Source of the DNA: Linanthus parryae
Taxonomy: Eukaryota > Streptophyta > Magnoliopsida > Ericales > Polemoniaceae
Length of the DNA stretch: 64,000 bases
Assembly (NCBI GenBank): GCA_023055425.1
Contig: JALGPY010000006.1
Location: forward strand, 69,286,127-69,350,126
Direction of reading: 5' to 3'
Made by a program: the position numbers and the translations under genes. The stretch's first letter is position 1. Each line of letters starts with the position of its first letter. A model generated the notes under the pieces. It worked only from the letters and a program-made list of their open reading frames with translations, was not told where the DNA came from and ran no database searches. This document shows positions 1 to 64,000 of this stretch, one piece after another.

Positions 1-157
1 AAAGGAAGAGAAAAGCTGGTGAAAACAAATTCAAATAATAGTTTTCCGGAAATGATCGGGTGTGGGTGATGTAGTAGATGATTGGGTGATACGGTGTAGC
101 TCACCTACGAAAACTCGCGGTGGTCGCACACGCGTTAACAACTAAAATAAATAGAAC
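1..157. mobile_element. Element G, left remnant (LTR-like sequence)
   Basis: This is the sequence just left of Tat element A. With A and one copy of its 5-bp duplication removed, it joins directly to 21264-21420. That right part ends in ggggtgttaca, which on the minus strand is a TGTAACACCCC start, a common 5' end of plant gypsy LTRs. I therefore read 1-157 plus 21259-21420 as one LTR or LTR-adjacent piece into which A inserted. No coding sequence is visible and its other end lies outside the window. Confidence 0.45.
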
Positions 158-783
158 TGTGCACAAGAGATTCCGGCAGGGAGACCTCCGTGTACACCGT
201 ACGTAGTGGATCAGGGATCGCACAGGAAGAATAGGGGTGTGTGTAGGGAGAGAGCAAGTCAGTAGCAATGTCTGAGAGAGAGACAGAGGTTTGGCAGAGC
301 TTCCGCGTATGGCAGTGTGTTCTCCTTTGTATGGAAAGGTTAACGATATATATATACTGGAGAACATGACCGTTGTAGTGTGGTTAATGCGCCCATTAAT
401 GGCGGCTTAATTAGTTTAACCATAACGGCACGTTCGTCCGAGTATATAGGAACCGTTAGAGCACGTGGTGCGCGAGTACCGGAACCGTTACGAGGTTGAC
501 CGGGTTTGACCGGATTGACCGGGTCTAGGGAGCTCGTGCCATAGATCTCTCAAAACAGTTACTAAAGGTCGCGCGCGGGCTTGGCTCGCACGCGACAGGG
601 CTTACTCTAGCCTCCAAACCACAAAGTCCCTACAAGTCCCGTGCAGTGGTATGCGAGGGCTCTGTCTCGCAGCCCCCACATGGATCAGCTCGGCTGGTGA
701 TCCTGTGTGTGTGGAGCGCAATATGGTGTGCTGGATGGTTGCCACGTGGCCTAGATCTGCCATGTCATAAAGCAGTATCTACA
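158..783 (-). repeat. 3' LTR of element A
   Basis: It begins tgtgcacaag and ends gcagtatctaca, and matches 20633-21258 without indels. The only difference I see is g/a within gtggagcgcaat versus gtggagcacaat. On the element's sense (minus) strand a TATA run (345-357, tatatatata) is the likely promoter core. Upstream of it in that direction are several AACGG/CCGTT MYB-type cores (about 370, 421, 451 and 483), which are also kept in the diverged LTR at 60863-61470. Three tandem TTGACC boxes lie at 496-520. Confidence 0.95.
496..520 (+). promoter_or_regulatory. Triple W-box cluster in the LTR of A
   Basis: TTGACC occurs at 496, 506 and 515, all on the plus strand and 9-10 bp apart. In the minus-strand element this is about 140 bp upstream of the TATA run. 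TTGAC(C/T) is the known WRKY core. The same cluster is in the other LTR at 20971-20995. The older Tat LTR at 60863-61470 has only one copy at the matching place, so the triplet was expanded or retained in A. Regulation by WRKY factors is inference. Confidence 0.5.
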
Positions 784-797
784 TTAGCCCCCTTTCT
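784..797 (-). other. Polypurine tract of element A
   Basis: On the minus strand this reads AGAAAGGGGGCTAA and abuts the 3' LTR. The same tract abuts the LTR of the second Tat copy (61471-61484). It would prime plus-strand DNA synthesis. Confidence 0.85.
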
Positions 798-1208
798 GCG
801 CGTGAAGGCTCATAGCTGTATAGGCTTCCATGCGCGGAAACCAACATGCGCGTCGTCGCCACGCACCAATTCAAATACGGGTAGGTTCAGCCCCCGTGCG
901 TGTCATTATGACCTAAAACCCCTAGAGTCGTGCCGTCTGACCTTTAGGGTTTTAGGCGTGACGTCAGCCCGTCCTGTGATTGCGCGACACGACGGTGACG
1001 GTTGCGATTCGATTACTGAAGGGACGCAACCCTTCATTCTTCTGGATAAATACCTTGTATCCCATTATTGCAAAGCATTACTTCTTTCTCTTAAAGTGAA
1101 TGGTACCCGGAGATCTTCGAGAGCAGATCCAGATAATCAATCACCAGTTCAGAACTGCAAATCGTATTCTCCAATTGTGTATATCCAAGCAAGCTTCAAG
1201 GAAACAAG

Positions 1209-1463
1209 GTTGGCCTCGTTTACTTTTGATTTAAAATACCAGTGCTTGCCTTGAACCGCGTTGAATCTGTAAATCCATGAAATTTGTGAAGAGGCTTTTG
1301 ATCTTTGAACCCGCTTCGTTTTAATCTTTCAACAATATCAACTCCCCAATTTCTGAAATCGGTACCGGAACTGTTTGCTTTGGTTTGCATAGATCTCAAA
1401 TTCCAAAATTCAAACTGAAGTGTGGTGTGGTATTTCTCCCCCCTTTTTCTTGCCCTTTCGCAG
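1209..1463 (+). other. Predicted 5'-leader intron of the antisense gene
   Basis: The donor is AACAAG|GTTGGC. The acceptor is a long pyrimidine run ending TTTCGCAG, three bases upstream of the ATG at 1466. In A2 the same donor context (AACAAG|GTAGGC, 61883/61884) and acceptor (TTCCGCAG, ending 62207) are kept, although the intron there is about 324 bp instead of 255 bp. Conservation of splice signals with a changed intron length supports a real intron. Confidence 0.65.
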
Positions 1464-1465
1464 GA

Positions 1466-4400
1466 ATGGCCAAGACAAGAGTAACCAGACCCGTCAAGGA
1501 AGATGAAGAGATGCCGGAGCTTCCGCAGGCTCTGTGGCGTAAAGCCCCCTTTTTGGGTGGGAAGGATTTTTATCATGCGAGGATAAAGGCGAAGAGAATG
1601 CCTGATCCTGTTCCTGTTGAGCAATTGCTGACGTTGACTCGCCCAGTTAACTCAGCCCTGCTCGAGTGGGTCGGTTCCGAGGATGTAGTCCGATTGGGGA
1701 TCGAGAACGGGCACTTCCCGTATACTGCGATTTCTACTCAAGCGTTCGTCCAGAAATTGGACTATATGGATGAGTGGATCGACCACGTGTTGGATCATCA
1801 CGCCGAGACTCTTGATAAAGCCGGCATTTTCTTTGCTATCCGTGCTATGAAGGGTGCTGCCGTGAAGTTGGATCAGTCCATGCTTCTAGACCTTCTATCC
1901 CGTTACTCGCCCGCGACTCACACGTTTCATTTTGCGGAGTTCGAGGCTGCCCCCACGCTCGAGGACGTTCAGATGCTGTATGAGCTTTCCCCCATGGGTG
2001 AGGTGGACCCCTTGAGTCACCTGAGGACATCTGCTGAAATGGCCTTGTACGCGCAGATGGAGGAGTGCCTAGCAGAGGTAAAGAAAATCTCCACTCGGTG
2101 GACCACTACAAAGCCTCTTCCGAACTGGCAGCTGGTGGATACGTCTGCGAAGAATACCTGGAACAAGTGGTTGCAGTACTTCTTCCGCGACTATGCGAAC
2201 AGCAGCATTACCAAGAAGCTTCAGAGCGAGAACCCGGAGGCCGAGAATTACGTAGAGGGCAAGGGTTATCACTTAACCCTTTGTGCCTTTCTCTGTGCTT
2301 GGCTGTCGAGGTATCTGATTGATGGTCACCCCCATGACGGGGTCTTCTACCATGTGCTGCCACTTGCCGTGAGGCTCGCTCTTGGCCAGAGAGTCGCACT
2401 CGGACCCTTGGTCCTGGGGACGCTATATTACAGGCTGGATCAGCTGGTTCTGGCGATGAGGGAATCGCGTGGCCGCCTCGATGTTCTGACCTTCGTCAAT
2501 ATCAGCTTTTTGACAATGTGGGTTTTCGAGCGCTGGCCGTCTTATGCTCCAACTCCCCTCCCACTTGATAAGTGGTGTCCCCCAGGCGAGACAGAAGCGC
2601 GCAACAGCGGAAGGGCTGCGAGATGGTTTGGAGCAAGCAACACCAAGTGTACTTGGAGTTTGATATGCGACAAACGAAAGGAGTTTACTGCCAGGCCCTA
2701 TGCCACACGCGTTGAGAATGTGCGGTGGTTCCCAAAGCTATACCCTTCCAAAGGTATGGTCTTGTCAGAAGACCTTCTCTTTGAAAAGGGACCGCATTTC
2801 CACGAGCGCTATCGTGAGTTCTTTTGTTGGTGTCTGCGAGGTTCCCTTCCTGCCCTTGCAGAGCATATTCGTGAGCTCGCGCCAAGGTATGAAAGGCTTA
2901 CAGTGGATGTTGACCCCACTCGGGTCTCTCCTCAGTTTGGTTTTGATGCAGTGGCCCCATCGATCTGGCCCCAGTCTATTATCAGAGGGTGCTATAAGCG
3001 TTTGCTGACAAAGGAGTGCAAGACGGTCCTCATGAGCAATCTTCCCTTTGAGCAGCCTGCGGGAACTCGCAAGGGTGGTTGTTCTCAGAACTGGATCGCA
3101 TACTGGGTTGCCCAGCAAACGAGGATTGAGACGGAGGCGGCGGCGCAGCCAGGAAGGGCCCCCTTGATCAAGAGAAACTCTTTTCCGTTTCGCCCCAATT
3201 GCAGTTTGAGCGAGTCTGAGTATGGTTGCTACTCGCTGTGGGACCGCGAGAATCATTTGTGCCCCGACTTCATTCTGAAGGAGCAAGTCGACGCAATCAA
3301 GAAGGGTGACGCGCAGGTCATCAAATATAGCAAGGCGTTTGCTGAGGTAAGCAATTTCCTTATGTGCTTTAAGCTTTTTGGTTTCCCTGCGCTGATGCTT
3401 TTTGTTCTGTGCTGTTTCAGTGTCATGTGCGGAGGTTCGCAGCTGGTGATCGCTCCAAATCGCTGGTGGACACCATTGTTGCCACCAGAAGGAAGGGGGA
3501 GTCGTACCGGCTAGCATGGAGGATGGATGCCGAGGTCGAAACAAAGGTTCGCGGAGTCATGAACACTTTTGCTGACTCGCTGATAGACAACCCTCCGGCT
3601 CCGTCTCCTCCTAGAGATGACCCGTCCCCTCCAGCGACTGCGGCGCCGAGAGTGAAGAGACCTAGGCAAAAGGGAATTACAATTTCTTCCCCTAGGAGTG
3701 CTCCAGCTTCTCCCCCAGTGAGGTCCCTTTCCATCAAGGACAAAGGCAAGGGTCGTATGCCCAGCAAAGCGCGAAAAGATCTCGCAGTTGAGACTTTCAT
3801 TCCATTCAACCAAGAGGAGGAAGAGAGACAGGAGCCCCAGGCAAGTGATGAAGAAGAAGAAGCAACAGTTGTGATGTGCGAGGAAGAATCAGGAGGTACT
3901 TCCGTCGCATCTCCTTGCCCTTTATCTTGACTTCTTTGTAGTTCTTTTCTTTGAACCAAATATGTATTCGCAGATGATGATGATGAAGCCGTTGATGGCC
4001 TTGTGGCCAAGAGGCAAAAGAGAGATGCCCATTCTGGCATTTCAGATGATCCTATAAGCGAGGATGTTCTTGCTGAATCCCGGAAGACAGCCGCGGAGGC
4101 TGCTGAAAGAAGAAGGCAGCGAGAGGAAGAGGAGCTCGAGCGTGTGAAACAGCGGAGCCTCGAGGAGCAGCATGTTGACGACTTGGTGCGTCCAGTTGGC
4201 GAGGAAGACGAGCTTCCCGAAGAAGTGGCTCCTCATGTGGAGGAGGAAGATGAGGTTCCTGGAGAGGATGCAGCAGAGCTAGAGCAAGTCCAAGCGGACT
4301 TCGCAGAGATCGCAGGTGGCGATAAAGGTGAGATCTTCAATCTCGCAGTTACTTATAGAGATGTAATTGTGGGTGCGTTAAAGCACGGTGTGTCAAAGCC

Positions 4401-5752
4401 TGACATTCGCCGTTGGTTGGTAAGCAAATGCGGAGAACCCTCAGGTAATTATTTTGAGTGATATGCGCATACTAGGCTGTAGCCACTTGAGGCAAAATCA
4501 TGACTGGTTTACTCGCATCCCAGGTCACGCTTCTCTTAAATATTTGCTTAGTGAGGATACACTGATAGGGCACGGTTCCACGTCCCTAGTGTATGATGAG
4601 GATACCTCGATCCCACCTTCGCGTGGAGGTGCTTATTCTTGGATTTAGTAAAGATAGCGAAATAACTTATAACACAAGTTACCTCACATTATCGCATTTG
4701 GCATCGCAGGTCATGCTGAGGAACCTGAGCTAGAGCAGAGAAGTCAGCCTTCTGCATCCCATGTTCCAATTTCGAGCTCCCATACCGAGAAGCCCGTCGC
4801 AGCCGCTGGACACGCAAGTGAGCATCTCGAGGATGTCATCGAACTCTCCGATGATGTCGAAGCTGATGCTGTGCCGATGGACGAAGGTGTCCGTACCGGT
4901 GGTGAGGGAGAAAGGACAAGTGATGCTAATGTTTTCGCATCTGGGAGTGTCCTCCGTCCTGCAACTTCGGCTGTCCCCTCGCCTCCGGCGATGACCGAGC
5001 CGGAAGCACCTATTCCTGCGTGGAGCATTTGGGGCTCGCAGGTTGGGAATGTAGTCGCAGCTGGTGCGGCCTACACTCTTCCTCCTGACTATGAGAGGTT
5101 GGAGCTCGCAGCTGATAGGAGAGCTATGGAGCGAGGGCAGTCTTCGAACAACCCAGTGGCCCGCATCCCTTCTCTTCATGAAATTCTGGAAGGCACTGGT
5201 AAGTAAAGATTTACCGTTCGCACGTCGCATTATTTGCTTGCGAGTTCTGACATTATAACCATTTTTGATGTCTCAGGTTTGAAGCAAACCGATGTAGACT
5301 GGGTGGTTCGAATGCGTCTCAGATACCCCCGATCGTTTGTGAGATCTCTGGAGATCGGACCTTTCGACAGGAGGCTATTCCTTACTGAAGCCATCTGGAT
5401 ACTGGAGCAGCTGTCTGCGGCTACACCTGCGACCATTTCGGCCCTGAGTGCTGAATTGCTGTGTGGCATGTGCCAAAATCTCTTGTTCAAAGTCCAAGGC
5501 AGACTTGGTTTCAAATTCCTCAAGGACAGAGTTACACTGATTCGCGCAGCTGTAACTTTGAATCTCGGTCACCAGAATCTCGCAGCTGAGATGCAGAAGG
5601 TGGAGCAGCAAAAGCAAAAGGTTGATGAAGCTTTGAAGCTGTATCATGAAATGAATGCCAAGTGCGAGCAACTGAAGCAAGAAGTGAAACAAGTGGAGAA
5701 GCTGAGCGGGCAGTTCGAGCCCCAAGATTCCTTAATCAAGAATTTGTTTTGA
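1466..5752 (+). CDS. Five-exon antisense gene: plant-mobile-domain-like protein with coiled coils
   Basis: I join exons 1466-3346, 3421-3895, 3974-4444, 4710-5198 and 5277-5752 (introns of 74, 78, 265 and 78 bp, all GT...AG). Phases fit exactly and the sum is 3792 nt, or 1263 residues. The N-terminal ~480 residues resemble the plant mobile domain (PMD, the MAIN/MAIL1 family and TE-borne relatives). The key motif is near residue 150: ATHTFHF, then TLEDVQMLYELSPMGEV. Leu/Trp-rich helices and FFCWCLRGSLPAL (~450) follow. The middle is proline-rich and acidic with basic patches (VKRPRQK, AKRQKR) that could be nuclear signals. Coiled coils lie in exon 3 (~825) and near the C-terminus (~1205-1250). 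The start ATG sits just after a leader-intron acceptor. The gene lies opposite to the retrotransposon, between the integrase 3' region and the 3' LTR. Extra ORFs, including antisense ones, are known in Tat elements. Function is unknown. PMD proteins act in silencing and gene regulation, so a nuclear role is plausible. Confidence 0.78.
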
Positions 5753-6175
5753 CTTTTCGAATCTTGAAAAGAAAACAGGAAAATGGCTGAGACATTAATG
5801 TAATGTTTTGAAACATTAATGTAATGTTGCTAGGGTTTCTCCCCCCTCTTTTTTTTTTAACAACAAACAGTGAGTTTGCCCGGTTTGCCCTTATCGGGAT
5901 TTGATTGGACATTTCTGTGCATATCCAATTATGACATCAGCAATTGATTTTCTGCTTGATTTTCGCGCTAATTTCTCGGCAGATAAGCACGCTTCCGTTG
6001 GGAAGTCCATCCGAATCATGACTATCCGTCATTTATTAGGATACGCAACCGAATCGTCGTAGCCTTTAGTAGGGTAATTGATTATTACCGCTTTTCAAGG
6101 CGTAAGTGATTGAACTTACCCTCTTTTTGAATTTTGCTGACTCATCTTAGGTTACCGAAGAGTCTCCACAGGGCC

Positions 6176-6183
6176 TATATAAA
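6176..6183 (+). promoter_or_regulatory. TATA box of a possible second antisense transcript
   Basis: TATATAAA lies in the GC-flanked context gggcctatataaaccc, a typical plant core promoter. A start site near 6207 would place ATG 6219 close to the 5' end. The downstream 115-codon frame is unrecognised, so the unit may be non-coding. Confidence 0.35.
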
Positions 6184-6613
6184 CCCTGTCTTTGCCATTT
6201 GGGTTCTTCATCCCAAACATGTGCTTTGCCGTGAGTCCTTACGACTGCTGGCTTCAACGCTTGTTTTTCGTTGATTCATGGCAACTTCAAGTTTTGAATC
6301 CTGAGTTTGCGCTTTGTGCTATAGAAGTAGTTTCCAAGATCCACTTTATGAGGCTTATTGCTGTTTATAACCATCATAAAGAGGATGCAGATAATACCTC
6401 ATGTGTGTTCGAAGAAATTTCTTCGTGTATTATGCGTGCAGGTCATGTTTCCGGCCGCCTCGTGGTGAGGTGCAGCGCCGAAGTGACCGTGCTACCGTCT
6501 CGTAATGACCGGCGGAATTCTTCTCCAGCATCCCTGGAGGAGGGTTTCTTGCCTCTTCGTTCTTGAACTCAGGAGGCTCGCCAATGCCCTTGTCTATCAG
6601 GACAAGGAACCCA

Positions 6614-6684
6614 GTACCAGAGGAATGACGGCTTCCCCTGTTTTGCACGACTGCATACGTCGGAACAGGTGGTTCCTCTGGTAC
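6614..6684. repeat. Long inverted repeat (hairpin)
   Basis: GTACCAGAGGAA (6614-6625) is perfectly inverted at 6673-6684. A second, inner stem (CCTGTT / AACAGG) and a third (CGAC / GTCG) nest inside. The whole 71 bp can fold into a multi-segment stem-loop. Confidence 0.7.
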
Positions 6685-7254
6685 ATATCTTGATCAGACA
6701 GGGGTCTCGTCAGATCCTAAGATCTTTGGACGTCGATTCACCCAGATCTGGCCGCTAGGGATGTAGCGAATGGCGAGTTGATCTCTTCGCAGATGCATCC
6801 TACTTGCTACAGATCTTTGGCCGCAGATCTGCGTATTGCACAGCCGGTGTTAGGACCGTTGGGCTCATCCCTCTTCAGTTAGGATTCCCGCGATGTGTAA
6901 CTTCGTGCTTGTAAGTTACTTTTCGAATGTATTGTAAGCCATGTTGGCTGCTGTAGTTAGATTCGAGCTTTTCGCTTGTAAGCTGTTATCTAGATGGATA
7001 AATTGTAAGTCATTTGACTCATAATGATATGTAGCTTTTGTATTATCTGCTCTCTTTGCAACAAAATACAATTTCGCATGCGTTTCGGCTTGTTTTGCCT
7101 TGCATAATGCCATGTAATGATTTCACATATGCGACGTCAATGCGCAGATGTTTCGCTAGATCATTCGAGATCGTAATTTCGCAGATGTGCCATTTTGATG
7201 GATGGGCTTGCAGTTGGTCGTTGTAAATCATATGAAATCATGTTCACAACTTTA

Positions 7255-8565
7255 CTATCGTAACAGATAGTTTTTTTTAACAGATCAATTAAGATCGTTA
7301 AGTGGTGTGAATTGCTATCATAGAAGATAGGCTTTATTATAGAATTGCTTGAGATAGTTTTTCGCATAAATTGCTATCGCAGCTGATAGACCTTTAGAAG
7401 ATCTAGCAAGATGGTTCTGTAGTTACGTTGCCATCGCAACAGACGGGCTTGGGTGATCAACTAAAATCACTTTGCGTATAAATTGCTACCGTAACAGATA
7501 GGCTTAAGAAGATCATATAAGATCGCATTTGTGTAAACCGCTATCGTGAGAGATAGGATTTTGATGATCGATTGAGATCGTTTTTGTATTTTGCTGCTAT
7601 CATAAGAGATAGGCTTTGGATGACCACTTAAGATCGCATTTGTATTGGCTGCCATCGTAAGGGAAGGGCTTTAGATGATCAATTAAGATCGTATTTGTGT
7701 TGACTGCTATCGCGAGAGATAGGCTTTGATGATCACTGAAGATCGCATTTGCGTTTGGCTGCTATCGTAAGAGATAGGCTTTAGATGATCAATTAAGATC
7801 GTGTGTGTCGACTGCTATCGTGAGAGATAGGCTTTGATGATCACTTAAGATCGCATTTGCGTCCGGCTGCTATCGTAAGAGATAGGCTTTAGATGATCAA
7901 TTAAGATCGTATGCGTTGACTGCTATCGTGAGAGATAGGCTTTGATGATCACTGAAGATCGCATTTGCGTTTGGCTGCTATCGTAAGAGATAGGCTTTAG
8001 ATGATCAATTAAGATCGTGTGTGTCGACTGCTATCGTGAGAGATAGGCTTTGATGATCACTGAAGATCGCATTTGCGTTTGGCTGCTATCGTAAGAGATA
8101 GGCTTTGATGATCAATTAAGATCGTATGCGTTGACTGCTATCGTGAGAGATAGGCTTTGATGATCACTGAAGATCGCATTTGCGTTTGGCTGCTATCGTA
8201 AGAGATAGGCTTTGATGATCAATTAAGATCGCGTTTGTATTTGCTGCTATCGTAAGAGATAGGCTTTGATGATCAATTAAGATCGCATTTGCGTTTGGCT
8301 GCTATCGTAAAAGATAGGCTTTAGATGATCGATTGAGATCGCGTTTGGCTGCTATCGTAAAAGATAGGCTTTAGATGATCGATTGAGATCGCGTTTGCTA
8401 TCGTAAGAGATAGGCTTTGATGATCACTTAAGATCGCATTTGCGTTTGGCTGCTATCGTAAAAGATAGGCTTTAGATGATCGATTGAGATCGCGTTTGCT
8501 ATCGTAAGAGATAGGCTTTGATGATCAATTAAGATCGCGTTTGTATTTGCTGCTATTGCAGCGAA
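7255..8565. repeat. ~54-bp tandem repeat array in the 3' region of A
   Basis: I count about 24 monomers of roughly 48-58 bp. They are degenerate at the left end and very regular from about 7700 to 8560. Each monomer has two dyads: CTATCG(T/C)(A/G)AGAGATAG (5-bp arms) and a GATC...GATC segment (e.g. GATCAATTAAGATC). In 7690-8220 two monomer types alternate (AATTAAGATCGT versus ACTGAAGATCGCATTTGCG), giving a ~108-bp higher-order unit. Hypervariable tandem repeats between pol and the 3' LTR are known in Tat/Ogre elements and can seed satellites. The array stays inside A. Confidence 0.92.
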
Positions 8566-8776
8566 TAAATCATTGTTAACAGTAATAACAAATTAAATAG
8601 AGCGATATAAACAGCTAGAAATATGAACTTCTCATTTGGGAGAATCCTTTTATTATAACATTCTCATATGGGAGAGATAGGATTACAATCCTCTCATATG
8701 GGAGAGGAGATTGCGTTAATCATAGCCACATGAGACATTAAGCAACGTTATCATAAAACGTATGAAATAAGAGAAG
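8566..8776. other. Spacer with three short hairpins
   Basis: This lies between the tandem array and the end of the integrase frame. The words tctcatttgggaga, ttctcatatgggaga and ctctcatatgggagag (about 8631-8707) are three copies of one small stem-loop with CTCTC/GAGAG-type arms. No coding potential was seen. Confidence 0.55.
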
Positions 8777-9980
8777 TCAAGGATAGTACTTCTTGATCCA
8801 GCGCATGTTGACTGAGCTTGGAGTTGAGGTTGTGCCGTGCAACCTTCGTATGCTGCAGTAGCCGCTATCGAAGACTTCTGTGACTTCGAAGGGTCCTTCC
8901 CAATTAGCTGCGAACTTTGGGTGAGTTGCTTCTCGCATGCAGTGGTCAGATGCGCGCAAGACTAGGTCGCCAACTGCGAAATCCCGTCGCTGGACTGTCT
9001 TGTTATAGGCGCGAGCAATTCTCTCTTGGTACCGCTTGTTAGTCCTTTTGGCTTGTTCTCGCTTTTCTTCCAGCAAGACTAAATCATGATCGCGTTGATT
9101 TTCATAGAGTGCATGGAAGGCCAACCTCGCCGAATTGACTCTGACCTCCGCAGGTACTACAGCTTCGGCCCCATAACATAGTAGAAATGGCGAGGCCCCT
9201 GTAGGTGTCCTTGGAGAAGTTCTGTAGGCCCACAGAGCTATGTTAAGGGAGTCGGCCCACTTCTTGTGGTCATCTGCGACCATCTTGCTCAGAATTCTCA
9301 ACAGCGTTTTGTTAGTCGCTTCGGCTTGTCCGTTTCCCTTTGGATAATAGGGGGTAGAGCATATCTGCCTGATATTGTACTCCGCGAGTTTCGTAGCTAC
9401 CTGACGATTAACAAAAGGAGTACCGTTATCTGAAAGAATAGTATTTGGGATTCCGAACCTGCATACGATGTTTTCCTGGATGAAGTTAACCACAGCCAGC
9501 GCGTTTGCCGTCTTCAGTGGTATTGCTTCCACCCATTTGGTGAACAGCTCGGTTGCAGTGAGAATGAAATGGTTCCCATGTGACGTTGGTCGGATGGGTC
9601 CGATGAAGTCCAAAGCCCATGTGTGAAATGGCCATGGCGTCCCTAATGCATGTAGATCCACGGCGGGAGCGTGCACTAGGTTCCCTTTGAATTGGCATTC
9701 TTGGCAGCGTCGCACCTTGGTGCGGCAATCGACTTCCATCGTGGGCCAGAAGTATCCGATTGAGAGGAGTTGTCTGCATAATTTCGCACCTCCCTGGTGT
9801 TCCACCTGATGAGAAAGGTCCATGACTTCTTGTGCTTCCCTGCCGTCTAGGCATCGCAGCAAGTTACCCTCGTGACCTTTTCGCCAAAGCAGGTTTTCCT
9901 GAACCAGGTATCGAGAGGCTTTCCTCTTCAATTTGTCGGCTTCTTTTCTCGATTCGGGTACGGTGCCCTGGGTGAGGAAT
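8777..9980 (-). CDS. Element A pol, 3' part: integrase
   Basis: This is the C-terminal part of the Tat polyprotein, separated from the RT part (15445-17846) by chromovirus H. Without H and one duplication copy, the frame runs on without a break from 15445 into 9980. The two pieces total 1202 codons including the stop. Visible parts are a zinc-binding N-terminal region (H-H...CQEC), then the DDE core: LDFIGP, a second Asp in LSDNGTPF, and Glu in KGNGQAEATN. A C-terminal GDLVL/GPFEV-type domain ends the protein. All three catalytic residues are present. It would insert the element's cDNA into the genome. As it stands it is cut off from its own start, so it is inactive unless expressed separately. 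Confidence 0.9.
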
Positions 9981-10559
9981 TGATGCAGGAGCAGACGATC
10001 CAGATGAAGCTGAACTGTCAGATGCGACTAATTTGGCGCTTCTCTACCATGAGATGGAAGATAAGCGCAAGGGACGGAGGAAATTGCAGCTTTTGGTGTC
10101 GCCGCACTGTTCGGGCCATAACTTTGGCTACGGGTATCAGAATGACGCGAGCCACCCCAATTCGGAAAGCTCTCGACGAGACGCACGACGTCCCGGGGTC
10201 CATCTTCATCCCCAAATTCCGCTGTTTGACCCTTCAAACAGGCGTTTTTAGTTATTTTTTACTATTTTTGGTAACATTTCTATTGCTTATTAGGACCTCA
10301 GTTTGAAACCGTTTTGGGTCAAACTTTCACGTACGTGTTTCTTTCAATAAGGCCAAACTGTTGGGCCAATTTCGGGATTTTGCCATTTTTGGCATATTTT
10401 ATGATTTCAGCTATATATGCCCGGCTTGTGGGCAGAATTGAGGAGTTTTTGAGTTATTGATATTTTCTTCGAACCCTAGAGAGCCTCTCTACTGGTTTAT
10501 GCCCTTTTATTCGTTGTTCTGCTGCGTTTGATCCCTCGCCTCGATTCAATTCGGCGTCA
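9981..10559 (+). repeat. 5' LTR of element H
   Basis: Starts tgatgcagga and ends ttcggcgtca. A TATA-like tatatatg lies at 10412-10419. It carries the same short coding segment that serves as the polyprotein C-terminus in the 3' LTR. Confidence 0.95.
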
Positions 10560-10562
10560 GGT

Positions 10563-10574
10563 TGGTATCAGAGC
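10563..10574 (+). other. Primer-binding site of H (tRNA-iMet type)
   Basis: TGGTATCAGAGC begins three bases after the LTR end. This is the standard plant initiator-Met primer-binding sequence. Confidence 0.9.
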
Positions 10575-10608
10575 TCAGTTCGGCGTGGGAGGAAGATCAC
10601 CATCGACG

Positions 10609-13600
10609 ATGCCTCGTGGACGTGCTCGTGGTCGTGGGCAGCCTCCGGCTGAAGAAGCCCCCCAGCGAGAACGCAACGTGGAAGACGTGATGTTGATAGA
10701 GGATCTGCAACGGCAGGTCACAGAACTGACACGGCGCTTGGCGGCGCAAGATCTGCAGGAAGACGAAGCCTCAGACGACGCCTCTGTGTCGTCGTTTGAG
10801 AACCCCTACCATCGTGGACCACGCGTCCGGGAGCACCGCGGTCAGCACGAGAGTCGCGGAGGTCTAGGGTTCAAGGTGGAGTTACCCAGCTTTGAAGGTA
10901 CGTTGAAAGCCGACGATTTCATCGACTGGCTCAACGAGGTGGATCGCATCTTTGAGTATAAGGAGGTTACGGATCGCGAGAAGGTGAAGCTAGTGGCCAT
11001 CAAACTGAAGGGCAGAGCCTCTGCGTGGTGGGAGCAGTTGCGCCGTTCCCGTGAAAGGCAGGGCAAGGCCAAGATCACGGACTGGGAGAAGATGAAGAAG
11101 AAGATGAAGGCACACTTTCTTCCATTCGGCTACACCCAAACCCTATTTCAGCGACTCCATACGCTGAGGCAGGGCGCCAAATCCGTTGACGATTACACGG
11201 AGGAGTTCTACCAGTTGATCGCCCGTAACGATCTATCGGAGACGGAGGAGCAGATGGTGGCTAGATATCTCGGAGGTTTGCGGCAGTCCTTGCAGGACGT
11301 CCTTAGCCTACACTCGCTGTGGACTGTCTCTGAAGCCTATCAGAGAGCACTTGCTTTGGAGAAGCAGCAGGGCAGGAAGCCCGTAGCGAGGAGCGATCAA
11401 AGCAATCGATCGGCCCGACCCCAAGAATCTCGTCCTACCACACAGGCAGCACAGGGCGCTTCCAACAGTGCTATCAAGTGCTATCGATGTGGTGAACCGG
11501 GGCATAGGGCAAACGAGTGCAGCAAGCCTGCTGTGCAAAGAGGTAAAGCCCTATTTATCGAGGAAGGTGTGAATGAAGAAGTTGAAGGCACTGAAGATTT
11601 GAGTGAGCCCGTCTATGATGATTACGCAGACGATGAAGTTCTTTACGGGGATGGTCACGAGAATCTGGTCGTCCGCAAGAGTTTGCTGGCTCCAAAGGGC
11701 GATTCTGAAGATGATTGGTTGAGGACCAATATCTTTCACACCACCTGCACCATCGGAAACAAGGTCTGCAAGGTGATAGTGGACGGCGGTAGCTGTGACA
11801 ACATTGTTTCTGAGGAAGCTGTCAAGAAACTGCAGTTGAAGACAGAGCGTCATCCTACACCCTACAAGCTGTCATGGCTGATTAAGGGCTCCGAGGTAAC
11901 AGTTGATAAGAGATGTCTTGTTTCTTTTTCAATTGGTAACAAATATTACGACAGCCATTGGTGTGATGTGGTTAGAATGGATGCGTGTCACATGTTGTTG
12001 GGTAGGCCTTGGCAGTATGATCGCCATGTTTTCCATGATGGTCACAAGAACACCTACTCCTTTGTCATGAAGGGGAAGAAAATTGTATTGGAACCACGGC
12101 GAGAGGGGACAACTCCAACCCCGACTGCTGCCACTACTAATCTTCTTTCGAGATCCAGGTTCTTGGATGAGCTTGAGCATGAGAAGGTGGTATATGCTCT
12201 AGTGCCTTCTACTAGTGATGCAGGTGATCAGGATGATGACTTACCGCAGGAGGTGCAGCAGTTATTAGCTGAGTTCTCTTACTTGATGCCAGAGGATCTT
12301 CCTCCTGGTTTACCACCAATGAGAGACATTCAGCACCAGATTGACCTAGTGCCTGGATCGATTCTACCTAACAGGCCAGCCTACCGTCTCAGCCCCAAGG
12401 AGGCAGAAGAGTTACAGCGGCAAGTTGTTGAGTTACTTGAGAGAGGCTACATCAGAGAGAGCATGAGCCCATGTGCAATCCCTGCTCTGTTAGTGCCGAA
12501 GAAGGACGGTTCTTGGCGGATGTGTGTTGACAGTAGAGCCATCAACCGGATTACAGTGAAGTACAGATTTCCCATCCCGCGACTTGATGACATGCTAGAC
12601 CAGCTATCCGGCTCTAAGATCTTCTCAAAAATTGATCTTAAGAGTGGATACCACCAGATTCGGATCAAGCCTGGAGATGAGTGGAAGACAGCGTTTAAGA
12701 CCCAACATGGCTTGTACGAGTGGATGGTTATGCCTTTTGGGTTATCCAACGCACCCAGCACGTTCATGCGGTTTATGCATCAGGTATTGAGGCCTTTCAT
12801 GGGAAAGTTTGTGGTCGTTTATTTCGACGATATTCTTATTTACAGTCCTACTTGGGCTGCCCATTTTGATCATCTACGTGTTGTGTTTGAGGCACTAAAG
12901 GCAGAGAACTTGTTCATCAACAGAAAGAAGTGTTTCTTCTTTACTACTTCTGTGCAGTTTTTGGGATTTGTGGTGTCTACTGATGGTGTTCATGCAGATC
13001 CTTCAAAGATTGAAGCGATTGTGGAATGGCCTAGGCCAAGGACGCTGCACGACATTCGCAGTTTCCATGGTTTGGCATCTTTTTATCGCAGGTTCATCAG
13101 AAACTTTAGCGCCTTGATTGCCCCCATCACCGAGTGTCTCAAGGGGCGTGATTTTCAGTGGTCTGATGAAGCCGAGTCCAGTTTTCAGGAAGTGAAGAAG
13201 AGGATGACTGAAGCACCAGTTCTAGCACTTCCCGATTTTGACAAAGTGTTTGAGGTTAATTGTGATGCATCGGGCATAGGCATTGGAGGTGTTCTTAGCC
13301 AGTCAGGGCGTCCGGTTGCATTCTTCAGTGAAAAGTTGTCAGGGTCCAAGAAGAATTACTCCACTTACGATCTGGAGTTCTACGCCATAGTTCAGTCTCT
13401 GAAGCATTGGCGCCATTACTTAATACAGAAGGAGTTTATTCTGTTCACTGATCATGAAGCCCTGAAGTACATCAACGGACAACACAAGCTTAGTCGGCGG
13501 CATGCCAAGTGGGTGGCGTACTTGCAGGAATTCACTTTCGCACTGAAGCACCAAGCGGGAAGTTTGAACCGCGTGGCAGATGCTTTGAGCCGTCGCAACG

Positions 13601-15131
13601 TGTTTCTCTCCACCATGAGCAGCCGTGTAGCTGGATTTGAGGCGTTCGCAGACATGTATGAGTCTGATCCTTCGTTTGGGAAGATATTTGTGGAGGTAAC
13701 TTCTGGTCAGCGCAATGATTTTATTGTTCATAATGGTTATCTGTTTCGGGGGCATCGGTTGTGTGTTCCAGACTGTTCCTTGCGACATCAGATTATCAGT
13801 GAGCTCCACAATGAAGGACACTTTGGCCGAGACAAGACGTTGGCTCTTGTATCTGCTGACTTTTACTGGCCAAAGTTGAGTAGTGACGTGGCCCATTATG
13901 TGGATCGATGCTATGTTTGCCAGCGTTCGAAGGGAGTTCTCACTAATGCAGGTCTTTATACTCCATTACCTGTTCCTGAAGCTCCTTGGTTTGATGTTAG
14001 CATGGATTTTGTGCTTGGCTTACCCCGCACACAAAGAGCGGCAGATTCTGTTCTTGTAGTTGTTGACAGGTTTTCCAAGATGGCACATTTTGTACCATGC
14101 AGGAAGACTATGGATGCTGTGCGGATTGCTCACCTTTATTTCAGGTTCCTCGTTCCATCACCTCAGACCGTGACACGAAGTTCATGAGCCAATTCTGGAA
14201 GAGTCTGTGGGAGAAGCTGGGAACTCAATTGAACTTCAGTAGCGCCTATCATCCTCAGACAGATGGTCAGACCGAAGTGGTGAATCGCAGTTTGGGCAAC
14301 CTTCTCCGATGTTTGGCAGGATCTAAACCGAAGCAGTGGGACTTATCACTTCCTCAAGCAGAGTTTGCCTACAACAGATCGACGAGCAGGACCACTGGCT
14401 TGAGTCCATTTCAGGTTGTCAACGGTCAAAATCCATCAGGTGTGTTGGACTTAGCCCCTATTCCGCGTGTGGGCCGCATTCATCCTAAGGCCGAGGAGAT
14501 GGCACAACACTTGAGAGGTATTCATGACCAGGTGAAGAGCAAGATTGAGGAGAATAACAGCAAGTACAAGGCTCGGGTGGACAAGCATCGTCGTCAGGTA
14601 CTATTTGACGTTGGTGATTTTGTATGGGCTGTATTGACTCGTGATCGTTTCCCTGTTGGCGAGTACAATAAGCCCAAGGATCGGAAGATTGGGCCTTGTG
14701 AGATCGTGCAGAAGATCAATGATAATGCTTACAGGTTGAGGCTTCCCAGTCACTTGAAGACCTCGGACGTGTTCAATGTGAAGCATCTCACTCCTTGCTT
14801 TGTGGATTCTGAAGACATTGCTGTGAACTCGAGGACGAGTTCTTTCCAACCCGGGGAGACTGATGCAGGAGCAGACGATCCAGATGAAGCTGAACTGTCA
14901 GATGCGACTAATTTGGCGCTTCTCTACCATGAGATGGAAGATAAGCGCAAGGGACGGAGGAAATTGCAGCTTTTGGTGTCGCCGCACTGTTCGGGCCATA
15001 ACTTTGGCTACGGGTATCAGAATGACGCGAGCCACCCCAATTCGGAAAGCTCTCGACGAGACGCACGACGTCCCGGGGTCCATCTTCATCCCCAAATTCC
15101 GCTGTTTGACCCTTCAAACAGGCGTTTTTAG
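10609..15131 (+). pseudogene. Element H gag-pol polyprotein, frameshifted in integrase
   Basis: The first frame runs from ATG 10609 (MPRGRARGR, just past the primer site) to a stop at 14187 (1192 residues). The remainder is in another frame up to 15131. Order: gag (~85-270), CCHC zinc knuckle (CYRCGEPGHRANEC, ~291-304), protease with VDGGS (~391), RT with YFDD (~737), RNase H with NCDASG and a later HEALKY, integrase HHCC, and the first catalytic Asp region (SMDFVLGL). At about 14140 roughly 20 nt are missing between LYFR and VPRSITSD, which shifts the frame before the second catalytic Asp (SDRDTKF). After the shift come the integrase end, a GPY/F-like module (IGPCEIVQKI) and ~90 residues encoded inside the 3' LTR. 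RT and RNase H look intact. Integrase cannot be made in one piece. Confidence 0.9.
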
Positions 15132-15439
15132 TTATTTTTTACTATTTTTGGTAACATTTCTATTGCTTATTAGGACCTCAGTTTGAAACCGTTTTGGGTC
15201 AAACTTTCACGTACGTGTTTCTTTCAATAAGGCCAAACTGTTGGGCCAATTTCGGGATTTTGCCATTTTTGGCATATTTTATGATTTCAGCTATATATGC
15301 CCGGCTTGTGGGCAGAATTGAGGAGTTTTTGAGTTATTGATATTTTCTTCGAACCCTAGAGAGCCTCTCTACTGGTTTATGCCCTTTTATTCGTTGTTCT
15401 GCTGCGTTTGATCCCTCGCCTCGATTCAATTCGGCGTCA
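14861..15439 (+). repeat. 3' LTR of element H, encoding the polyprotein C-terminus
   Basis: Matches 9981-10559 base for base as far as I can compare. A weak purine tract (ccggggagac) precedes it. The polyprotein frame enters the LTR and stops at 15129-15131. Confidence 0.95.
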
Positions 15440-15444
15440 GGAAT

Positions 15445-17846
15445 TCAAACAATGGCTTCCTCCAGTCTGTGTTGTCATCGGTTAGAGCGATGAGTAGAGA
15501 ATCTTTGATTAGTGCGCAACTTTCGCACTTCCCTTGTATCAGGGCTGCAGCTGTCGACATGCCTGGCCAATGAATGCCATATCTCTGAGCTTTCCTGTAG
15601 ATTGACACCTCGCTTTCTCCGCAAGCGTGTTGGTGAATCTTTTCTAACAGCTGTTGTCCCTCTTGCTCGGAGACACATCGCATGAGTATTCCTCCAGGAA
15701 CCTTATAGTAAAGGGTGTTGTCGTGGATGCAGTATCCTTTCGTGAGTACCCAGCTTTCGCTGCTGGTGCCTTTCGCAATAGCTTGCAGGATTGCTTTTCG
15801 CCAGTCTGCGTCATCCATGTGTTCGTCGTCGCACACATCTTCTGTTAATGCCGACGATGTTCGCACCTCGATGGAAATCCTTGCGGGGCATTTGTCTATG
15901 CTGACCTTAGATCCTAGAGTCGCTAAGGCGTCTGCATGCCTGTTGTCCGCTCGGGGCTTGTGCTCGTATTTCACGTCGCAGAATTGCTGCATCAGCTTTT
16001 GCACTAGGGTGCGGTATGGCAGGAGGTTGATCTCCTTTAAGCCATATTCGCCCGAGGCCTGTTTAACAATCAGTTTGGAATCTCCCATGACCGTTAAGTT
16101 GCTCACTTCCAAAGCTTTCGCCGCACGGAGCCCCGCGATGAGAGCCTCATATTCCGCCTCGTTGTTCGTGACTGCGAAGTTGAGTTTTGCAGACATCTGT
16201 ATGACTTCCCCGTCCGGCTTTGTCAAAACAATTCCGATGCCTCCACCTTTTCTGGTTGACGAACCGTCGAAGTGGAGGGTCCAATAGGGCACGTCGATCG
16301 CGTAGATTTCAGGGCCTTCGAGCTCTTCCTCGATCACAGGTTCGTGACTGTTGTCGGGAAACTGTGCCAACAGATCTGCTACCGCCTGCGACTTGATCGC
16401 TCTTGGTTTCACGCATGTGATATCGTATTGAGAGATGGTCATGTACCATTTCGCTAATCTCCCGCCCGGAGTAGTGTGAGTTAGCAGGTATCGTATGGGG
16501 TCGCTTTTGGTGACCACCACTACTTTGTGCGATGCAAAATAGTGTCTCAACTTCTCTATTACGAAGAATAAAGCGAGGCAATGACGTTCGATGTCTGTGT
16601 ACCTTGATTCAGCAGGCTGCACAATGCGAGAGATGTAATAGATGGGCCTCTCTTGGCCTTCATACATCTGAGCCAAGAGTGCTCCTATAGATTTCCTTGT
16701 CGATGTAAGGTATAGCAGAAGCGGTGATCCCAGTTGAGGCGCGATCATTATCTTTGGGGATGTGAGTAGCTCCTTTAGCTTTTCGAATGCGGCTTCGTGA
16801 TCAGGAGCCCAGTTGTACGCGGCGTCCTTCTTGAGAAGAGTGCTGAAACAGCATGTGATTTCGGCGATTGCCGGGATGAATCTCCGCAGATATGACAATT
16901 TTCCCAAGAATGTTTTCAAGGTACTTTGGTTGTGAGGTGGCGTCATGCTGGTGATGGCCGATACTTTCGCAGGGTCAGGCTCGATCCCTTGGCGATGGAC
17001 CACGCATCCCAAAAACTTCCCCGAGGTCACGCCGAATGCGCATTTCATGGGGTTCATTTTCAGTTGAAAGCTCCTGCATCTGTCGAACACCTTTCGCAGG
17101 TCTGCAAGGTGATCTGCTTCATGCTTGGATTTGACTACCAGGTCATCCACATAGAATTCCACTTCTTTGTGCATCATGTCGTGGAATAGAGCCATCATGG
17201 CCCGCTGATAGGTTGCGCCTGCGTTCTTAAGACCGAATGGCATTACCGTGTAGTTGAATACCCCCACGGGAGTGATGAATGCAGTTTTCGTTGCGTCTTC
17301 GGGATCCATCTTGATTTGATTGTACCCGCTGAAGCCGTCCATGAAACTGAACATGCGATGGCCTGCCGTTGAATCAATGAGCAAATCGATGTTAGGCAGT
17401 GGGAAATCGTCCTTAGGACAGAAGCGATTGAGGTCTCGGAAGTCCACGCAGATGCGGAGCTGTCCATTCTTCTTCATCACTGGCACGATGTTGGCCAACC
17501 ATGTGGGATGGTGATTTGGCTCTATGAACTTGGCGTCTAGGAGTTTGACAATCTCCTGTTTGATCTTTACGTTGAGCTCTGGCCTGAAGCTTATGGTGCT
17601 TTGCTTGACCGGTTTAGACCCTGGGATGATGTCTAAACGGTGCATGGTGATGCTCGTGTCCAGACCCGGCATCTCGTCATATTCCCATGCGAACACGTCT
17701 TTGTATTCAGTTAGGAGCTGCAGCAATCCTTGTTCCTCTTCGCTTGTGAGGTCCGCACTCAGGAAGACTGGCCTTTTCTTTTCCTCGTCCGGGCTGAGGA
17801 ACACTTCCTTTAGCTCTTGCTTTTGTGGTCTTGGCCTGTCTTCCAT
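15445..17846 (-). CDS. Element A pol, 5' part: RT, RNase H and second RNase H
   Basis: An open frame from Met at 17846 to the H insertion at 15444/15445; upstream it is also open back to the gag stop codon. RT: FCPKDDFPLPNIDLL and FMDGFSGYNQI (~143-178), catalytic YVDD at ~232-235. The first RNase H (~375-490) looks decayed: the first catalytic Asp is replaced in the LYLTSTRKS segment. A second, archaeal-type RNase H (~520-650) keeps its acidic set: HFDGSS, NNEAEYEAL, VMGDSK and NRHADAL. This dual arrangement is known in Tat elements, where the second enzyme is thought to take over. The frame continues into the integrase at 8777-9980. H splits it, so this copy cannot make full pol. Confidence 0.93.
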
Positions 17847-17981
17847 GCATTCGGGCGCTTCTTTGAGTTTCTCATCTGGAGTGCCCTGTGTTGGCTCTTC
17901 TGTCAGCGCAACTTGCTCGACTTGATTGATTTGCCCAGGGACATCCCCATGCCCGTGTGAGGACGTCCCCGCGCACCTTCA
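17847..17981 (-). other. In-frame UGA junction between gag-pro and pol in A
   Basis: Gag-pro ends in TGA at 17979-17981, followed by AGG. The next 45 codons stay open in the same frame and lead directly into the pol Met at 17846. Gag-pro and pol are therefore one frame separated by a single stop. This could be a readthrough site, an intron-containing junction as in Ogre, or one nonsense mutation. I cannot tell which. Confidence 0.7.
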
Positions 17982-20591
17982 TATGCGATAGCATTTCTTC
18001 CCGTTGGCGTAGAAGCTCTCTATCTCCTTACCCTCGGGGTCATGCTTTGCGATCCTCTTCAGAGTGTACACATTCTTTCGATGATATGCGATGCGCGGCG
18101 CCTCTTCGTGAGTAGGCGGCTTTTCCTTGGCATCCCCCCTTGTCACCATCACGCCCGCAGGTGACTGGTCCTTGATGTCCTCCCAGAGAGGTAAAGGAGT
18201 AGGGTTGAATGGTCCGGGTGTTTGCTCGTCCGCCATCTCGGTGAACCACACCGCCTCGCTGAGATGTGCTTCGTCCAAGTTGAACGGGTTAGTTGAGGCC
18301 GGTATCTCGACAATCCTGTCGTTCCAGATAGCTTTCATCACCTGGTGAGCCGTCGAAGGGATCGCGTCAAAGCGATGAATCCAGGCCCGACCTATGATCA
18401 TGTGGTATGTGGTGTTCGCGTCTATGACATAGAACTTCGCCGAGCACTTGATTTTGCCGATCTGAACGCCCAGGCGGATCCATCCGATCGTCATTCTAGA
18501 ATCGCTTCCGAATCCCACCAGCGGGGATGGACGCTTGACTACCTTGTGCCCGGGGATCCCTGCTAGCTTCAGTGTGTGGAGTGGAACAACATTGACCGCT
18601 GCTCCCCCATCGACGAATGCTCGCTTGAATTCGACGCCGTTGATGATGGCGGTCACGTACAGGGGCCTCTGGTGGCTCGCATCTGTCTTCTTGTCGCTGG
18701 CAGAAAAGGCCATAATCTTTTCTGTGGAACGGGACGCCCTGACGACTTTCCCGTTGGAGACCACGAGGTCCTCCTCGTAGTCCTCTGCTACCCTTAAGAT
18801 TGCTTTTGTCATGTCCGCTCGACATTTTTTGGAGAAGTTCATCTCATTGAAGAATTTGTCGAAGCCATGCGACCCCTTCATGCGGTCGGCACGCTCATCT
18901 TCCGTGTCCATGCTGTAGTCTTCATCTTCATGGACTTCAGCAACGATGGGCAGACCATCCTCTGCGACTTCTTCCAAGTCCACTATCGAGATCATGGCGA
19001 CCTCTTTGCCCTTTGAGCCCGAATCTGTATGGGCAGGCAGCGGGTTGTTGCGCACATCCTTCCGGTGGTCGCTGACGATGAGTTCGCCGTTCTTCATCTT
19101 CTGATCGAACGTGAATCTGAGCTTCTTGCATTCGGCTGTGGGGTGCATGACCTTGCCGTGGTATTCGCACCACTTAGGGTCCCTCGTCATCTCCTTGGAG
19201 GGTGCTTTCTCGAGCGGTGGCAGGACGCCGTCCTTACGCCACTGTCTGCAGAGATCGCTCGCTTCCGCCACCGAGCATGGCAGAGGTGGTGCATCGAAGT
19301 TTGCAACCTTTGCTTGCTTCTGGGGCGAAACCGTGTTGACCTCAGCTTCGCGTCCCCGCTTGTAGCCAAATCTGCCGATCTTGTAGGTGGTGCCGCTCGC
19401 AGGTCGTTCTGGAGCGCTCTTCTTTCTCTGTCTCTCGACAATGGGCTCGATGTTCATCGTGCATTCGATGAGCTTTGAAAACGTAGGTGTTTGCAAATTG
19501 ATCAGCATGCTTTTGTATTCGTCTCGCATGCACTGCAGGCATATCTCTACGAGCCGGCTTTCGAGCATTGGATCCTTGCACTCCAAGGATTTCGCTCTGA
19601 ATTTCTTAATGAAAGTGATTCCATCTTCCTCGCGTTTCTGATACATCCGCGAGAGATGGATCATCGTCACCTTTTCTTCCATCTGGAAGAACTTGGTATA
19701 GAACTTCTGGACCATGTCGTCCCAAGTTTTCACAGATCCGGCCTCCAATGTTCGGTACCATTTGTATGCTACATTCCCAAGAGTTTTTGGGAATTCTCGC
19801 ATTAGCAGTTTGGGATCGGCTCCGTATGGACCCATGACATCGATGAAACGCATGACATGCTCATGAGCGTTTCTATTGACGTCCTCGAACTTATCCCATT
19901 TGGGAGCCTTGTACCCCGCCGGGTTAGGCATGAGATAGATCTCTCGTGGAATGGGTGGATCGTTGTCTAGCTTCGGGATGATGGTATCCGCGAACGACTG
20001 ATGAGCCAGGATGGAGTCCACGCGCTTCTGCAAAGACGTCATGCATTCTGGAATGCTTCCCTCGGTAGTTGGCGGAGGGGTTGCCGTAGGCGGTGGCGAC
20101 ACATATGCCGCCGGAGGATTGGGAGTGTATTGACTACCCGCGTTTCCCCAGATTGTCGCTGGTGGAGGCAGAGTGTACTGCAGAGCTGGGTTGGACGCCA
20201 AAGCCGGGGGCTGAGAGGCGTGAGCAGCAGGGGGCAGCATTTGTGCCGTTGACCCTTGGACCGAAGGCAGCTGCGTGGCTGACGGTGGAGTTTGCAGATG
20301 AGGGTTGGGAGGCGTGGCCGACACTCCCAATCCTGGAGCGGTAGGGGTTCCTCCTCCCTGAGGGATAGCGGTGGCAGGTGGAGGATTTGGCGCAAGAGTG
20401 CCCAGAACGGCCAAGATCCGTTCTAACTGCGCGGATTGAGACTTGAGAGCTTTTGCCTGACTTTGGACAGTGGCGTCCAAAGACTCTAAAGTTGGCGCCT
20501 CGCCGGGAGTCGTTGGAGTACGGCGAGCCTCGTCTCCCGAGGGAGTTTCGGTGGAAGGCGATCGGTTGCTGACATCGTCCTCCTGAGACAT
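17979..20591 (-). CDS. Element A gag-protease
   Basis: 870 residues starting 18 nt downstream of the primer-binding site. The first ~185 residues are low-complexity Pro/Ala/Thr. A retrotransposon gag domain lies at ~220-360 (WDKFEDVNRNAHEHVMRFID, then WYRTLEAGSVKTWDDM). A Cys/His cluster (CEYHGKVMHPTAEC, ~475-490) takes the place of a standard CCHC knuckle. The retropepsin domain is at ~643-745 with FVDGGAAVNVV as the active-site loop, the DGG form usual in this lineage. It ends in UGA, with the pol frame continuing in phase. Gag forms the particle and the protease would mature the polyprotein. The frame is intact. Confidence 0.93.
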   Translation of the reverse strand: MSQEDDVSNRSPSTETPSGDEARRTPTTPGEAPTLESLDATVQSQAKALKSQSAQLERILAVLGTLAPNPPPATAIPQGGGTPTAPGLGVSATPPNPHLQTPPSATQLPSVQGSTAQMLPPAAHASQPPALASNPALQYTLPPPATIWGNAGSQYTPNPPAAYVSPPPTATPPPTTEGSIPECMTSLQKRVDSILAHQSFADTIIPKLDNDPPIPREIYLMPNPAGYKAPKWDKFEDVNRNAHEHVMRFIDVMGPYGADPKLLMREFPKTLGNVAYKWYRTLEAGSVKTWDDMVQKFYTKFFQMEEKVTMIHLSRMYQKREEDGITFIKKFRAKSLECKDPMLESRLVEICLQCMRDEYKSMLINLQTPTFSKLIECTMNIEPIVERQRKKSAPERPASGTTYKIGRFGYKRGREAEVNTVSPQKQAKVANFDAPPLPCSVAEASDLCRQWRKDGVLPPLEKAPSKEMTRDPKWCEYHGKVMHPTAECKKLRFTFDQKMKNGELIVSDHRKDVRNNPLPAHTDSGSKGKEVAMISIVDLEEVAEDGLPIVAEVHEDEDYSMDTEDERADRMKGSHGFDKFFNEMNFSKKCRADMTKAILRVAEDYEEDLVVSNGKVVRASRSTEKIMAFSASDKKTDASHQRPLYVTAIINGVEFKRAFVDGGAAVNVVPLHTLKLAGIPGHKVVKRPSPLVGFGSDSRMTIGWIRLGVQIGKIKCSAKFYVIDANTTYHMIIGRAWIHRFDAIPSTAHQVMKAIWNDRIVEIPASTNPFNLDEAHLSEAVWFTEMADEQTPGPFNPTPLPLWEDIKDQSPAGVMVTRGDAKEKPPTHEEAPRIAYHRKNVYTLKRIAKHDPEGKEIESFYANGKKCYRI

Positions 20592-20610
20592 GGTTGCTTT
20601 TGCTGGTAAG

Positions 20611-20629
20611 TTTCACGTCGGGTTCACCA
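20611..20629 (-). other. Primer-binding site of A
   Basis: On the minus strand TGGTGAACCCGACGTGAAA starts three bases from the 5' LTR. It starts TGG and can pair with a tRNA 3' end in CCA. I did not assign the tRNA. It is neither the iMet form seen in H nor the Asp form seen in C and D. Confidence 0.75.
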
Positions 20630-20632
20630 AAA

Positions 20633-21258
20633 TGTGCACAAGAGATTCCGGCAGGGAGACCTCCGTGTACACCGTACGTAGTGGATCAGGGATCGCACAG
20701 GAAGAATAGGGGTGTGTGTAGGGAGAGAGCAAGTCAGTAGCAATGTCTGAGAGAGAGACAGAGGTTTGGCAGAGCTTCCGCGTATGGCAGTGTGTTCTCC
20801 TTTGTATGGAAAGGTTAACGATATATATATACTGGAGAACATGACCGTTGTAGTGTGGTTAATGCGCCCATTAATGGCGGCTTAATTAGTTTAACCATAA
20901 CGGCACGTTCGTCCGAGTATATAGGAACCGTTAGAGCACGTGGTGCGCGAGTACCGGAACCGTTACGAGGTTGACCGGGTTTGACCGGATTGACCGGGTC
21001 TAGGGAGCTCGTGCCATAGATCTCTCAAAACAGTTACTAAAGGTCGCGCGCGGGCTTGGCTCGCACGCGACAGGGCTTACTCTAGCCTCCAAACCACAAA
21101 GTCCCTACAAGTCCCGTGCAGTGGTATGCGAGGGCTCTGTCTCGCAGCCCCCACATGGATCAGCTCGGCTGGTGATCCTGTGTGTGTGGAGCACAATATG
21201 GTGTGCTGGATGGTTGCCACGTGGCCTAGATCTGCCATGTCATAAAGCAGTATCTACA
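20633..21258 (-). repeat. 5' LTR of element A
   Basis: The same 626 bp as 158-783, with one substitution seen. It is followed by the duplication AGAAC at 21259-21263. The triple W-box lies at 20971-20995. Confidence 0.95.
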
Positions 21259-21420
21259 AGAACACTCATGTGTTATTCTTGAATATTTAACTAAGGTTTT
21301 CTGGAATTTCACATGAACACAAAAATACGAAAATTTTACCAACTTATTATTTACAACTAAATTATATTTTATCGCCCAAAATTTACTATTTTACCCCTCG
21401 TGATTAAACGGGGTGTTACA
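21259..21420 (-). mobile_element. Element G, right remnant (TGTAACACCCC-type LTR end)
   Basis: It ends ggggtgttaca at about 21420; on the minus strand this is TGTAACACCCC, a typical LTR start. To its right the sequence becomes Sirevirus F at once. It is therefore the boundary of an element inserted in F, and it hosts A. No genes. Confidence 0.5.
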
Positions 21421-21858
21421 ACTTACTTGTGATTATTTGTTGAAATCTCAAAGCCTTGAGATTATACTTTCCAAAGCCTTGAAAGTATAGTTCAAAGCTT
21501 TGAAATTTCTAAGATTGCAGAAAATCTCAAGGCCTTGAGATTGTTCTCTAAGGTCTTGAAACATCTGTGTAGTTTACTTCTTTAAGAAATTGGATCACCA
21601 AATATTATGTATTATCTTTTTAGATAATTGTGTAGTGTTTGCATTACTCAGAAAAGTTTCTAAAATATCCTAAAATATCTTTTAGATATGTTTTGCATGT
21701 GGATTTTAGAAGAGTCATTTTTAAACTCTTTCTCTCAACCTACTTAAGCTGAAATTAAGGGCTTTTCTTTCTATTCTCTCCATTCTCTCTCAATATTTCT
21801 ACGTCTCTCTGCTCTCTCTCTTCTAATCTCAATCTTCTCTCAAAACCCTAATTCCACA

Positions 21859-23638
21859 ATGGAGCGCAAATCAGCCAGGATTCAACAACAGGGTAAGCCT
21901 TCTGCTTGATCTAAGAAGAGGGCTAACAAGAAGGAGAAGGTCATAATTTCTGACTCGGATTCAGAAGGAACACAGAGTTTTCATGAAGCTTCACCTCCTG
22001 CAAAGAAGATCAGAACAGAGAAAGGAGATGAAGGTTCAAGTGTTGATCCACAGAAGGAGACATAGGTACAGGGTGATGATCAGTCTAGGTTAGACAAGAA
22101 GAAAGGGGGAGACAAGAAAAATCCAGGTGAAGAAGAAAAGGGGAAGTCTGCTAAGGAAGGAAAAAAGAAATATGCTGAAGAAGAACCAGAGAAGGATAAA
22201 CCTGCTGAGAAGAAATCAAGGGTTAAGCATGTTGCTGCTTCAACCAAAAAGGGTTATCAAGGTAAAAATGCACTACCTTCTGATTGGTTTATTAGTTCAG
22301 ATGTTAGGAAAGTTTGGATGCAAGGGTATGCATCTTCTAAGGTTGCTTTTTGTAGTTTGATTTATGAGGAGTTACTAGACAAGTTGGAAATTGACTGTTC
22401 GAGGAAGTTAAGAGAATCTGCAGTTTGGAAGGTTTTAAACCCTAGTTCTAAAGCTTATCCTAGGCTAACTAGGTTGTTTTACCTGAATTTGGTCCAAGAA
22501 GGGGAAGAGAAGTTGGTGTTAACCTCTAAGGTAGCTGGAATAGATTTAAGGCTAGACCATAGGGCTTTTGCCAAGGTCTTGGGCATTCCTAGGAAGTTTA
22601 ATGTTGCTGATCATCCTGATAGGAAGAATGTCTAGAAAAAGACAAATCCATGTTCTTCATAGATGATATTCCTACTGGTCCCAAACAGTTGACACACTCT
22701 GTGCTCAACTGTGAAGCTAAAATTTTGTTCACAATTCTGATGAGAAATGTTATTCCTAGGGAAAACTCAAGAGCATTGGTAACAGATAAGGTACTCATCC
22801 TGATGTACTTGATATGTTAAGGGTTTGATATTTATCTACCAACAGTGATCATGGAGCATATGATCTACTATGCTACCAGAACCAGAAACCATCCTCTTCC
22901 ATATGCCAACCTACTACCTCTTTTCTTTGAACATTTTGAGGTACCTGTGAAAGGAGAGGAGAAGATAAATGGTGGATTTGGGTTGATTGATGAGCCTACT
23001 TTACAAACCATTGGTGTGGTTCAGACAAGAAAGGGACATTGGAAGTTTTATTCAGAGTTTTCTAAAGCTGAGCTTGAGGATAAGAATTTTATCAAACCTA
23101 AGGGGGCTACAACATCAAGGGGACAAGCTAATGAGGATTATTCTCAATTGGTTGATAAGTTTGAAGAACAGCAAGTTGAGATTGAAGATCTTAGACAGAG
23201 GCTATTTGACTTGTCTCAGAGTTTAATCAGTTCAAAGCTTTGATGGGTGTGATGAATGGTAAGCTGGATGTAATCATCAAAGGCTTGAATCTGGAGAAAA
23301 TTCCTTCTGCTACTAGTCCTGACACTAGTGTTGATTCAGATGAGAGGCTAGGAGATTTCTTGAAGAAGAAGATGAAGAAGCCTATTCAAGTTGTGCTCAC
23401 ATCAAAGGATCTATATGAGAAAACTGATGATGAGGAAGCTTAAGAAGACACAGGTGTTGATGCAGCTACATAGGGTGATTCTGTGCAAGTCAAGGACAAG
23501 AAAGTGGATGAAATCATTGATGAAGTTGTTGCTGAAGTGGATGCTGAACAGGAAGAGCTTCATTCTACAGAAGAAGCTGAAAGTGATGAAGATATTGGAG
23601 AAGGCTCAGAGAAAGGCCAAGCATCAAAGAAGAAGTGA
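21859..23638 (+). pseudogene. Decayed env-like (third) ORF of Sirevirus F
   Basis: It starts at ATG 21859 (MERKSARIQQQ), at the place of B's ORF start (55082). Homology to B's ORF runs through YPRLTRLFYLNL (near 22455) and PLPYANLLPLFFEHFEVP (near 22895), with an acidic Lys/Glu tail after 23250. It is broken by several stops (e.g. TGA near 21908, TAG near 22062, TAG near 22632, TGA near 23241) and by frame changes. At least two stops fit C-to-T change of CGA or CAG. Once a ~500-residue protein, it is not functional here. Confidence 0.75.
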
Positions 23639-23665
23639 CGACTTGTGAAAGCCAAAGCCTTGATC

Positions 23666-23790
<125 letters not shown>

Positions 23791-24195
23791 TCTTCTCTTT
23801 TTTCTGATCTCAATGCCTAGACATTCAGTAGGAGCTAGTTTTTTTTAATAAATTTTTGTTAAGACTCTGAGTAATGATCCAACCTTTCTTCACCTTTATT
23901 TGATGAAAGTCAAAAAGGGGGAGAAGGTTATGTGATTTTGATTTGATGTGATTTTGTACTGCTTAAGATTTTTTACTGCTTAAGGTTTAATCAGTTGGTT
24001 ATGTGAATCAATTGGTTATGTGTTATGTGAATCAGTTGGTTATGTGAATCAGTTTTTTATGTATGTGATATTAGGTGGTATTTTCTTTGTGTTATTTGTT
24101 TAGATTCTGCAAATTCTGGTATCTAATTCTAAGAAAACAAGTTGCAGGGATATTTACACAAGATTATGGTTTTTGTCTTTCATCAAGTGGGAGAT

Positions 24196-25680
24196 TGTTG
24201 ATTCAAGACTTCTAAGTGTGTTTTGTAAGTAATCATTTAGAGTGATGAAAGACAAAGTATCCTTAAGTCATCAAGGCTCCAAGGCCTTGAGATATTGATC
24301 AAAGCCTCAAAGCCTTGACAACTGCTATCTTATGAAATGTGATCTGACAACCTTGTGTTGCAGGTGTTTAATCTGATGTTTAAGATCATATATTTGTTGA
24401 AAATATTCTTGTTATCTATTCTTTATATGTCTAACATATTGAAGATATCATTATTAGAGTGAATTAAAGAACTCTTGTGTTACAGTTGAAAAGCTGTGAA
24501 GGATGTTCAGAGCTCCAAGGCCTTGAGATATGCCTTGAGCTGCTTCCACAGGCCTAACTTGACTCTCTCTTGCAGGATTTGGTCTTTGTTATTATGATTT
24601 TTTAATGACTTTTACAAGTCTTAAATTGGTTTGTGTTGGTTTATATGATTTTTTGTTAATTAGGTTATTTATTTGATTCAGTTTTATTTATAAACTGAAT
24701 ATCCAAACAGACTTAGTGCTGTTATGTATTTGGATTTGTTGCTGTTCTTAATGTTATTGCAGGTTTTTCAAACGTTCAATCTTATCACAACAAACTCCAA
24801 AGGATATATACTCAGAGCTGTTTTGAAATGCAGTTGGAAAGGATGAGGATTTGCAGGAACAGAGATCCTAAAATCTCTCATTCAGTTGCTGGAAGTAGAT
24901 AAAAGACTGGTTTGAATTTGAAAGTACATAGAAGATTACAGAGAACAGAAATCAGAGGGATAGAAGGAGAGATACATTCGTGGAAGATCAGACCAACAAT
25001 CCTCACAACTTCAAGCTTCAATCACTGCTTTCAGAAGATCAATCATTCCAGTTTTCCTGAAGAACACATCCAGGATTTCTCAGGTGATTCTTCTACTGTG
25101 TTCTTCTATTGTACCTTAATCTGCTTATCTTATGTATATCTTATACCAAATAAAACCTAGTGGTTAGTTGTTCAAGTGAAAAACAAGAGGTTCTTGTTAG
25201 CTCAAAAATAAGTAGCTGATACTAGATAGTTTTGGAACCACAAGCTGTATAAGTGTAAGGGAGTTCACTTAGGCTTGAAGATCTAGGGCTGTTTCTGTGT
25301 GAGTAATAAGAAGTGTTTGCCCAATCCTGGTGGGATTAGATCCCTCAGGCAGAGATTAGGTCCATTGGGACTGAACTCTGTAAATTTCCCTGTGTTGTTT
25401 ACTTTACAGTTTAACCATTTATTCTTTCAAGTGATCTAGTTTACAAACTATTTGGAACTGCTACTAGTTCAAGGCCTTGAAGCTTTCTTTTTTACTTAGT
25501 AAGTTTCTGATCAGTTTACAAAATCTCAAGGCCTTGAGATTTCTATCTTTTACTTGCATCACTTTGTTAAATTCTGTGTTTTAACAAAAAGTTCCCATAC
25601 TCTATTCACCCCCCCCCCCCTTTCTAGAGTATTTTGGTCCTGTATTTAGTCTACATTACAAACTTTCAAGTTCTTAATCA
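24196..25680 (+). repeat. 3' LTR of Sirevirus F
   Basis: It follows a purine tract. It is related to the LTRs of B in its 3' part (same ttctagagta...actttca end) and holds CAAGGCCTTGA-type palindromes at both ends. The exact ends are uncertain: the start could be 24196 or 24199, and the end 25668 or 25680. TGATT...AATCA would be a good pair for 24199-25680. No partner LTR is in the window. Confidence 0.65.
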
Positions 25681-26178
25681 ATAATGGAGAAACTAGGTAA
25701 TCTCATAGATAACCGGGGCTGCAAACGATTTCAGGATAATCTGAATAAAAAGTTAATTTAGTCTAACTAAGCCGTGTACTAGCACTGACCATCTCATATC
25801 GGTCTCAGGTCTTTTTACGTCAATGTACACCTAGGGTCCTTTCAGTCCACCTATGTCTACCGGTCCGTTCTAGCAGGTTTCCTACTGATATGCTAACGGG
25901 TCCTGTCGGTCCACCGTCTCATAGAACAGCTGAATAATCCTACTAAGTCTACCCACACTAGCCAATCCTAACACTTGTCCTTTCGGTCTCAATGGATAGG
26001 ATTGATGTTCATATCATCCTAGCTAGATAAAGTCACTCTCGTGCACTCACTAACTAAAGAGTACATGAAAAATTAATATAGAACATCACTAACAATTAAG
26101 CATGAAGCATATAATGGACAAAACCCTACTTCATGATTATTAGTTCATCTCCTACTCGTGTCAATAGACTATGATTAC
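25681..26178 (-). mobile_element. Element E: Athila-like LTR, left piece
   Basis: It resembles the reverse complement of the D LTR: the cggtcc/ctcggtccacc words near 25860-25915 match D's gaccgagagg series. It is interrupted by B at 26178/26179 and continues at 58414. Its own left end is lost where F joins. No genes. Confidence 0.6.
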
Positions 26179-27493
26179 TGAAAGCTCAGGTTGTTCAAGA
26201 CTTGATAGAGCTTGGCTATTTCAAGGCCTTGAAACAACTTTCAAAGCCTTGAATCAGCTTAAGAGGCTTGAAAATAGTCTTGGCTATTTTCGAGGCCTTG
26301 AAACTGGATTGAAAGCCTTGAAACTGTTAAACCTGAAAGCTTATTCTCAGGGGGATTTTTTCTGCTAACTCTTTGATCTAATTTATTATCTCTCTTGCAT
26401 ATGTTTGATTACTTGTTGATAGATGATGAAAGAAAAATTGTTTAACATGTTTTGAATCGTGCTATATCAACTGTTTGACCAAGATAATGCAGGAAATATT
26501 GTTTCTAAGTTTTGCAGGATTGTTTCCTAAACTAGATTGTTGCAGACTTGGAAACACTTGAAGACTTTGATCCTGTGATCAATCAGACGTGTTTGAAAGC
26601 TTCTCTTGATGGTTAAATGAAGGATTGCAACAAAATATCAGAAGATTGCAATCATTCAACCGTTGGAGAAGATCTCAACATAGTCAACCTCTGTTACCTA
26701 CAAAATAGGAAGGTTGTTGCTGAAAATATGGAGAGATTTGCAGAGTTGTTTGAAGTATTTAAAGAGCTCAAATACGAAGCAACAAACACACATTTCGAAA
26801 CGGAAAAATACAGAGAAAGAATTCTGGATTGAAAATCATCAAAGAAGTTCTTCATCTCTTCCAATCCATACACAGAAGTTCACTACATTTCACTGCAGTT
26901 TTTCTACTCTTAAGTGATCTTCTCTATAGAGCTATATTGATAGATCATTTTTGTATTATTTTCTACATTCATTCTCAAGTATTGTTCAAGGTGAACAATA
27001 TAGAATTCTTAGTTAATCAGTTAGCTAGAGCAGGTACTAGACAGGTTAAGGAAAACCACAAGCCGTAACAGAGTAAGGGAACTCTCTGTGCTTGAGTTCT
27101 AGGGCTTAGCTTTCGATTAATAAGAATTGAGTTGAAAATCCTGCAGGGATCTAATCCCTGAGGTAGAGACGTAGGTCCAAGTGGACTGAACTCTATAAAT
27201 CACTTGTCTTGTGCATTTTCAGTTCATATACTTTCAAAGCTTTGCAGCATACAAAAACTGTTTATTTTTTCAAGGGTTTGAACTTGTTTTCAAGGCCTTG
27301 AAAAATGCTTACTTGTTCTAAAACTTTCAGATGCATTTCAAAGGCTTGAACCTGTGTTCAAGGCCTTGAAATTCATTGTCTGAACTAGTTCTTCTACTTG
27401 TTAGCTAGTTTTCTAAAAAGTTGGCATACTCTATTCAACCCCCCCCTTCTAGAGTATCTTAGTTGCTTATACATCTGCATACTCACACTTTCA
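26179..27493 (+). repeat. 5' LTR of Sirevirus B
   Basis: 1315 bp. It carries the palindrome TTCAAGGCCTTGAA and close variants in pairs: 26220 and 26240, 26289 and 26309, 27269 and 27289, 27337 and 27357. Within each pair the starts are exactly 20 bp apart. Confidence 0.93.
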
Positions 27494-27495
27494 AT

Positions 27496-27507
27496 TGGTA
27501 TCTGAGC
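27496..27507 (+). other. Primer-binding site of B
   Basis: TGGTATCTGAGC, one base different from the tRNA-iMet form TGGTATCAGAGC, two bases after the LTR. Confidence 0.8.
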
Positions 27508-27543
27508 TTGTATCACTGTATAAGATGTAACCATCTGGTGATC

Positions 27544-27769
27544 ATGAGTACTACAGGTGATGGTGGTTTCTCACAGGGAAGAGCTGCTAACAAACCTCCT
27601 CTATTCTGTGGAGATTCATGAAAATGTTTATCATTGATCAAGATCTAGAGCTTTGGTCCATTATCCAAAATGGACCTCATGCTTTCTATACAGAAAAAGA
27701 TGGGATCCGAACTCCCCAAACAGAAGACTCACTCTCCTCTTCTGAATTAGAGCAAGTTTCTAAGAACTA
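27544..27769 (+). pseudogene. Sirevirus B gag, N-terminal part
   Basis: Starts MSTTGDGGFSQG at ATG 27544 and hits TGA within 30 codons. The frame then resumes at 27618 with MKMFIIDQDLELW, so a few bases are missing just before the conserved Trp-containing stretch. It ends at the insertion of C. Codon phase is kept across C: the Asn-Tyr codons at 27765-27769 are completed at 36737. Confidence 0.85.
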
Positions 27770-29546
27770 TGACACGAATCAACTGCAAGTGTACAGCCGT
27801 CGTGTGTGGTAATATCCGGAAATCAGAGTTTATAGAATCCCAAGAGACTTCTTGTAAACTAGTTATTGTTCTTAACCTTGTGTGGGCAAAGCGCGTTGAT
27901 TTTGTTTGCTAAATCCTACTAAAATTAAAAGACAGATATCTCAATTAATTAGGTTAATGACTTCACGATTAACGAATAATGATTTTTACGAGTTACTTAA
28001 TAGGCTGACAAGTCAGGATATCTCTACAGGTACACTAGAGAATTCACACCACTAAGGATTTATATTTTTAGTAACACGAATACGTTCAATTTAGCCAAAC
28101 GAGCACAATTACTTTGAAAATTCCTCAACCAAAGACTGTATTTAAACTCTCGTATCTAATTCCTCTAGCCTACTCAAATTTAAATACGCATTAAGATCTT
28201 GTGTTCTACTCTCAGTTCTTAGCCAACTAGCAAGATTCCTCAACCCTAGATACAGCTAGTGCACGATTCAAGTTCCGGAAATAAACATTGATTCCTCTAA
28301 CGTTCATAACCTAAATCAATCCTATTGCTACGCCTAACAATAAGAAAGAATGATTAAAATCATAAATCGCACATAACTAAACAAAACACATTCAATTAAG
28401 CTTAATAGCATGAAACCAAATCCATAAATCACCAAAACGTGGTGTCAAACCCTAGCTCCCTACGAGATATCCCGAATTAAGGATTTAGCTACTAAAACAC
28501 ATGATCAAAGTACAAAGTTTCATGATCATAAACCAAAAACTAGAGAGAGTGAAGAGAAAAGATCAAACAAAGCGTCTCCCAAGCTCCCCGTAGCTCCAAG
28601 AACTTGTCTCCAACTCAAAGATACTGAAATATATGCCCTAACCCGTTCTAATATGTTTCCATAGTGTTTAGATGAAGTTCCAAGTAACTGCACAAAAGCC
28701 CCAACGTTTCTGCTGCTCCTGTCGTTCTCTTCGCACGAAGAGAATTTGTCTTCGTGCGAAGACTGTTCTTCTTCGTGCGAAAGTCTTCCTATTTTGAGAC
28801 TGCAAGCATGTTCAAGAAGACTTTCCGAATTTTGGCTAAGTAAAGTCTTCGTGCGAAGACACATTGTCTTCGTGCGAAGACCCTGTAGCTCCAGGATTCT
28901 TGTTTGTCTTCAATGGTCCATAACTTTTTCGTCCGATGTCCGTTTTAGCTCCGTGACCCGCCGTTAGAAAGCTCTTTGAATCTACTCCTAATTGCCACCG
29001 ATCTCACTTCCATCTTCAATGTAGAATCCAAAATATCATTAATTTTCTCTAAAACATCCTGGAAAGGCAACGAAGCTTTTTGAAAAGCAAATAAGGACCC
29101 GGATTTTGATCCCGAACTCCGATGAATGTGATTTTTGCACCTTTGGATTCTTTCGCGACGTAGACTTTGCTCATGCAGATAAATTCCCGTTTCTGGATAG
29201 TTTTCTCGTTTTTATCAATTATTGCCCAAATTTGGCGAAAACATCCAAAACGTGCCAAATTCGCCTTTTCTTCTATTCCGAAGCTCGTTTCTTCTCTCCA
29301 ATTATTCTCGCATGCGTAATTCCTGTCAAACAACAACACGAACACTACCGCGAAGATAAAATGTGATAAATTATCAAAATCATACTCAAAACCATTAAAA
29401 AACGCCCGGATTGTACTTTAAAGCTAAAAAACATCCAAATGTGCATCATTTTCATATTTTGGCTCAAATTTTGTCACTTTGCACCGAAACGCTCTCAAAT
29501 AACAATATAAAGTGTATATAAGATAACTCTTATTAAGGAGTTATCA
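27770..29546 (-). repeat. 3' LTR of element C
   Basis: 1777 bp. Palindrome cluster 28728-28880 with five copies of TCTTCG(TG/CA)CGAAGA or near variants, starting at 28728, 28749, 28770, 28846 and 28867, 21 bp apart within groups. It differs from the other LTR by scattered substitutions and by one extra palindrome unit of 21 bp. Confidence 0.92.
28728..28880. repeat. Phased 14-bp palindromes in the LTR of C
   Basis: Five TCTTCG-TG-CGAAGA-type palindromes (one has two mismatches). The centre distance is 21 bp within the group of three and within the pair. In element orientation they lie about 95 bp upstream of a TATATTT box. The same cluster with four copies lies at about 35924-36057. Confidence 0.9.
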
Positions 29547-32265
29547 AATATCCCCACACTTGCCATTTCCGCGTCCCGAGCAAAGTCTCATCTACTGCAT
29601 CTAAGTATCTAATAGCCAAACAAACTCAAACGACTCTAACATGACTCAAGACACAAACAATGCAGCAAGATGATGCAAATGCAATTCTAGACTCGATCTT
29701 AGAACATAAAACAGAAATCACTTCTTTTTGGGAGATCAGGCAATTTCAATCCACTACAGACCAGTGCTCATGAATGCTGAAAAACTTAGGCAAGAGGTGT
29801 GAATCACAACTAAACTCGACAACAAGTAATTCCCCATAGTTAGTATAGTAAGATTAACTTTACTATAAAGAACAACTTACCTCTTCATGTGTGCTGATAA
29901 AAATAAGAGGCTAACCAAGGCTAAGCCACATTCATAGTGCGAGCTCCTATTCCGCTAATGGTCAAATACGATGAGGCTTAAGGACAAAAAGGATATAACT
30001 TATATGAAGCAAAAATTCTTAAGCGTCACATAAGCTCACCAAACCCCATATCTCACACACCCTCACCCTGATGATAGGAATCCACAACCCGAATCTCACC
30101 GAATCCGGCCCTCAATCCCCTCAAACCCCGGTACCATGTCAATCCCGTGGCCGTCAAAGCAAATAATGTGCAAAACTCATCTTTGTCTTCAATCCGGAAC
30201 TAATAACTTTCACCACTCGATTTTCAATAAACACAACTTTATTTCTTTCTCTCCTTTTTTCTCTCTTTTCTTTTTTTTTTCTATAATTTTTTTTGTCTTT
30301 TTTTTTTCTTTCTCTCAATCAAATATCAATACGATCAAATAAATCTGAGTGGCCCTCCTTCCAGAATCAAGAAATAATAATCATGTTATGGGGAGAGAAT
30401 AGAAGAACTGATGGATGAGTATCACGAATAAAATTCATCTCCCCTAACTCAATAAAATACACGGTGTCACCAAACAAAGCTGCAAGCCAATCAAAGCACG
30501 TGTGTGGAGGTGGAGTCATCAAAAGCACAATATCTATGTCCGTAGTCAAATGTCGACACCCCCACACTAGAATATTGTCATGTCCCCTCTCAAGTAGTCA
30601 AACAAGATATGTCATGTGCCTAATCCAACCGAACCTCCTACACCAAAATGATAGAAATCCAGTACCTAGCACATTCCACCAGTTAAGTACAACCAACCCA
30701 TTTGGTGCGGATTAGACGTCACACACTCAGGCTCTCCACTACTGTGTCCATGGTGTAATGACATGGAACACCGCCACACCTTAGTGTGCAAGCCAACTAA
30801 CTCACCCTGTCATCCCCTCGTAGATATCAAATGAAGCACATGCGATATGTAGAACTCACAAATATATGTAATGAAGCACTCCCTCAACTACCCCCCTCAA
30901 CTACTGCTCTCTCGTGACGCTCTAGGAAGGTGATTCTAAATGATATATGATGAAGGCCAAGAATCGTCTCCCTAGGTCAAAGAGGCTAACAATGAATCCA
31001 AGGATCAATTATGGTATACTAGTGGTCTTACAAGGTAAGATCTACAAAGCAGTGAGTGCTCTACTACACATCCTCGCACAGCTGTTCTGTGTGCCACTAC
31101 GAGGCGGGCTGGCGACTACCTAAGACGGACAACATGAACGTTCGACTTGTTTAGCAAACACCATGCTCAACTCTTTTAAGAGAAAAACAGCTCACACTCT
31201 AGCTTTTAAAATTTAATTTGGTTTGAAAATAGGTAGGCATTCCCGTAATGAGATTCTCTCTATACTTACTAGGGGGAACTAAAAATGTCACTCTCAGTCA
31301 AAATTCACACCTTATGCCGAAAGTCTTCACATCTCGCTAAATCAACCAAGTCTAAGCTTCTCTCAATTGCCTTTTCTCAAAATTTTCAATTATTTTCAAT
31401 TTTCTATTTTTTTATGGATATTCTATTTTTTTCATTTTTTTAATAAGATCCTAACTCTATATGCAAGGCTTTGACTCGAAAAATGTGACTCTACACAATT
31501 TACTTTGTTGGTGGGTAGACTCAATTATGTAAAAGTGCAAACAAAATATAAACTAATCTACACAATACGACAATATAAATAAAAACTCAACACAAACCAC
31601 TGTCTCTACACACAATACAATCTAAACACATTCTACATGTGACTGGCTATGCAAGACAAATATCAGCCAGTAGACAGTTAAACCACCCCACATTGAATGC
31701 TTCGTTGTCCTCAACGAACTTAGAGTTTATGCAAGAAGACTCAGTAATCAGCTGTGTAGGCCAGTAGATGAGATAGAGCATGACATATATAATAAAAGTG
31801 ACACAAAATCCAGCGAAAGAAAAAGATACTCACAACCACCTAAAGGGTGGGGACGAAATCGCGCCAAGCAGTCCCCAAGAACAGTAGTGGAGCCACCATG
31901 CCCCTCTAAAGTCAGTGTGTACTCGAACACCGGGGTCGACTGCCTCCTCTGCTAAAATATGTGTCTGAAGAATCCCCAACTCGCCAATGGAAGCCCCTTT
32001 GAAGGTCATGTGTGCCATGGCACACCAGGGTAGACTCTCCCATATCCTGCTCAAATTTGTCACTAGGAAACATCATTAGTCCCTCTCTCTCTTATCTATC
32101 CACAATAAAGAAACAAAATACACGCAACTGTATTAAAAACTAACTCCCTAAATTAACGCAATAAGTAGGTTGGGTAGCCTAACAACAAGCGCCGTGTAAT
32201 TTAAGGTTGACGACCCGGCCCAGGTACCTCAAAGAATGTTAAGGAGGTCTAGCAAGCGGTGCCTC
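29547..32265 (-). other. 3' non-coding region of C
   Basis: Starts next to the LTR with a purine tract on the minus strand (GTGTGGGGATATT, 29547-29562). It has a T-rich stretch (30240-30315) and no frame I can support. It is similar in layout to the region downstream of the third ORF in D, but no third ORF remains. Confidence 0.7.
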
Positions 32266-33000
32266 CTACTTCAATTTCTTGCCCTTAATGTTTTGCACCA
32301 CATCATGCGCACACACCCGATTTGCCTTCTTTTCTGATTCGAGTGGATCGGGCTGCAACACTGTCGGTAACCCAAGAGAAGGATCCACACTATCTTCTCT
32401 CAACTTGATCATAGCCAACTTATTCTTCCCCTTGCCCGGAACAAATGCCTTGAAAACCAGTGATGAATCTAGAGCCTTAATAGTCAACTCCTCAGTCTCT
32501 AGATCCACATTTGCGCGCATTGTCTTCAAAAGCGGTCTTCCAAAGATAAGTGTAACATCGCGATCCTCCTTGATATCCAATATCACAAAGTCAGCAGGAA
32601 AGACAAATGCACCCACTTTAACTAGCAAGTTCTCGATCACCCCCTTTGCTGTAACAATTGAATTGTCTGCCAATTTTAGACCCATCTTCACTGGGGTTGG
32701 CGCACCAATGCCCAATCTCTGGAATAGGGACAATGGAATGAGATTAATACTCGCGCCCAGATCACAAAGACCATGCATATGATATCCACCCCCGAGAGTG
32801 CAGCCTAGAATGACACTACCTGGATCTCTCATCTTAGGAATGTCTCTCTGAACCACTGTACTACATGTCTCTATCAACTTTACCGTAGCATAAGGGTGTA
32901 TGCTTCTATTTCCCCATAAGCTTTCCTTCAAGAATTTCTTGTACCTGGGCATCTGAGCAAGTGCTTCTACAAGAGGAATGTTGATAGCAATTGTTTGCAT
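32266..33000 (-). CDS. Element C protease domain
   Basis: An open frame of 244 residues. An Athila-type retropepsin with CDLGASINLIPLSLF as the active-site loop (~77-91), then GVIENLLVKVG, PADFVILDI and FGRPLL (~116-155). It aligns with the protease segment in D's pol frame (loop near 44459). It ends in KKLK and a stop, after which no RT follows. Upstream the gag-protease frame is broken by stops, so a fused product is unlikely now. Function would be processing of gag. Confidence 0.82.
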   Translation of the reverse strand: MQTIAINIPLVEALAQMPRYKKFLKESLWGNRSIHPYATVKLIETCSTVVQRDIPKMRDPGSVILGCTLGGGYHMHGLCDLGASINLIPLSLFQRLGIGAPTPVKMGLKLADNSIVTAKGVIENLLVKVGAFVFPADFVILDIKEDRDVTLIFGRPLLKTMRANVDLETEELTIKALDSSLVFKAFVPGKGKNKLAMIKLREDSVDPSLGLPTVLQPDPLESEKKANRVCAHDVVQNIKGKKLK

Positions 33001-34571
33001 ATATCCATAGATCTCCCAATGTGTTCCTCATCATTCCTCTTTATTGCCGCCGGATATGGTATACGTGGCTCATAAGTAGCCGGATCTGGAGTGCTCTTGG
33101 ACTCTTCTTTCTTCTCAACCGTGTCCTTTGATTAAGGGAATCACGTCCTTGGGCAACTCTTCACCCAATTCCTTCTATGTAGCTTTTGTAACTTCAGCTC
33201 TCGCATGGCTAGGATATGGAGGATCCTGAGTAGTAATGCCACTGCTAGTAGTAATAGCTTTGAGCTGCTCAGTGGGAGGAATGGTATTAGAAGGAAGCAT
33301 ACCTGGTGGAAATTTATCATTCTGATTCACAATCTGCCCAATCTGAGTCTCGTGGCTCATAAGTGTGGCTTGCATAGAGACAATCGTGCTCTCCATCCTG
33401 TCTTGATTAGCAATCAAATTTCTCAACAACGCGTTTGTCAATTGCTCTTCTTGTCGTGGAGCCTCCTGCTGTTCCTGGTATGACGTACTTGGCTGATGAC
33501 CCGGTGCATATAACCCACTGTTAGGGTTGGCATAGCTAAAGTTGGGGTGATTGCGGTTGTTGGGATGATAAGTGTTAGTCCACTGCTGCTGTCGTGGTGG
33601 ACCAATGTAATTCACATCTTCTATGGAGCCATATCCCTGATTCTCATCCGCGAGTAACTCACCCATGGGCTTCACCTGTGATGGAGATTGCATGCCGTGA
33701 AATGCTGAGGTCATGGATTCCAGCTTTTGCTCCATAGACTCAATTTTGGTGACCAAAGCAACATCCCTAGGTCTCGTTTACCTACGGGTATCATACCTCG
33801 TAGTCTCTCTCTTGGCCACGTTGTTTAGAAGATCCTGAGCTCGTTGTGCCCCAAGTCCCATAAAGTTACCCCCAGCTAGCATATCTAACTGGTCAGTTGT
33901 CTCCTTGTATAATGCACTGTAGATATAATGGAGGAGCTTGTGCCATGGCTCCCCATGATTCGGACATCTACGGAGAATTTGGCTGAACTTCCTCCAAGCA
34001 TCTCCCAATGAGCTGTCTTCTTCCTGAGTGAAGTTTGCAATCTCGGCCATCTGCTGAGCGTCTCTGGATGGTGGTAAATACTTCCTCAGAAACTCATGAC
34101 AACAATCCGCCCATGTCACTATGTTCCCAGCTGGAATTTCAATAAGCACTTCTTGGATTTTCCAGATAAGGAGAAGGGAAACAGTAATAGCTTAACTGTT
34201 TCATCTGGAACTCGCTGGTCGTGCAGGGTTGATTTGATTTGCTCAAATACAAGTAGATGGTGGTTGGGATCATCTCCTGGAGCTCCGTTTAATGCGCACT
34301 CGTCACGAACCATATTAATCATATGATGGCGAAGCTCGAAGTGTTGTGCATTGATCTGTGGCCTGACAATGGTAGGTTGGTAACATGCGGGGGTAGTCCT
34401 GAAATAATCCACCATAGGGCGTTCTTCGATCTTAGCATTGTTGACCTGTGCCACCACATCCTGTGCATTATTCCCCCCATTATTATTGTTTCCCCCATTT
34501 TTGTTATTACCTCCATCGTTCCGAACTTGTACTCCCACACCAAGACGTGGTTGTGGATTTGGAGGGTTCAA
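33001..34571 (-). pseudogene. Element C gag, decayed
   Basis: Three pieces: 34571-34119 (N-terminus, MNPPNPQPRLG), 34149-33778 (gag core, WADCCHEFLRKYLPPSR) and 33756-33175 (linker with PPYPSHARAE, as in D). A one-base deletion in a Trp codon near 34148 causes the first frame change. A TAA near 33768 and several stops at 33001-33174 break the rest. It is homologous to D gag (42510-43412). Confidence 0.85.
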
Positions 34572-34943
34572 TCATGCCATAGCAGATTGCACCTCGGTCA
34601 AGTGAGCTCTGAGCTCCTCAGCTTCCCTTGCCCTATTTGCTGCATCTTCCACAGCTGCAACTCTAGCTGCTTCCGCATCCTGCATACCCTTGCGGTTCCT
34701 CTCAAACTCAGCTCTAGTTTCAGCATCCATGGTAACTGAGCTTGAATTCCTCTTGTCTCTACGCTGTGCTCGTAATAGGAATTACGGGTCTTCAAGTTTA
34801 GGATGCAAAGGCTGGTCTCTAACGCGGGACATGCACCGTACAAGCTAACCTGAAATCAGATATCACGCAAAACGTAGGTGAGTAATAGATATAAAAAAAA
34901 GTAAAATCCCTAAGGCTAAGAATTATAACTAATTTAGCTGAAG

Positions 34944-34961
34944 TCCCCGGCAACGGCGCCA
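34944..34961 (-). other. Primer-binding site of C (tRNA-Asp type)
   Basis: On the minus strand TGGCGCCGTTGCCGGGGA, six bases inside the 5' LTR. It is identical to the site in D. Confidence 0.93.
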
Positions 34962-34967
34962 AAAACT

Positions 34968-36731
34968 TGACACGAATCAACTGTAAGTGTACAGCCGTCG
35001 TGTGTAGTAATATCCGGAAATCCGGGTTTATCGAATCCCAAGAGACTTCTTGTAAACTAGTTATTTTTCTTAACCTTGTGTGGGAAAAGTGCGTTGATTT
35101 TGTTTGCTAAATCCTACTAAAATTAAAAGACAAATATCTCAATTAATCAGGTGAATGAATTCACGATTAACGAAGAATGATTTTTACGAGTTACTTAATA
35201 TGTGGACAAGTCAGGATATCTCTACAGGTACACTAGAGAATTCACACCACTTAGGATTTATGTTTTAGTAACACGAATACGTTCTATTTAGCCAAACCAC
35301 AATTACTTTGAAAATTCCTCAACCAAAGACTGTATTTAAACTCTCGTACCTGATTCCTCTAGCCTATTCAAATTTAAATACGCATTAAGATCTTGTGTTC
35401 TACTCTTAGTTCTTAGCCAACTAGCAAGATTCCTCAACCCAAGATACAGCTAGTGCATGATCCAAGTTCCAGAAATAAACATTGATTCCTCTAACATTCA
35501 TAACCTAAATCAATCCTATTGCTACGTCTAACAATAAGAAAGAATGATTAAAATCATAAATCGCACATAACTAAACAAAACACATTCAATTAAGCTTAAT
35601 AGCATAAAACCAAATCCATAAATCACCAAAACGTGGTGTCAAACCCTAGATCCCTACGAGATATCCCGAATTAAGGATTTAGCTACTAAAACACATGATC
35701 AAAGTACAAAGTTTCATGATCATAAACCAAAAACTAGAGAGAGGAAAGAGAAAAGATCAAACAAAGCGTCTCCCAAGCTCCCCGTAGCTCCAAGAACTTG
35801 TCTCCAACTCAAAGATACTGAAATATATGCCCTAACCCGTTCTAATATGTTTCCATAGTGTTTAGATGAAGTTCCAAGTAACTGCACAAAAGCCCCAATG
35901 TTTCTGCTGCTCCTGTCGTTCTCTTCGCACGAAGAGAATTTGTCTTCGTGCGAAGACTGTTCTTCTTCGTGCGAAAGTCTTCCTATTTTGAGACTGCAAG
36001 CATGTTCAAGAAGACTTTCTGAATTTTTTTTAAGTAAAGTCTTCGTGCGAAGACCCTGTAGCTCCAGGATTCTTGTTCGTCTTCAACGGTCCATAACTTT
36101 TTCGTCCGATGTCCGTTTTAGCTCCGTGATCCGCCGTTAGAAAGCTCTTTGAGTCTACTCTCAATTGCTACCGATCTCACTTCCATATTCGTTGTAGAAT
36201 CCAAAATATCCTCAAAATATCCTTAATTTGCTCTAAAACATCCTGGAAAGACAACTAAGCTTTTTGAAAAGAAAATAAGGACCCAGATTTTGATCCCGAA
36301 CTCCGATGAATGTGTTTTTTGCACCTTTGGATTCCTTTCGCGACGTAGACTTTGATCTTGTATAGAAATTCCCGTTTCCGGACCGTTTTCTCATTTTTCT
36401 CAATTATTGCCCAAATTTGGCGAAAACATCCAAAACGTACCAAATTCGCCTTTTCTTCTATTCTGAAGCTCGTTTATTCTCTCCAATTGATTCCCGCATG
36501 CGTAATTCCTGTCAAACAACAACACGAAAACTAACGCAAAGATCAAATGTGATAAATTATCTAAATCATACTCAAAACCATTAAGAATGCCCGGATTGTA
36601 CTTTAAAGCTAAAGAACATCCAAATGTGCATTATTTTCATATTTTGGCTCAAATCTTGTCACTTTGCACCGAAACGCACACAAATAACAATATAAAGTGT
36701 ATATAAGATAAATCTTATTAAGGATTTATCA
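34968..36731 (-). repeat. 5' LTR of element C
   Basis: 1764 bp. Four TCTTCG...CGAAGA palindromes between about 35924 and 36057. It lacks the 21-bp unit that makes the fifth copy in the other LTR. On the minus strand a TATATTT box (35822-35827) lies about 95 bp downstream of the cluster. Confidence 0.92.
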
Positions 36732-36736
36732 AACTA

Positions 36737-38283
36737 CAAGGCTATTAACATTTTGTATTGTGCTTTGAGTACAAATGAATTCAACAGGATCTCTGGATGC
36801 ACAAATGCTAAAGAAATCTGGTATAAACGTGTGGTTAACTTTGAGGGAACCAGCCAAGTCAAACAGACCAAGATCAAAATTTATCTCAGACAGTATGAGC
36901 TGTTCAAAATGAATGCAGATGAGTCCATCATAGATATGATCAAGAGATTCACTGATATTGTCAACAACCTTGACTCACTGGAAAAAAAATCCAATGAGGA
37001 AAAGGTGAGGAAGATACTGAGAAGTCTTCCAAAGGCAAAGTGGGAACCAAAAACCACAGCTATTGAAGAAACTCAGAATCTCTCAACTTTACAACTTGAT
37101 GACCTCCAAGGGAAGCTCCTGACACAGGAGATATCCATGAATGAAGTTGATGGAGAACTCCCAGAAGGTGTAAAAAATCTAGCCCTCAAAGCCAAAGAGA
37201 ATGAGAGAATTCAAAGCCTTGAAACTGAGGATGGTGATTATGAAGATCCAATTGCCTTGATTTCTAAAGCCTTGACAAGAATTCTCAAAATGAAGAAAAA
37301 CTCTGGAAACAAAAATTTCAACATAGAAAGGCATAGACCATCCAGCAGCAAGTACTACAAAGGTAAGTCTACCTCACAAAGCAAGTCAAAAGATAAGAGA
37401 TTTTCCACACAAAAAGAGCAACAACTTTCAGAGGAAAGATCATGACAGAAGAAGGAGAGCCATGATAGCTTCATGGAGTGATTCAGACAGCTCCAGTGAA
37501 TCTGAATCTGAAGAAGAACATGCCAATTTATGCTTCATGAGAAAGCATGATGATAGTTCTGAAAAGAACATTGAGGTAATGGTTTACTGTTTAATTTCAA
37601 ATCCAAAATAATCTCTTTCAGATTATCTCTGAACACTGCTTTTGAATGAGGAAGATTATTTGAAAGAGATCAGGCTCTTGAAAGAAAAAGTTCATGAGCA
37701 AGCTAAAGAAAATTTACAACTTATTTTACTAAAGCAGAATCTTGAAATCTCTCAGAAGAAAGCTGACAGTGATTTCAAGGCCTTGAAAACACAAGTCAAG
37801 GAAGTAGTCACTGAAAATTCCTCTGTGAATGACAGCTTTTTTAATCTAAGACATCATGTTGATGATTTAGAAAGAAAAAAGACTACTCTTACTGAGAAAC
37901 TTCAAGAATCTGAACTAGTAAAAATCAAGCTTGCTGGATCAGAACAGAAGTTGAACTTGATTCTTGGAGGAAGTTCACAGTCTGTTCACAAAGCTGGTAT
38001 TGGATTCAATCCAAAATTTCCAAGAAGAAACAATACCAGATTTGTGAAAGCTGGAAACAAAACCTCTCCTATTTGTCATTACTGCTGTAAAACTGGTCAT
38101 GTTAAAATGACTTGTCCTTTCAGAAGAAGAGACCCTCACGTAATGAGGAACACTTTTCCTTTTCAACTTAAAGGACAGGTTAAGCAGATTTGGGTTCCTA
38201 AAGGGGTTAGACCACCTAACATGGTTGATCCTGAATATGAATCCAAATTCCACACTTGGTCTAACAGCTGGGTAAGGCAGTGA
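36737..38283 (+). pseudogene. Sirevirus B gag, main part
   Basis: Continues from 27769 in phase (NYKAINILYCALS). The copia gag core spans 36750-37200, with a Lys-rich end at 37445. A one-base change near 37440 moves the frame: an acidic Ser/Glu stretch follows, stops lie near 37609 and 37630, then a coiled-coil-like part (37642-37950). A CCHC knuckle (CHYCCKTGHVKMTC) starts at 38083. A further frame change comes before the protease. The nucleocapsid motif is intact but the gene is broken. Confidence 0.88.
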
Positions 38284-38299
38284 TTGGTGCTTGCAAGTT

Positions 38300-40626
38300 A
38301 TCACCAAGGAATAGAAGTGGTTCATGGACAGTGGTTACTCAAGACACATGAGTGGAAAGAGATCTCTATTCTCAGAATTAAAGGAGCAATCAGAAGGTTC
38401 AATAACACTTGGTGATAAAGGAAAGTGCAATATTCTTGGTATTGTAAAAGTTGGTACAAATTCTGAAAACTCTATTTCTGATGTTTATCTAGTTGAAGGT
38501 TCGAATTTTAATTTTCTTAGTGTATCTCAGCTTTGTGATAATGGCAAAAAATTCATTTTTGATAAAGAGAAGTGTGTGGTGCAAAATGAGAAATCAGGAA
38601 ATTGCATTCTCACAGCCTCTAGATCAAACAATGTTTATACTTTTCAGACTAACAAAGTTGCAGGTGAAAGTTTGAAGTGCCTCAAGGCATTGAAAGAAGA
38701 TTCAAAGCTTTGGCATAGGAATCTTGGTCATATCAGTTTTCATACTCTGAACAAATTGATCTCTAAAGACTTGGTAAGAGTATTTCCATCCGGCAAGTTC
38801 AAAGAAGATGAGTTATGCAAAGTCTGTGCACAAGGAAAGCAGACCAGAAGCTCCTTCAAGCCAAAGAAGTTTGTAAGTACAACTTGACCTATTGAATTAC
38901 TTCATATGGATCTCTGTGGTCGTATGAGGACTCCTACTCCAAAAGGTAAAAGGTATATGCTAGTTGTTGTAGATGATTTTTCTAGATACACTTGGGTTAT
39001 GTTTCTCAAAGAAAAATCTGAAGCTCTCTCTGAATTTTCAAAGCTTTGCAGAGAACTTCAAAACTTGAAAAAACTAACTGTAGCTTCAATCAGAAGTGAT
39101 CATGGTAGAGAACTTGATCAGTTAGAGTTTGATTTATTCTGTGATAAGCATGGTATTTCTCATAACTTTTCTGCTCCAAGAACTCCTCAACAGAATGGTG
39201 TTGTTGAAAGAAAGAACATGACTCAGGAAGATATGTCAAGGACAATGCTTCTTGAGAACAAGTTGCCAAAACAATATTGGGCAGACGTTGTGAATACAGC
39301 AAACTATATTTTGAACAGGTCCTTGATCAGACATATTCTAAAGAATACCCCCTATGAACTATTCAAAGGGAGGAAGCCAAATATCTCTTACTTCAGACCC
39401 TTTGGATGTACTTGTTTTATCCATAACAATGGAAAAGACAATCTTGGTAAGTTTGATGCAAGAAGTGATGAAGGTATATTTCTTGATTACTCTCTGCATA
39501 GTAAAGCTTATAGAGTTTACAATAAAAAGAACCAAACTGGTTGAAGAGAGCATTCATGTTATTTTTGATGAAAGCTATGATGGTTCTTTGAGTGAAAGTT
39601 TTGCACATTTGAACTTGAACAAGCATGAATCAGAGGAAGAGACTGAGAATCCACTTGGATTCAGGAAAGGCTCAAAAGAAAATAGAAGACATTTTCAAGA
39701 CCTTCAAAATAGTTCTCAAGTCCTTGAAAACACAGCTCAAAGCCTTGAAAAAGATGATCAGAAGGATTCAAGTGATAAAGCTACTTCTTCAATACCAGAG
39801 AAGATCAATGGTGATCCTGAACCATGGTCTCCAAGGAAGAAATTAAATATCTCATCTCATCCAGCTGATAATATCATATCAGATCCAACCACTGGTACAC
39901 AAACTAGATCACAGTTGAATAACTTATGTTCTTTTAATGCTTTTATTTCTCTTGTAGAACCAAAAACTGTGAAGGAAGCTTTGCAAGAAGCAGACTGGAT
40001 TATTTCTATGCAAAGTGAGCTCAATGAGTTTGAGAGGAATAAGGTTTGGAACCTGGTTCCTGCACCAACAAACCAGCCTGTCATTGGTACATTGATTGGT
40101 ATTTTAGAAACAAGTTGGATGAAAGTGGCAATGTAATCAGAAACAAAGCAAGGTTAGCTTCTCAAGGTTACAATCAAGAAGAAGGTATAGATTATGAAGA
40201 AACCTTTGCTCCAGTTGCCAGGTTAGAATCAATTATAATTTTACTTGCATTTGCATCCTACAAGAACATGAAAATATTTCAAATGGATGTAAAGTGTGCT
40301 TTCTTAAATGGTTATTTACAAGAAGAAGTTTATGTTGCACAACCACCTGGTTTTGAAAATGAAAAATTTCCACATCATGTTTACAAACTTGACAAAGCTC
40401 TTTATGGTTTGAAACAAGCTCCAAGGGCTTGGTATGAAAGACTGTCAAAGTTTTTAATTGAAAATGATTTCAAAAGAGGTTTAGTAGACAAGACTCTTTT
40501 CATTAAGACTCGTGAGAAAGATTTACTTGTAGTCCAGATATATGTTGATGATATACTGTTTGGAGCTACTAATGATCAATTATGCAGAGAATTATCAAGT
40601 CTTATGAGCAGGGAATTTGAGATGAG
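38300..40626 (+). pseudogene. Sirevirus B pol: protease, integrase, RT 5' part
   Basis: Protease loop MDSGYSRHMSG at 38324. Integrase zinc region with WHRNLGH (near 38711) and CKVCAQGK. A TGA at 38886-38888 replaces what is probably an Arg codon. Integrase core with VVDDFSRYTW, SDHGRE and NGVVERKN (38906-39544), all three acidic residues present. Frame changes occur near 39535 and 40085. The RT start has [20 protein letters not shown] (from 40147) and YVDDILFG (near 40541). It is cut in RT by D after codon MS. Copia gene order (integrase before RT) is clear. Confidence 0.9.
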
Positions 40627-40919
40627 TGACAGCTTGAAAATGTATTAGTCTGGGACATCTTTTTACCATTGGTTTTAACCCTGTGAGAGTTGAGTTTGGC
40701 CATTTTCAGCTTATTTTCCACCTGATACGAGGCAGAGATTTATAGATCATGATTGCAAAATTTGAGTAATTTTGTGCATACTTTTGTTTGTTGGATATGA
40801 TCGCGGGTGCGTGTTATGATGTGCAGGTAACAGGTGCCGGAAAATGCATGAGATTAACTTGGATGGGAGGCAGCGTGTCAGGAAAGTTGAGCAGAAAAAG
40901 AGGAAAAAATGCTAAGTGG

Positions 40920-41292
40920 TGCGTTCAAACGCAGGATCTGCGTTCAAACGCACAAGACAGAAGAACAGCAGGAAAAAGGCAGAAAATTGGCTAAGTAGTG
41001 CGTTCAAACGCAGGCAGTCTGCGTTCAAACGCAGGGGGTCAGAGGTCGAAGTGCTGAAAAATGCTAAGGGGTGCGTTCAAACGCACTTCCTGCGTTCAAA
41101 CGCAGGACTCAACACTCAAGAGAAGAAACGGCCAAGGGGTGCGTTCAAACGCAGAGGAGCTGCGTTCAAACGCACGGGTCCAGTAGTCAGAAGAGGAAAA
41201 TGGAAAAAACGGCTAAGTCCTGCGTTCAAACGCAGAAGGCAGTGCGTTTGAACGCACTGCGTTTGAACGCAGGAAGTGTGCGTTCGAACGCA
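40920..41292. repeat. Paired 14-bp palindromes in the LTR of D
   Basis: Twelve sites start at 40920, 40939, 40999, 41020, 41072, 41091, 41140, 41161, 41221, 41243, 41258 and 41279. They form six pairs with 19-22 bp between members. Arms are TGCGTT/AACGCA with centre CA, TG or CG. The cluster recurs at 52307-52679 in the 3' LTR, with a few substitutions, and in diverged spacing at 48090-48596. Confidence 0.95.
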
Positions 41293-41377
41293 CAGAAGGT
41301 TTCCAGAAGCTTCCAGGACGGGTCTTTTCGAGGGTAAAACAGGAATTTCGTGCATCAGTTTTTGGAGACTGTGGCAG

Positions 41378-41385
41378 TATAAAAG
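41378..41385 (+). promoter_or_regulatory. TATA box of the D LTR
   Basis: TATAAAAG in gcagtataaaaggagg, 85 bp after the last palindrome. Transcription would begin near 41410. The copy in the 3' LTR is at 52765. Confidence 0.8.
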
Positions 41386-42371
41386 GAGGTGTCCCAACAC
41401 TGAATTAGGGTTACGCATACACACTCACAGCTATCATCATCATCAGCAGCCAGAAGTTGGAGCAGAGCAGGATTGGAGCAGTTTGCAGTATTTTCAGAAA
41501 AATAACTAGTTTGATCTTTTCTCTCTTTATGAAACGTTGTTTTTCAATAATGCAAGCTAGCTAGACCTTTTGCCTAGGTTCTCGGTGAACCTACGGTTTA
41601 TGAATTCAGCAGACTTGGTTGTTTTGATTTTCATATGCATGGCTAGCTAAGTCTTAATACAGGATGGTTTGTTTATTATTCTGTCTTTGATTTTATTTAC
41701 ATACATGAATGGCTTGATCACCCAGGAGTGTTACAGACAGGAACTGGTGCGCGAGAGTGACCAGTGAACGTTAGGAAGAAAAGACAGGATTTAGTACTCT
41801 GCCATGATGGACCGAGAGGTGAAAAGAATCAGGGGACTAGCCCAGAAGCATTAGACCAACTGTTAGACGTTTAGGGGGAGACCGAGAGGAGAACCTGTAA
41901 CCCTAGCAGACTTAGAACGAACCTGCAGATTTAGGTGGACCGAGAGGACCCGAAAATCTGCAGTCGAGTGATAGGTGCATGAGACCGAGAGGAGATTGTA
42001 CTATTGGTATGCTGGCATAAACAAAACCACTGTGTGTTTCTGAAATCAAATATACCATGAAAGCTGGAGAGTAACCCTAGGGGATCCTGGAATCTAGATT
42101 TTTAGAATTATCGACTTTTACAACTACAACAATTTCTGCAAAATATTCAACAGAAAAATAAAATAAGTTTTTTACTGTTTATTTACTGCAATTAAGTAGA
42201 GTCACATCCTAAACCTTCCTCCTTTTTACAACTTTGTGCCTAATTCTAATTCTAATTAGCAACAACTTAAACTGTTCTCGTGGGTTCGACAACCAGAGTC
42301 ACAATTACATACTCTATATTACTTGATCGTACACTTGCGAAAAAGCAGATAGGTTTACGCTGTCAAGTTTT

Positions 42372-42389
42372 TGGCGCCGTTGCCGGGGA
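42372..42389 (+). other. Primer-binding site of D (tRNA-Asp type)
   Basis: TGGCGCCGTTGCCGGGGA, six bases after the LTR, the Athila-typical form. Confidence 0.95.
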
Positions 42390-42509
42390 AAGGTTACAGT
42401 TTTTGTTAAAGAGACATTAGAATAAGTCTCAGAGTTTTTCTTTTATTTTTACAGTTACTTTCTTTCGACTTACTGCTCTTGAAATCTGATTTTCAGGCTA
42501 TTCTAGTTT

Positions 42510-43489
42510 ATGCCCAGATTGCCCAGCAAACTGGTATCACCACTCGAAGATCCCGAAAAACTTTTCAGAGAGCAAAGTCGCAGACACCGAGCCGCGATGT
42601 CTGAGCACGGAGAAGACACCACAACCGAAACAGGAACACCCACAGGACAGCCGCAACGTACTCCAGCACAGATGGCTCTCTACATTGAAGAGCTGATAGC
42701 AGCAGGATTTGCTGCCAGGAACAATCAGAGGACTTATAACAGGTCTGGAAGGGCGCTGGCCGAAAACTTTGAAGTCCCAACCGGAGGACATCAGCCAGCT
42801 ATTGTAGTGCCTCCCATTACAGCAGAGCACTTCGACCTGAAATCATCCACCATTCAGACCGCCCAGACCCATTGTCCTTTTAATGGGAAAGCAGATGAAG
42901 ATCCAAACGACTTCCTTGGAAAATTTGAGGATTACTGCAACAAGATTAAGTATAGAGGGGTCGAAGCGGACACGCTAAAGCTGATTTTATTCCCATACTG
43001 TTTGTTCGGAACAGCAAAAGATTGGCTGGAGGCAAGACCACCGAGGTCTATCACTACCTGGGAAGGGTGTGTTGCTGATTTCTTGGCAAAATTCTACCCT
43101 GCATCCCGCGTTATCAAGCTGCAGAGTGAGATTCTATCTTTCAAACAGCAGATGGGGGAGACAGTTGTAGATGCATGGGACAGGTTAATGAGACTCGTGA
43201 AAAAATGCCCCAACCACGGCTTCGGGGACGCAAAGATTCTGCAGGTATTCTACCATGCACTTGACAGGGAGAATGCAGACAGGATTGATAGGGAAGCTGG
43301 GGGTAACTTTCTATACCATGTGGATAAAGATGGAGCATACGAACTGATGAAGCTATTAGCCAAACAGGATACTCGCCTGTTTGATGACCGCAGGCTCGCA
43401 GCAGCAGCATAACCAGTGGTTGATGACAGGATTGACAATCTCACGAAAGTGGTACAGGACTTAGTCAAAAAGGTGTATACAGAAAAAAG
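42510..43489 (+). pseudogene. Element D gag
   Basis: Starts MPRLPSKLVSPLEDP at 42510. The gag core includes FNGKADEDPNDFLGKFEDYC and later WLEARPPRSITTWE, ending DDRRLAAAA with TAA at 43410-43412. The same frame stays open afterwards (PVVDDRIDNLTKVVQDLV) up to a run of six A (43483-43488). From there the pol frame, one base back, carries the homology. One stop and one shift therefore separate gag from pol. It may be decay, or recoding at the A-run. Confidence 0.82.
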
Positions 43490-46400
43490 CCGGTGGCATC
43501 AGTGGACGAACCTGACTTTGACGCAGCAATTCTGGAGCTTCAGACCGAAGATGCCAACTATGTTCAGCAGCAGTGGGATCCTAGTCGCTACAGACCAGGC
43601 ACACGTGACCATCCAGGGTTTCGCTACGGAAATCCCAATGCAGCAGTATATGCACCAGGATTCCAGCACAGGCCACAGGCACAACAGACAGCTCCAGCTC
43701 AGCCTGCACAAGCAGCACCACAACTAAACCTGTCTCAGCAACATTTTGAGTCCTATATGGAGAAATTCAATAAGCAGTTGGAAACTAGATTCGCACAGAT
43801 GGACTCATTAACTGCTGATGTAAGCCAGATGAAGATTGCTATCCGCAACTTGGAAGTACATAATGGACAGCTTGCACAGAACCAGGCAGAACGAGCCCCA
43901 GGGAATTTACCATCTAACACAGTGAACAATCCACGCGCTCAAATCAATGCTATCACAACTCGGAGTGGAATTGCACTGCAGGATCCACCGTATCCCAGTC
44001 ATGCACGCGCAGAAAAGTCAAAGATTATTGAACAGGAGGTGATTGACCGGGAAGACAGTTCAACCGTTAACCCTCAGAAAAGGGGTTCGGTCGAGCAGGA
44101 AGCAGAGCAGACGAATGAGGGTAATCCAGAAACAGTACCAATTTCTAAGGAGGTTCCTTACCCTCTGAAGACACGCAAGAGAGATGACAGCAAAGACTAC
44201 GCCAGATTTCTGGAGGTATTCAAGCAATTACAGATAAACATACCCTTTGCTGAAGCACTTGCCAAAATGCCTACTTATGCGAAATTTCTCAAAGACATCT
44301 TGTATGGTAGAAGGCGAATGAGTGACTTCGAAACAGTGAATCTGACGGCAGAAGCGAGCAGTTGTGTAAAAAATGGTCTACCACTGAAAAAGAAAGACCC
44401 TGGCAGCTTTGTTATTCCAGTAACCCTGGGCAGTGCATACACAGGAAAAGCCTTATGCGACTTGGGTGCCAGCATCAACCTGATGCCACTGACCATCTTC
44501 AAAAGTCTGGGAGTCGGAGAACCACGTCCAACCAGAATTATGCTTCAGATGGCTGACAGATCCGTGAAACCTGCCTATGGGGTAATTGAAGATATCCTGG
44601 TAAAAGTGGGAGAGCTTATTTTTCCAGCAGATTTTGTGATACTGGATATGGAGGCAGGAGAGGTTCCGCTGATCCTGGGCAGACCTTTCCTGGCGACTGG
44701 TGAAGCCATTATTAACTGCAAAAGTGGAGAGCTGTCCATGCAAATCAATGAAGAAAAAGTAAAATTTAATGTTTTCAAATCTCTCCAGCTTCCCGATCAT
44801 TATGGGCATGAAAACTGTTTTGCAGTAGAGGTAATTGATGATCTGGAAAGCGATGAGATAGAAGATTTATGGGAGGAATTTGAAGACATATTTCCAGAGG
44901 AAACAGAAGAGCAGCAGGATGAGCAGATCATGGGAACAGAAAGCTGGGTCAAGCTATACAGGGATGAAGGAGGCGAGCAGAAAATGACACTGGTCCCGTC
45001 ACTCCAGGAACCACCAGCCCTGGAATTAAAACAGTTGCCAGAACACCTCAGGTACGCTTTTATTGGTGAAAATAATACCCTGCCAGTAATTGTTTCTTCT
45101 CTTTTATCTCAGGAACAGGAACAAAAGCTACTTGAGGTACTCCGAGAGCATAAAGAAGCCATAGGATGGACAATTGCAGACCTGAAGGGAATTAGTCCTG
45201 ATTATTGCATGCATAAAATACGAATTGAAGACGGAAAGAAGCCAGTTATCCAGCCTCAACGGAGACTAAACCCAATTATGAAAGATGTGGTACGTAAGGA
45301 GGTCATGAAGTGGCTAGAAGCAGGAATTATATACCCCATATCAGACAGCACCTGGGTGAGTCCTGTCCAGTGTGTACCGAAGAAAGGGGGTATTACAGTA
45401 GTGCAGAATGCTGATCAGGAACAGATCGCCCAGCGGACTGTCACTGGCTGGCGAATCTGTATGGACTATCGGAAGCTGAACGAAGCCACACTGAAAGACC
45501 ACTTTCCGCTGCCATTTATGGACCAGATGTTGGACAGACTAGCGCACCATGCTTATTACTACTTTCTTGACGGGTACTCTGGCTACAATCAGATCTATAT
45601 AAATCCAGAAGACCAAGAAAAGACGACGTTCACTTGCCCGTATGGAACGTTCGCCTTTAGACGAATGCCATTTGGACTGTGCAATGCTCCAGCAACATTC
45701 CAGAGGTGTATGATGGCTATTTTCTCTGATATGATAGAGAAAAATTTGGAAGTTTTCATGGATGATTTTTCGTTATTCGGGGACAGCTTTGAAGATTGCT
45801 TATACCATCTGGCCAGAGTTCTGATTCGCTGCAGAAAAACAAACCTGGTACTGAACTGGGAAAAATGCCACTTCATGGTTACTGAAGGAATAGTGCTGGG
45901 ACACAGGATTTCCAGTAAAGGGCTGGAAGTAGACAGAGCAAAAATAGAGGTGATCAAGCAGCTGCCGTATCCAACCACAGTGAAGGCAATCAAGAGTTTT
46001 TTGGGCCACGCAGGATTTTACAGAAGGTTTATTAAAGATTTCTCAAAAATTACAAAGCCACTATGTAATTTGTTGGGAAAAGATGTTCCCTTCGTATTTG
46101 ATGAAGCCTGCAAAGAAGCTTTTGACGTGCTTAAAGAAAGGCTGACAACTGCACCCATTATCACAACACCAGACTGGACACTCCCGTTCGAGCTGATGTG
46201 CGACGCCAGTGATTACGCTGTGGGCGCGGTACTGGGACAGCGGAAGGACAAGGTGTGCAGCGTCATCTACTATGCCAGCAGGGTCCTGAATGAGGCGCAG
46301 ATTAATTATGGGACTACAGAGAAGGAGTTGCTGGCAGTTGTTTTTGCCCTGGATAAATTCAGATCATACCTGGTAGGCTCTAAAGTCATTATTTTTACAG

Positions 46401-46606
46401 ACCACAGTGCACTGAAATACTTGCTGGAAAAGAAGGATGCAAAGCCAAGGCTGCTGCGTTGGATTCTGCTGATGCAGGAATTTGACGTCGAAATCAGAGA
46501 TAAAAAGGGAGTTGAAAATGTAGTAGCTGATCATCTATTTGTCTGGAAAAACCTACAGAAGAAGTGGTGCCCATTCAAGAAAATTTTCCAGATGAACATA
46601 TTATGA
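43490..46606 (+). pseudogene. Element D pol: protease, RT and RNase H
   Basis: Open from about 43490 to 46606 (about 1037 residues). Linker with PPYPSHARAE, protease loop CDLGASINLMPL (near 44459), FPADFVILDM and ILGRPFL. RT has WRICMDYRKLNEATLKDHF, DGYSGYNQI, the catalytic box FMDD (45755-45766, the Athila form of YxDD) and LGHRISSKGLEVD. RNase H has MCDASDYAVGAVLG (near 46197) and TDHSALKYLL. Near 46535, after VVADHL, one base is missing relative to the expected frame and integrase continues in another frame. Domains themselves look whole. Fusion to gag and integrase is broken. Confidence 0.9.
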
Positions 46607-47916
46607 AGATCAAGACCAATAGACGGCCCTGGTACTATGCCATAGCCAATTATTTGGTCAATGGAGCACTCCCTGAAGACATTACCCCTTGGCAGAAAAA
46701 GAAATTTATTTCAGATTGCAGGCAATATTTCTGGGACGACCCTTATCTGTTCAAGCAAGGGGCAGATAATATTCTCCGTCGATGCATTCCATGTCATGAC
46801 ATTTTGGAGGTAATTCAGCACTGCCACTCAGCACAGTGTGGAGGACACTTCAGTGGACCGAGAACAGCTCACAAGGTGCTGCAGTCAGGATTTTTCTGGC
46901 CAACAGTTTTCAAGGACTGCCATGATTATGCGCAGAGTTGTGATCGATGCCAAAGGACAGGAAATATCTCCCAGCGGAATGAAATGCCCATGACACTTTG
47001 GCAGGAAGTCGAACCTTTCGACGTGTGGGGTATTGATTTTATGGGTCCTTTTCCTTCTTCTCTGGGAAACCTCTACATCTTATTGGCAGTAGATTACGTG
47101 TCAAAATGGGTGGAAGCAATAGCCTGTCAGAAGAATGATGCGTCAGTCGTGGAAAGGTTCCTCAAACGTAACATCTTTACCAGATTTGGAACACCGAGGG
47201 CCATGGTGAGTGATGAAGGTTCTCATTTTATCAATAAAGTCTTTGCCAAGGTTCTAAAGCAGTACGGGGTGTCTATCCATAAGGTATCACTGCCTTATCA
47301 CCCTCAGGCAAACGGGCAAGCAGAGGTGTCCAACAGGGAGATAAAGAGCATACTGGAAAAAACTGTGAATCCAGGACGCAAGGACTGGTCGTTAAAGCTG
47401 GATAATGCACTTTGGGCATACAGAACTGCTTACAAAACCCCACTGGGAATGTCCCCGTACCAGCTGGTGTTTGGAAAAGCATGTCACTTACCAGTAGAAT
47501 TGGAACACAAAGCTTACTGGGCAATCAAACAGCTGAATATGGATCACAGTTTATCAGGAAATAAACGGAAGATGGCACTCCTTGAACTGGAAGAATTCCG
47601 TAAAACTGCATATGAGAGTGCCAAAATTTATAAAGAGAAAACAAAGAAGTGGCATGACAACCGCATTCTACCAAAGAAGATAGAAATCGGGCAGAAGGTT
47701 CTCCTCTACAATTCAAGGATGAAATTCTATCCAGGGAAGCTGCGCTCAAGATGGTCTGGACCATTTATTGTGAAGGACATTACATCATGGGGAGTGGTGG
47801 AGCTGGAGAACCCGAGGGATAATACAGTTTTCAAGGTGAATGGGAACAGAGTCAAGCCATACAGGGATCCTCAGGAAATCATGGAGGTAGAGGCACTCTA
47901 CCTCGACATTCCGTGA
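46537..47916 (+). pseudogene. Element D integrase
   Basis: The frame homologous to the pol C-terminus runs from the shift near 46535 to a stop at 47916. It has no start of its own at the shift; the first ATG is 46564. Zinc region [11 protein letters not shown]...CDRCQ (~82-123). Core with WGIDFMGPF (first Asp ~157), VSDEGSHF (second Asp ~217) and [11 protein letters not shown] (Glu ~254). C-terminal [13 protein letters not shown] module. All catalytic residues are seen. Loss of fusion to RT is the only visible fault. Confidence 0.9.
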
Positions 47917-48089
47917 TTACAGCAGAGGTAACAAAGTCGGGCTGTCGACTGTAAATCACAAGCGCTGGTTGGGAGGCAACCCAACATAGATTAGTTGTTT
48001 TTATATAATTTTTACAATGTTCATAATTTGAGAGAAAAGTGAGAAAGAGGGATTTAATGTTGAACTCAGTGTTTCAGGAAGCAGAGGCG

Positions 48090-48596
48090 TGCGTTCAAAC
48101 GCAGAAGACATGCGTTCAAACGCACTTGTGCGTTCAAACGCAGCTACCCTGCGTTCAAACGCAGCCCCACCAGCGGACAGGAAAAGCACTGGAAACGGTT
48201 AACACTTGTGCGTTCAAACGCTGAAGAGTTGCGTTCAAACACATATCACATCATGAAATTTTCCAGCCACTAAGTGGTGCGTTTAAACGCAACTCATGTG
48301 CGTTCAAACGCAAGAAGACAGAGATGAGGTGGAAAAATCTAAGGACGTGCGTTTAAACGCAGATCCTGCGTTCAAACGCAGAACCAAGCAGTAGAGAATT
48401 TCTAGAGACAAAGGCACGCGTTCAAACGCAACTCATGTGCGTTCAAACGCAACTCATCAGACCCAGAAAATCAAAGAACATTCAAGCACTGCGTTCAAAC
48501 GCAACTCATGTGCGTTCAAACGCAGATCATCAGATCTTCAAATTTTCCAGAAAAACTAAGCTGTGCGTTCAAACGCAGAAGCTGCGTTCAAACGCA
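48090..48596. repeat. Internal cluster of paired 14-bp palindromes
   Basis: Sixteen TGCGTTCAAACGCA-type sites start at 48090, 48111, 48129, 48150, 48209, 48230, 48278, 48299, 48348, 48367, 48417, 48438, 48490, 48511, 48564 and 48583. They form eight pairs, with 21 bp in six pairs and 19 bp in two. Three sites are damaged (48209, 48230, 48417). Sequences between pairs differ from those in the LTR, so this is not a simple copy of the LTR. Confidence 0.95.
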
Positions 48597-48679
48597 CAAT
48601 CGAGCGGGATCAAAAATTTCGGAAAATTTTGAAAAATTTTGAAATTTTGGGGCCATTCTGCAATTTCTGAAAGTTTGCC

Positions 48680-48687
48680 TATATATA
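48680..48687 (+). promoter_or_regulatory. TATA box of the internal promoter of D
   Basis: TATATATA in gcctatatatactg, 83 bp after the last palindrome and about 310 bp before the favoured start codon of the third ORF. Confidence 0.65.
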
Positions 48688-48991
48688 CTGTACGGATGAC
48701 AGTGACTCATTTTCACACAAGTCTTCCAGTTTTCAACTCTCTCTAGAAAATTCTCTCTGCCCTAGCAGCCGCCAGAGCAGTCTGCCGCCAGCAGCCACCG
48801 ACGACCACCGCAGGACCACCAGAAGGTCAGGAACAGTGTGGGGGTGGTCCAACTCATCCGATCCAAACACAACCAGATCCACTTCAGAGAGAAATTTCCA
48901 GATCTGTACCCGTAAGATTCACTCCGGGTGGCCAGGTTCTATCTTTTCATTCTCTTTGAATATTTTCAATTTTTACTGTTTGCATCTTGAA

Positions 48992-50485
48992 ATGGAGGTG
49001 GATCAACCTTACATGAGGCCGGATAGGGCAATTGCACCTTTGAATATCATCGACTGCCGATTGCTTAGGGCTAACCACTTCTGCGACCATAGGTTTGTTA
49101 ACATGGAGGCTCACCGTTTCTTTCTGCAAGACAAAAAGATTCGGTATGACATACCCGCCGAGAGGACCTTTCCCCGTGATAGGGTAGCAATGGGGGATGA
49201 ACTGTTCGACTATACTGGGCAGGATCATTTTGGGGATTTGTTTACTGGGTTTACCAACCTGCAGGTCAGTTCTGTGCTGGCTAAGGAGATTTACAGCAAT
49301 CTCCAGCAGTGCATGAACAGTGAAGCCCAGTCAATTGACTGGATTTACTGCAGAAAGAGATGGATTCGAATCACCCCAGAGAGTATCCGAGAGAGTCTGG
49401 GCCTGGAGTTAGTGTTGGATGACTGTCAGTTTCAGGAACTGAGACGTCATCCATCTGAGCAGTTGAGTGAGCAGATCTTGACCACCCTGTGTGCTGGTGT
49501 ACCCGGCGCTGCTTGGTACCACCCTGAAAGGAGTCCGTCCTACCGGAAACTTCCGTCGACCTACCTGATTCGAGAGGCGAGATGGTGGACAGAGTGGGTG
49601 AACAACAGAGTTGTGGGTATAAAACACTTTACCCACATTGATTATAATATTGCCCTGCTTGTTTACTGTCTGATGGCCCGTGAGCCTGTGAGCCTCCCGG
49701 AGATTATTTGTGAGTTTTTCCGGGAACGGAGAGAGACTCATAGCAAGAAGGGTTTGGGTCTCCTGGGGATGTTAACGAAAATGGCACAGGACTATCTGGT
49801 AGTAATTCCTGGTGAGCTGAGAGATATCCGACCAATTCAGGTTAGGAAGTACAAGAACATGAGATGTGCGTTGCATGAGGCCGTGCACGGGCCTCCTGAA
49901 TATGTCCAAGTGGATGATGATGATGATGTTGTTCCACCTCAGGGTGGGGGTGTTGGCATGCCGCCACCGCCCCCTCCCGGTGATGGGGGTTTTCCAGCCT
50001 TACCAGGTCCCTTCCCACTGCCCCGATCTGCCAGTTCCAGCGAACACAGGCAGGCCGACCCTGACTTGGGGCAGTCCAGCAGAGGGGCCAGGCGCAGTTC
50101 TTTTGGGCGCCTGGAGAGGACTGAGCATGAGGAGTGGGTCAGAAAGAAAATTAAGGCCCAAGAAAAAAAACAGAACTACCTGGTAAGGACGGTCAAGAAA
50201 ATGGCCAGGGGTCTTGGCAAATTGTTCAAGACCCAGAAGCATATCTACCACGCTCACACAGCCGCCATGAGAGCTCATGAGTCGGCACTTGCTGAAATTC
50301 AGAGCAACATGCGTGGTAAGCGGTTTAATTTTCCGGACCGCTATTCGAGTGATAATTGTCCAAGCTGGACAATGGAGGATAGCCGGCCATATGATAGCTT
50401 CTCTGCCCATGACCCCACACCGAGCCCGGAACATGCAGACAGTGTAGGTGACCCCCGGCAGACCCGGTACCCAGTACCCACCTAG
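48992..50485 (+). CDS. Third (env-position) ORF of Athila element D
   Basis: 497 residues from ATG 48992 (MEVDQPYMRPDR). An upstream ATG at 48836 is also in frame, but adds a leader of unlikely composition. The central part (IYSNLQQCMNSEAQSIDWIY, then ITPESIRESLGLELV) resembles the family called putative plant transposon protein (PF20167-like), found in retrotransposon extra ORFs. Later come a run of Asp, a polyproline stretch (PPPPPPGDGG), a Lys-rich coiled region (WVRKKIKAQEKKQ) and a Ser/Pro tail. I see no signal peptide or clear membrane segment, so an envelope role is not supported by this reading. The frame is intact. A second frame (50448-50669) overlaps the end and could be the original C-terminus. 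Its own palindrome/TATA module lies upstream. Confidence 0.8.
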   Translation: MEVDQPYMRPDRAIAPLNIIDCRLLRANHFCDHRFVNMEAHRFFLQDKKIRYDIPAERTFPRDRVAMGDELFDYTGQDHFGDLFTGFTNLQVSSVLAKEIYSNLQQCMNSEAQSIDWIYCRKRWIRITPESIRESLGLELVLDDCQFQELRRHPSEQLSEQILTTLCAGVPGAAWYHPERSPSYRKLPSTYLIREARWWTEWVNNRVVGIKHFTHIDYNIALLVYCLMAREPVSLPEIICEFFRERRETHSKKGLGLLGMLTKMAQDYLVVIPGELRDIRPIQVRKYKNMRCALHEAVHGPPEYVQVDDDDDVVPPQGGGVGMPPPPPPGDGGFPALPGPFPLPRSASSSEHRQADPDLGQSSRGARRSSFGRLERTEHEEWVRKKIKAQEKKQNYLVRTVKKMARGLGKLFKTQKHIYHAHTAAMRAHESALAEIQSNMRGKRFNFPDRYSSDNCPSWTMEDSRPYDSFSAHDPTPSPEHADSVGDPRQTRYPVPT

Positions 50486-52013
50486 GAGAGAGCATGCAGA
50501 CCCAGGGGCCAGCAGTGCCCATCCCGGTGCCAGCCACGCTGGTACCGCTGCCGGAGCACGCCATGCTGCGAGGAAACGCGCCAGAGGGCGAACCCCTTCA
50601 CCATCTCCCGAGCCGACTGACCAGTCTACTCCGGAGAACACAGATTCGAGTTACAGGCCAGATCAGTAGAGTCGCGAGGACGCGCCACCTCTAGTGTGGG
50701 GGTGGGGAATCGTGTCCTCCTGCATAGCCATGTCAGCATATTTTTGTCAATTTTATTTTTCATTTTATTTTCATTTTTTGAGTCAGCACGTTTTATATGT
50801 TGAGTCGACCCACCAACCTTTCTGACCTTGCATGAAAAAAAAAAATAATAATAATAATACAAAAAATAAAAAAAAAATAATAAATAATAATAAATAGGGA
50901 AAATTAATAAAAGAAAATTTTTGAGAAAGGGCAACTTAGGACCTAGAAACTGAAGAGAATCCAATGAAAGAGCTTATGAGAGTAGGAAGCACCGAAGCAG
51001 GGATACTTCAAATTTTAGTATTTTGTGCACAATTCTCACGACAGGCTATCCCGGGTATTCAGGAATGTGGAAAGTAGATAACAGGCATACTTTTGACTTC
51101 TCTAGTGTGCTAGGCAGATTTGGTCTTTAGATAGTTGAATATTCTGTTTCCCGTGGAAACTGGTGGACTCTTGGAATCTGGGGTGGACCTTCGTGTAGAG
51201 TCGGTTTTATGTGGTACAAATCTGTAGCCTAAGCGGAGTTGGAGAATGTACACCACCATCCCTTAAGGTGGTTCCAAGAGAAAATCCTAAAAAGCCCGCA
51301 CTCTTAACGCTCTACTGCACAGTTGTAAAAAACAGAGGGGATTATGAAAAAAAAAAAAAAAAGAGAAAAAAAAAATAAAAAAATAATATTTTGTGCTTAA
51401 AGGAGAAACAACATAATGTGCTTCCATTCACATGGAAAATTTGGATTCAATCCAATTTAGAGCTTAAGAGGGAAATTAAAGTCAAGCCGTATTACACAGG
51501 AGTTGTGTCTCCCAGCAATGGGACAATTTGCAAATCAAACGCAATAACGGCTAAGAGGGTCTGAAAACCTCAAATGACTTGGCGAAGAAAAATTATTTGT
51601 TGACTATAGATGCCTGGACCCTCAAAGTCAAAAGACGTGCTTTATCTTGGTTGGTTTGGTGGATGTTTGGGGATACCTTAGTGAGTTTGTGCATAGGATC
51701 AGTTTATATCATTTCTTGCTGCGTGTTGTGGAATTTCGAAATGAGCTTGTGAGGATTTGATGATTTCAGTTTATGATAGAGAGGTTGCCCAATTTCAGAA
51801 AATAAAAAAAAAAAAAAAAAAAAAAAAAAAAGAAAAAGTTTTTAGCTGTGTCTTGAGTCAGTTTGTGTATACTCTGTATCTGAGTCAGTCGTCGATTGAG
51901 TGTTTTGGTCTGTGTCTTGAATCTGTGAAAGAGGGGAAGTATGCAAAAATGGGTCTGCAAGGCAGTATGCAAGGATCTGCTCGGGACGAGCAGAGGTTAG
52001 TGTGGGGGTATTT
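50486..52013 (+). other. 3' non-coding region and polypurine tract of D
   Basis: Contains A-rich tracts (50834-50895, 51346-51385, 51806-51838). It ends in the purine tract AGTGTGGGGGTATTT next to the 3' LTR. A Ser/Arg/Pro-rich frame continues to 50669. No other gene was seen. Similar sequence appears inverted at 63798-64000. Confidence 0.75.
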
Positions 52014-53752
52014 TGACAGCTTGAAAATGTATTAGTCTGGGACATCTTTTTACCATTGGTTTTAACCCTGTGAGAGTTGAGTTTGGCCATTTTCAGCTTA
52101 TTTTCCACCTGATACGAGGCAGAGATTTATAGATCATGATTGCAAAATTTGAGTAATTTTGTGCATACTTTTGTTTGTTGGATATGATCGCGGGTGCGTG
52201 TTATGATGTGCAGGTAACAGGTGCCGGAAAATGCATGAGATTAACTTGGATGGGAGGCAGCGTGTCAGGAAAGTTGAGCAGAAAAAGAGGAAAAAATGCT
52301 AAGTGGTGCGTTCAAACGCAGGATCTGCGTTCAAACGCACAAGACAGAAGAACAGCAGGAAAAAGGCAGAAAATTGGCTAAGTAGTGCGTTCAAACGCAG
52401 GCAGTCTGCGTTCAAACGCAGGGGGTCAGAGGCCGAAGTGCTGAAAAATGCTAAGGGGTGCGTTCAAACGCACATCCTGCGTTCAAACGCAGGACTCAAC
52501 ACTCAAGAGAAGAAACGGCCAAGGGGTGTGTTCAAACGCAGAGGAGCTGCGTTCAAACGCACGGGTCCAGAAGTCAGAAGAGGAAAATGGAAAAAACGGC
52601 TAAGTCCTGCGTTCAAACGCAGAAGGCAGTGCGTTTGAACGCACTGCGTTGGAACGCAGGAAGTGTGCGTTCGAACGCACAGAAGGTTTCCAGAAGCTTC
52701 CAGGACGGGTCTTTTCGAGGGTAAAACAGGAATTTCGTGCATCAGTTTTTGGAGACTGTGGCAGTATAAAAGGAGGTGTCCCAGCACTGAATTAGGGTTA
52801 CGCATACACACTCACAGCTATCATCATCATCAGCAGCCAGAAGTTGGAGCAGAGCAGGATTGGAGCAGTTCCCAGTATTTTCAGAAAAATAACTAGTTTG
52901 ATCTTTTCTCTCTTTATGAAACGTTGTTTTTCAATAATGCAAGCTAGCTAGACCTTTTGCCTAGGTTCTCGGTGAACCTAGGGTTTATGAATTCAGCAGA
53001 CTTGGTTGTTTTGATTTTCAGATGCATGGCTAGCTAAGTCTTAATACAGGATGGTTTGTTTATTATTCTGTCTTTGATTTTATTTACATACATGAATGGC
53101 TTGATCACCCAGGAGTGTTACAGACAGGAACTGGTGCGCGAGAGTGACCAATGAACGTTAGGAAGAAAAGACAGGATTTAGTACTCTGCCTTGATGGACC
53201 GAGAGGTGAAAAGAATCAGGGGACTAGCCCAGAAGCATTAGACCAACTGTTAGACGTTTAGGGGGAGACCGAGAGGAGAACCTGTAACCCTAGCAGACTT
53301 AGAATGAACCTGCAGATTTAGGTGGACCGAGAGGACCCGAAAATCTGCAGTCGAGTGATAGGTGCATGAGACCGAGAGGAGATTGTACTATTGGTATGCT
53401 GGCATAAACAAAACCACTGTGTGTTTCTGAAATCAAATATACCATGAAAGCTGGAGAGTAACCCTAGGGGATCCTGGAATCTAGATTTTTAGAATTATCG
53501 ACTTTTACAACTACAACAATTTCTGCAAAATATTCAACAGAAAAATAAAATAAGTTTTTTACTGTTTATTTACTGCAATTAAGTAGAGTCACATCCTAAA
53601 CCTTCCTCCTTTTTACAACTTTGTGCCTAATTCTAATTCTAATTAGCAACAACTTAAACTGTTCTCGTGGGTTCGACAACCAGAGTCACAATTACATACT
53701 CTATATTACTTGATCGTACACTTGCGAAAAAGCAGATAGGTTTACGCTGTCA
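52014..53752 (+). repeat. 3' LTR of element D
   Basis: Matches 40627-42365 at a constant offset of 11387. Palindrome cluster 52307-52679, TATA at 52765. About 13 substitutions by eye, several of them inside or beside palindromes. Confidence 0.95.
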
Positions 53753-53757
53753 ATGAG

Positions 53758-54625
53758 CATGATGGGAGAATTAACCTTCTTCCTACGACTTCAAATACAT
53801 CAATTGAAGAAGGGTATTTTTCTGAATCAAAGCAAGTACACAAGAGACTTGTTAAATAAGTACAACATGGCTCAATGCAAGGAAGCTAAGACCCCAATGA
53901 GCTCCAAATTATCCTTAGACAAGGATGAATCTGGTAAGAGTGTCAATGTTAAAGAGTATAGAGGCATGATTGGATCATTACTCTATCTGACAGCAAACAA
54001 ACCAGATATTATGTTTAGTGTGTGCATGTGTGCTAGGTTTCAAGCTGATCCAAAAGAATCACACTTAACTGCTGTGAAGAGAATATTCAGATATCTCAAT
54101 GGTACCAAAGACTTAGGGCTTTGGTATCCAAGACATTCTAACTTCTCTTTATGTAGTTTTTCAGATGCTGACTTTGCAGGGTACAAAGTTGATAGAAAAA
54201 GCACTTCTGGAACATGCTAATTCATTGGATCATCTTTGATTAGATGGCATTCCAAGAAACAGAATTCAGCTGTTCTATCAACAGCTGAAGCTGAATATAT
54301 AGCTGCAGCAGCATGTTGCTCACAAGTACTATGGAGTGCTAAACATCTAAGAGACCTTGGATTTGACTTCAGAGGTATACCTATTAAGTGTGACAACACT
54401 AGTGCAATTTCAATTACAGAGAATCCAGTAAAACACTCAAGAACCAAGCACATTGATGTCAGACACCATTTCATCAGAGATCATGCTGAGAAAGGTGATA
54501 TTGTTCTTGAATTTGTTGCTACTAACATGCAAATTGCAGATATCTTCACCAAGCCATTAGCAGATGAAAGGTTCTCATCTCTAAGATTGGAATTGGGAAT
54601 GCTAAACAAGGCTGCATTGGTTTAG
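53758..54625 (+). pseudogene. Sirevirus B RT 3' part and RNase H
   Basis: Continues from 40626 in phase (MSMMGELTFFL). RT end with KEAKTPMSSKLSLD and YRGMIGSLLYLTANKPDI. RNase H with FSDADFAGYK (near 54161). TAA at 54218-54220 after STSGTC probably replaces a Gln codon. The remainder has STAEAEYIAAA, KCDNTSAIS and TKHIDVRHHFIRD, and ends LNKAALV. The RNase H acidic residues are present. One stop divides the domain. Confidence 0.9.
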
Positions 54626-55081
54626 GGGGAGCATAAGGTAAGAAAGGTAAGTTGTTTGTGTATAAAAAGGTTTGAGCTGAGTTTCAAAGCCTTAAAAATC
54701 AGTTCAAATCTTTGATTTCTTACTTGTTGCAGTGTTACAGTGTTTTAAGGCCTTGAAAGCCTTTTCAAAGCCTTGAAAATGAATCTGTTACACTAATAGT
54801 CAATAAACTTGGATCATTCTATACTGGTTGATATCTCTGTAGATATTTGCCTAATATAGCCCCTACCTTTTTCAAAAATTTGTTTTAGCCAAAAATAGTG
54901 TTAGTATATTCTTTTTCCAACGGCATAAAAGTTTGAAATTTTCTCTGATCTTTGCAAATCGTTTCAGAATCAGAGAGATCCTAGTTTCCTTTTGAAACTC
55001 AAACTCTTTCAGTATTTATCCTCTTCTCTTATCCTTCATTCCATATCGTTCCATCTCTCTCTTTTCATCTCCCTAACCCTA
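54626..55081 (+). other. Spacer between pol and the env-like ORF of B
   Basis: Starts with a purine-rich gggggagcataagg. It holds several AAGGCCTTGAAA-type palindrome variants (54683-54782) and a pyrimidine-rich leader before the ORF. The homologous spacer in F is 21421-21858. Confidence 0.7.
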
Positions 55082-56380
55082 ATGAGAACAAGAAGATCCT
55101 CATATCGAATCAAGATGGCTGGTGGTTCAAAACCTGTCTCAGAGAAGAATAGAAAGGCAGCAGTGGAAGAGGTTCAAGAAGTCAGTGGAGACTCCAGCTC
55201 CATAACTCCTAGTGCAGAAGCAGTTCCATATCCTCCTCCACAAGAGAAGAAGATCAAGAAGGCTACAACCTCCTCTTCAGAAAAGCAGAAGAATCAGAAG
55301 GCCATTACAGAAAAGCAACCAGAAAAAGAGGCTACTAATTCAAAGAAGGTGAAAAAGAAGGCAACTCAGGCAGAAAAAGGGAAAGGGAAGGTGATTGAAT
55401 CACAACCAGGAGGTCAATTGGAGAAGGCATTGCAGATCTATTCGCAAGTCTCAACAAAGAACACAGCTCCAGATGAGACATGGTTTGTCTCAAACATCTC
55501 TAAAGGTAAGTGGTTAGATGGTTTTGCTTCAAGGTCTATTGGTTTTTGCAGTTTGGTTAATAAGTATGTGTTCGAACACATGAAACTCAATTGCATCTCT
55601 ATGTTAAAGAAGAGCTCTTTGTGGTGTATGTTGAATCCTAGGGATATTGCCTACCCCAGACTCACCAGGCTCTTCTATCTGAACTTAACCCAAGTCAAGA
55701 GATCTGCACATTTGGTGATCAAATCGAAAGTTGCAGGGATCATAATTGAACTAGATCACTCTGAGTTTTCCAATGTGTTAGGTTGTCCAAAGAGGTATGA
55801 CACCAGCAACCATCCACCAAAGTCAGAAACTTTGAAGCTAGCCAAAGAAGAATTCTTTCTTCCAAATGTCTCAACCTCAGCCAAACAGTTAACACACTCT
55901 GTGTTAAATGTTGAAGCTAAAGTTCTTCATACTATACTGGTGAGGTGTGTATTTCCTAGAGAGCACTCAAGAGAGTTGGTGACAGAGAGAATGTTTCACA
56001 TCATGTACCTGGTTATGCATGGTTTTGAGATTGATCTCCCAAAAATAGTTCTTGAACACACGCTCTTCAGTCTAACCATTAAGAGGATTCACCCTCTGCC
56101 ATATGCTAACATCCTCACCATGTTCTTTGAGCACTTTGAGATCCCTTTTACAGGAGAAGAATTAGTCACATATGGGTTTGGGGAACTCAATGAGAAAGCC
56201 TTTGAGAAAATTGGAGTTGTGAAAACAAAAGAGAAAGTTTGGAAACTTTACTCTGACCTGACTAAAGCAGAACTAGGTGCAAAGATATTTTCTAAACCCA
56301 AGACCTTAACTCCCACTTCAAGTCAGACCTCTCAGCCTATAGAAAATCAAAGACTTGATGGTTTGGAACTGGACATGTAG
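55082..56380 (+). CDS. Env-like (third) ORF of Sirevirus B
   Basis: 432 residues from ATG 55082 (MRTRRSSYRIKMAGG). An upstream ATG at 54992 is in frame, but lies in the leader and the F homologue starts at the later place. The first ~130 residues are Lys/Glu/Ser-rich. A globular part follows: YPRLTRLFYLNLTQ (~195), then VFPREHSRELV (~295) and the hydrophobic HIMYLVMHGFEI, then PLPYANILTMFFEHFEIPF. This resembles the putative plant transposon protein family (PF20167-like). Sireviruses often have an ORF here called env-like. Function is unknown. The frame closes at 56380, but the F copy extends further, so the C-terminal acidic part has probably been cut off by a stop. Confidence 0.78.
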   Translation: MRTRRSSYRIKMAGGSKPVSEKNRKAAVEEVQEVSGDSSSITPSAEAVPYPPPQEKKIKKATTSSSEKQKNQKAITEKQPEKEATNSKKVKKKATQAEKGKGKVIESQPGGQLEKALQIYSQVSTKNTAPDETWFVSNISKGKWLDGFASRSIGFCSLVNKYVFEHMKLNCISMLKKSSLWCMLNPRDIAYPRLTRLFYLNLTQVKRSAHLVIKSKVAGIIIELDHSEFSNVLGCPKRYDTSNHPPKSETLKLAKEEFFLPNVSTSAKQLTHSVLNVEAKVLHTILVRCVFPREHSRELVTERMFHIMYLVMHGFEIDLPKIVLEHTLFSLTIKRIHPLPYANILTMFFEHFEIPFTGEELVTYGFGELNEKAFEKIGVVKTKEKVWKLYSDLTKAELGAKIFSKPKTLTPTSSQTSQPIENQRLDGLELDM

Positions 56381-57109
56381 TATGTCAAAGCTACTGTTTT
56401 TGGACTGCAAAGTGATATGTGACAAGTAAAGTATATGGTGGAAAGTATCTTCAGAAGCATGACCTTGCTTGATGTTCCTAAGGATCCTGAAGGAACAAAG
56501 AAAGGACAATCAGAAAAGGAATTGCCTAGTGAGCATTAGAACAGGAAGAAGCTACTCTAGTTTCAGATAAGGGAAAGCAGGCAGCAGAACGGGCAGATGA
56601 TGAAGTTAATAGCCCTGATTTAGATGAGCTGCTGATCACTTTGAAGAAGAAGAAGAAGAAATCTCCAAAGGCTGCTGAAAATGACAAGCCTGGTTAGACA
56701 GCTGTTGCAAAAAGGGTTGCAGAAGAACAGGAGGAGCAGGACAAGACTGATAAAGAAGACAATGAGAAAGACGAAGGAGATCAGGAGGAAGATGAAGATC
56801 AAAACCCTTAATCTTGCCTATTCTTTCTTCCACATCCTCTATGGCTTATTTATTTCTTTAAGTTTTCAAAATTTTCCAGACACTTGATCCAATATCTTCT
56901 ATCTTTTTGATGAAAGTCAAAAAGGGGGAGAAAATTCTAGGTTTCAGTTTAGGTTTATTTGCTGAACTATTTATGTGTTTTTGCTGGCATTTAAATAAGT
57001 TGGATCTTTTTGGAATAACTCTGTTTGTTAAATTGCAGACTAATCATTTTATTTTGCAGAGACTAAGGATCAAACATAATTTGGTATTGTCTTTCATCAA
57101 GGGGGAGAT
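56381..57109 (+). pseudogene. Decayed acidic tail of the B env-like ORF, then polypurine tract
   Basis: In scattered frames the region to about 56812 still reads Lys/Glu/Asp-rich segments that match the tail of F (22845-23638), with many stops. The rest is non-coding. It ends in AAGGGGGAGAT (57099-57109), the purine tract abutting the 3' LTR. Confidence 0.7.
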
Positions 57110-58408
57110 TGAAAGCTCAGGTTGTTCAAGGATTTAAAGAGCTTGGCTATTTCAAGGCCTTGAAACAGCTTTCAAATCCCTGAATCAGCTTCAGACGCTT
57201 GAAAATAGTCTCGGCTATTTTCAAGGCCTTGAAACTAGATTCAAAGCCATGAAACTGTTAAACCTGAAAGCTTATTCTCAGGGGGAGTTTTTCTCCTAAC
57301 TCTCTGATCTAACTTATTATCTCTGTTTCATATGTTTGATTACTTGTTTATTAGATGATGAAAGACAAACTGTTTAACATGTTTTGAATCGTGCTATATC
57401 AACTGTTTGACCAAGATAATGCAGGAAATATTGTTTCTAAGTTCTGCAGGATTGTTTCCTAAACTGGATTGTTGCAGACTTGGAAAAACTTGAAGACATT
57501 GATCCTGTGATCAATTAGACGTGTTTGACAGCTTCTCTTGATGGTTAAATGAAGGATTGCAACAAAATCTCAGAAGATTACAATCATTAAACCGTTGGAG
57601 AAGATCTCAACATAGTCAAACTCTATTACCTAGTTGCTGAAAATCTGGAGAGATTTGCAGAGTTGTTTGAAGTATTTAAAGAGCTCAAATTTGAAGTAAC
57701 AAACACACATTTCGAAACGGAAAAATACCGAAAAGCATTCTGGATTGAAAAGCATCAAATAAGTTCTTCATCTCTTCCAATCCATACACATAAGTTCACT
57801 GCATTTCACTCCAGTTTTTCTACTCTTAAGTGTTCTTCTGTATAGAGCTATATTGGTAGATCATTTCTGTATTATTTTCTACATTCATTCTCAAGGATTG
57901 TTCAAGTTGAACAATAGAGAATTCTTAGTTAATCAGTTAGCTAGAGCAGGTACTAGACAGGTTAGGGAAAACTACAAGCTGTAACAGAGTAAGGGAACTC
58001 TATGTGCTTGAGTTCGAGGGCTTAGCTTTTGATTAATAAGAATTGAGTTGAAAATCCTGCAGGGATCTAATCCCTTAGGTAGAGACTTAGGTCCAAGTGG
58101 ACTGAACTCTATAAATCACTTGTCTTGTGCATTTTCAGTTCATTTACTTTCAAAGCTTTGCAGCATACAAAAACTGTTTATTTTTTCAAGGGTTTGAACT
58201 TGTTTTCAAGGCCTTGAAAAAGGCTTACTTGTTCTAAAACTTTCTGCTGCATTTCAAAGGCTTGAACCTGTGTTCAAGGTCTTGAAATTCATTGTCTACA
58301 CTAGTTCTTCTACTTGTTAGCTAGTTTTGCAAAAAGTTGGCATACTCTATTCAACCCCCTGTTCTAGAGTATCTTAGTTTCTTATACATCTGCATACTCA
58401 CACTTTCA
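57110..58408 (+). repeat. 3' LTR of Sirevirus B
   Basis: 1299 bp, TGAAAG...CTTTCA, followed by ATTAC (58409-58413). The palindrome pairs seen in the 5' LTR are kept with substitutions. Confidence 0.93.
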
Positions 58409-59286
58409 ATTACTAATGGAATCAAGAAACTTTAACTCATTCAATAGAATAAATCATCAAAGCATGAAATTAGATACAATCCGGAAAATCAACGTTTACA
58501 AGAACCCTAGGATCTCATATGAGATTCCTAGCTATGAAAGCTTAGCTACTCAATGTAAGATAAACAATAGAAAAAGAGTTTCTCCATGAATTTTATTAAG
58601 AAAAGGGAAGAAGGAATCGAAGTAGATTCTCAAATGGTGAAGTCTCCGTCTCCTCTTTCGTCCTTGCCTCTCCTCTGCGTCAATGAGTAATTTCCATACC
58701 CCTAGGTCGTCCTTGATTCAATTCCCGTTATAAGTATTCAATATTTTCGTTTTAACCCCAAAATTATGGTCCAGAGTCAGACCATTTCGTACGAAATAGC
58801 CCATTTCGTACGAAATGAATCTTAACTATGACTTATCCAAGCCATTACTTCTTTGTCTGATCTCCGATTAAGCTCTGTGACCTATCGTTGGAAAGCTCTT
58901 TGAGTCTACTTTCATTTGGAACCAGTCTCACTCCAAAATTCATTGTTCAACTCTAGATATAATCAAATGAGTTTATACTGGTCATTCTAGCTCCTCCAAC
59001 TTTGCTTCCCTTGACTCCACTTGAGCTCCCGTTGTTTCCGAAGTTCGTTCCATGCCTCTTATCAACATATTAGCATCAATTCCTGTCAAAACAACATGAA
59101 CAAACATACCAAGCGATCATATTTGACAAATAACATCGAAATATCCATAGAAACCACCGGAGTAACAATGTAGCACATAGGAAGCATTAAGTGACAAAAC
59201 GACTCATATTTTCCGCAATTATGCTCAAATATCTCATATTAAAGTGGAAGATAGAAATAAGATATAGTTCTCAAAAGGAGCTATCA
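58409..59286 (-). mobile_element. Element E: Athila-like LTR, right piece
   Basis: Continues the LTR interrupted by B. It is similar to the C LTR (gaaagctctttgagtctact near 58890, and the end ggagctatca) and stops at 59286. Two perfect palindromes ATTTCGTACGAAAT start at 58784 and 58803. A purine tract on the minus strand (59287-59300) follows, so this is the 3' LTR of a minus-strand element. Confidence 0.75.
58784..58816. repeat. Paired 14-bp palindromes in the LTR of E
   Basis: Two perfect ATTTCG-TA-CGAAAT palindromes whose starts are 19 bp apart, at the LTR position where C has its cluster. Confidence 0.9.
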
Positions 59287-60862
59287 AATTCTCCCACACT
59301 TTCTCTTTCTCGTCCTGAGCAATAACTTGCTTCACAACCCCAACGAATTACATACTTTTACTAGCCATGTGACACAAACGACAAACACAAACGACTCGAC
59401 AATTTAAACTGCATGCTCTATACAATGCAACTCGATTATCAAACAATGCAAAAGGGAAACTTAACACATTTTTTTCTTTTTCTTTAGAGATCGGGCAATC
59501 TCGCTATCACTAACCAAAATCATCAAGGTCTCACTAGTATGTTTTGAAATTTCACAACCAATAGCAAGAATTTGAAGTATAATGATCCTACGCACAAGCT
59601 CACCGACGGGTCCCTAAACATCCAGCAATAATCAAACCAAGACTCAGGCACTCCCTTTAGCTCAGAGGGCTTAGGCATCCCTAGGCTTATGGTTGTCTTT
59701 CGTCGCCAAGTCATTTGAGGTTTTCAGACCCTCTTAGCCGTAATTGCATTTGAATGCAAATTGTCTCAGTGACGGGAGACACAAATCCGTGTAATACGGC
59801 TTGACTTTAATTTTTCTTAGAATCTCTAATTGGATCGAATCCCAATTCGCCGCGTGAACGGAGGAACATTACGTTGTTCACCGTATCTAATCCAAGAGAA
59901 GATTTTGATTCATTTGTTCTTCATTCTTTTCTAACTTTTCAACCGTGCATTTGAAACTACCAAGTGTGGGATTTTCTAAGCTCTTGAAACCGCCATAAGG
60001 GATGGTGCTGTACACTCTCTAACTTCACTTAGGCTAAAGCAATGTACCACATGGAACTGACTCAACACGAAGGTCCACCCCAGATTTCAATAGGCCACAA
60101 GTTTCCACTTGAAAACAGACTATTCGACTTCCAAAGAATAAATCTCGCTAGCACAATATAGGAACTAAAGGTATGCACGTATCTACTTTCCACATTCCCT
60201 GAATACTTGGGACATCCTTTCGTGATACCGGTGCGCAAGATGCTAAAAGTTAGATTTTTCCTACTACGGCGCTTCCTATTCTCAGATACTCTTTCACTGA
60301 ACTCTCTTCGGTTTCTAGCTTCATCAATTGCCCTAATTCTGAAAATTTTCAATTTTTCTGATTTTTCACTTTTCAAATTTTCTCAATTTTAATTTATTTT
60401 TTTATTTTTTTATTTTTCTTAACTCTATATGCATGGGCCAACTCGATTAACCACAACGATTGGTAGGGGTACTCAATAAATTAAAAGTGAAAACAATGCA
60501 AAAGTTAACAATCTAACACAATACAAAAAGTGCAAAGTTTTTCGCAAGGAAATAAAACTCCGCAGAAGTAGGAGACCTATGAAGAGGCGACAAGGGTTTC
60601 AAGGGTTTCTTCTCCGGCCCGTAACTCGTCATAGCTCTCTGAATTTTCTCATATGAACTCTGAGTAGCAACATGAAGATGTCAGCAAGCAAGGTACCTAT
60701 GCAAGAATCTGATGAAATCACTTGTGGCTTTGGAAGGTTGACTCTTGTATAAGAGGTTGTTGATGTCATTGACGATGACTACTGCGATAGAGTTATGTAA
60801 GACAGAGGACCCTGCTTAATCGGTCGATTTCTCTTCCCGATAAAGTTTAACGTCTGGCCTAT
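59287..60862 (-). mobile_element. Element E: interior 3' non-coding region
   Basis: Non-coding Athila-like sequence with layout like 29547-31700 in C: cacactttctctttctcgtcctgagcaa next to the LTR, a T-rich stretch near 60390-60420, then an aactctatatgcat segment. No gene is seen. It is cut at 60862 by the LTR of A2. Confidence 0.65.
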
Positions 60863-61470
60863 TGTGTACGAGAGAATCCTTTAGGGAGTATTCAATATAC
60901 ACCAAGAGCAGAGGATAAGAACACAGGAAGAGTAGAGTTGTGTATAGGGAGAGAGTAAGGCAATAGTACTGTATGAGAGAGAGACAGAATTTTGGCAGAG
61001 CTTTCGCGTATTTCAGGTGATTCGCCCCTGTATGGAAGGGTTAACAATGCTATATATAACGGAGAATGTGACCGTTGTAGTGGGTTAATGCACCCATTAA
61101 TGGCGGCTTAATTAGCTTAACCACAACGGCACGTTCGTCCGCGTATATAGGAACCGTTACGCACGTCGTCCGCGTATACCAGAACCGTTATGAGGTTGAC
61201 CGGGTTTATGGAGCTCGTGCCATAAATCTCTCAAAGCAGTTACAAGGGGTCGCGCGCGGGCTTGGTTTTCGCTCGCGCGCGATAGGACTTACTCTAGCCT
61301 CCAAACCACTAAGTCCCTACAGGTCCCGTGTGGTGGTACGCGAGGGCCGTGTTTCGCAGCCCCCACGTGGATCAGCGCGGTTGGTGATCCAGTGTGTGTG
61401 AAGCACAGCTAGGTGTGCAGGATGATCGCCACGTGGCTAAGATATGCCTGTCTAGAAAGCACTATCTACA
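60863..61470 (-). repeat. 3' LTR of A2
   Basis: 608 bp, tgtgtacgag...actatctaca. Clearly homologous to the A LTR, with many substitutions and small indels. One W-box is present instead of three. Confidence 0.85.
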
Positions 61471-62209
61471 TTAGCCCCCTTTCTGCGCGTGAAGACACAT
61501 AGCCAGATAGGCTTCAATGCGCAGGAACCAATGTACGCGTCGCTTCCACGCACCAATTCAAATACACGCAAAATCATCCCCCGTGCGTGCCATTATGACC
61601 TAGAATCCCTGGATTCGTGCCGTCTGTTCTTTTAGGGTTTTAGGCGTGATGTCAGCTTGTCATGTGATTGCGCGATTCGATGGTGACGGTTGCGATTCGA
61701 CTACTGGAAGGACTCGACTCCTCATTGTTCTTGAATAAGTACTCTATGCCTTCCATTGTTACAGAGCATCACTTCTCTCTCTAAAGTGAATGATACCCGG
61801 AAGCCTTCAAGAGCAGATTCAAGTAATCAAACATCAGTTCTTCCTTGTCAATCGTCTCCTTCAACTTGCTTCAGCAAAACAAGGTAGGCTTTGCTCAATT
61901 CCATTAATGTACTCAAATATTCTTTGAACTGTCTTGGATCTATAAACCCATGGTTATTTGGAATATATCGCTCATTGAGAACTGCAAAAGAGGCTCTTTT
62001 CTTAAACCCAGAACTGATCGAATCACCATATTGTGACGATTTTGAATGTAGAACTTCTGAAATTCTGAGCAATATACACAAATTCTGAGCTTCTAAACCC
62101 GAATTGACTCCGGACTGTTCATCTTCTCTTGACGAAACATAATTGCTTCCTGAAATTGAAACTGAAAGTGTGTATATTTCTCCCCCTTTTTTCTTGCTCT
62201 TCCGCAGGA
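61471..62209 (+). promoter_or_regulatory. Promoter, leader and leader intron of the A2 antisense gene
   Basis: Homologous to 784-1465. It keeps the telobox word (61632-61640), a CRE variant (TGATGTCA, near 61648), and a leader intron 61884-62207 with GTAGGC donor and CCGCAG acceptor. The intron body is the least similar part. Confidence 0.55.
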
Positions 62210-63797
62210 ATGGCCAAGACAAAAGGATCCAAACCCATTAAAGAGGCCAAAGAAATACCTGATCTTCCCAAGACCTTGTGGAGAATAGCCCCGTATTTGG
62301 GTGGAAAAGATTTCTATCATGCCAGAGTTAAGGTGAAGAATCTACCAGATCCTTTTCCCTCCTGAGAATTGCAAACCCTGACTCCGCCTACCAATGCAGC
62401 CACGTTAGAGTTAATCGGCTCCAAAGACGTGGTTAGACTAGGAGTTGAAAATGGGTTTTTCCCTCATACTGAAATTTCCACCCAGGCCTTTGTCCAAAAG
62501 TTGGACCTGATGGATGAGTGGATTGACCATGTATTGACCCACCATGCCATCACATTAGACAATGCTGGAATTTACTTCGCAGTTCGTGCTATGAAGGGTG
62601 CTGCCGTGAAGTTGGATCCGTCCATGCTTCTAAACCTTCTTTCTCGCTATTCACCTGCGACTCACACCTTCCATTTTGCTGAGTTCTAGGCTACTCCCAC
62701 TTTGGAAGATGTGCATATGTTGTATGACCTTTCTCCCATTGGCGAAGTGGATCCCCTGAGCCCTTTGCGAACTGATCCAGAACTTGCTCTATACGCGCAT
62801 ATGGAGGAACGCTTGTCCGAGGTGAAGAAAATCTCTACTCGTTGGACATCTGCGAAAGTTCTTCCTGACTGGCAGCTTGTTGATACTTCTGCGAAGAAAC
62901 CTGGGGCAAATGGGTGCAATACTTCTTTCGCGACTATGCGAATAGTAGTATTACCAAGCAACTTCTGGACAAGAACCCAAATGCGAAAAATTATGTAAAT
63001 GGAAAAGGTTACCATCTAACCTTGTGTGGCTTCCTCTGTGCTTGGCTGTCAAGGTACCTGATTGATGGTCACCCTCATGACCGGGTTTTTTATCACGTCC
63101 TTCCCCTTGCTGTCAAGTTGGCCCTCGGCCAGAGAGTCGCACTTGGGCCTCTGGTCTTGGGCGCCTTGTATCACAGATTGGACCAGTTGGTAGTGGCAAT
63201 CAAGGATTCTCGCGGTCGTCTAGATGTGATGACTTATGTCAACATCGCATTCCTTACTATGTGGGTTTTTGAGCGATGGCCCTCCTATGCTCCTGTTCCT
63301 TCTAGGCCCAACAAATGGTGCGTCCCTGGCGCGGAGACTCAACTTTCCAGTGGGAGAGCTGCTCGATAGTTTAGAACCAATCCTCCCAAGTGCACCTGGA
63401 GCCTGATATGCGATGACCGGAACAAGTTTACAGCTAGGCCCTATGCCACACGTATTGAGAATGTGCTATGGTTCCCGAAGCTGTATCCCACCAAATCTCT
63501 TGCTTTTTCAAAAGAGCTCCTTCTCGAAGGTCGTGAGCGCTATCATGAGCGCTATCGCGAATTCTTCTGCTGGTGTTTAAGGGGTTCTCTCCCTGCTCTT
63601 GCTGAGTATGTTCCTGAACTTACTCCCAGGTACGAAAGGATCACAGTCGGCGTTGATCCAACTCGCGCTTCTTCCCAGTTTGGTTTTGATGCAGTGGCGC
63701 CTTCCATTTGGCCTAAATCGATTGTAAGAGGCTGCTACAAGCGACTGTTGTCTGGCGAGTGCCAAACGATCTTTCGGAGCAACTTGCCCTTCGTTCA
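62210..63797 (+). pseudogene. A2 antisense PMD-like gene, first exon, broken
   Basis: Starts MAKTKGSKPIKEAKEIP. It is closely similar in protein sequence to exon 1 of the gene at 1466: FPHTEISTQAFVQKLDLMDE, THTFHFAEF, then FLCAWLSRYLIDGHPHD and later EFFCWCLRGSLPAL. It is broken by TGA (62363-62365), TAG (62687-62689), a one-base deletion near 62900 and TAG (63367-63369). It ends mid-domain at about 63797. The later exons are missing. Its value is comparative: it shows which residues and splice sites were conserved. Confidence 0.88.
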
Positions 63798-64000
63798 AAT
63801 AAAAAAAAAATATTTTTTTTTTTAATTATATACAATGCATGGCCAGAATGATTATGGTGGGTTGACTCAAATAAAAAAAAATATGCTGACTCAAAAATAA
63901 AATAAAAAAATAAAAATAAATACGAAAAAACGTGCAGACCGGGTTAATGCAGACACGACTACCACCCCCCCCCCACTAAGAGGTGGCATGCCCTCATGGC
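63798..64000 (-). mobile_element. Athila-like non-coding fragment after an abrupt junction
   Basis: A/T-rich tract, then sequence that in reverse complement resembles 50690-50840 of D (gtgggggtgg, tgagtcagca and gttgagtc words). It is the 3' region of another Athila-like element. No LTR end is seen at the junction with A2. Confidence 0.6.

Follow-up and report, generated by a model that had tools for sequence, protein, structure and literature searches.

A palindrome array shared by the LTR and the region ahead of the third ORF of an Athila element suggests two promoters under one factor

Why would a single LTR retrotransposon carry the same paired palindromes twice, in its LTR and again between integrase and its third ORF, each time a similar distance ahead of a TATA box? 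We addressed this question for an Athila element, designated D, that lies in a window of 64,000 nucleotides of Linanthus parryae DNA (the whole stretch that was analysed), and for the other retrotransposons found beside it. The parts of D that define its layout are as follows.

40622-40626 and 53753-53757: target-site duplication ATGAG, intact on both sides
40627..42365, forward strand: 5' LTR of 1739 bp, differing from the 3' LTR at 13 of 1739 positions
42372..42388, forward strand: primer binding site TGGCGCCGTTGCCGGGG, directly 3' of the LTR end at 42365
42510..43412, forward strand: gag ORF, Retrotrans_gag
43493..47916, forward strand: pol, with protease-RT-RNase H at 43493-46606 and integrase, in another frame, at 46564-47916
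48992..50485, forward strand: ORF3, 497 aa from the first in-frame ATG, PF20167
52014..53752, forward strand: 3' LTR, with palindromes at 52307-52679 and a TATA box at 52765

Since the LTRs are so nearly identical and the target-site duplication is intact, the insertion of D is young. The order of domains is protease, RT, RNase H and then integrase, and because integrase comes after RT the element was assigned to Ty3/gypsy; gag, protease-RT-RNase H and integrase occupy three different frames. The primer-site word TGGCGCCGTTGCCGGGG presumably pairs with tRNA-Asp. A tRNA-Asp primer site about 5 bp past the LTR is described for Calypso and Diaspora (PMC1142308), and the offset in D is about equal. 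The Ty3/gypsy order, this offset and a third ORF with PF20167 place D in the Athila lineage, PF20167 not being diagnostic when taken singly because a Ty1/copia Sirevirus in the window, designated E, has it too. A search of a viral contig collection with the D integrase pattern gave six pattern matches and no relatives. D is nested within E, which a further Athila element, B, also seems to interrupt.

The two arrays and the TATA boxes that follow them occupy these positions.

40920..41292, forward strand: 5' LTR palindrome array, 12 paired copies of TGCGTTYRAACGCA
41378..41385, forward strand: LTR TATA box TATAAAAG, 85 bp past the LTR array
48090..48596, forward strand: internal palindrome array between integrase and ORF3, 16 copies, 13 with perfect arms
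48680..48687, forward strand: internal TATA box TATATATA, 83 bp past the internal array, with a predicted start near 48710

A palindrome scan allowing up to three mismatches returned 85 strand-hits, against 4.65 expected from shuffled sequence (the largest of 100 shuffles gave 13). Our recount reproduced the 12 and 16 copies of a preliminary description of this DNA, although not all of them are the exact word: nine LTR copies are exact, two are exact on the other strand and one has a single mismatch, and the internal copies comprise 11 exact ones, two with a TA centre and three with one arm deviation (48209, 48230 and 48417). Absent from that description were 12 further copies in the 3' LTR, at the same places as in the 5' LTR, two of which carry a substitution (a GG centre in one copy, an arm change in another). 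The consensus reads TGCGTT, then a pyrimidine-purine step and AACGCA, and every one of the 28 palindromes in the 5' LTR and the internal array has the pyrimidine-purine centre (23 CA, 2 TG, 2 TA and 1 CG). Spacings within pairs are 19, 21, 19, 21, 22 and 21 bp in the LTR and 21, 21, 21, 21, 19, 21, 21 and 19 bp in the internal array; the range given earlier was 18-22 bp, mostly 21, and the measured one is 19-22 bp, with 21 bp in 9 of 14 pairs. The steps between pairs include two short ones of 15 and 18 bp. Both clusters are rich in CpG, with observed/expected values, taken as plain ratios and not as island-program calls, of 1.16 and 1.31 compared with 0.50-0.65 in the rest of D. No match to the paired palindrome was detected in the viral and genome contig collections, which cover viruses and prokaryotes.

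Remeasurement of the distances from array to TATA box gave the same 85 and 83 bp as reported before. D has ten TATAWA starts in its 13126 bp, which puts the chance of one lying no more than 3 bp from a given distance at about 0.5%, for a slot that was chosen after the fact. The 281 nt ahead of ORF3 contain no ATG, and one ATG occurs at 48696, just upstream of the predicted start; depletion of ATG in the leaders of D, E and a Sirevirus relic, F, was not significant (P = 0.14, 0.79 and 0.71, respectively). The proposal of the preliminary description, an internal promoter for ORF3 that shares its regulator with the LTR, fits the sequence and is backed by the neighbouring elements described below, while the internal promoter itself is a prediction. 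We judge two promoters and one shared factor to be likely in D.

Is the internal array simply a copied piece of LTR? The preliminary description had held that it is not, on the ground that the spacers differ. We compared four LTR and six internal long spacers with each other and with 100 shuffles. Identity was 56% between LTR spacers (48% shuffled), 51% between internal spacers (47% shuffled) and 0.52 between LTR and internal spacers (0.46 shuffled), and in each of the three comparisons none of the 100 shuffles scored as well. The word CTAAG stands 8 bp (once 9 bp) ahead of the first palindrome in four of six LTR pairs and three of eight internal pairs. The sequences 3' of the two arrays showed an identity of 0.54 compared with 0.51 after shuffling, and a score of 60.5 compared with 43.7 (sd 8.0, a difference of about 2 sd). 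Since the sequences past the arrays are so little alike, the internal array is no recent LTR copy, and to that extent the earlier statement stands; the spacers, however, are related above the level of shuffles, and therefore the arrays have an old repeat unit in common, in which the spacers have nearly dissolved and the palindromes have been kept. Counted over both arrays (28 palindromes, 5' LTR and internal), the arms deviate at only 3 of 336 positions. Comparison of the two LTRs gave no indication that the palindromes were constrained once D had inserted (2 changes among 168 palindrome positions, 11 among 1571 others), so that constraint on the palindromes of D is something we infer from the ancestry of the copies only.

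Arrays of the same layout were found in two further Athila LTRs of the window.

28728..28880, reverse strand: LTR array of Athila element B, TCTTCGYRCGAAGA in five copies, of which one has two mismatches, with 21-bp steps within groups
58784..58816, reverse strand: pair of ATTTCGTACGAAAT in LTR G, two copies 19 bp apart

Element B was assigned to Athila by similarity of its gag and protease to those of D, and G, a fragment, by the similarity of its LTR to that of B and of its linker to that of D. A TATA-like site lies near 28633, about 94 bp past the B array, and the other B LTR has four palindrome copies (35922-36053). Neither an ORF3 nor an internal array of its word was detected in B. The LTRs of B and G are 78% alike over 105 bp, and in both the array comes after that stretch, in roughly the same position; the two palindromes have TTCGYRCGAA in common and differ in the outer two bases on both arms. 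With different words and a like layout in D, B and G, we are therefore dealing with three Athila families that use one grammar: dyads of 14 bp, centred on a pyrimidine-purine step and paired at 19-22 bp. A Tat/Retand-like element served as a control. It contains a linker array of 22 copies with no or one mismatch (7255-8499), and this palindrome is absent from its LTRs.

The Sirevirus in which D is nested, and the relic F, were analysed in the same way.

26179..27496, forward strand: 5' LTR of E, with palindromes like TTTCAAGGCCTTGAAA (0-3 mismatches) at 26219-26323 and 27268-27371, in four pairs with a 20-bp spacing
54682..54778, forward strand: pre-ENV palindromes of E, three copies of the LTR word with 1-2 mismatches, the last two 20 bp apart
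55082..56380, forward strand: ENV-like ORF of E, 432 aa, PF20167
57110..58411, forward strand: 3' LTR of E, with the polypurine word AGGGGGAG at 57100
21446..21561, forward strand: palindromes of relic F, five copies with 2-4 mismatches, before a broken ENV-like ORF at 21787-23135

E was assigned to the Ty1/copia Sireviruses by its copia gag and integrase domains and by AGGGGGAG, which starts exactly 10 bp ahead of the 3' LTR and recurs at 54624 and 56923. Although E is unrelated to D, the word in its LTRs, where pairs 20 bp apart lie close to both LTR ends, is again the word that precedes its ENV-like ORF. Outside E and F no match to this palindrome with up to three mismatches was detected in 39928 positions. 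Relic F, a relative of E, has five more copies in its LTR region, and its palindromes are a mixture of variants of a single word. Thus D, E and relic F are the elements of the window that combine LTR copies with a PF20167-type ORF. Several features of E count against a simple promoter module: six further palindrome matches in the gag-pol region, LTR arrays that do not adjoin a TATA box, a distance of 126-145 bp between the pre-ENV copies and TATA-like words, and the lack of CpG in those copies.

ORF3 of D and the ENV-like ORF of E matched the same Pfam family, PF20167, and no direct alignment of the two proteins was obtained. PF20167 has been reported in a sunflower Athila together with a prediction of nuclear localisation (PMC11728184). 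Of the domains that mark VANC, the anti-silencing protein of VANDAL transposons, neither DUF1985 nor DUF287 was found here: PF20167 alone was listed up to E 10, within the limits that HMMER filters set on weak hits. ORF3 had no relatives in the protein collection searched, in which the ENV-like protein of E had one, and three by profile. The PF20167 alignment gave 21 and 17 pattern matches, and no relatives, in the viral and genome contig collections (viruses and prokaryotes). Repeat-protein matches among solved-structure sequences were set aside as sums of stretches with i-Evalues above 300 in the alignments shown, nothing usable being left, and a BFVD fold search returned nothing below E 2.

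We propose that the arrays of D are clustered sites for a homodimeric DNA-binding protein, the members of a pair lying about two helical turns apart. The LTR cluster would serve the LTR promoter and hence the gag-pol RNA; the internal cluster would serve a Pol II promoter, with its TATA box 83 bp on and a start near 48710, that yields an ORF3 mRNA. One trans factor would control both transcripts, and the best candidate is the protein that ORF3 encodes, which belongs to PF20167 and would act like VANC (sequence-specific anti-silencing) or like the foamy virus activator Tas. We give the whole proposal a probability of roughly 0.45, and ORF3 as the source of the factor is plausible.

A host transcription factor, for instance one of stress or the cell cycle, might instead bind both arrays, with ORF3 merely co-expressed and serving another role. 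The centre TTYRAA of the D copies resembles a cell-cycle homology element. Palindromic LTR boxes are usually taken as host cis-elements, and the boxes of Sireviruses matched mainly stress-factor sites (PMC2829016). We nevertheless consider a host factor rather unlikely, as D, B, G and E have different words with a like dyad length and a like pair spacing, and as the difference between B and G is symmetric on both arms; one coevolving family of proteins explains this more easily. An improbable alternative is that splicing of an LTR transcript supplies the ORF3 message and that the internal array is an enhancer or a silencing target with no start of its own. For BAGY2 and Athila, either spliced ENV-like RNAs or predicted acceptor sites have been mentioned (PMC2829016), and pyrimidine-rich tracts that end in AG can be seen by eye in the ORF3 leader, but the internal TATA box stands at the same distance from its array as that of the LTR, and Athila6A is reported with a promoter for its ENV ORF (PMC4977677).

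Two further readings dispense with a binding protein. That the pairs act as RNA or DNA hairpins, as small-RNA sources or structural signals, would agree with the attraction of small RNAs to Sirevirus palindromes (PMC10760457, PMC5311732) and with the folding of 300 nt taken from the internal array, which was better than that of 200 out of 200 shuffles (z = -5.76). Such folding is, however, expected as a by-product of repeated self-complementary words; the three arm deviations all lack a compensating change, and the test of centre complementarity gave selection for hairpins in D no support (complementary centres in only 2 of 14 pairs). We hold this reading to be somewhat less probable than splicing. 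Least probable of all is satellite-like turnover, in which tandem duplication goes on without any selected function. The two B LTRs differ by one 21-bp unit, so slippage does occur, and the linker ACTCATG is common to three internal pairs of D. Yet slippage would homogenise the spacers as well, and the palindromes (and CTAAG) are far more constant than the rest; the palindromes of D and B also lie at like distances ahead of TATA words.

Controversy has long surrounded the envelope-like gene of plant retrotransposons, whose role is described as unproven (PMC2829016, PMC3414828). If the arrays are sites for its product, the gene becomes a self-regulator, and the family-specific palindromes, TGCGTTCAAACGCA in D and TTTCAAGGCCTTGAAA in E, gain a purpose. 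Every element would then be a protein-DNA pair with which to test the selfish opening of its own chromatin, the rest of the genome being left untouched. More tentatively still, the "envelope-like" genes of Athila and Sireviruses may generally encode no envelopes at all but VANC-fold, sequence-specific self-activating or anti-silencing proteins, each coevolving with an element-own palindromic lock in the LTR and the ORF3 promoter, a module common to two superfamilies. The part most worth pursuing is the link between the palindrome grammar, PF20167 and a VANC-like fold.

How does this arrangement compare with known systems? The preliminary description knew of no counterpart in Athila elements. 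This was too broad, as the parts are known: an ENV promoter in Athila6A (PMC4977677) and palindromes in the LTR and ahead of ENV in Sireviruses (PMC2829016). A literature search of partial coverage found no shared LTR/internal palindrome array described for an Athila. The cis layout of D is probably a variant of a known arrangement, the combination in an Athila appearing to be new.

The closest likeness is to the Ty1/copia Sireviruses, in which LTR palindromes are repeated upstream of the ENV-like gene and an internal promoter was proposed (Bousios et al. 2010, PMC2829016). Their repeated-motif (RM) boxes are palindromic, LTR-clustered and present in at least eight copies per element, 12 of the 13 described having a CGG-CCG core (PMC2829016). 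Shared with D are element-specific palindromes in many copies upstream of the LTR TATA box, copies again ahead of the ENV-like gene (16 in D) and CpG-rich clusters. In contrast, TGCGTTYRAACGCA lacks the CGG-CCG core, and D, a Ty3/gypsy element, would work like the RM system without being a member of it; E, a Sirevirus, is of the host type described. The paired 19-22 bp spacing and the equal TATA distances of D are not mentioned in the available text of the RM description. Athila6A of Arabidopsis belongs to the same lineage as D and has an internal promoter for its ENV ORF (Panda et al. 2016, PMC4977677), as is predicted for D; unlike in D, palindromes common to the LTR are not mentioned in the available text.

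Among more distant systems, Grande has a plant accessory gene, gene 23, that reportedly encodes a nuclear protein and has its own promoter (Gomez-Orte et al. 2013). Grande differs from D in lineage, and we know of no array shared with its LTR. Foamy virus Tas is made from an internal promoter and activates both that promoter and the LTR (PMC8670036); the virus is unrelated, and palindrome arrays are not described in the text available for it. VANC recognises element-specific short motifs repeated in the non-coding regions of its own VANDAL (Hosaka et al. 2017, PMC5735166), and these motifs diverge between VANDAL families as the palindromes do here. VANDALs differ from D in being DNA transposons, the VANC21 motif is a 9-base word in one orientation and not a paired palindrome, and VANC carries DUF1985/DUF287, unlike ORF3, although VANC and PF20167 may share a fold. 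In sunflower Athila clades LTR methylation drops, and VANC has there been raised as a precedent for LTR elements (PMC12844716).

The two LTRs of the minus-strand Athila element B, which carry arrays of a palindrome word of its own, differ by one 21-bp palindrome unit (28846-28880 versus 36040-36053). This difference provides direct sequence evidence that slippage in such arrays occurs unit by unit. When read on the element strand, the centre of the TATA-proximal LTR palindromes was changed from CA to TG or CG both in B (28728-28741) and in the young Athila-type element D (41243-41292).

In the LTR array and the internal array of D, CTAAG was found 8-9 bp before the first palindrome of a pair, and this box is possibly a second conserved site.

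CTAAG sites in D (window positions)
40912
40991
41064
41213
48270
48339
48556

The palindrome of the Sirevirus E was detected three times, with 2-3 mismatches and exactly 21 bp spacing, within the copia pol region of that element (39693-39750). The related relic F contains a long CTTT microsatellite (23665-23790) downstream of its broken ENV-like ORF.

A further element, which is Tat/Retand-like, harbours a nested Ty3/gypsy element.

Tat/Retand-like element and its insertion (window positions)
155-21258, minus strand: Tat/Retand-like element
155-783 and 20630-21258: its LTRs, identity 99.7%
1385-3514: its antisense ORF, plant mobile domain PF10536
7255-8556: its ~54-bp palindromic tandem array
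9981-15441: nested Ty3/gypsy element

The 581-bp LTRs of the nested element are 100% identical to each other; it was inserted very recently.
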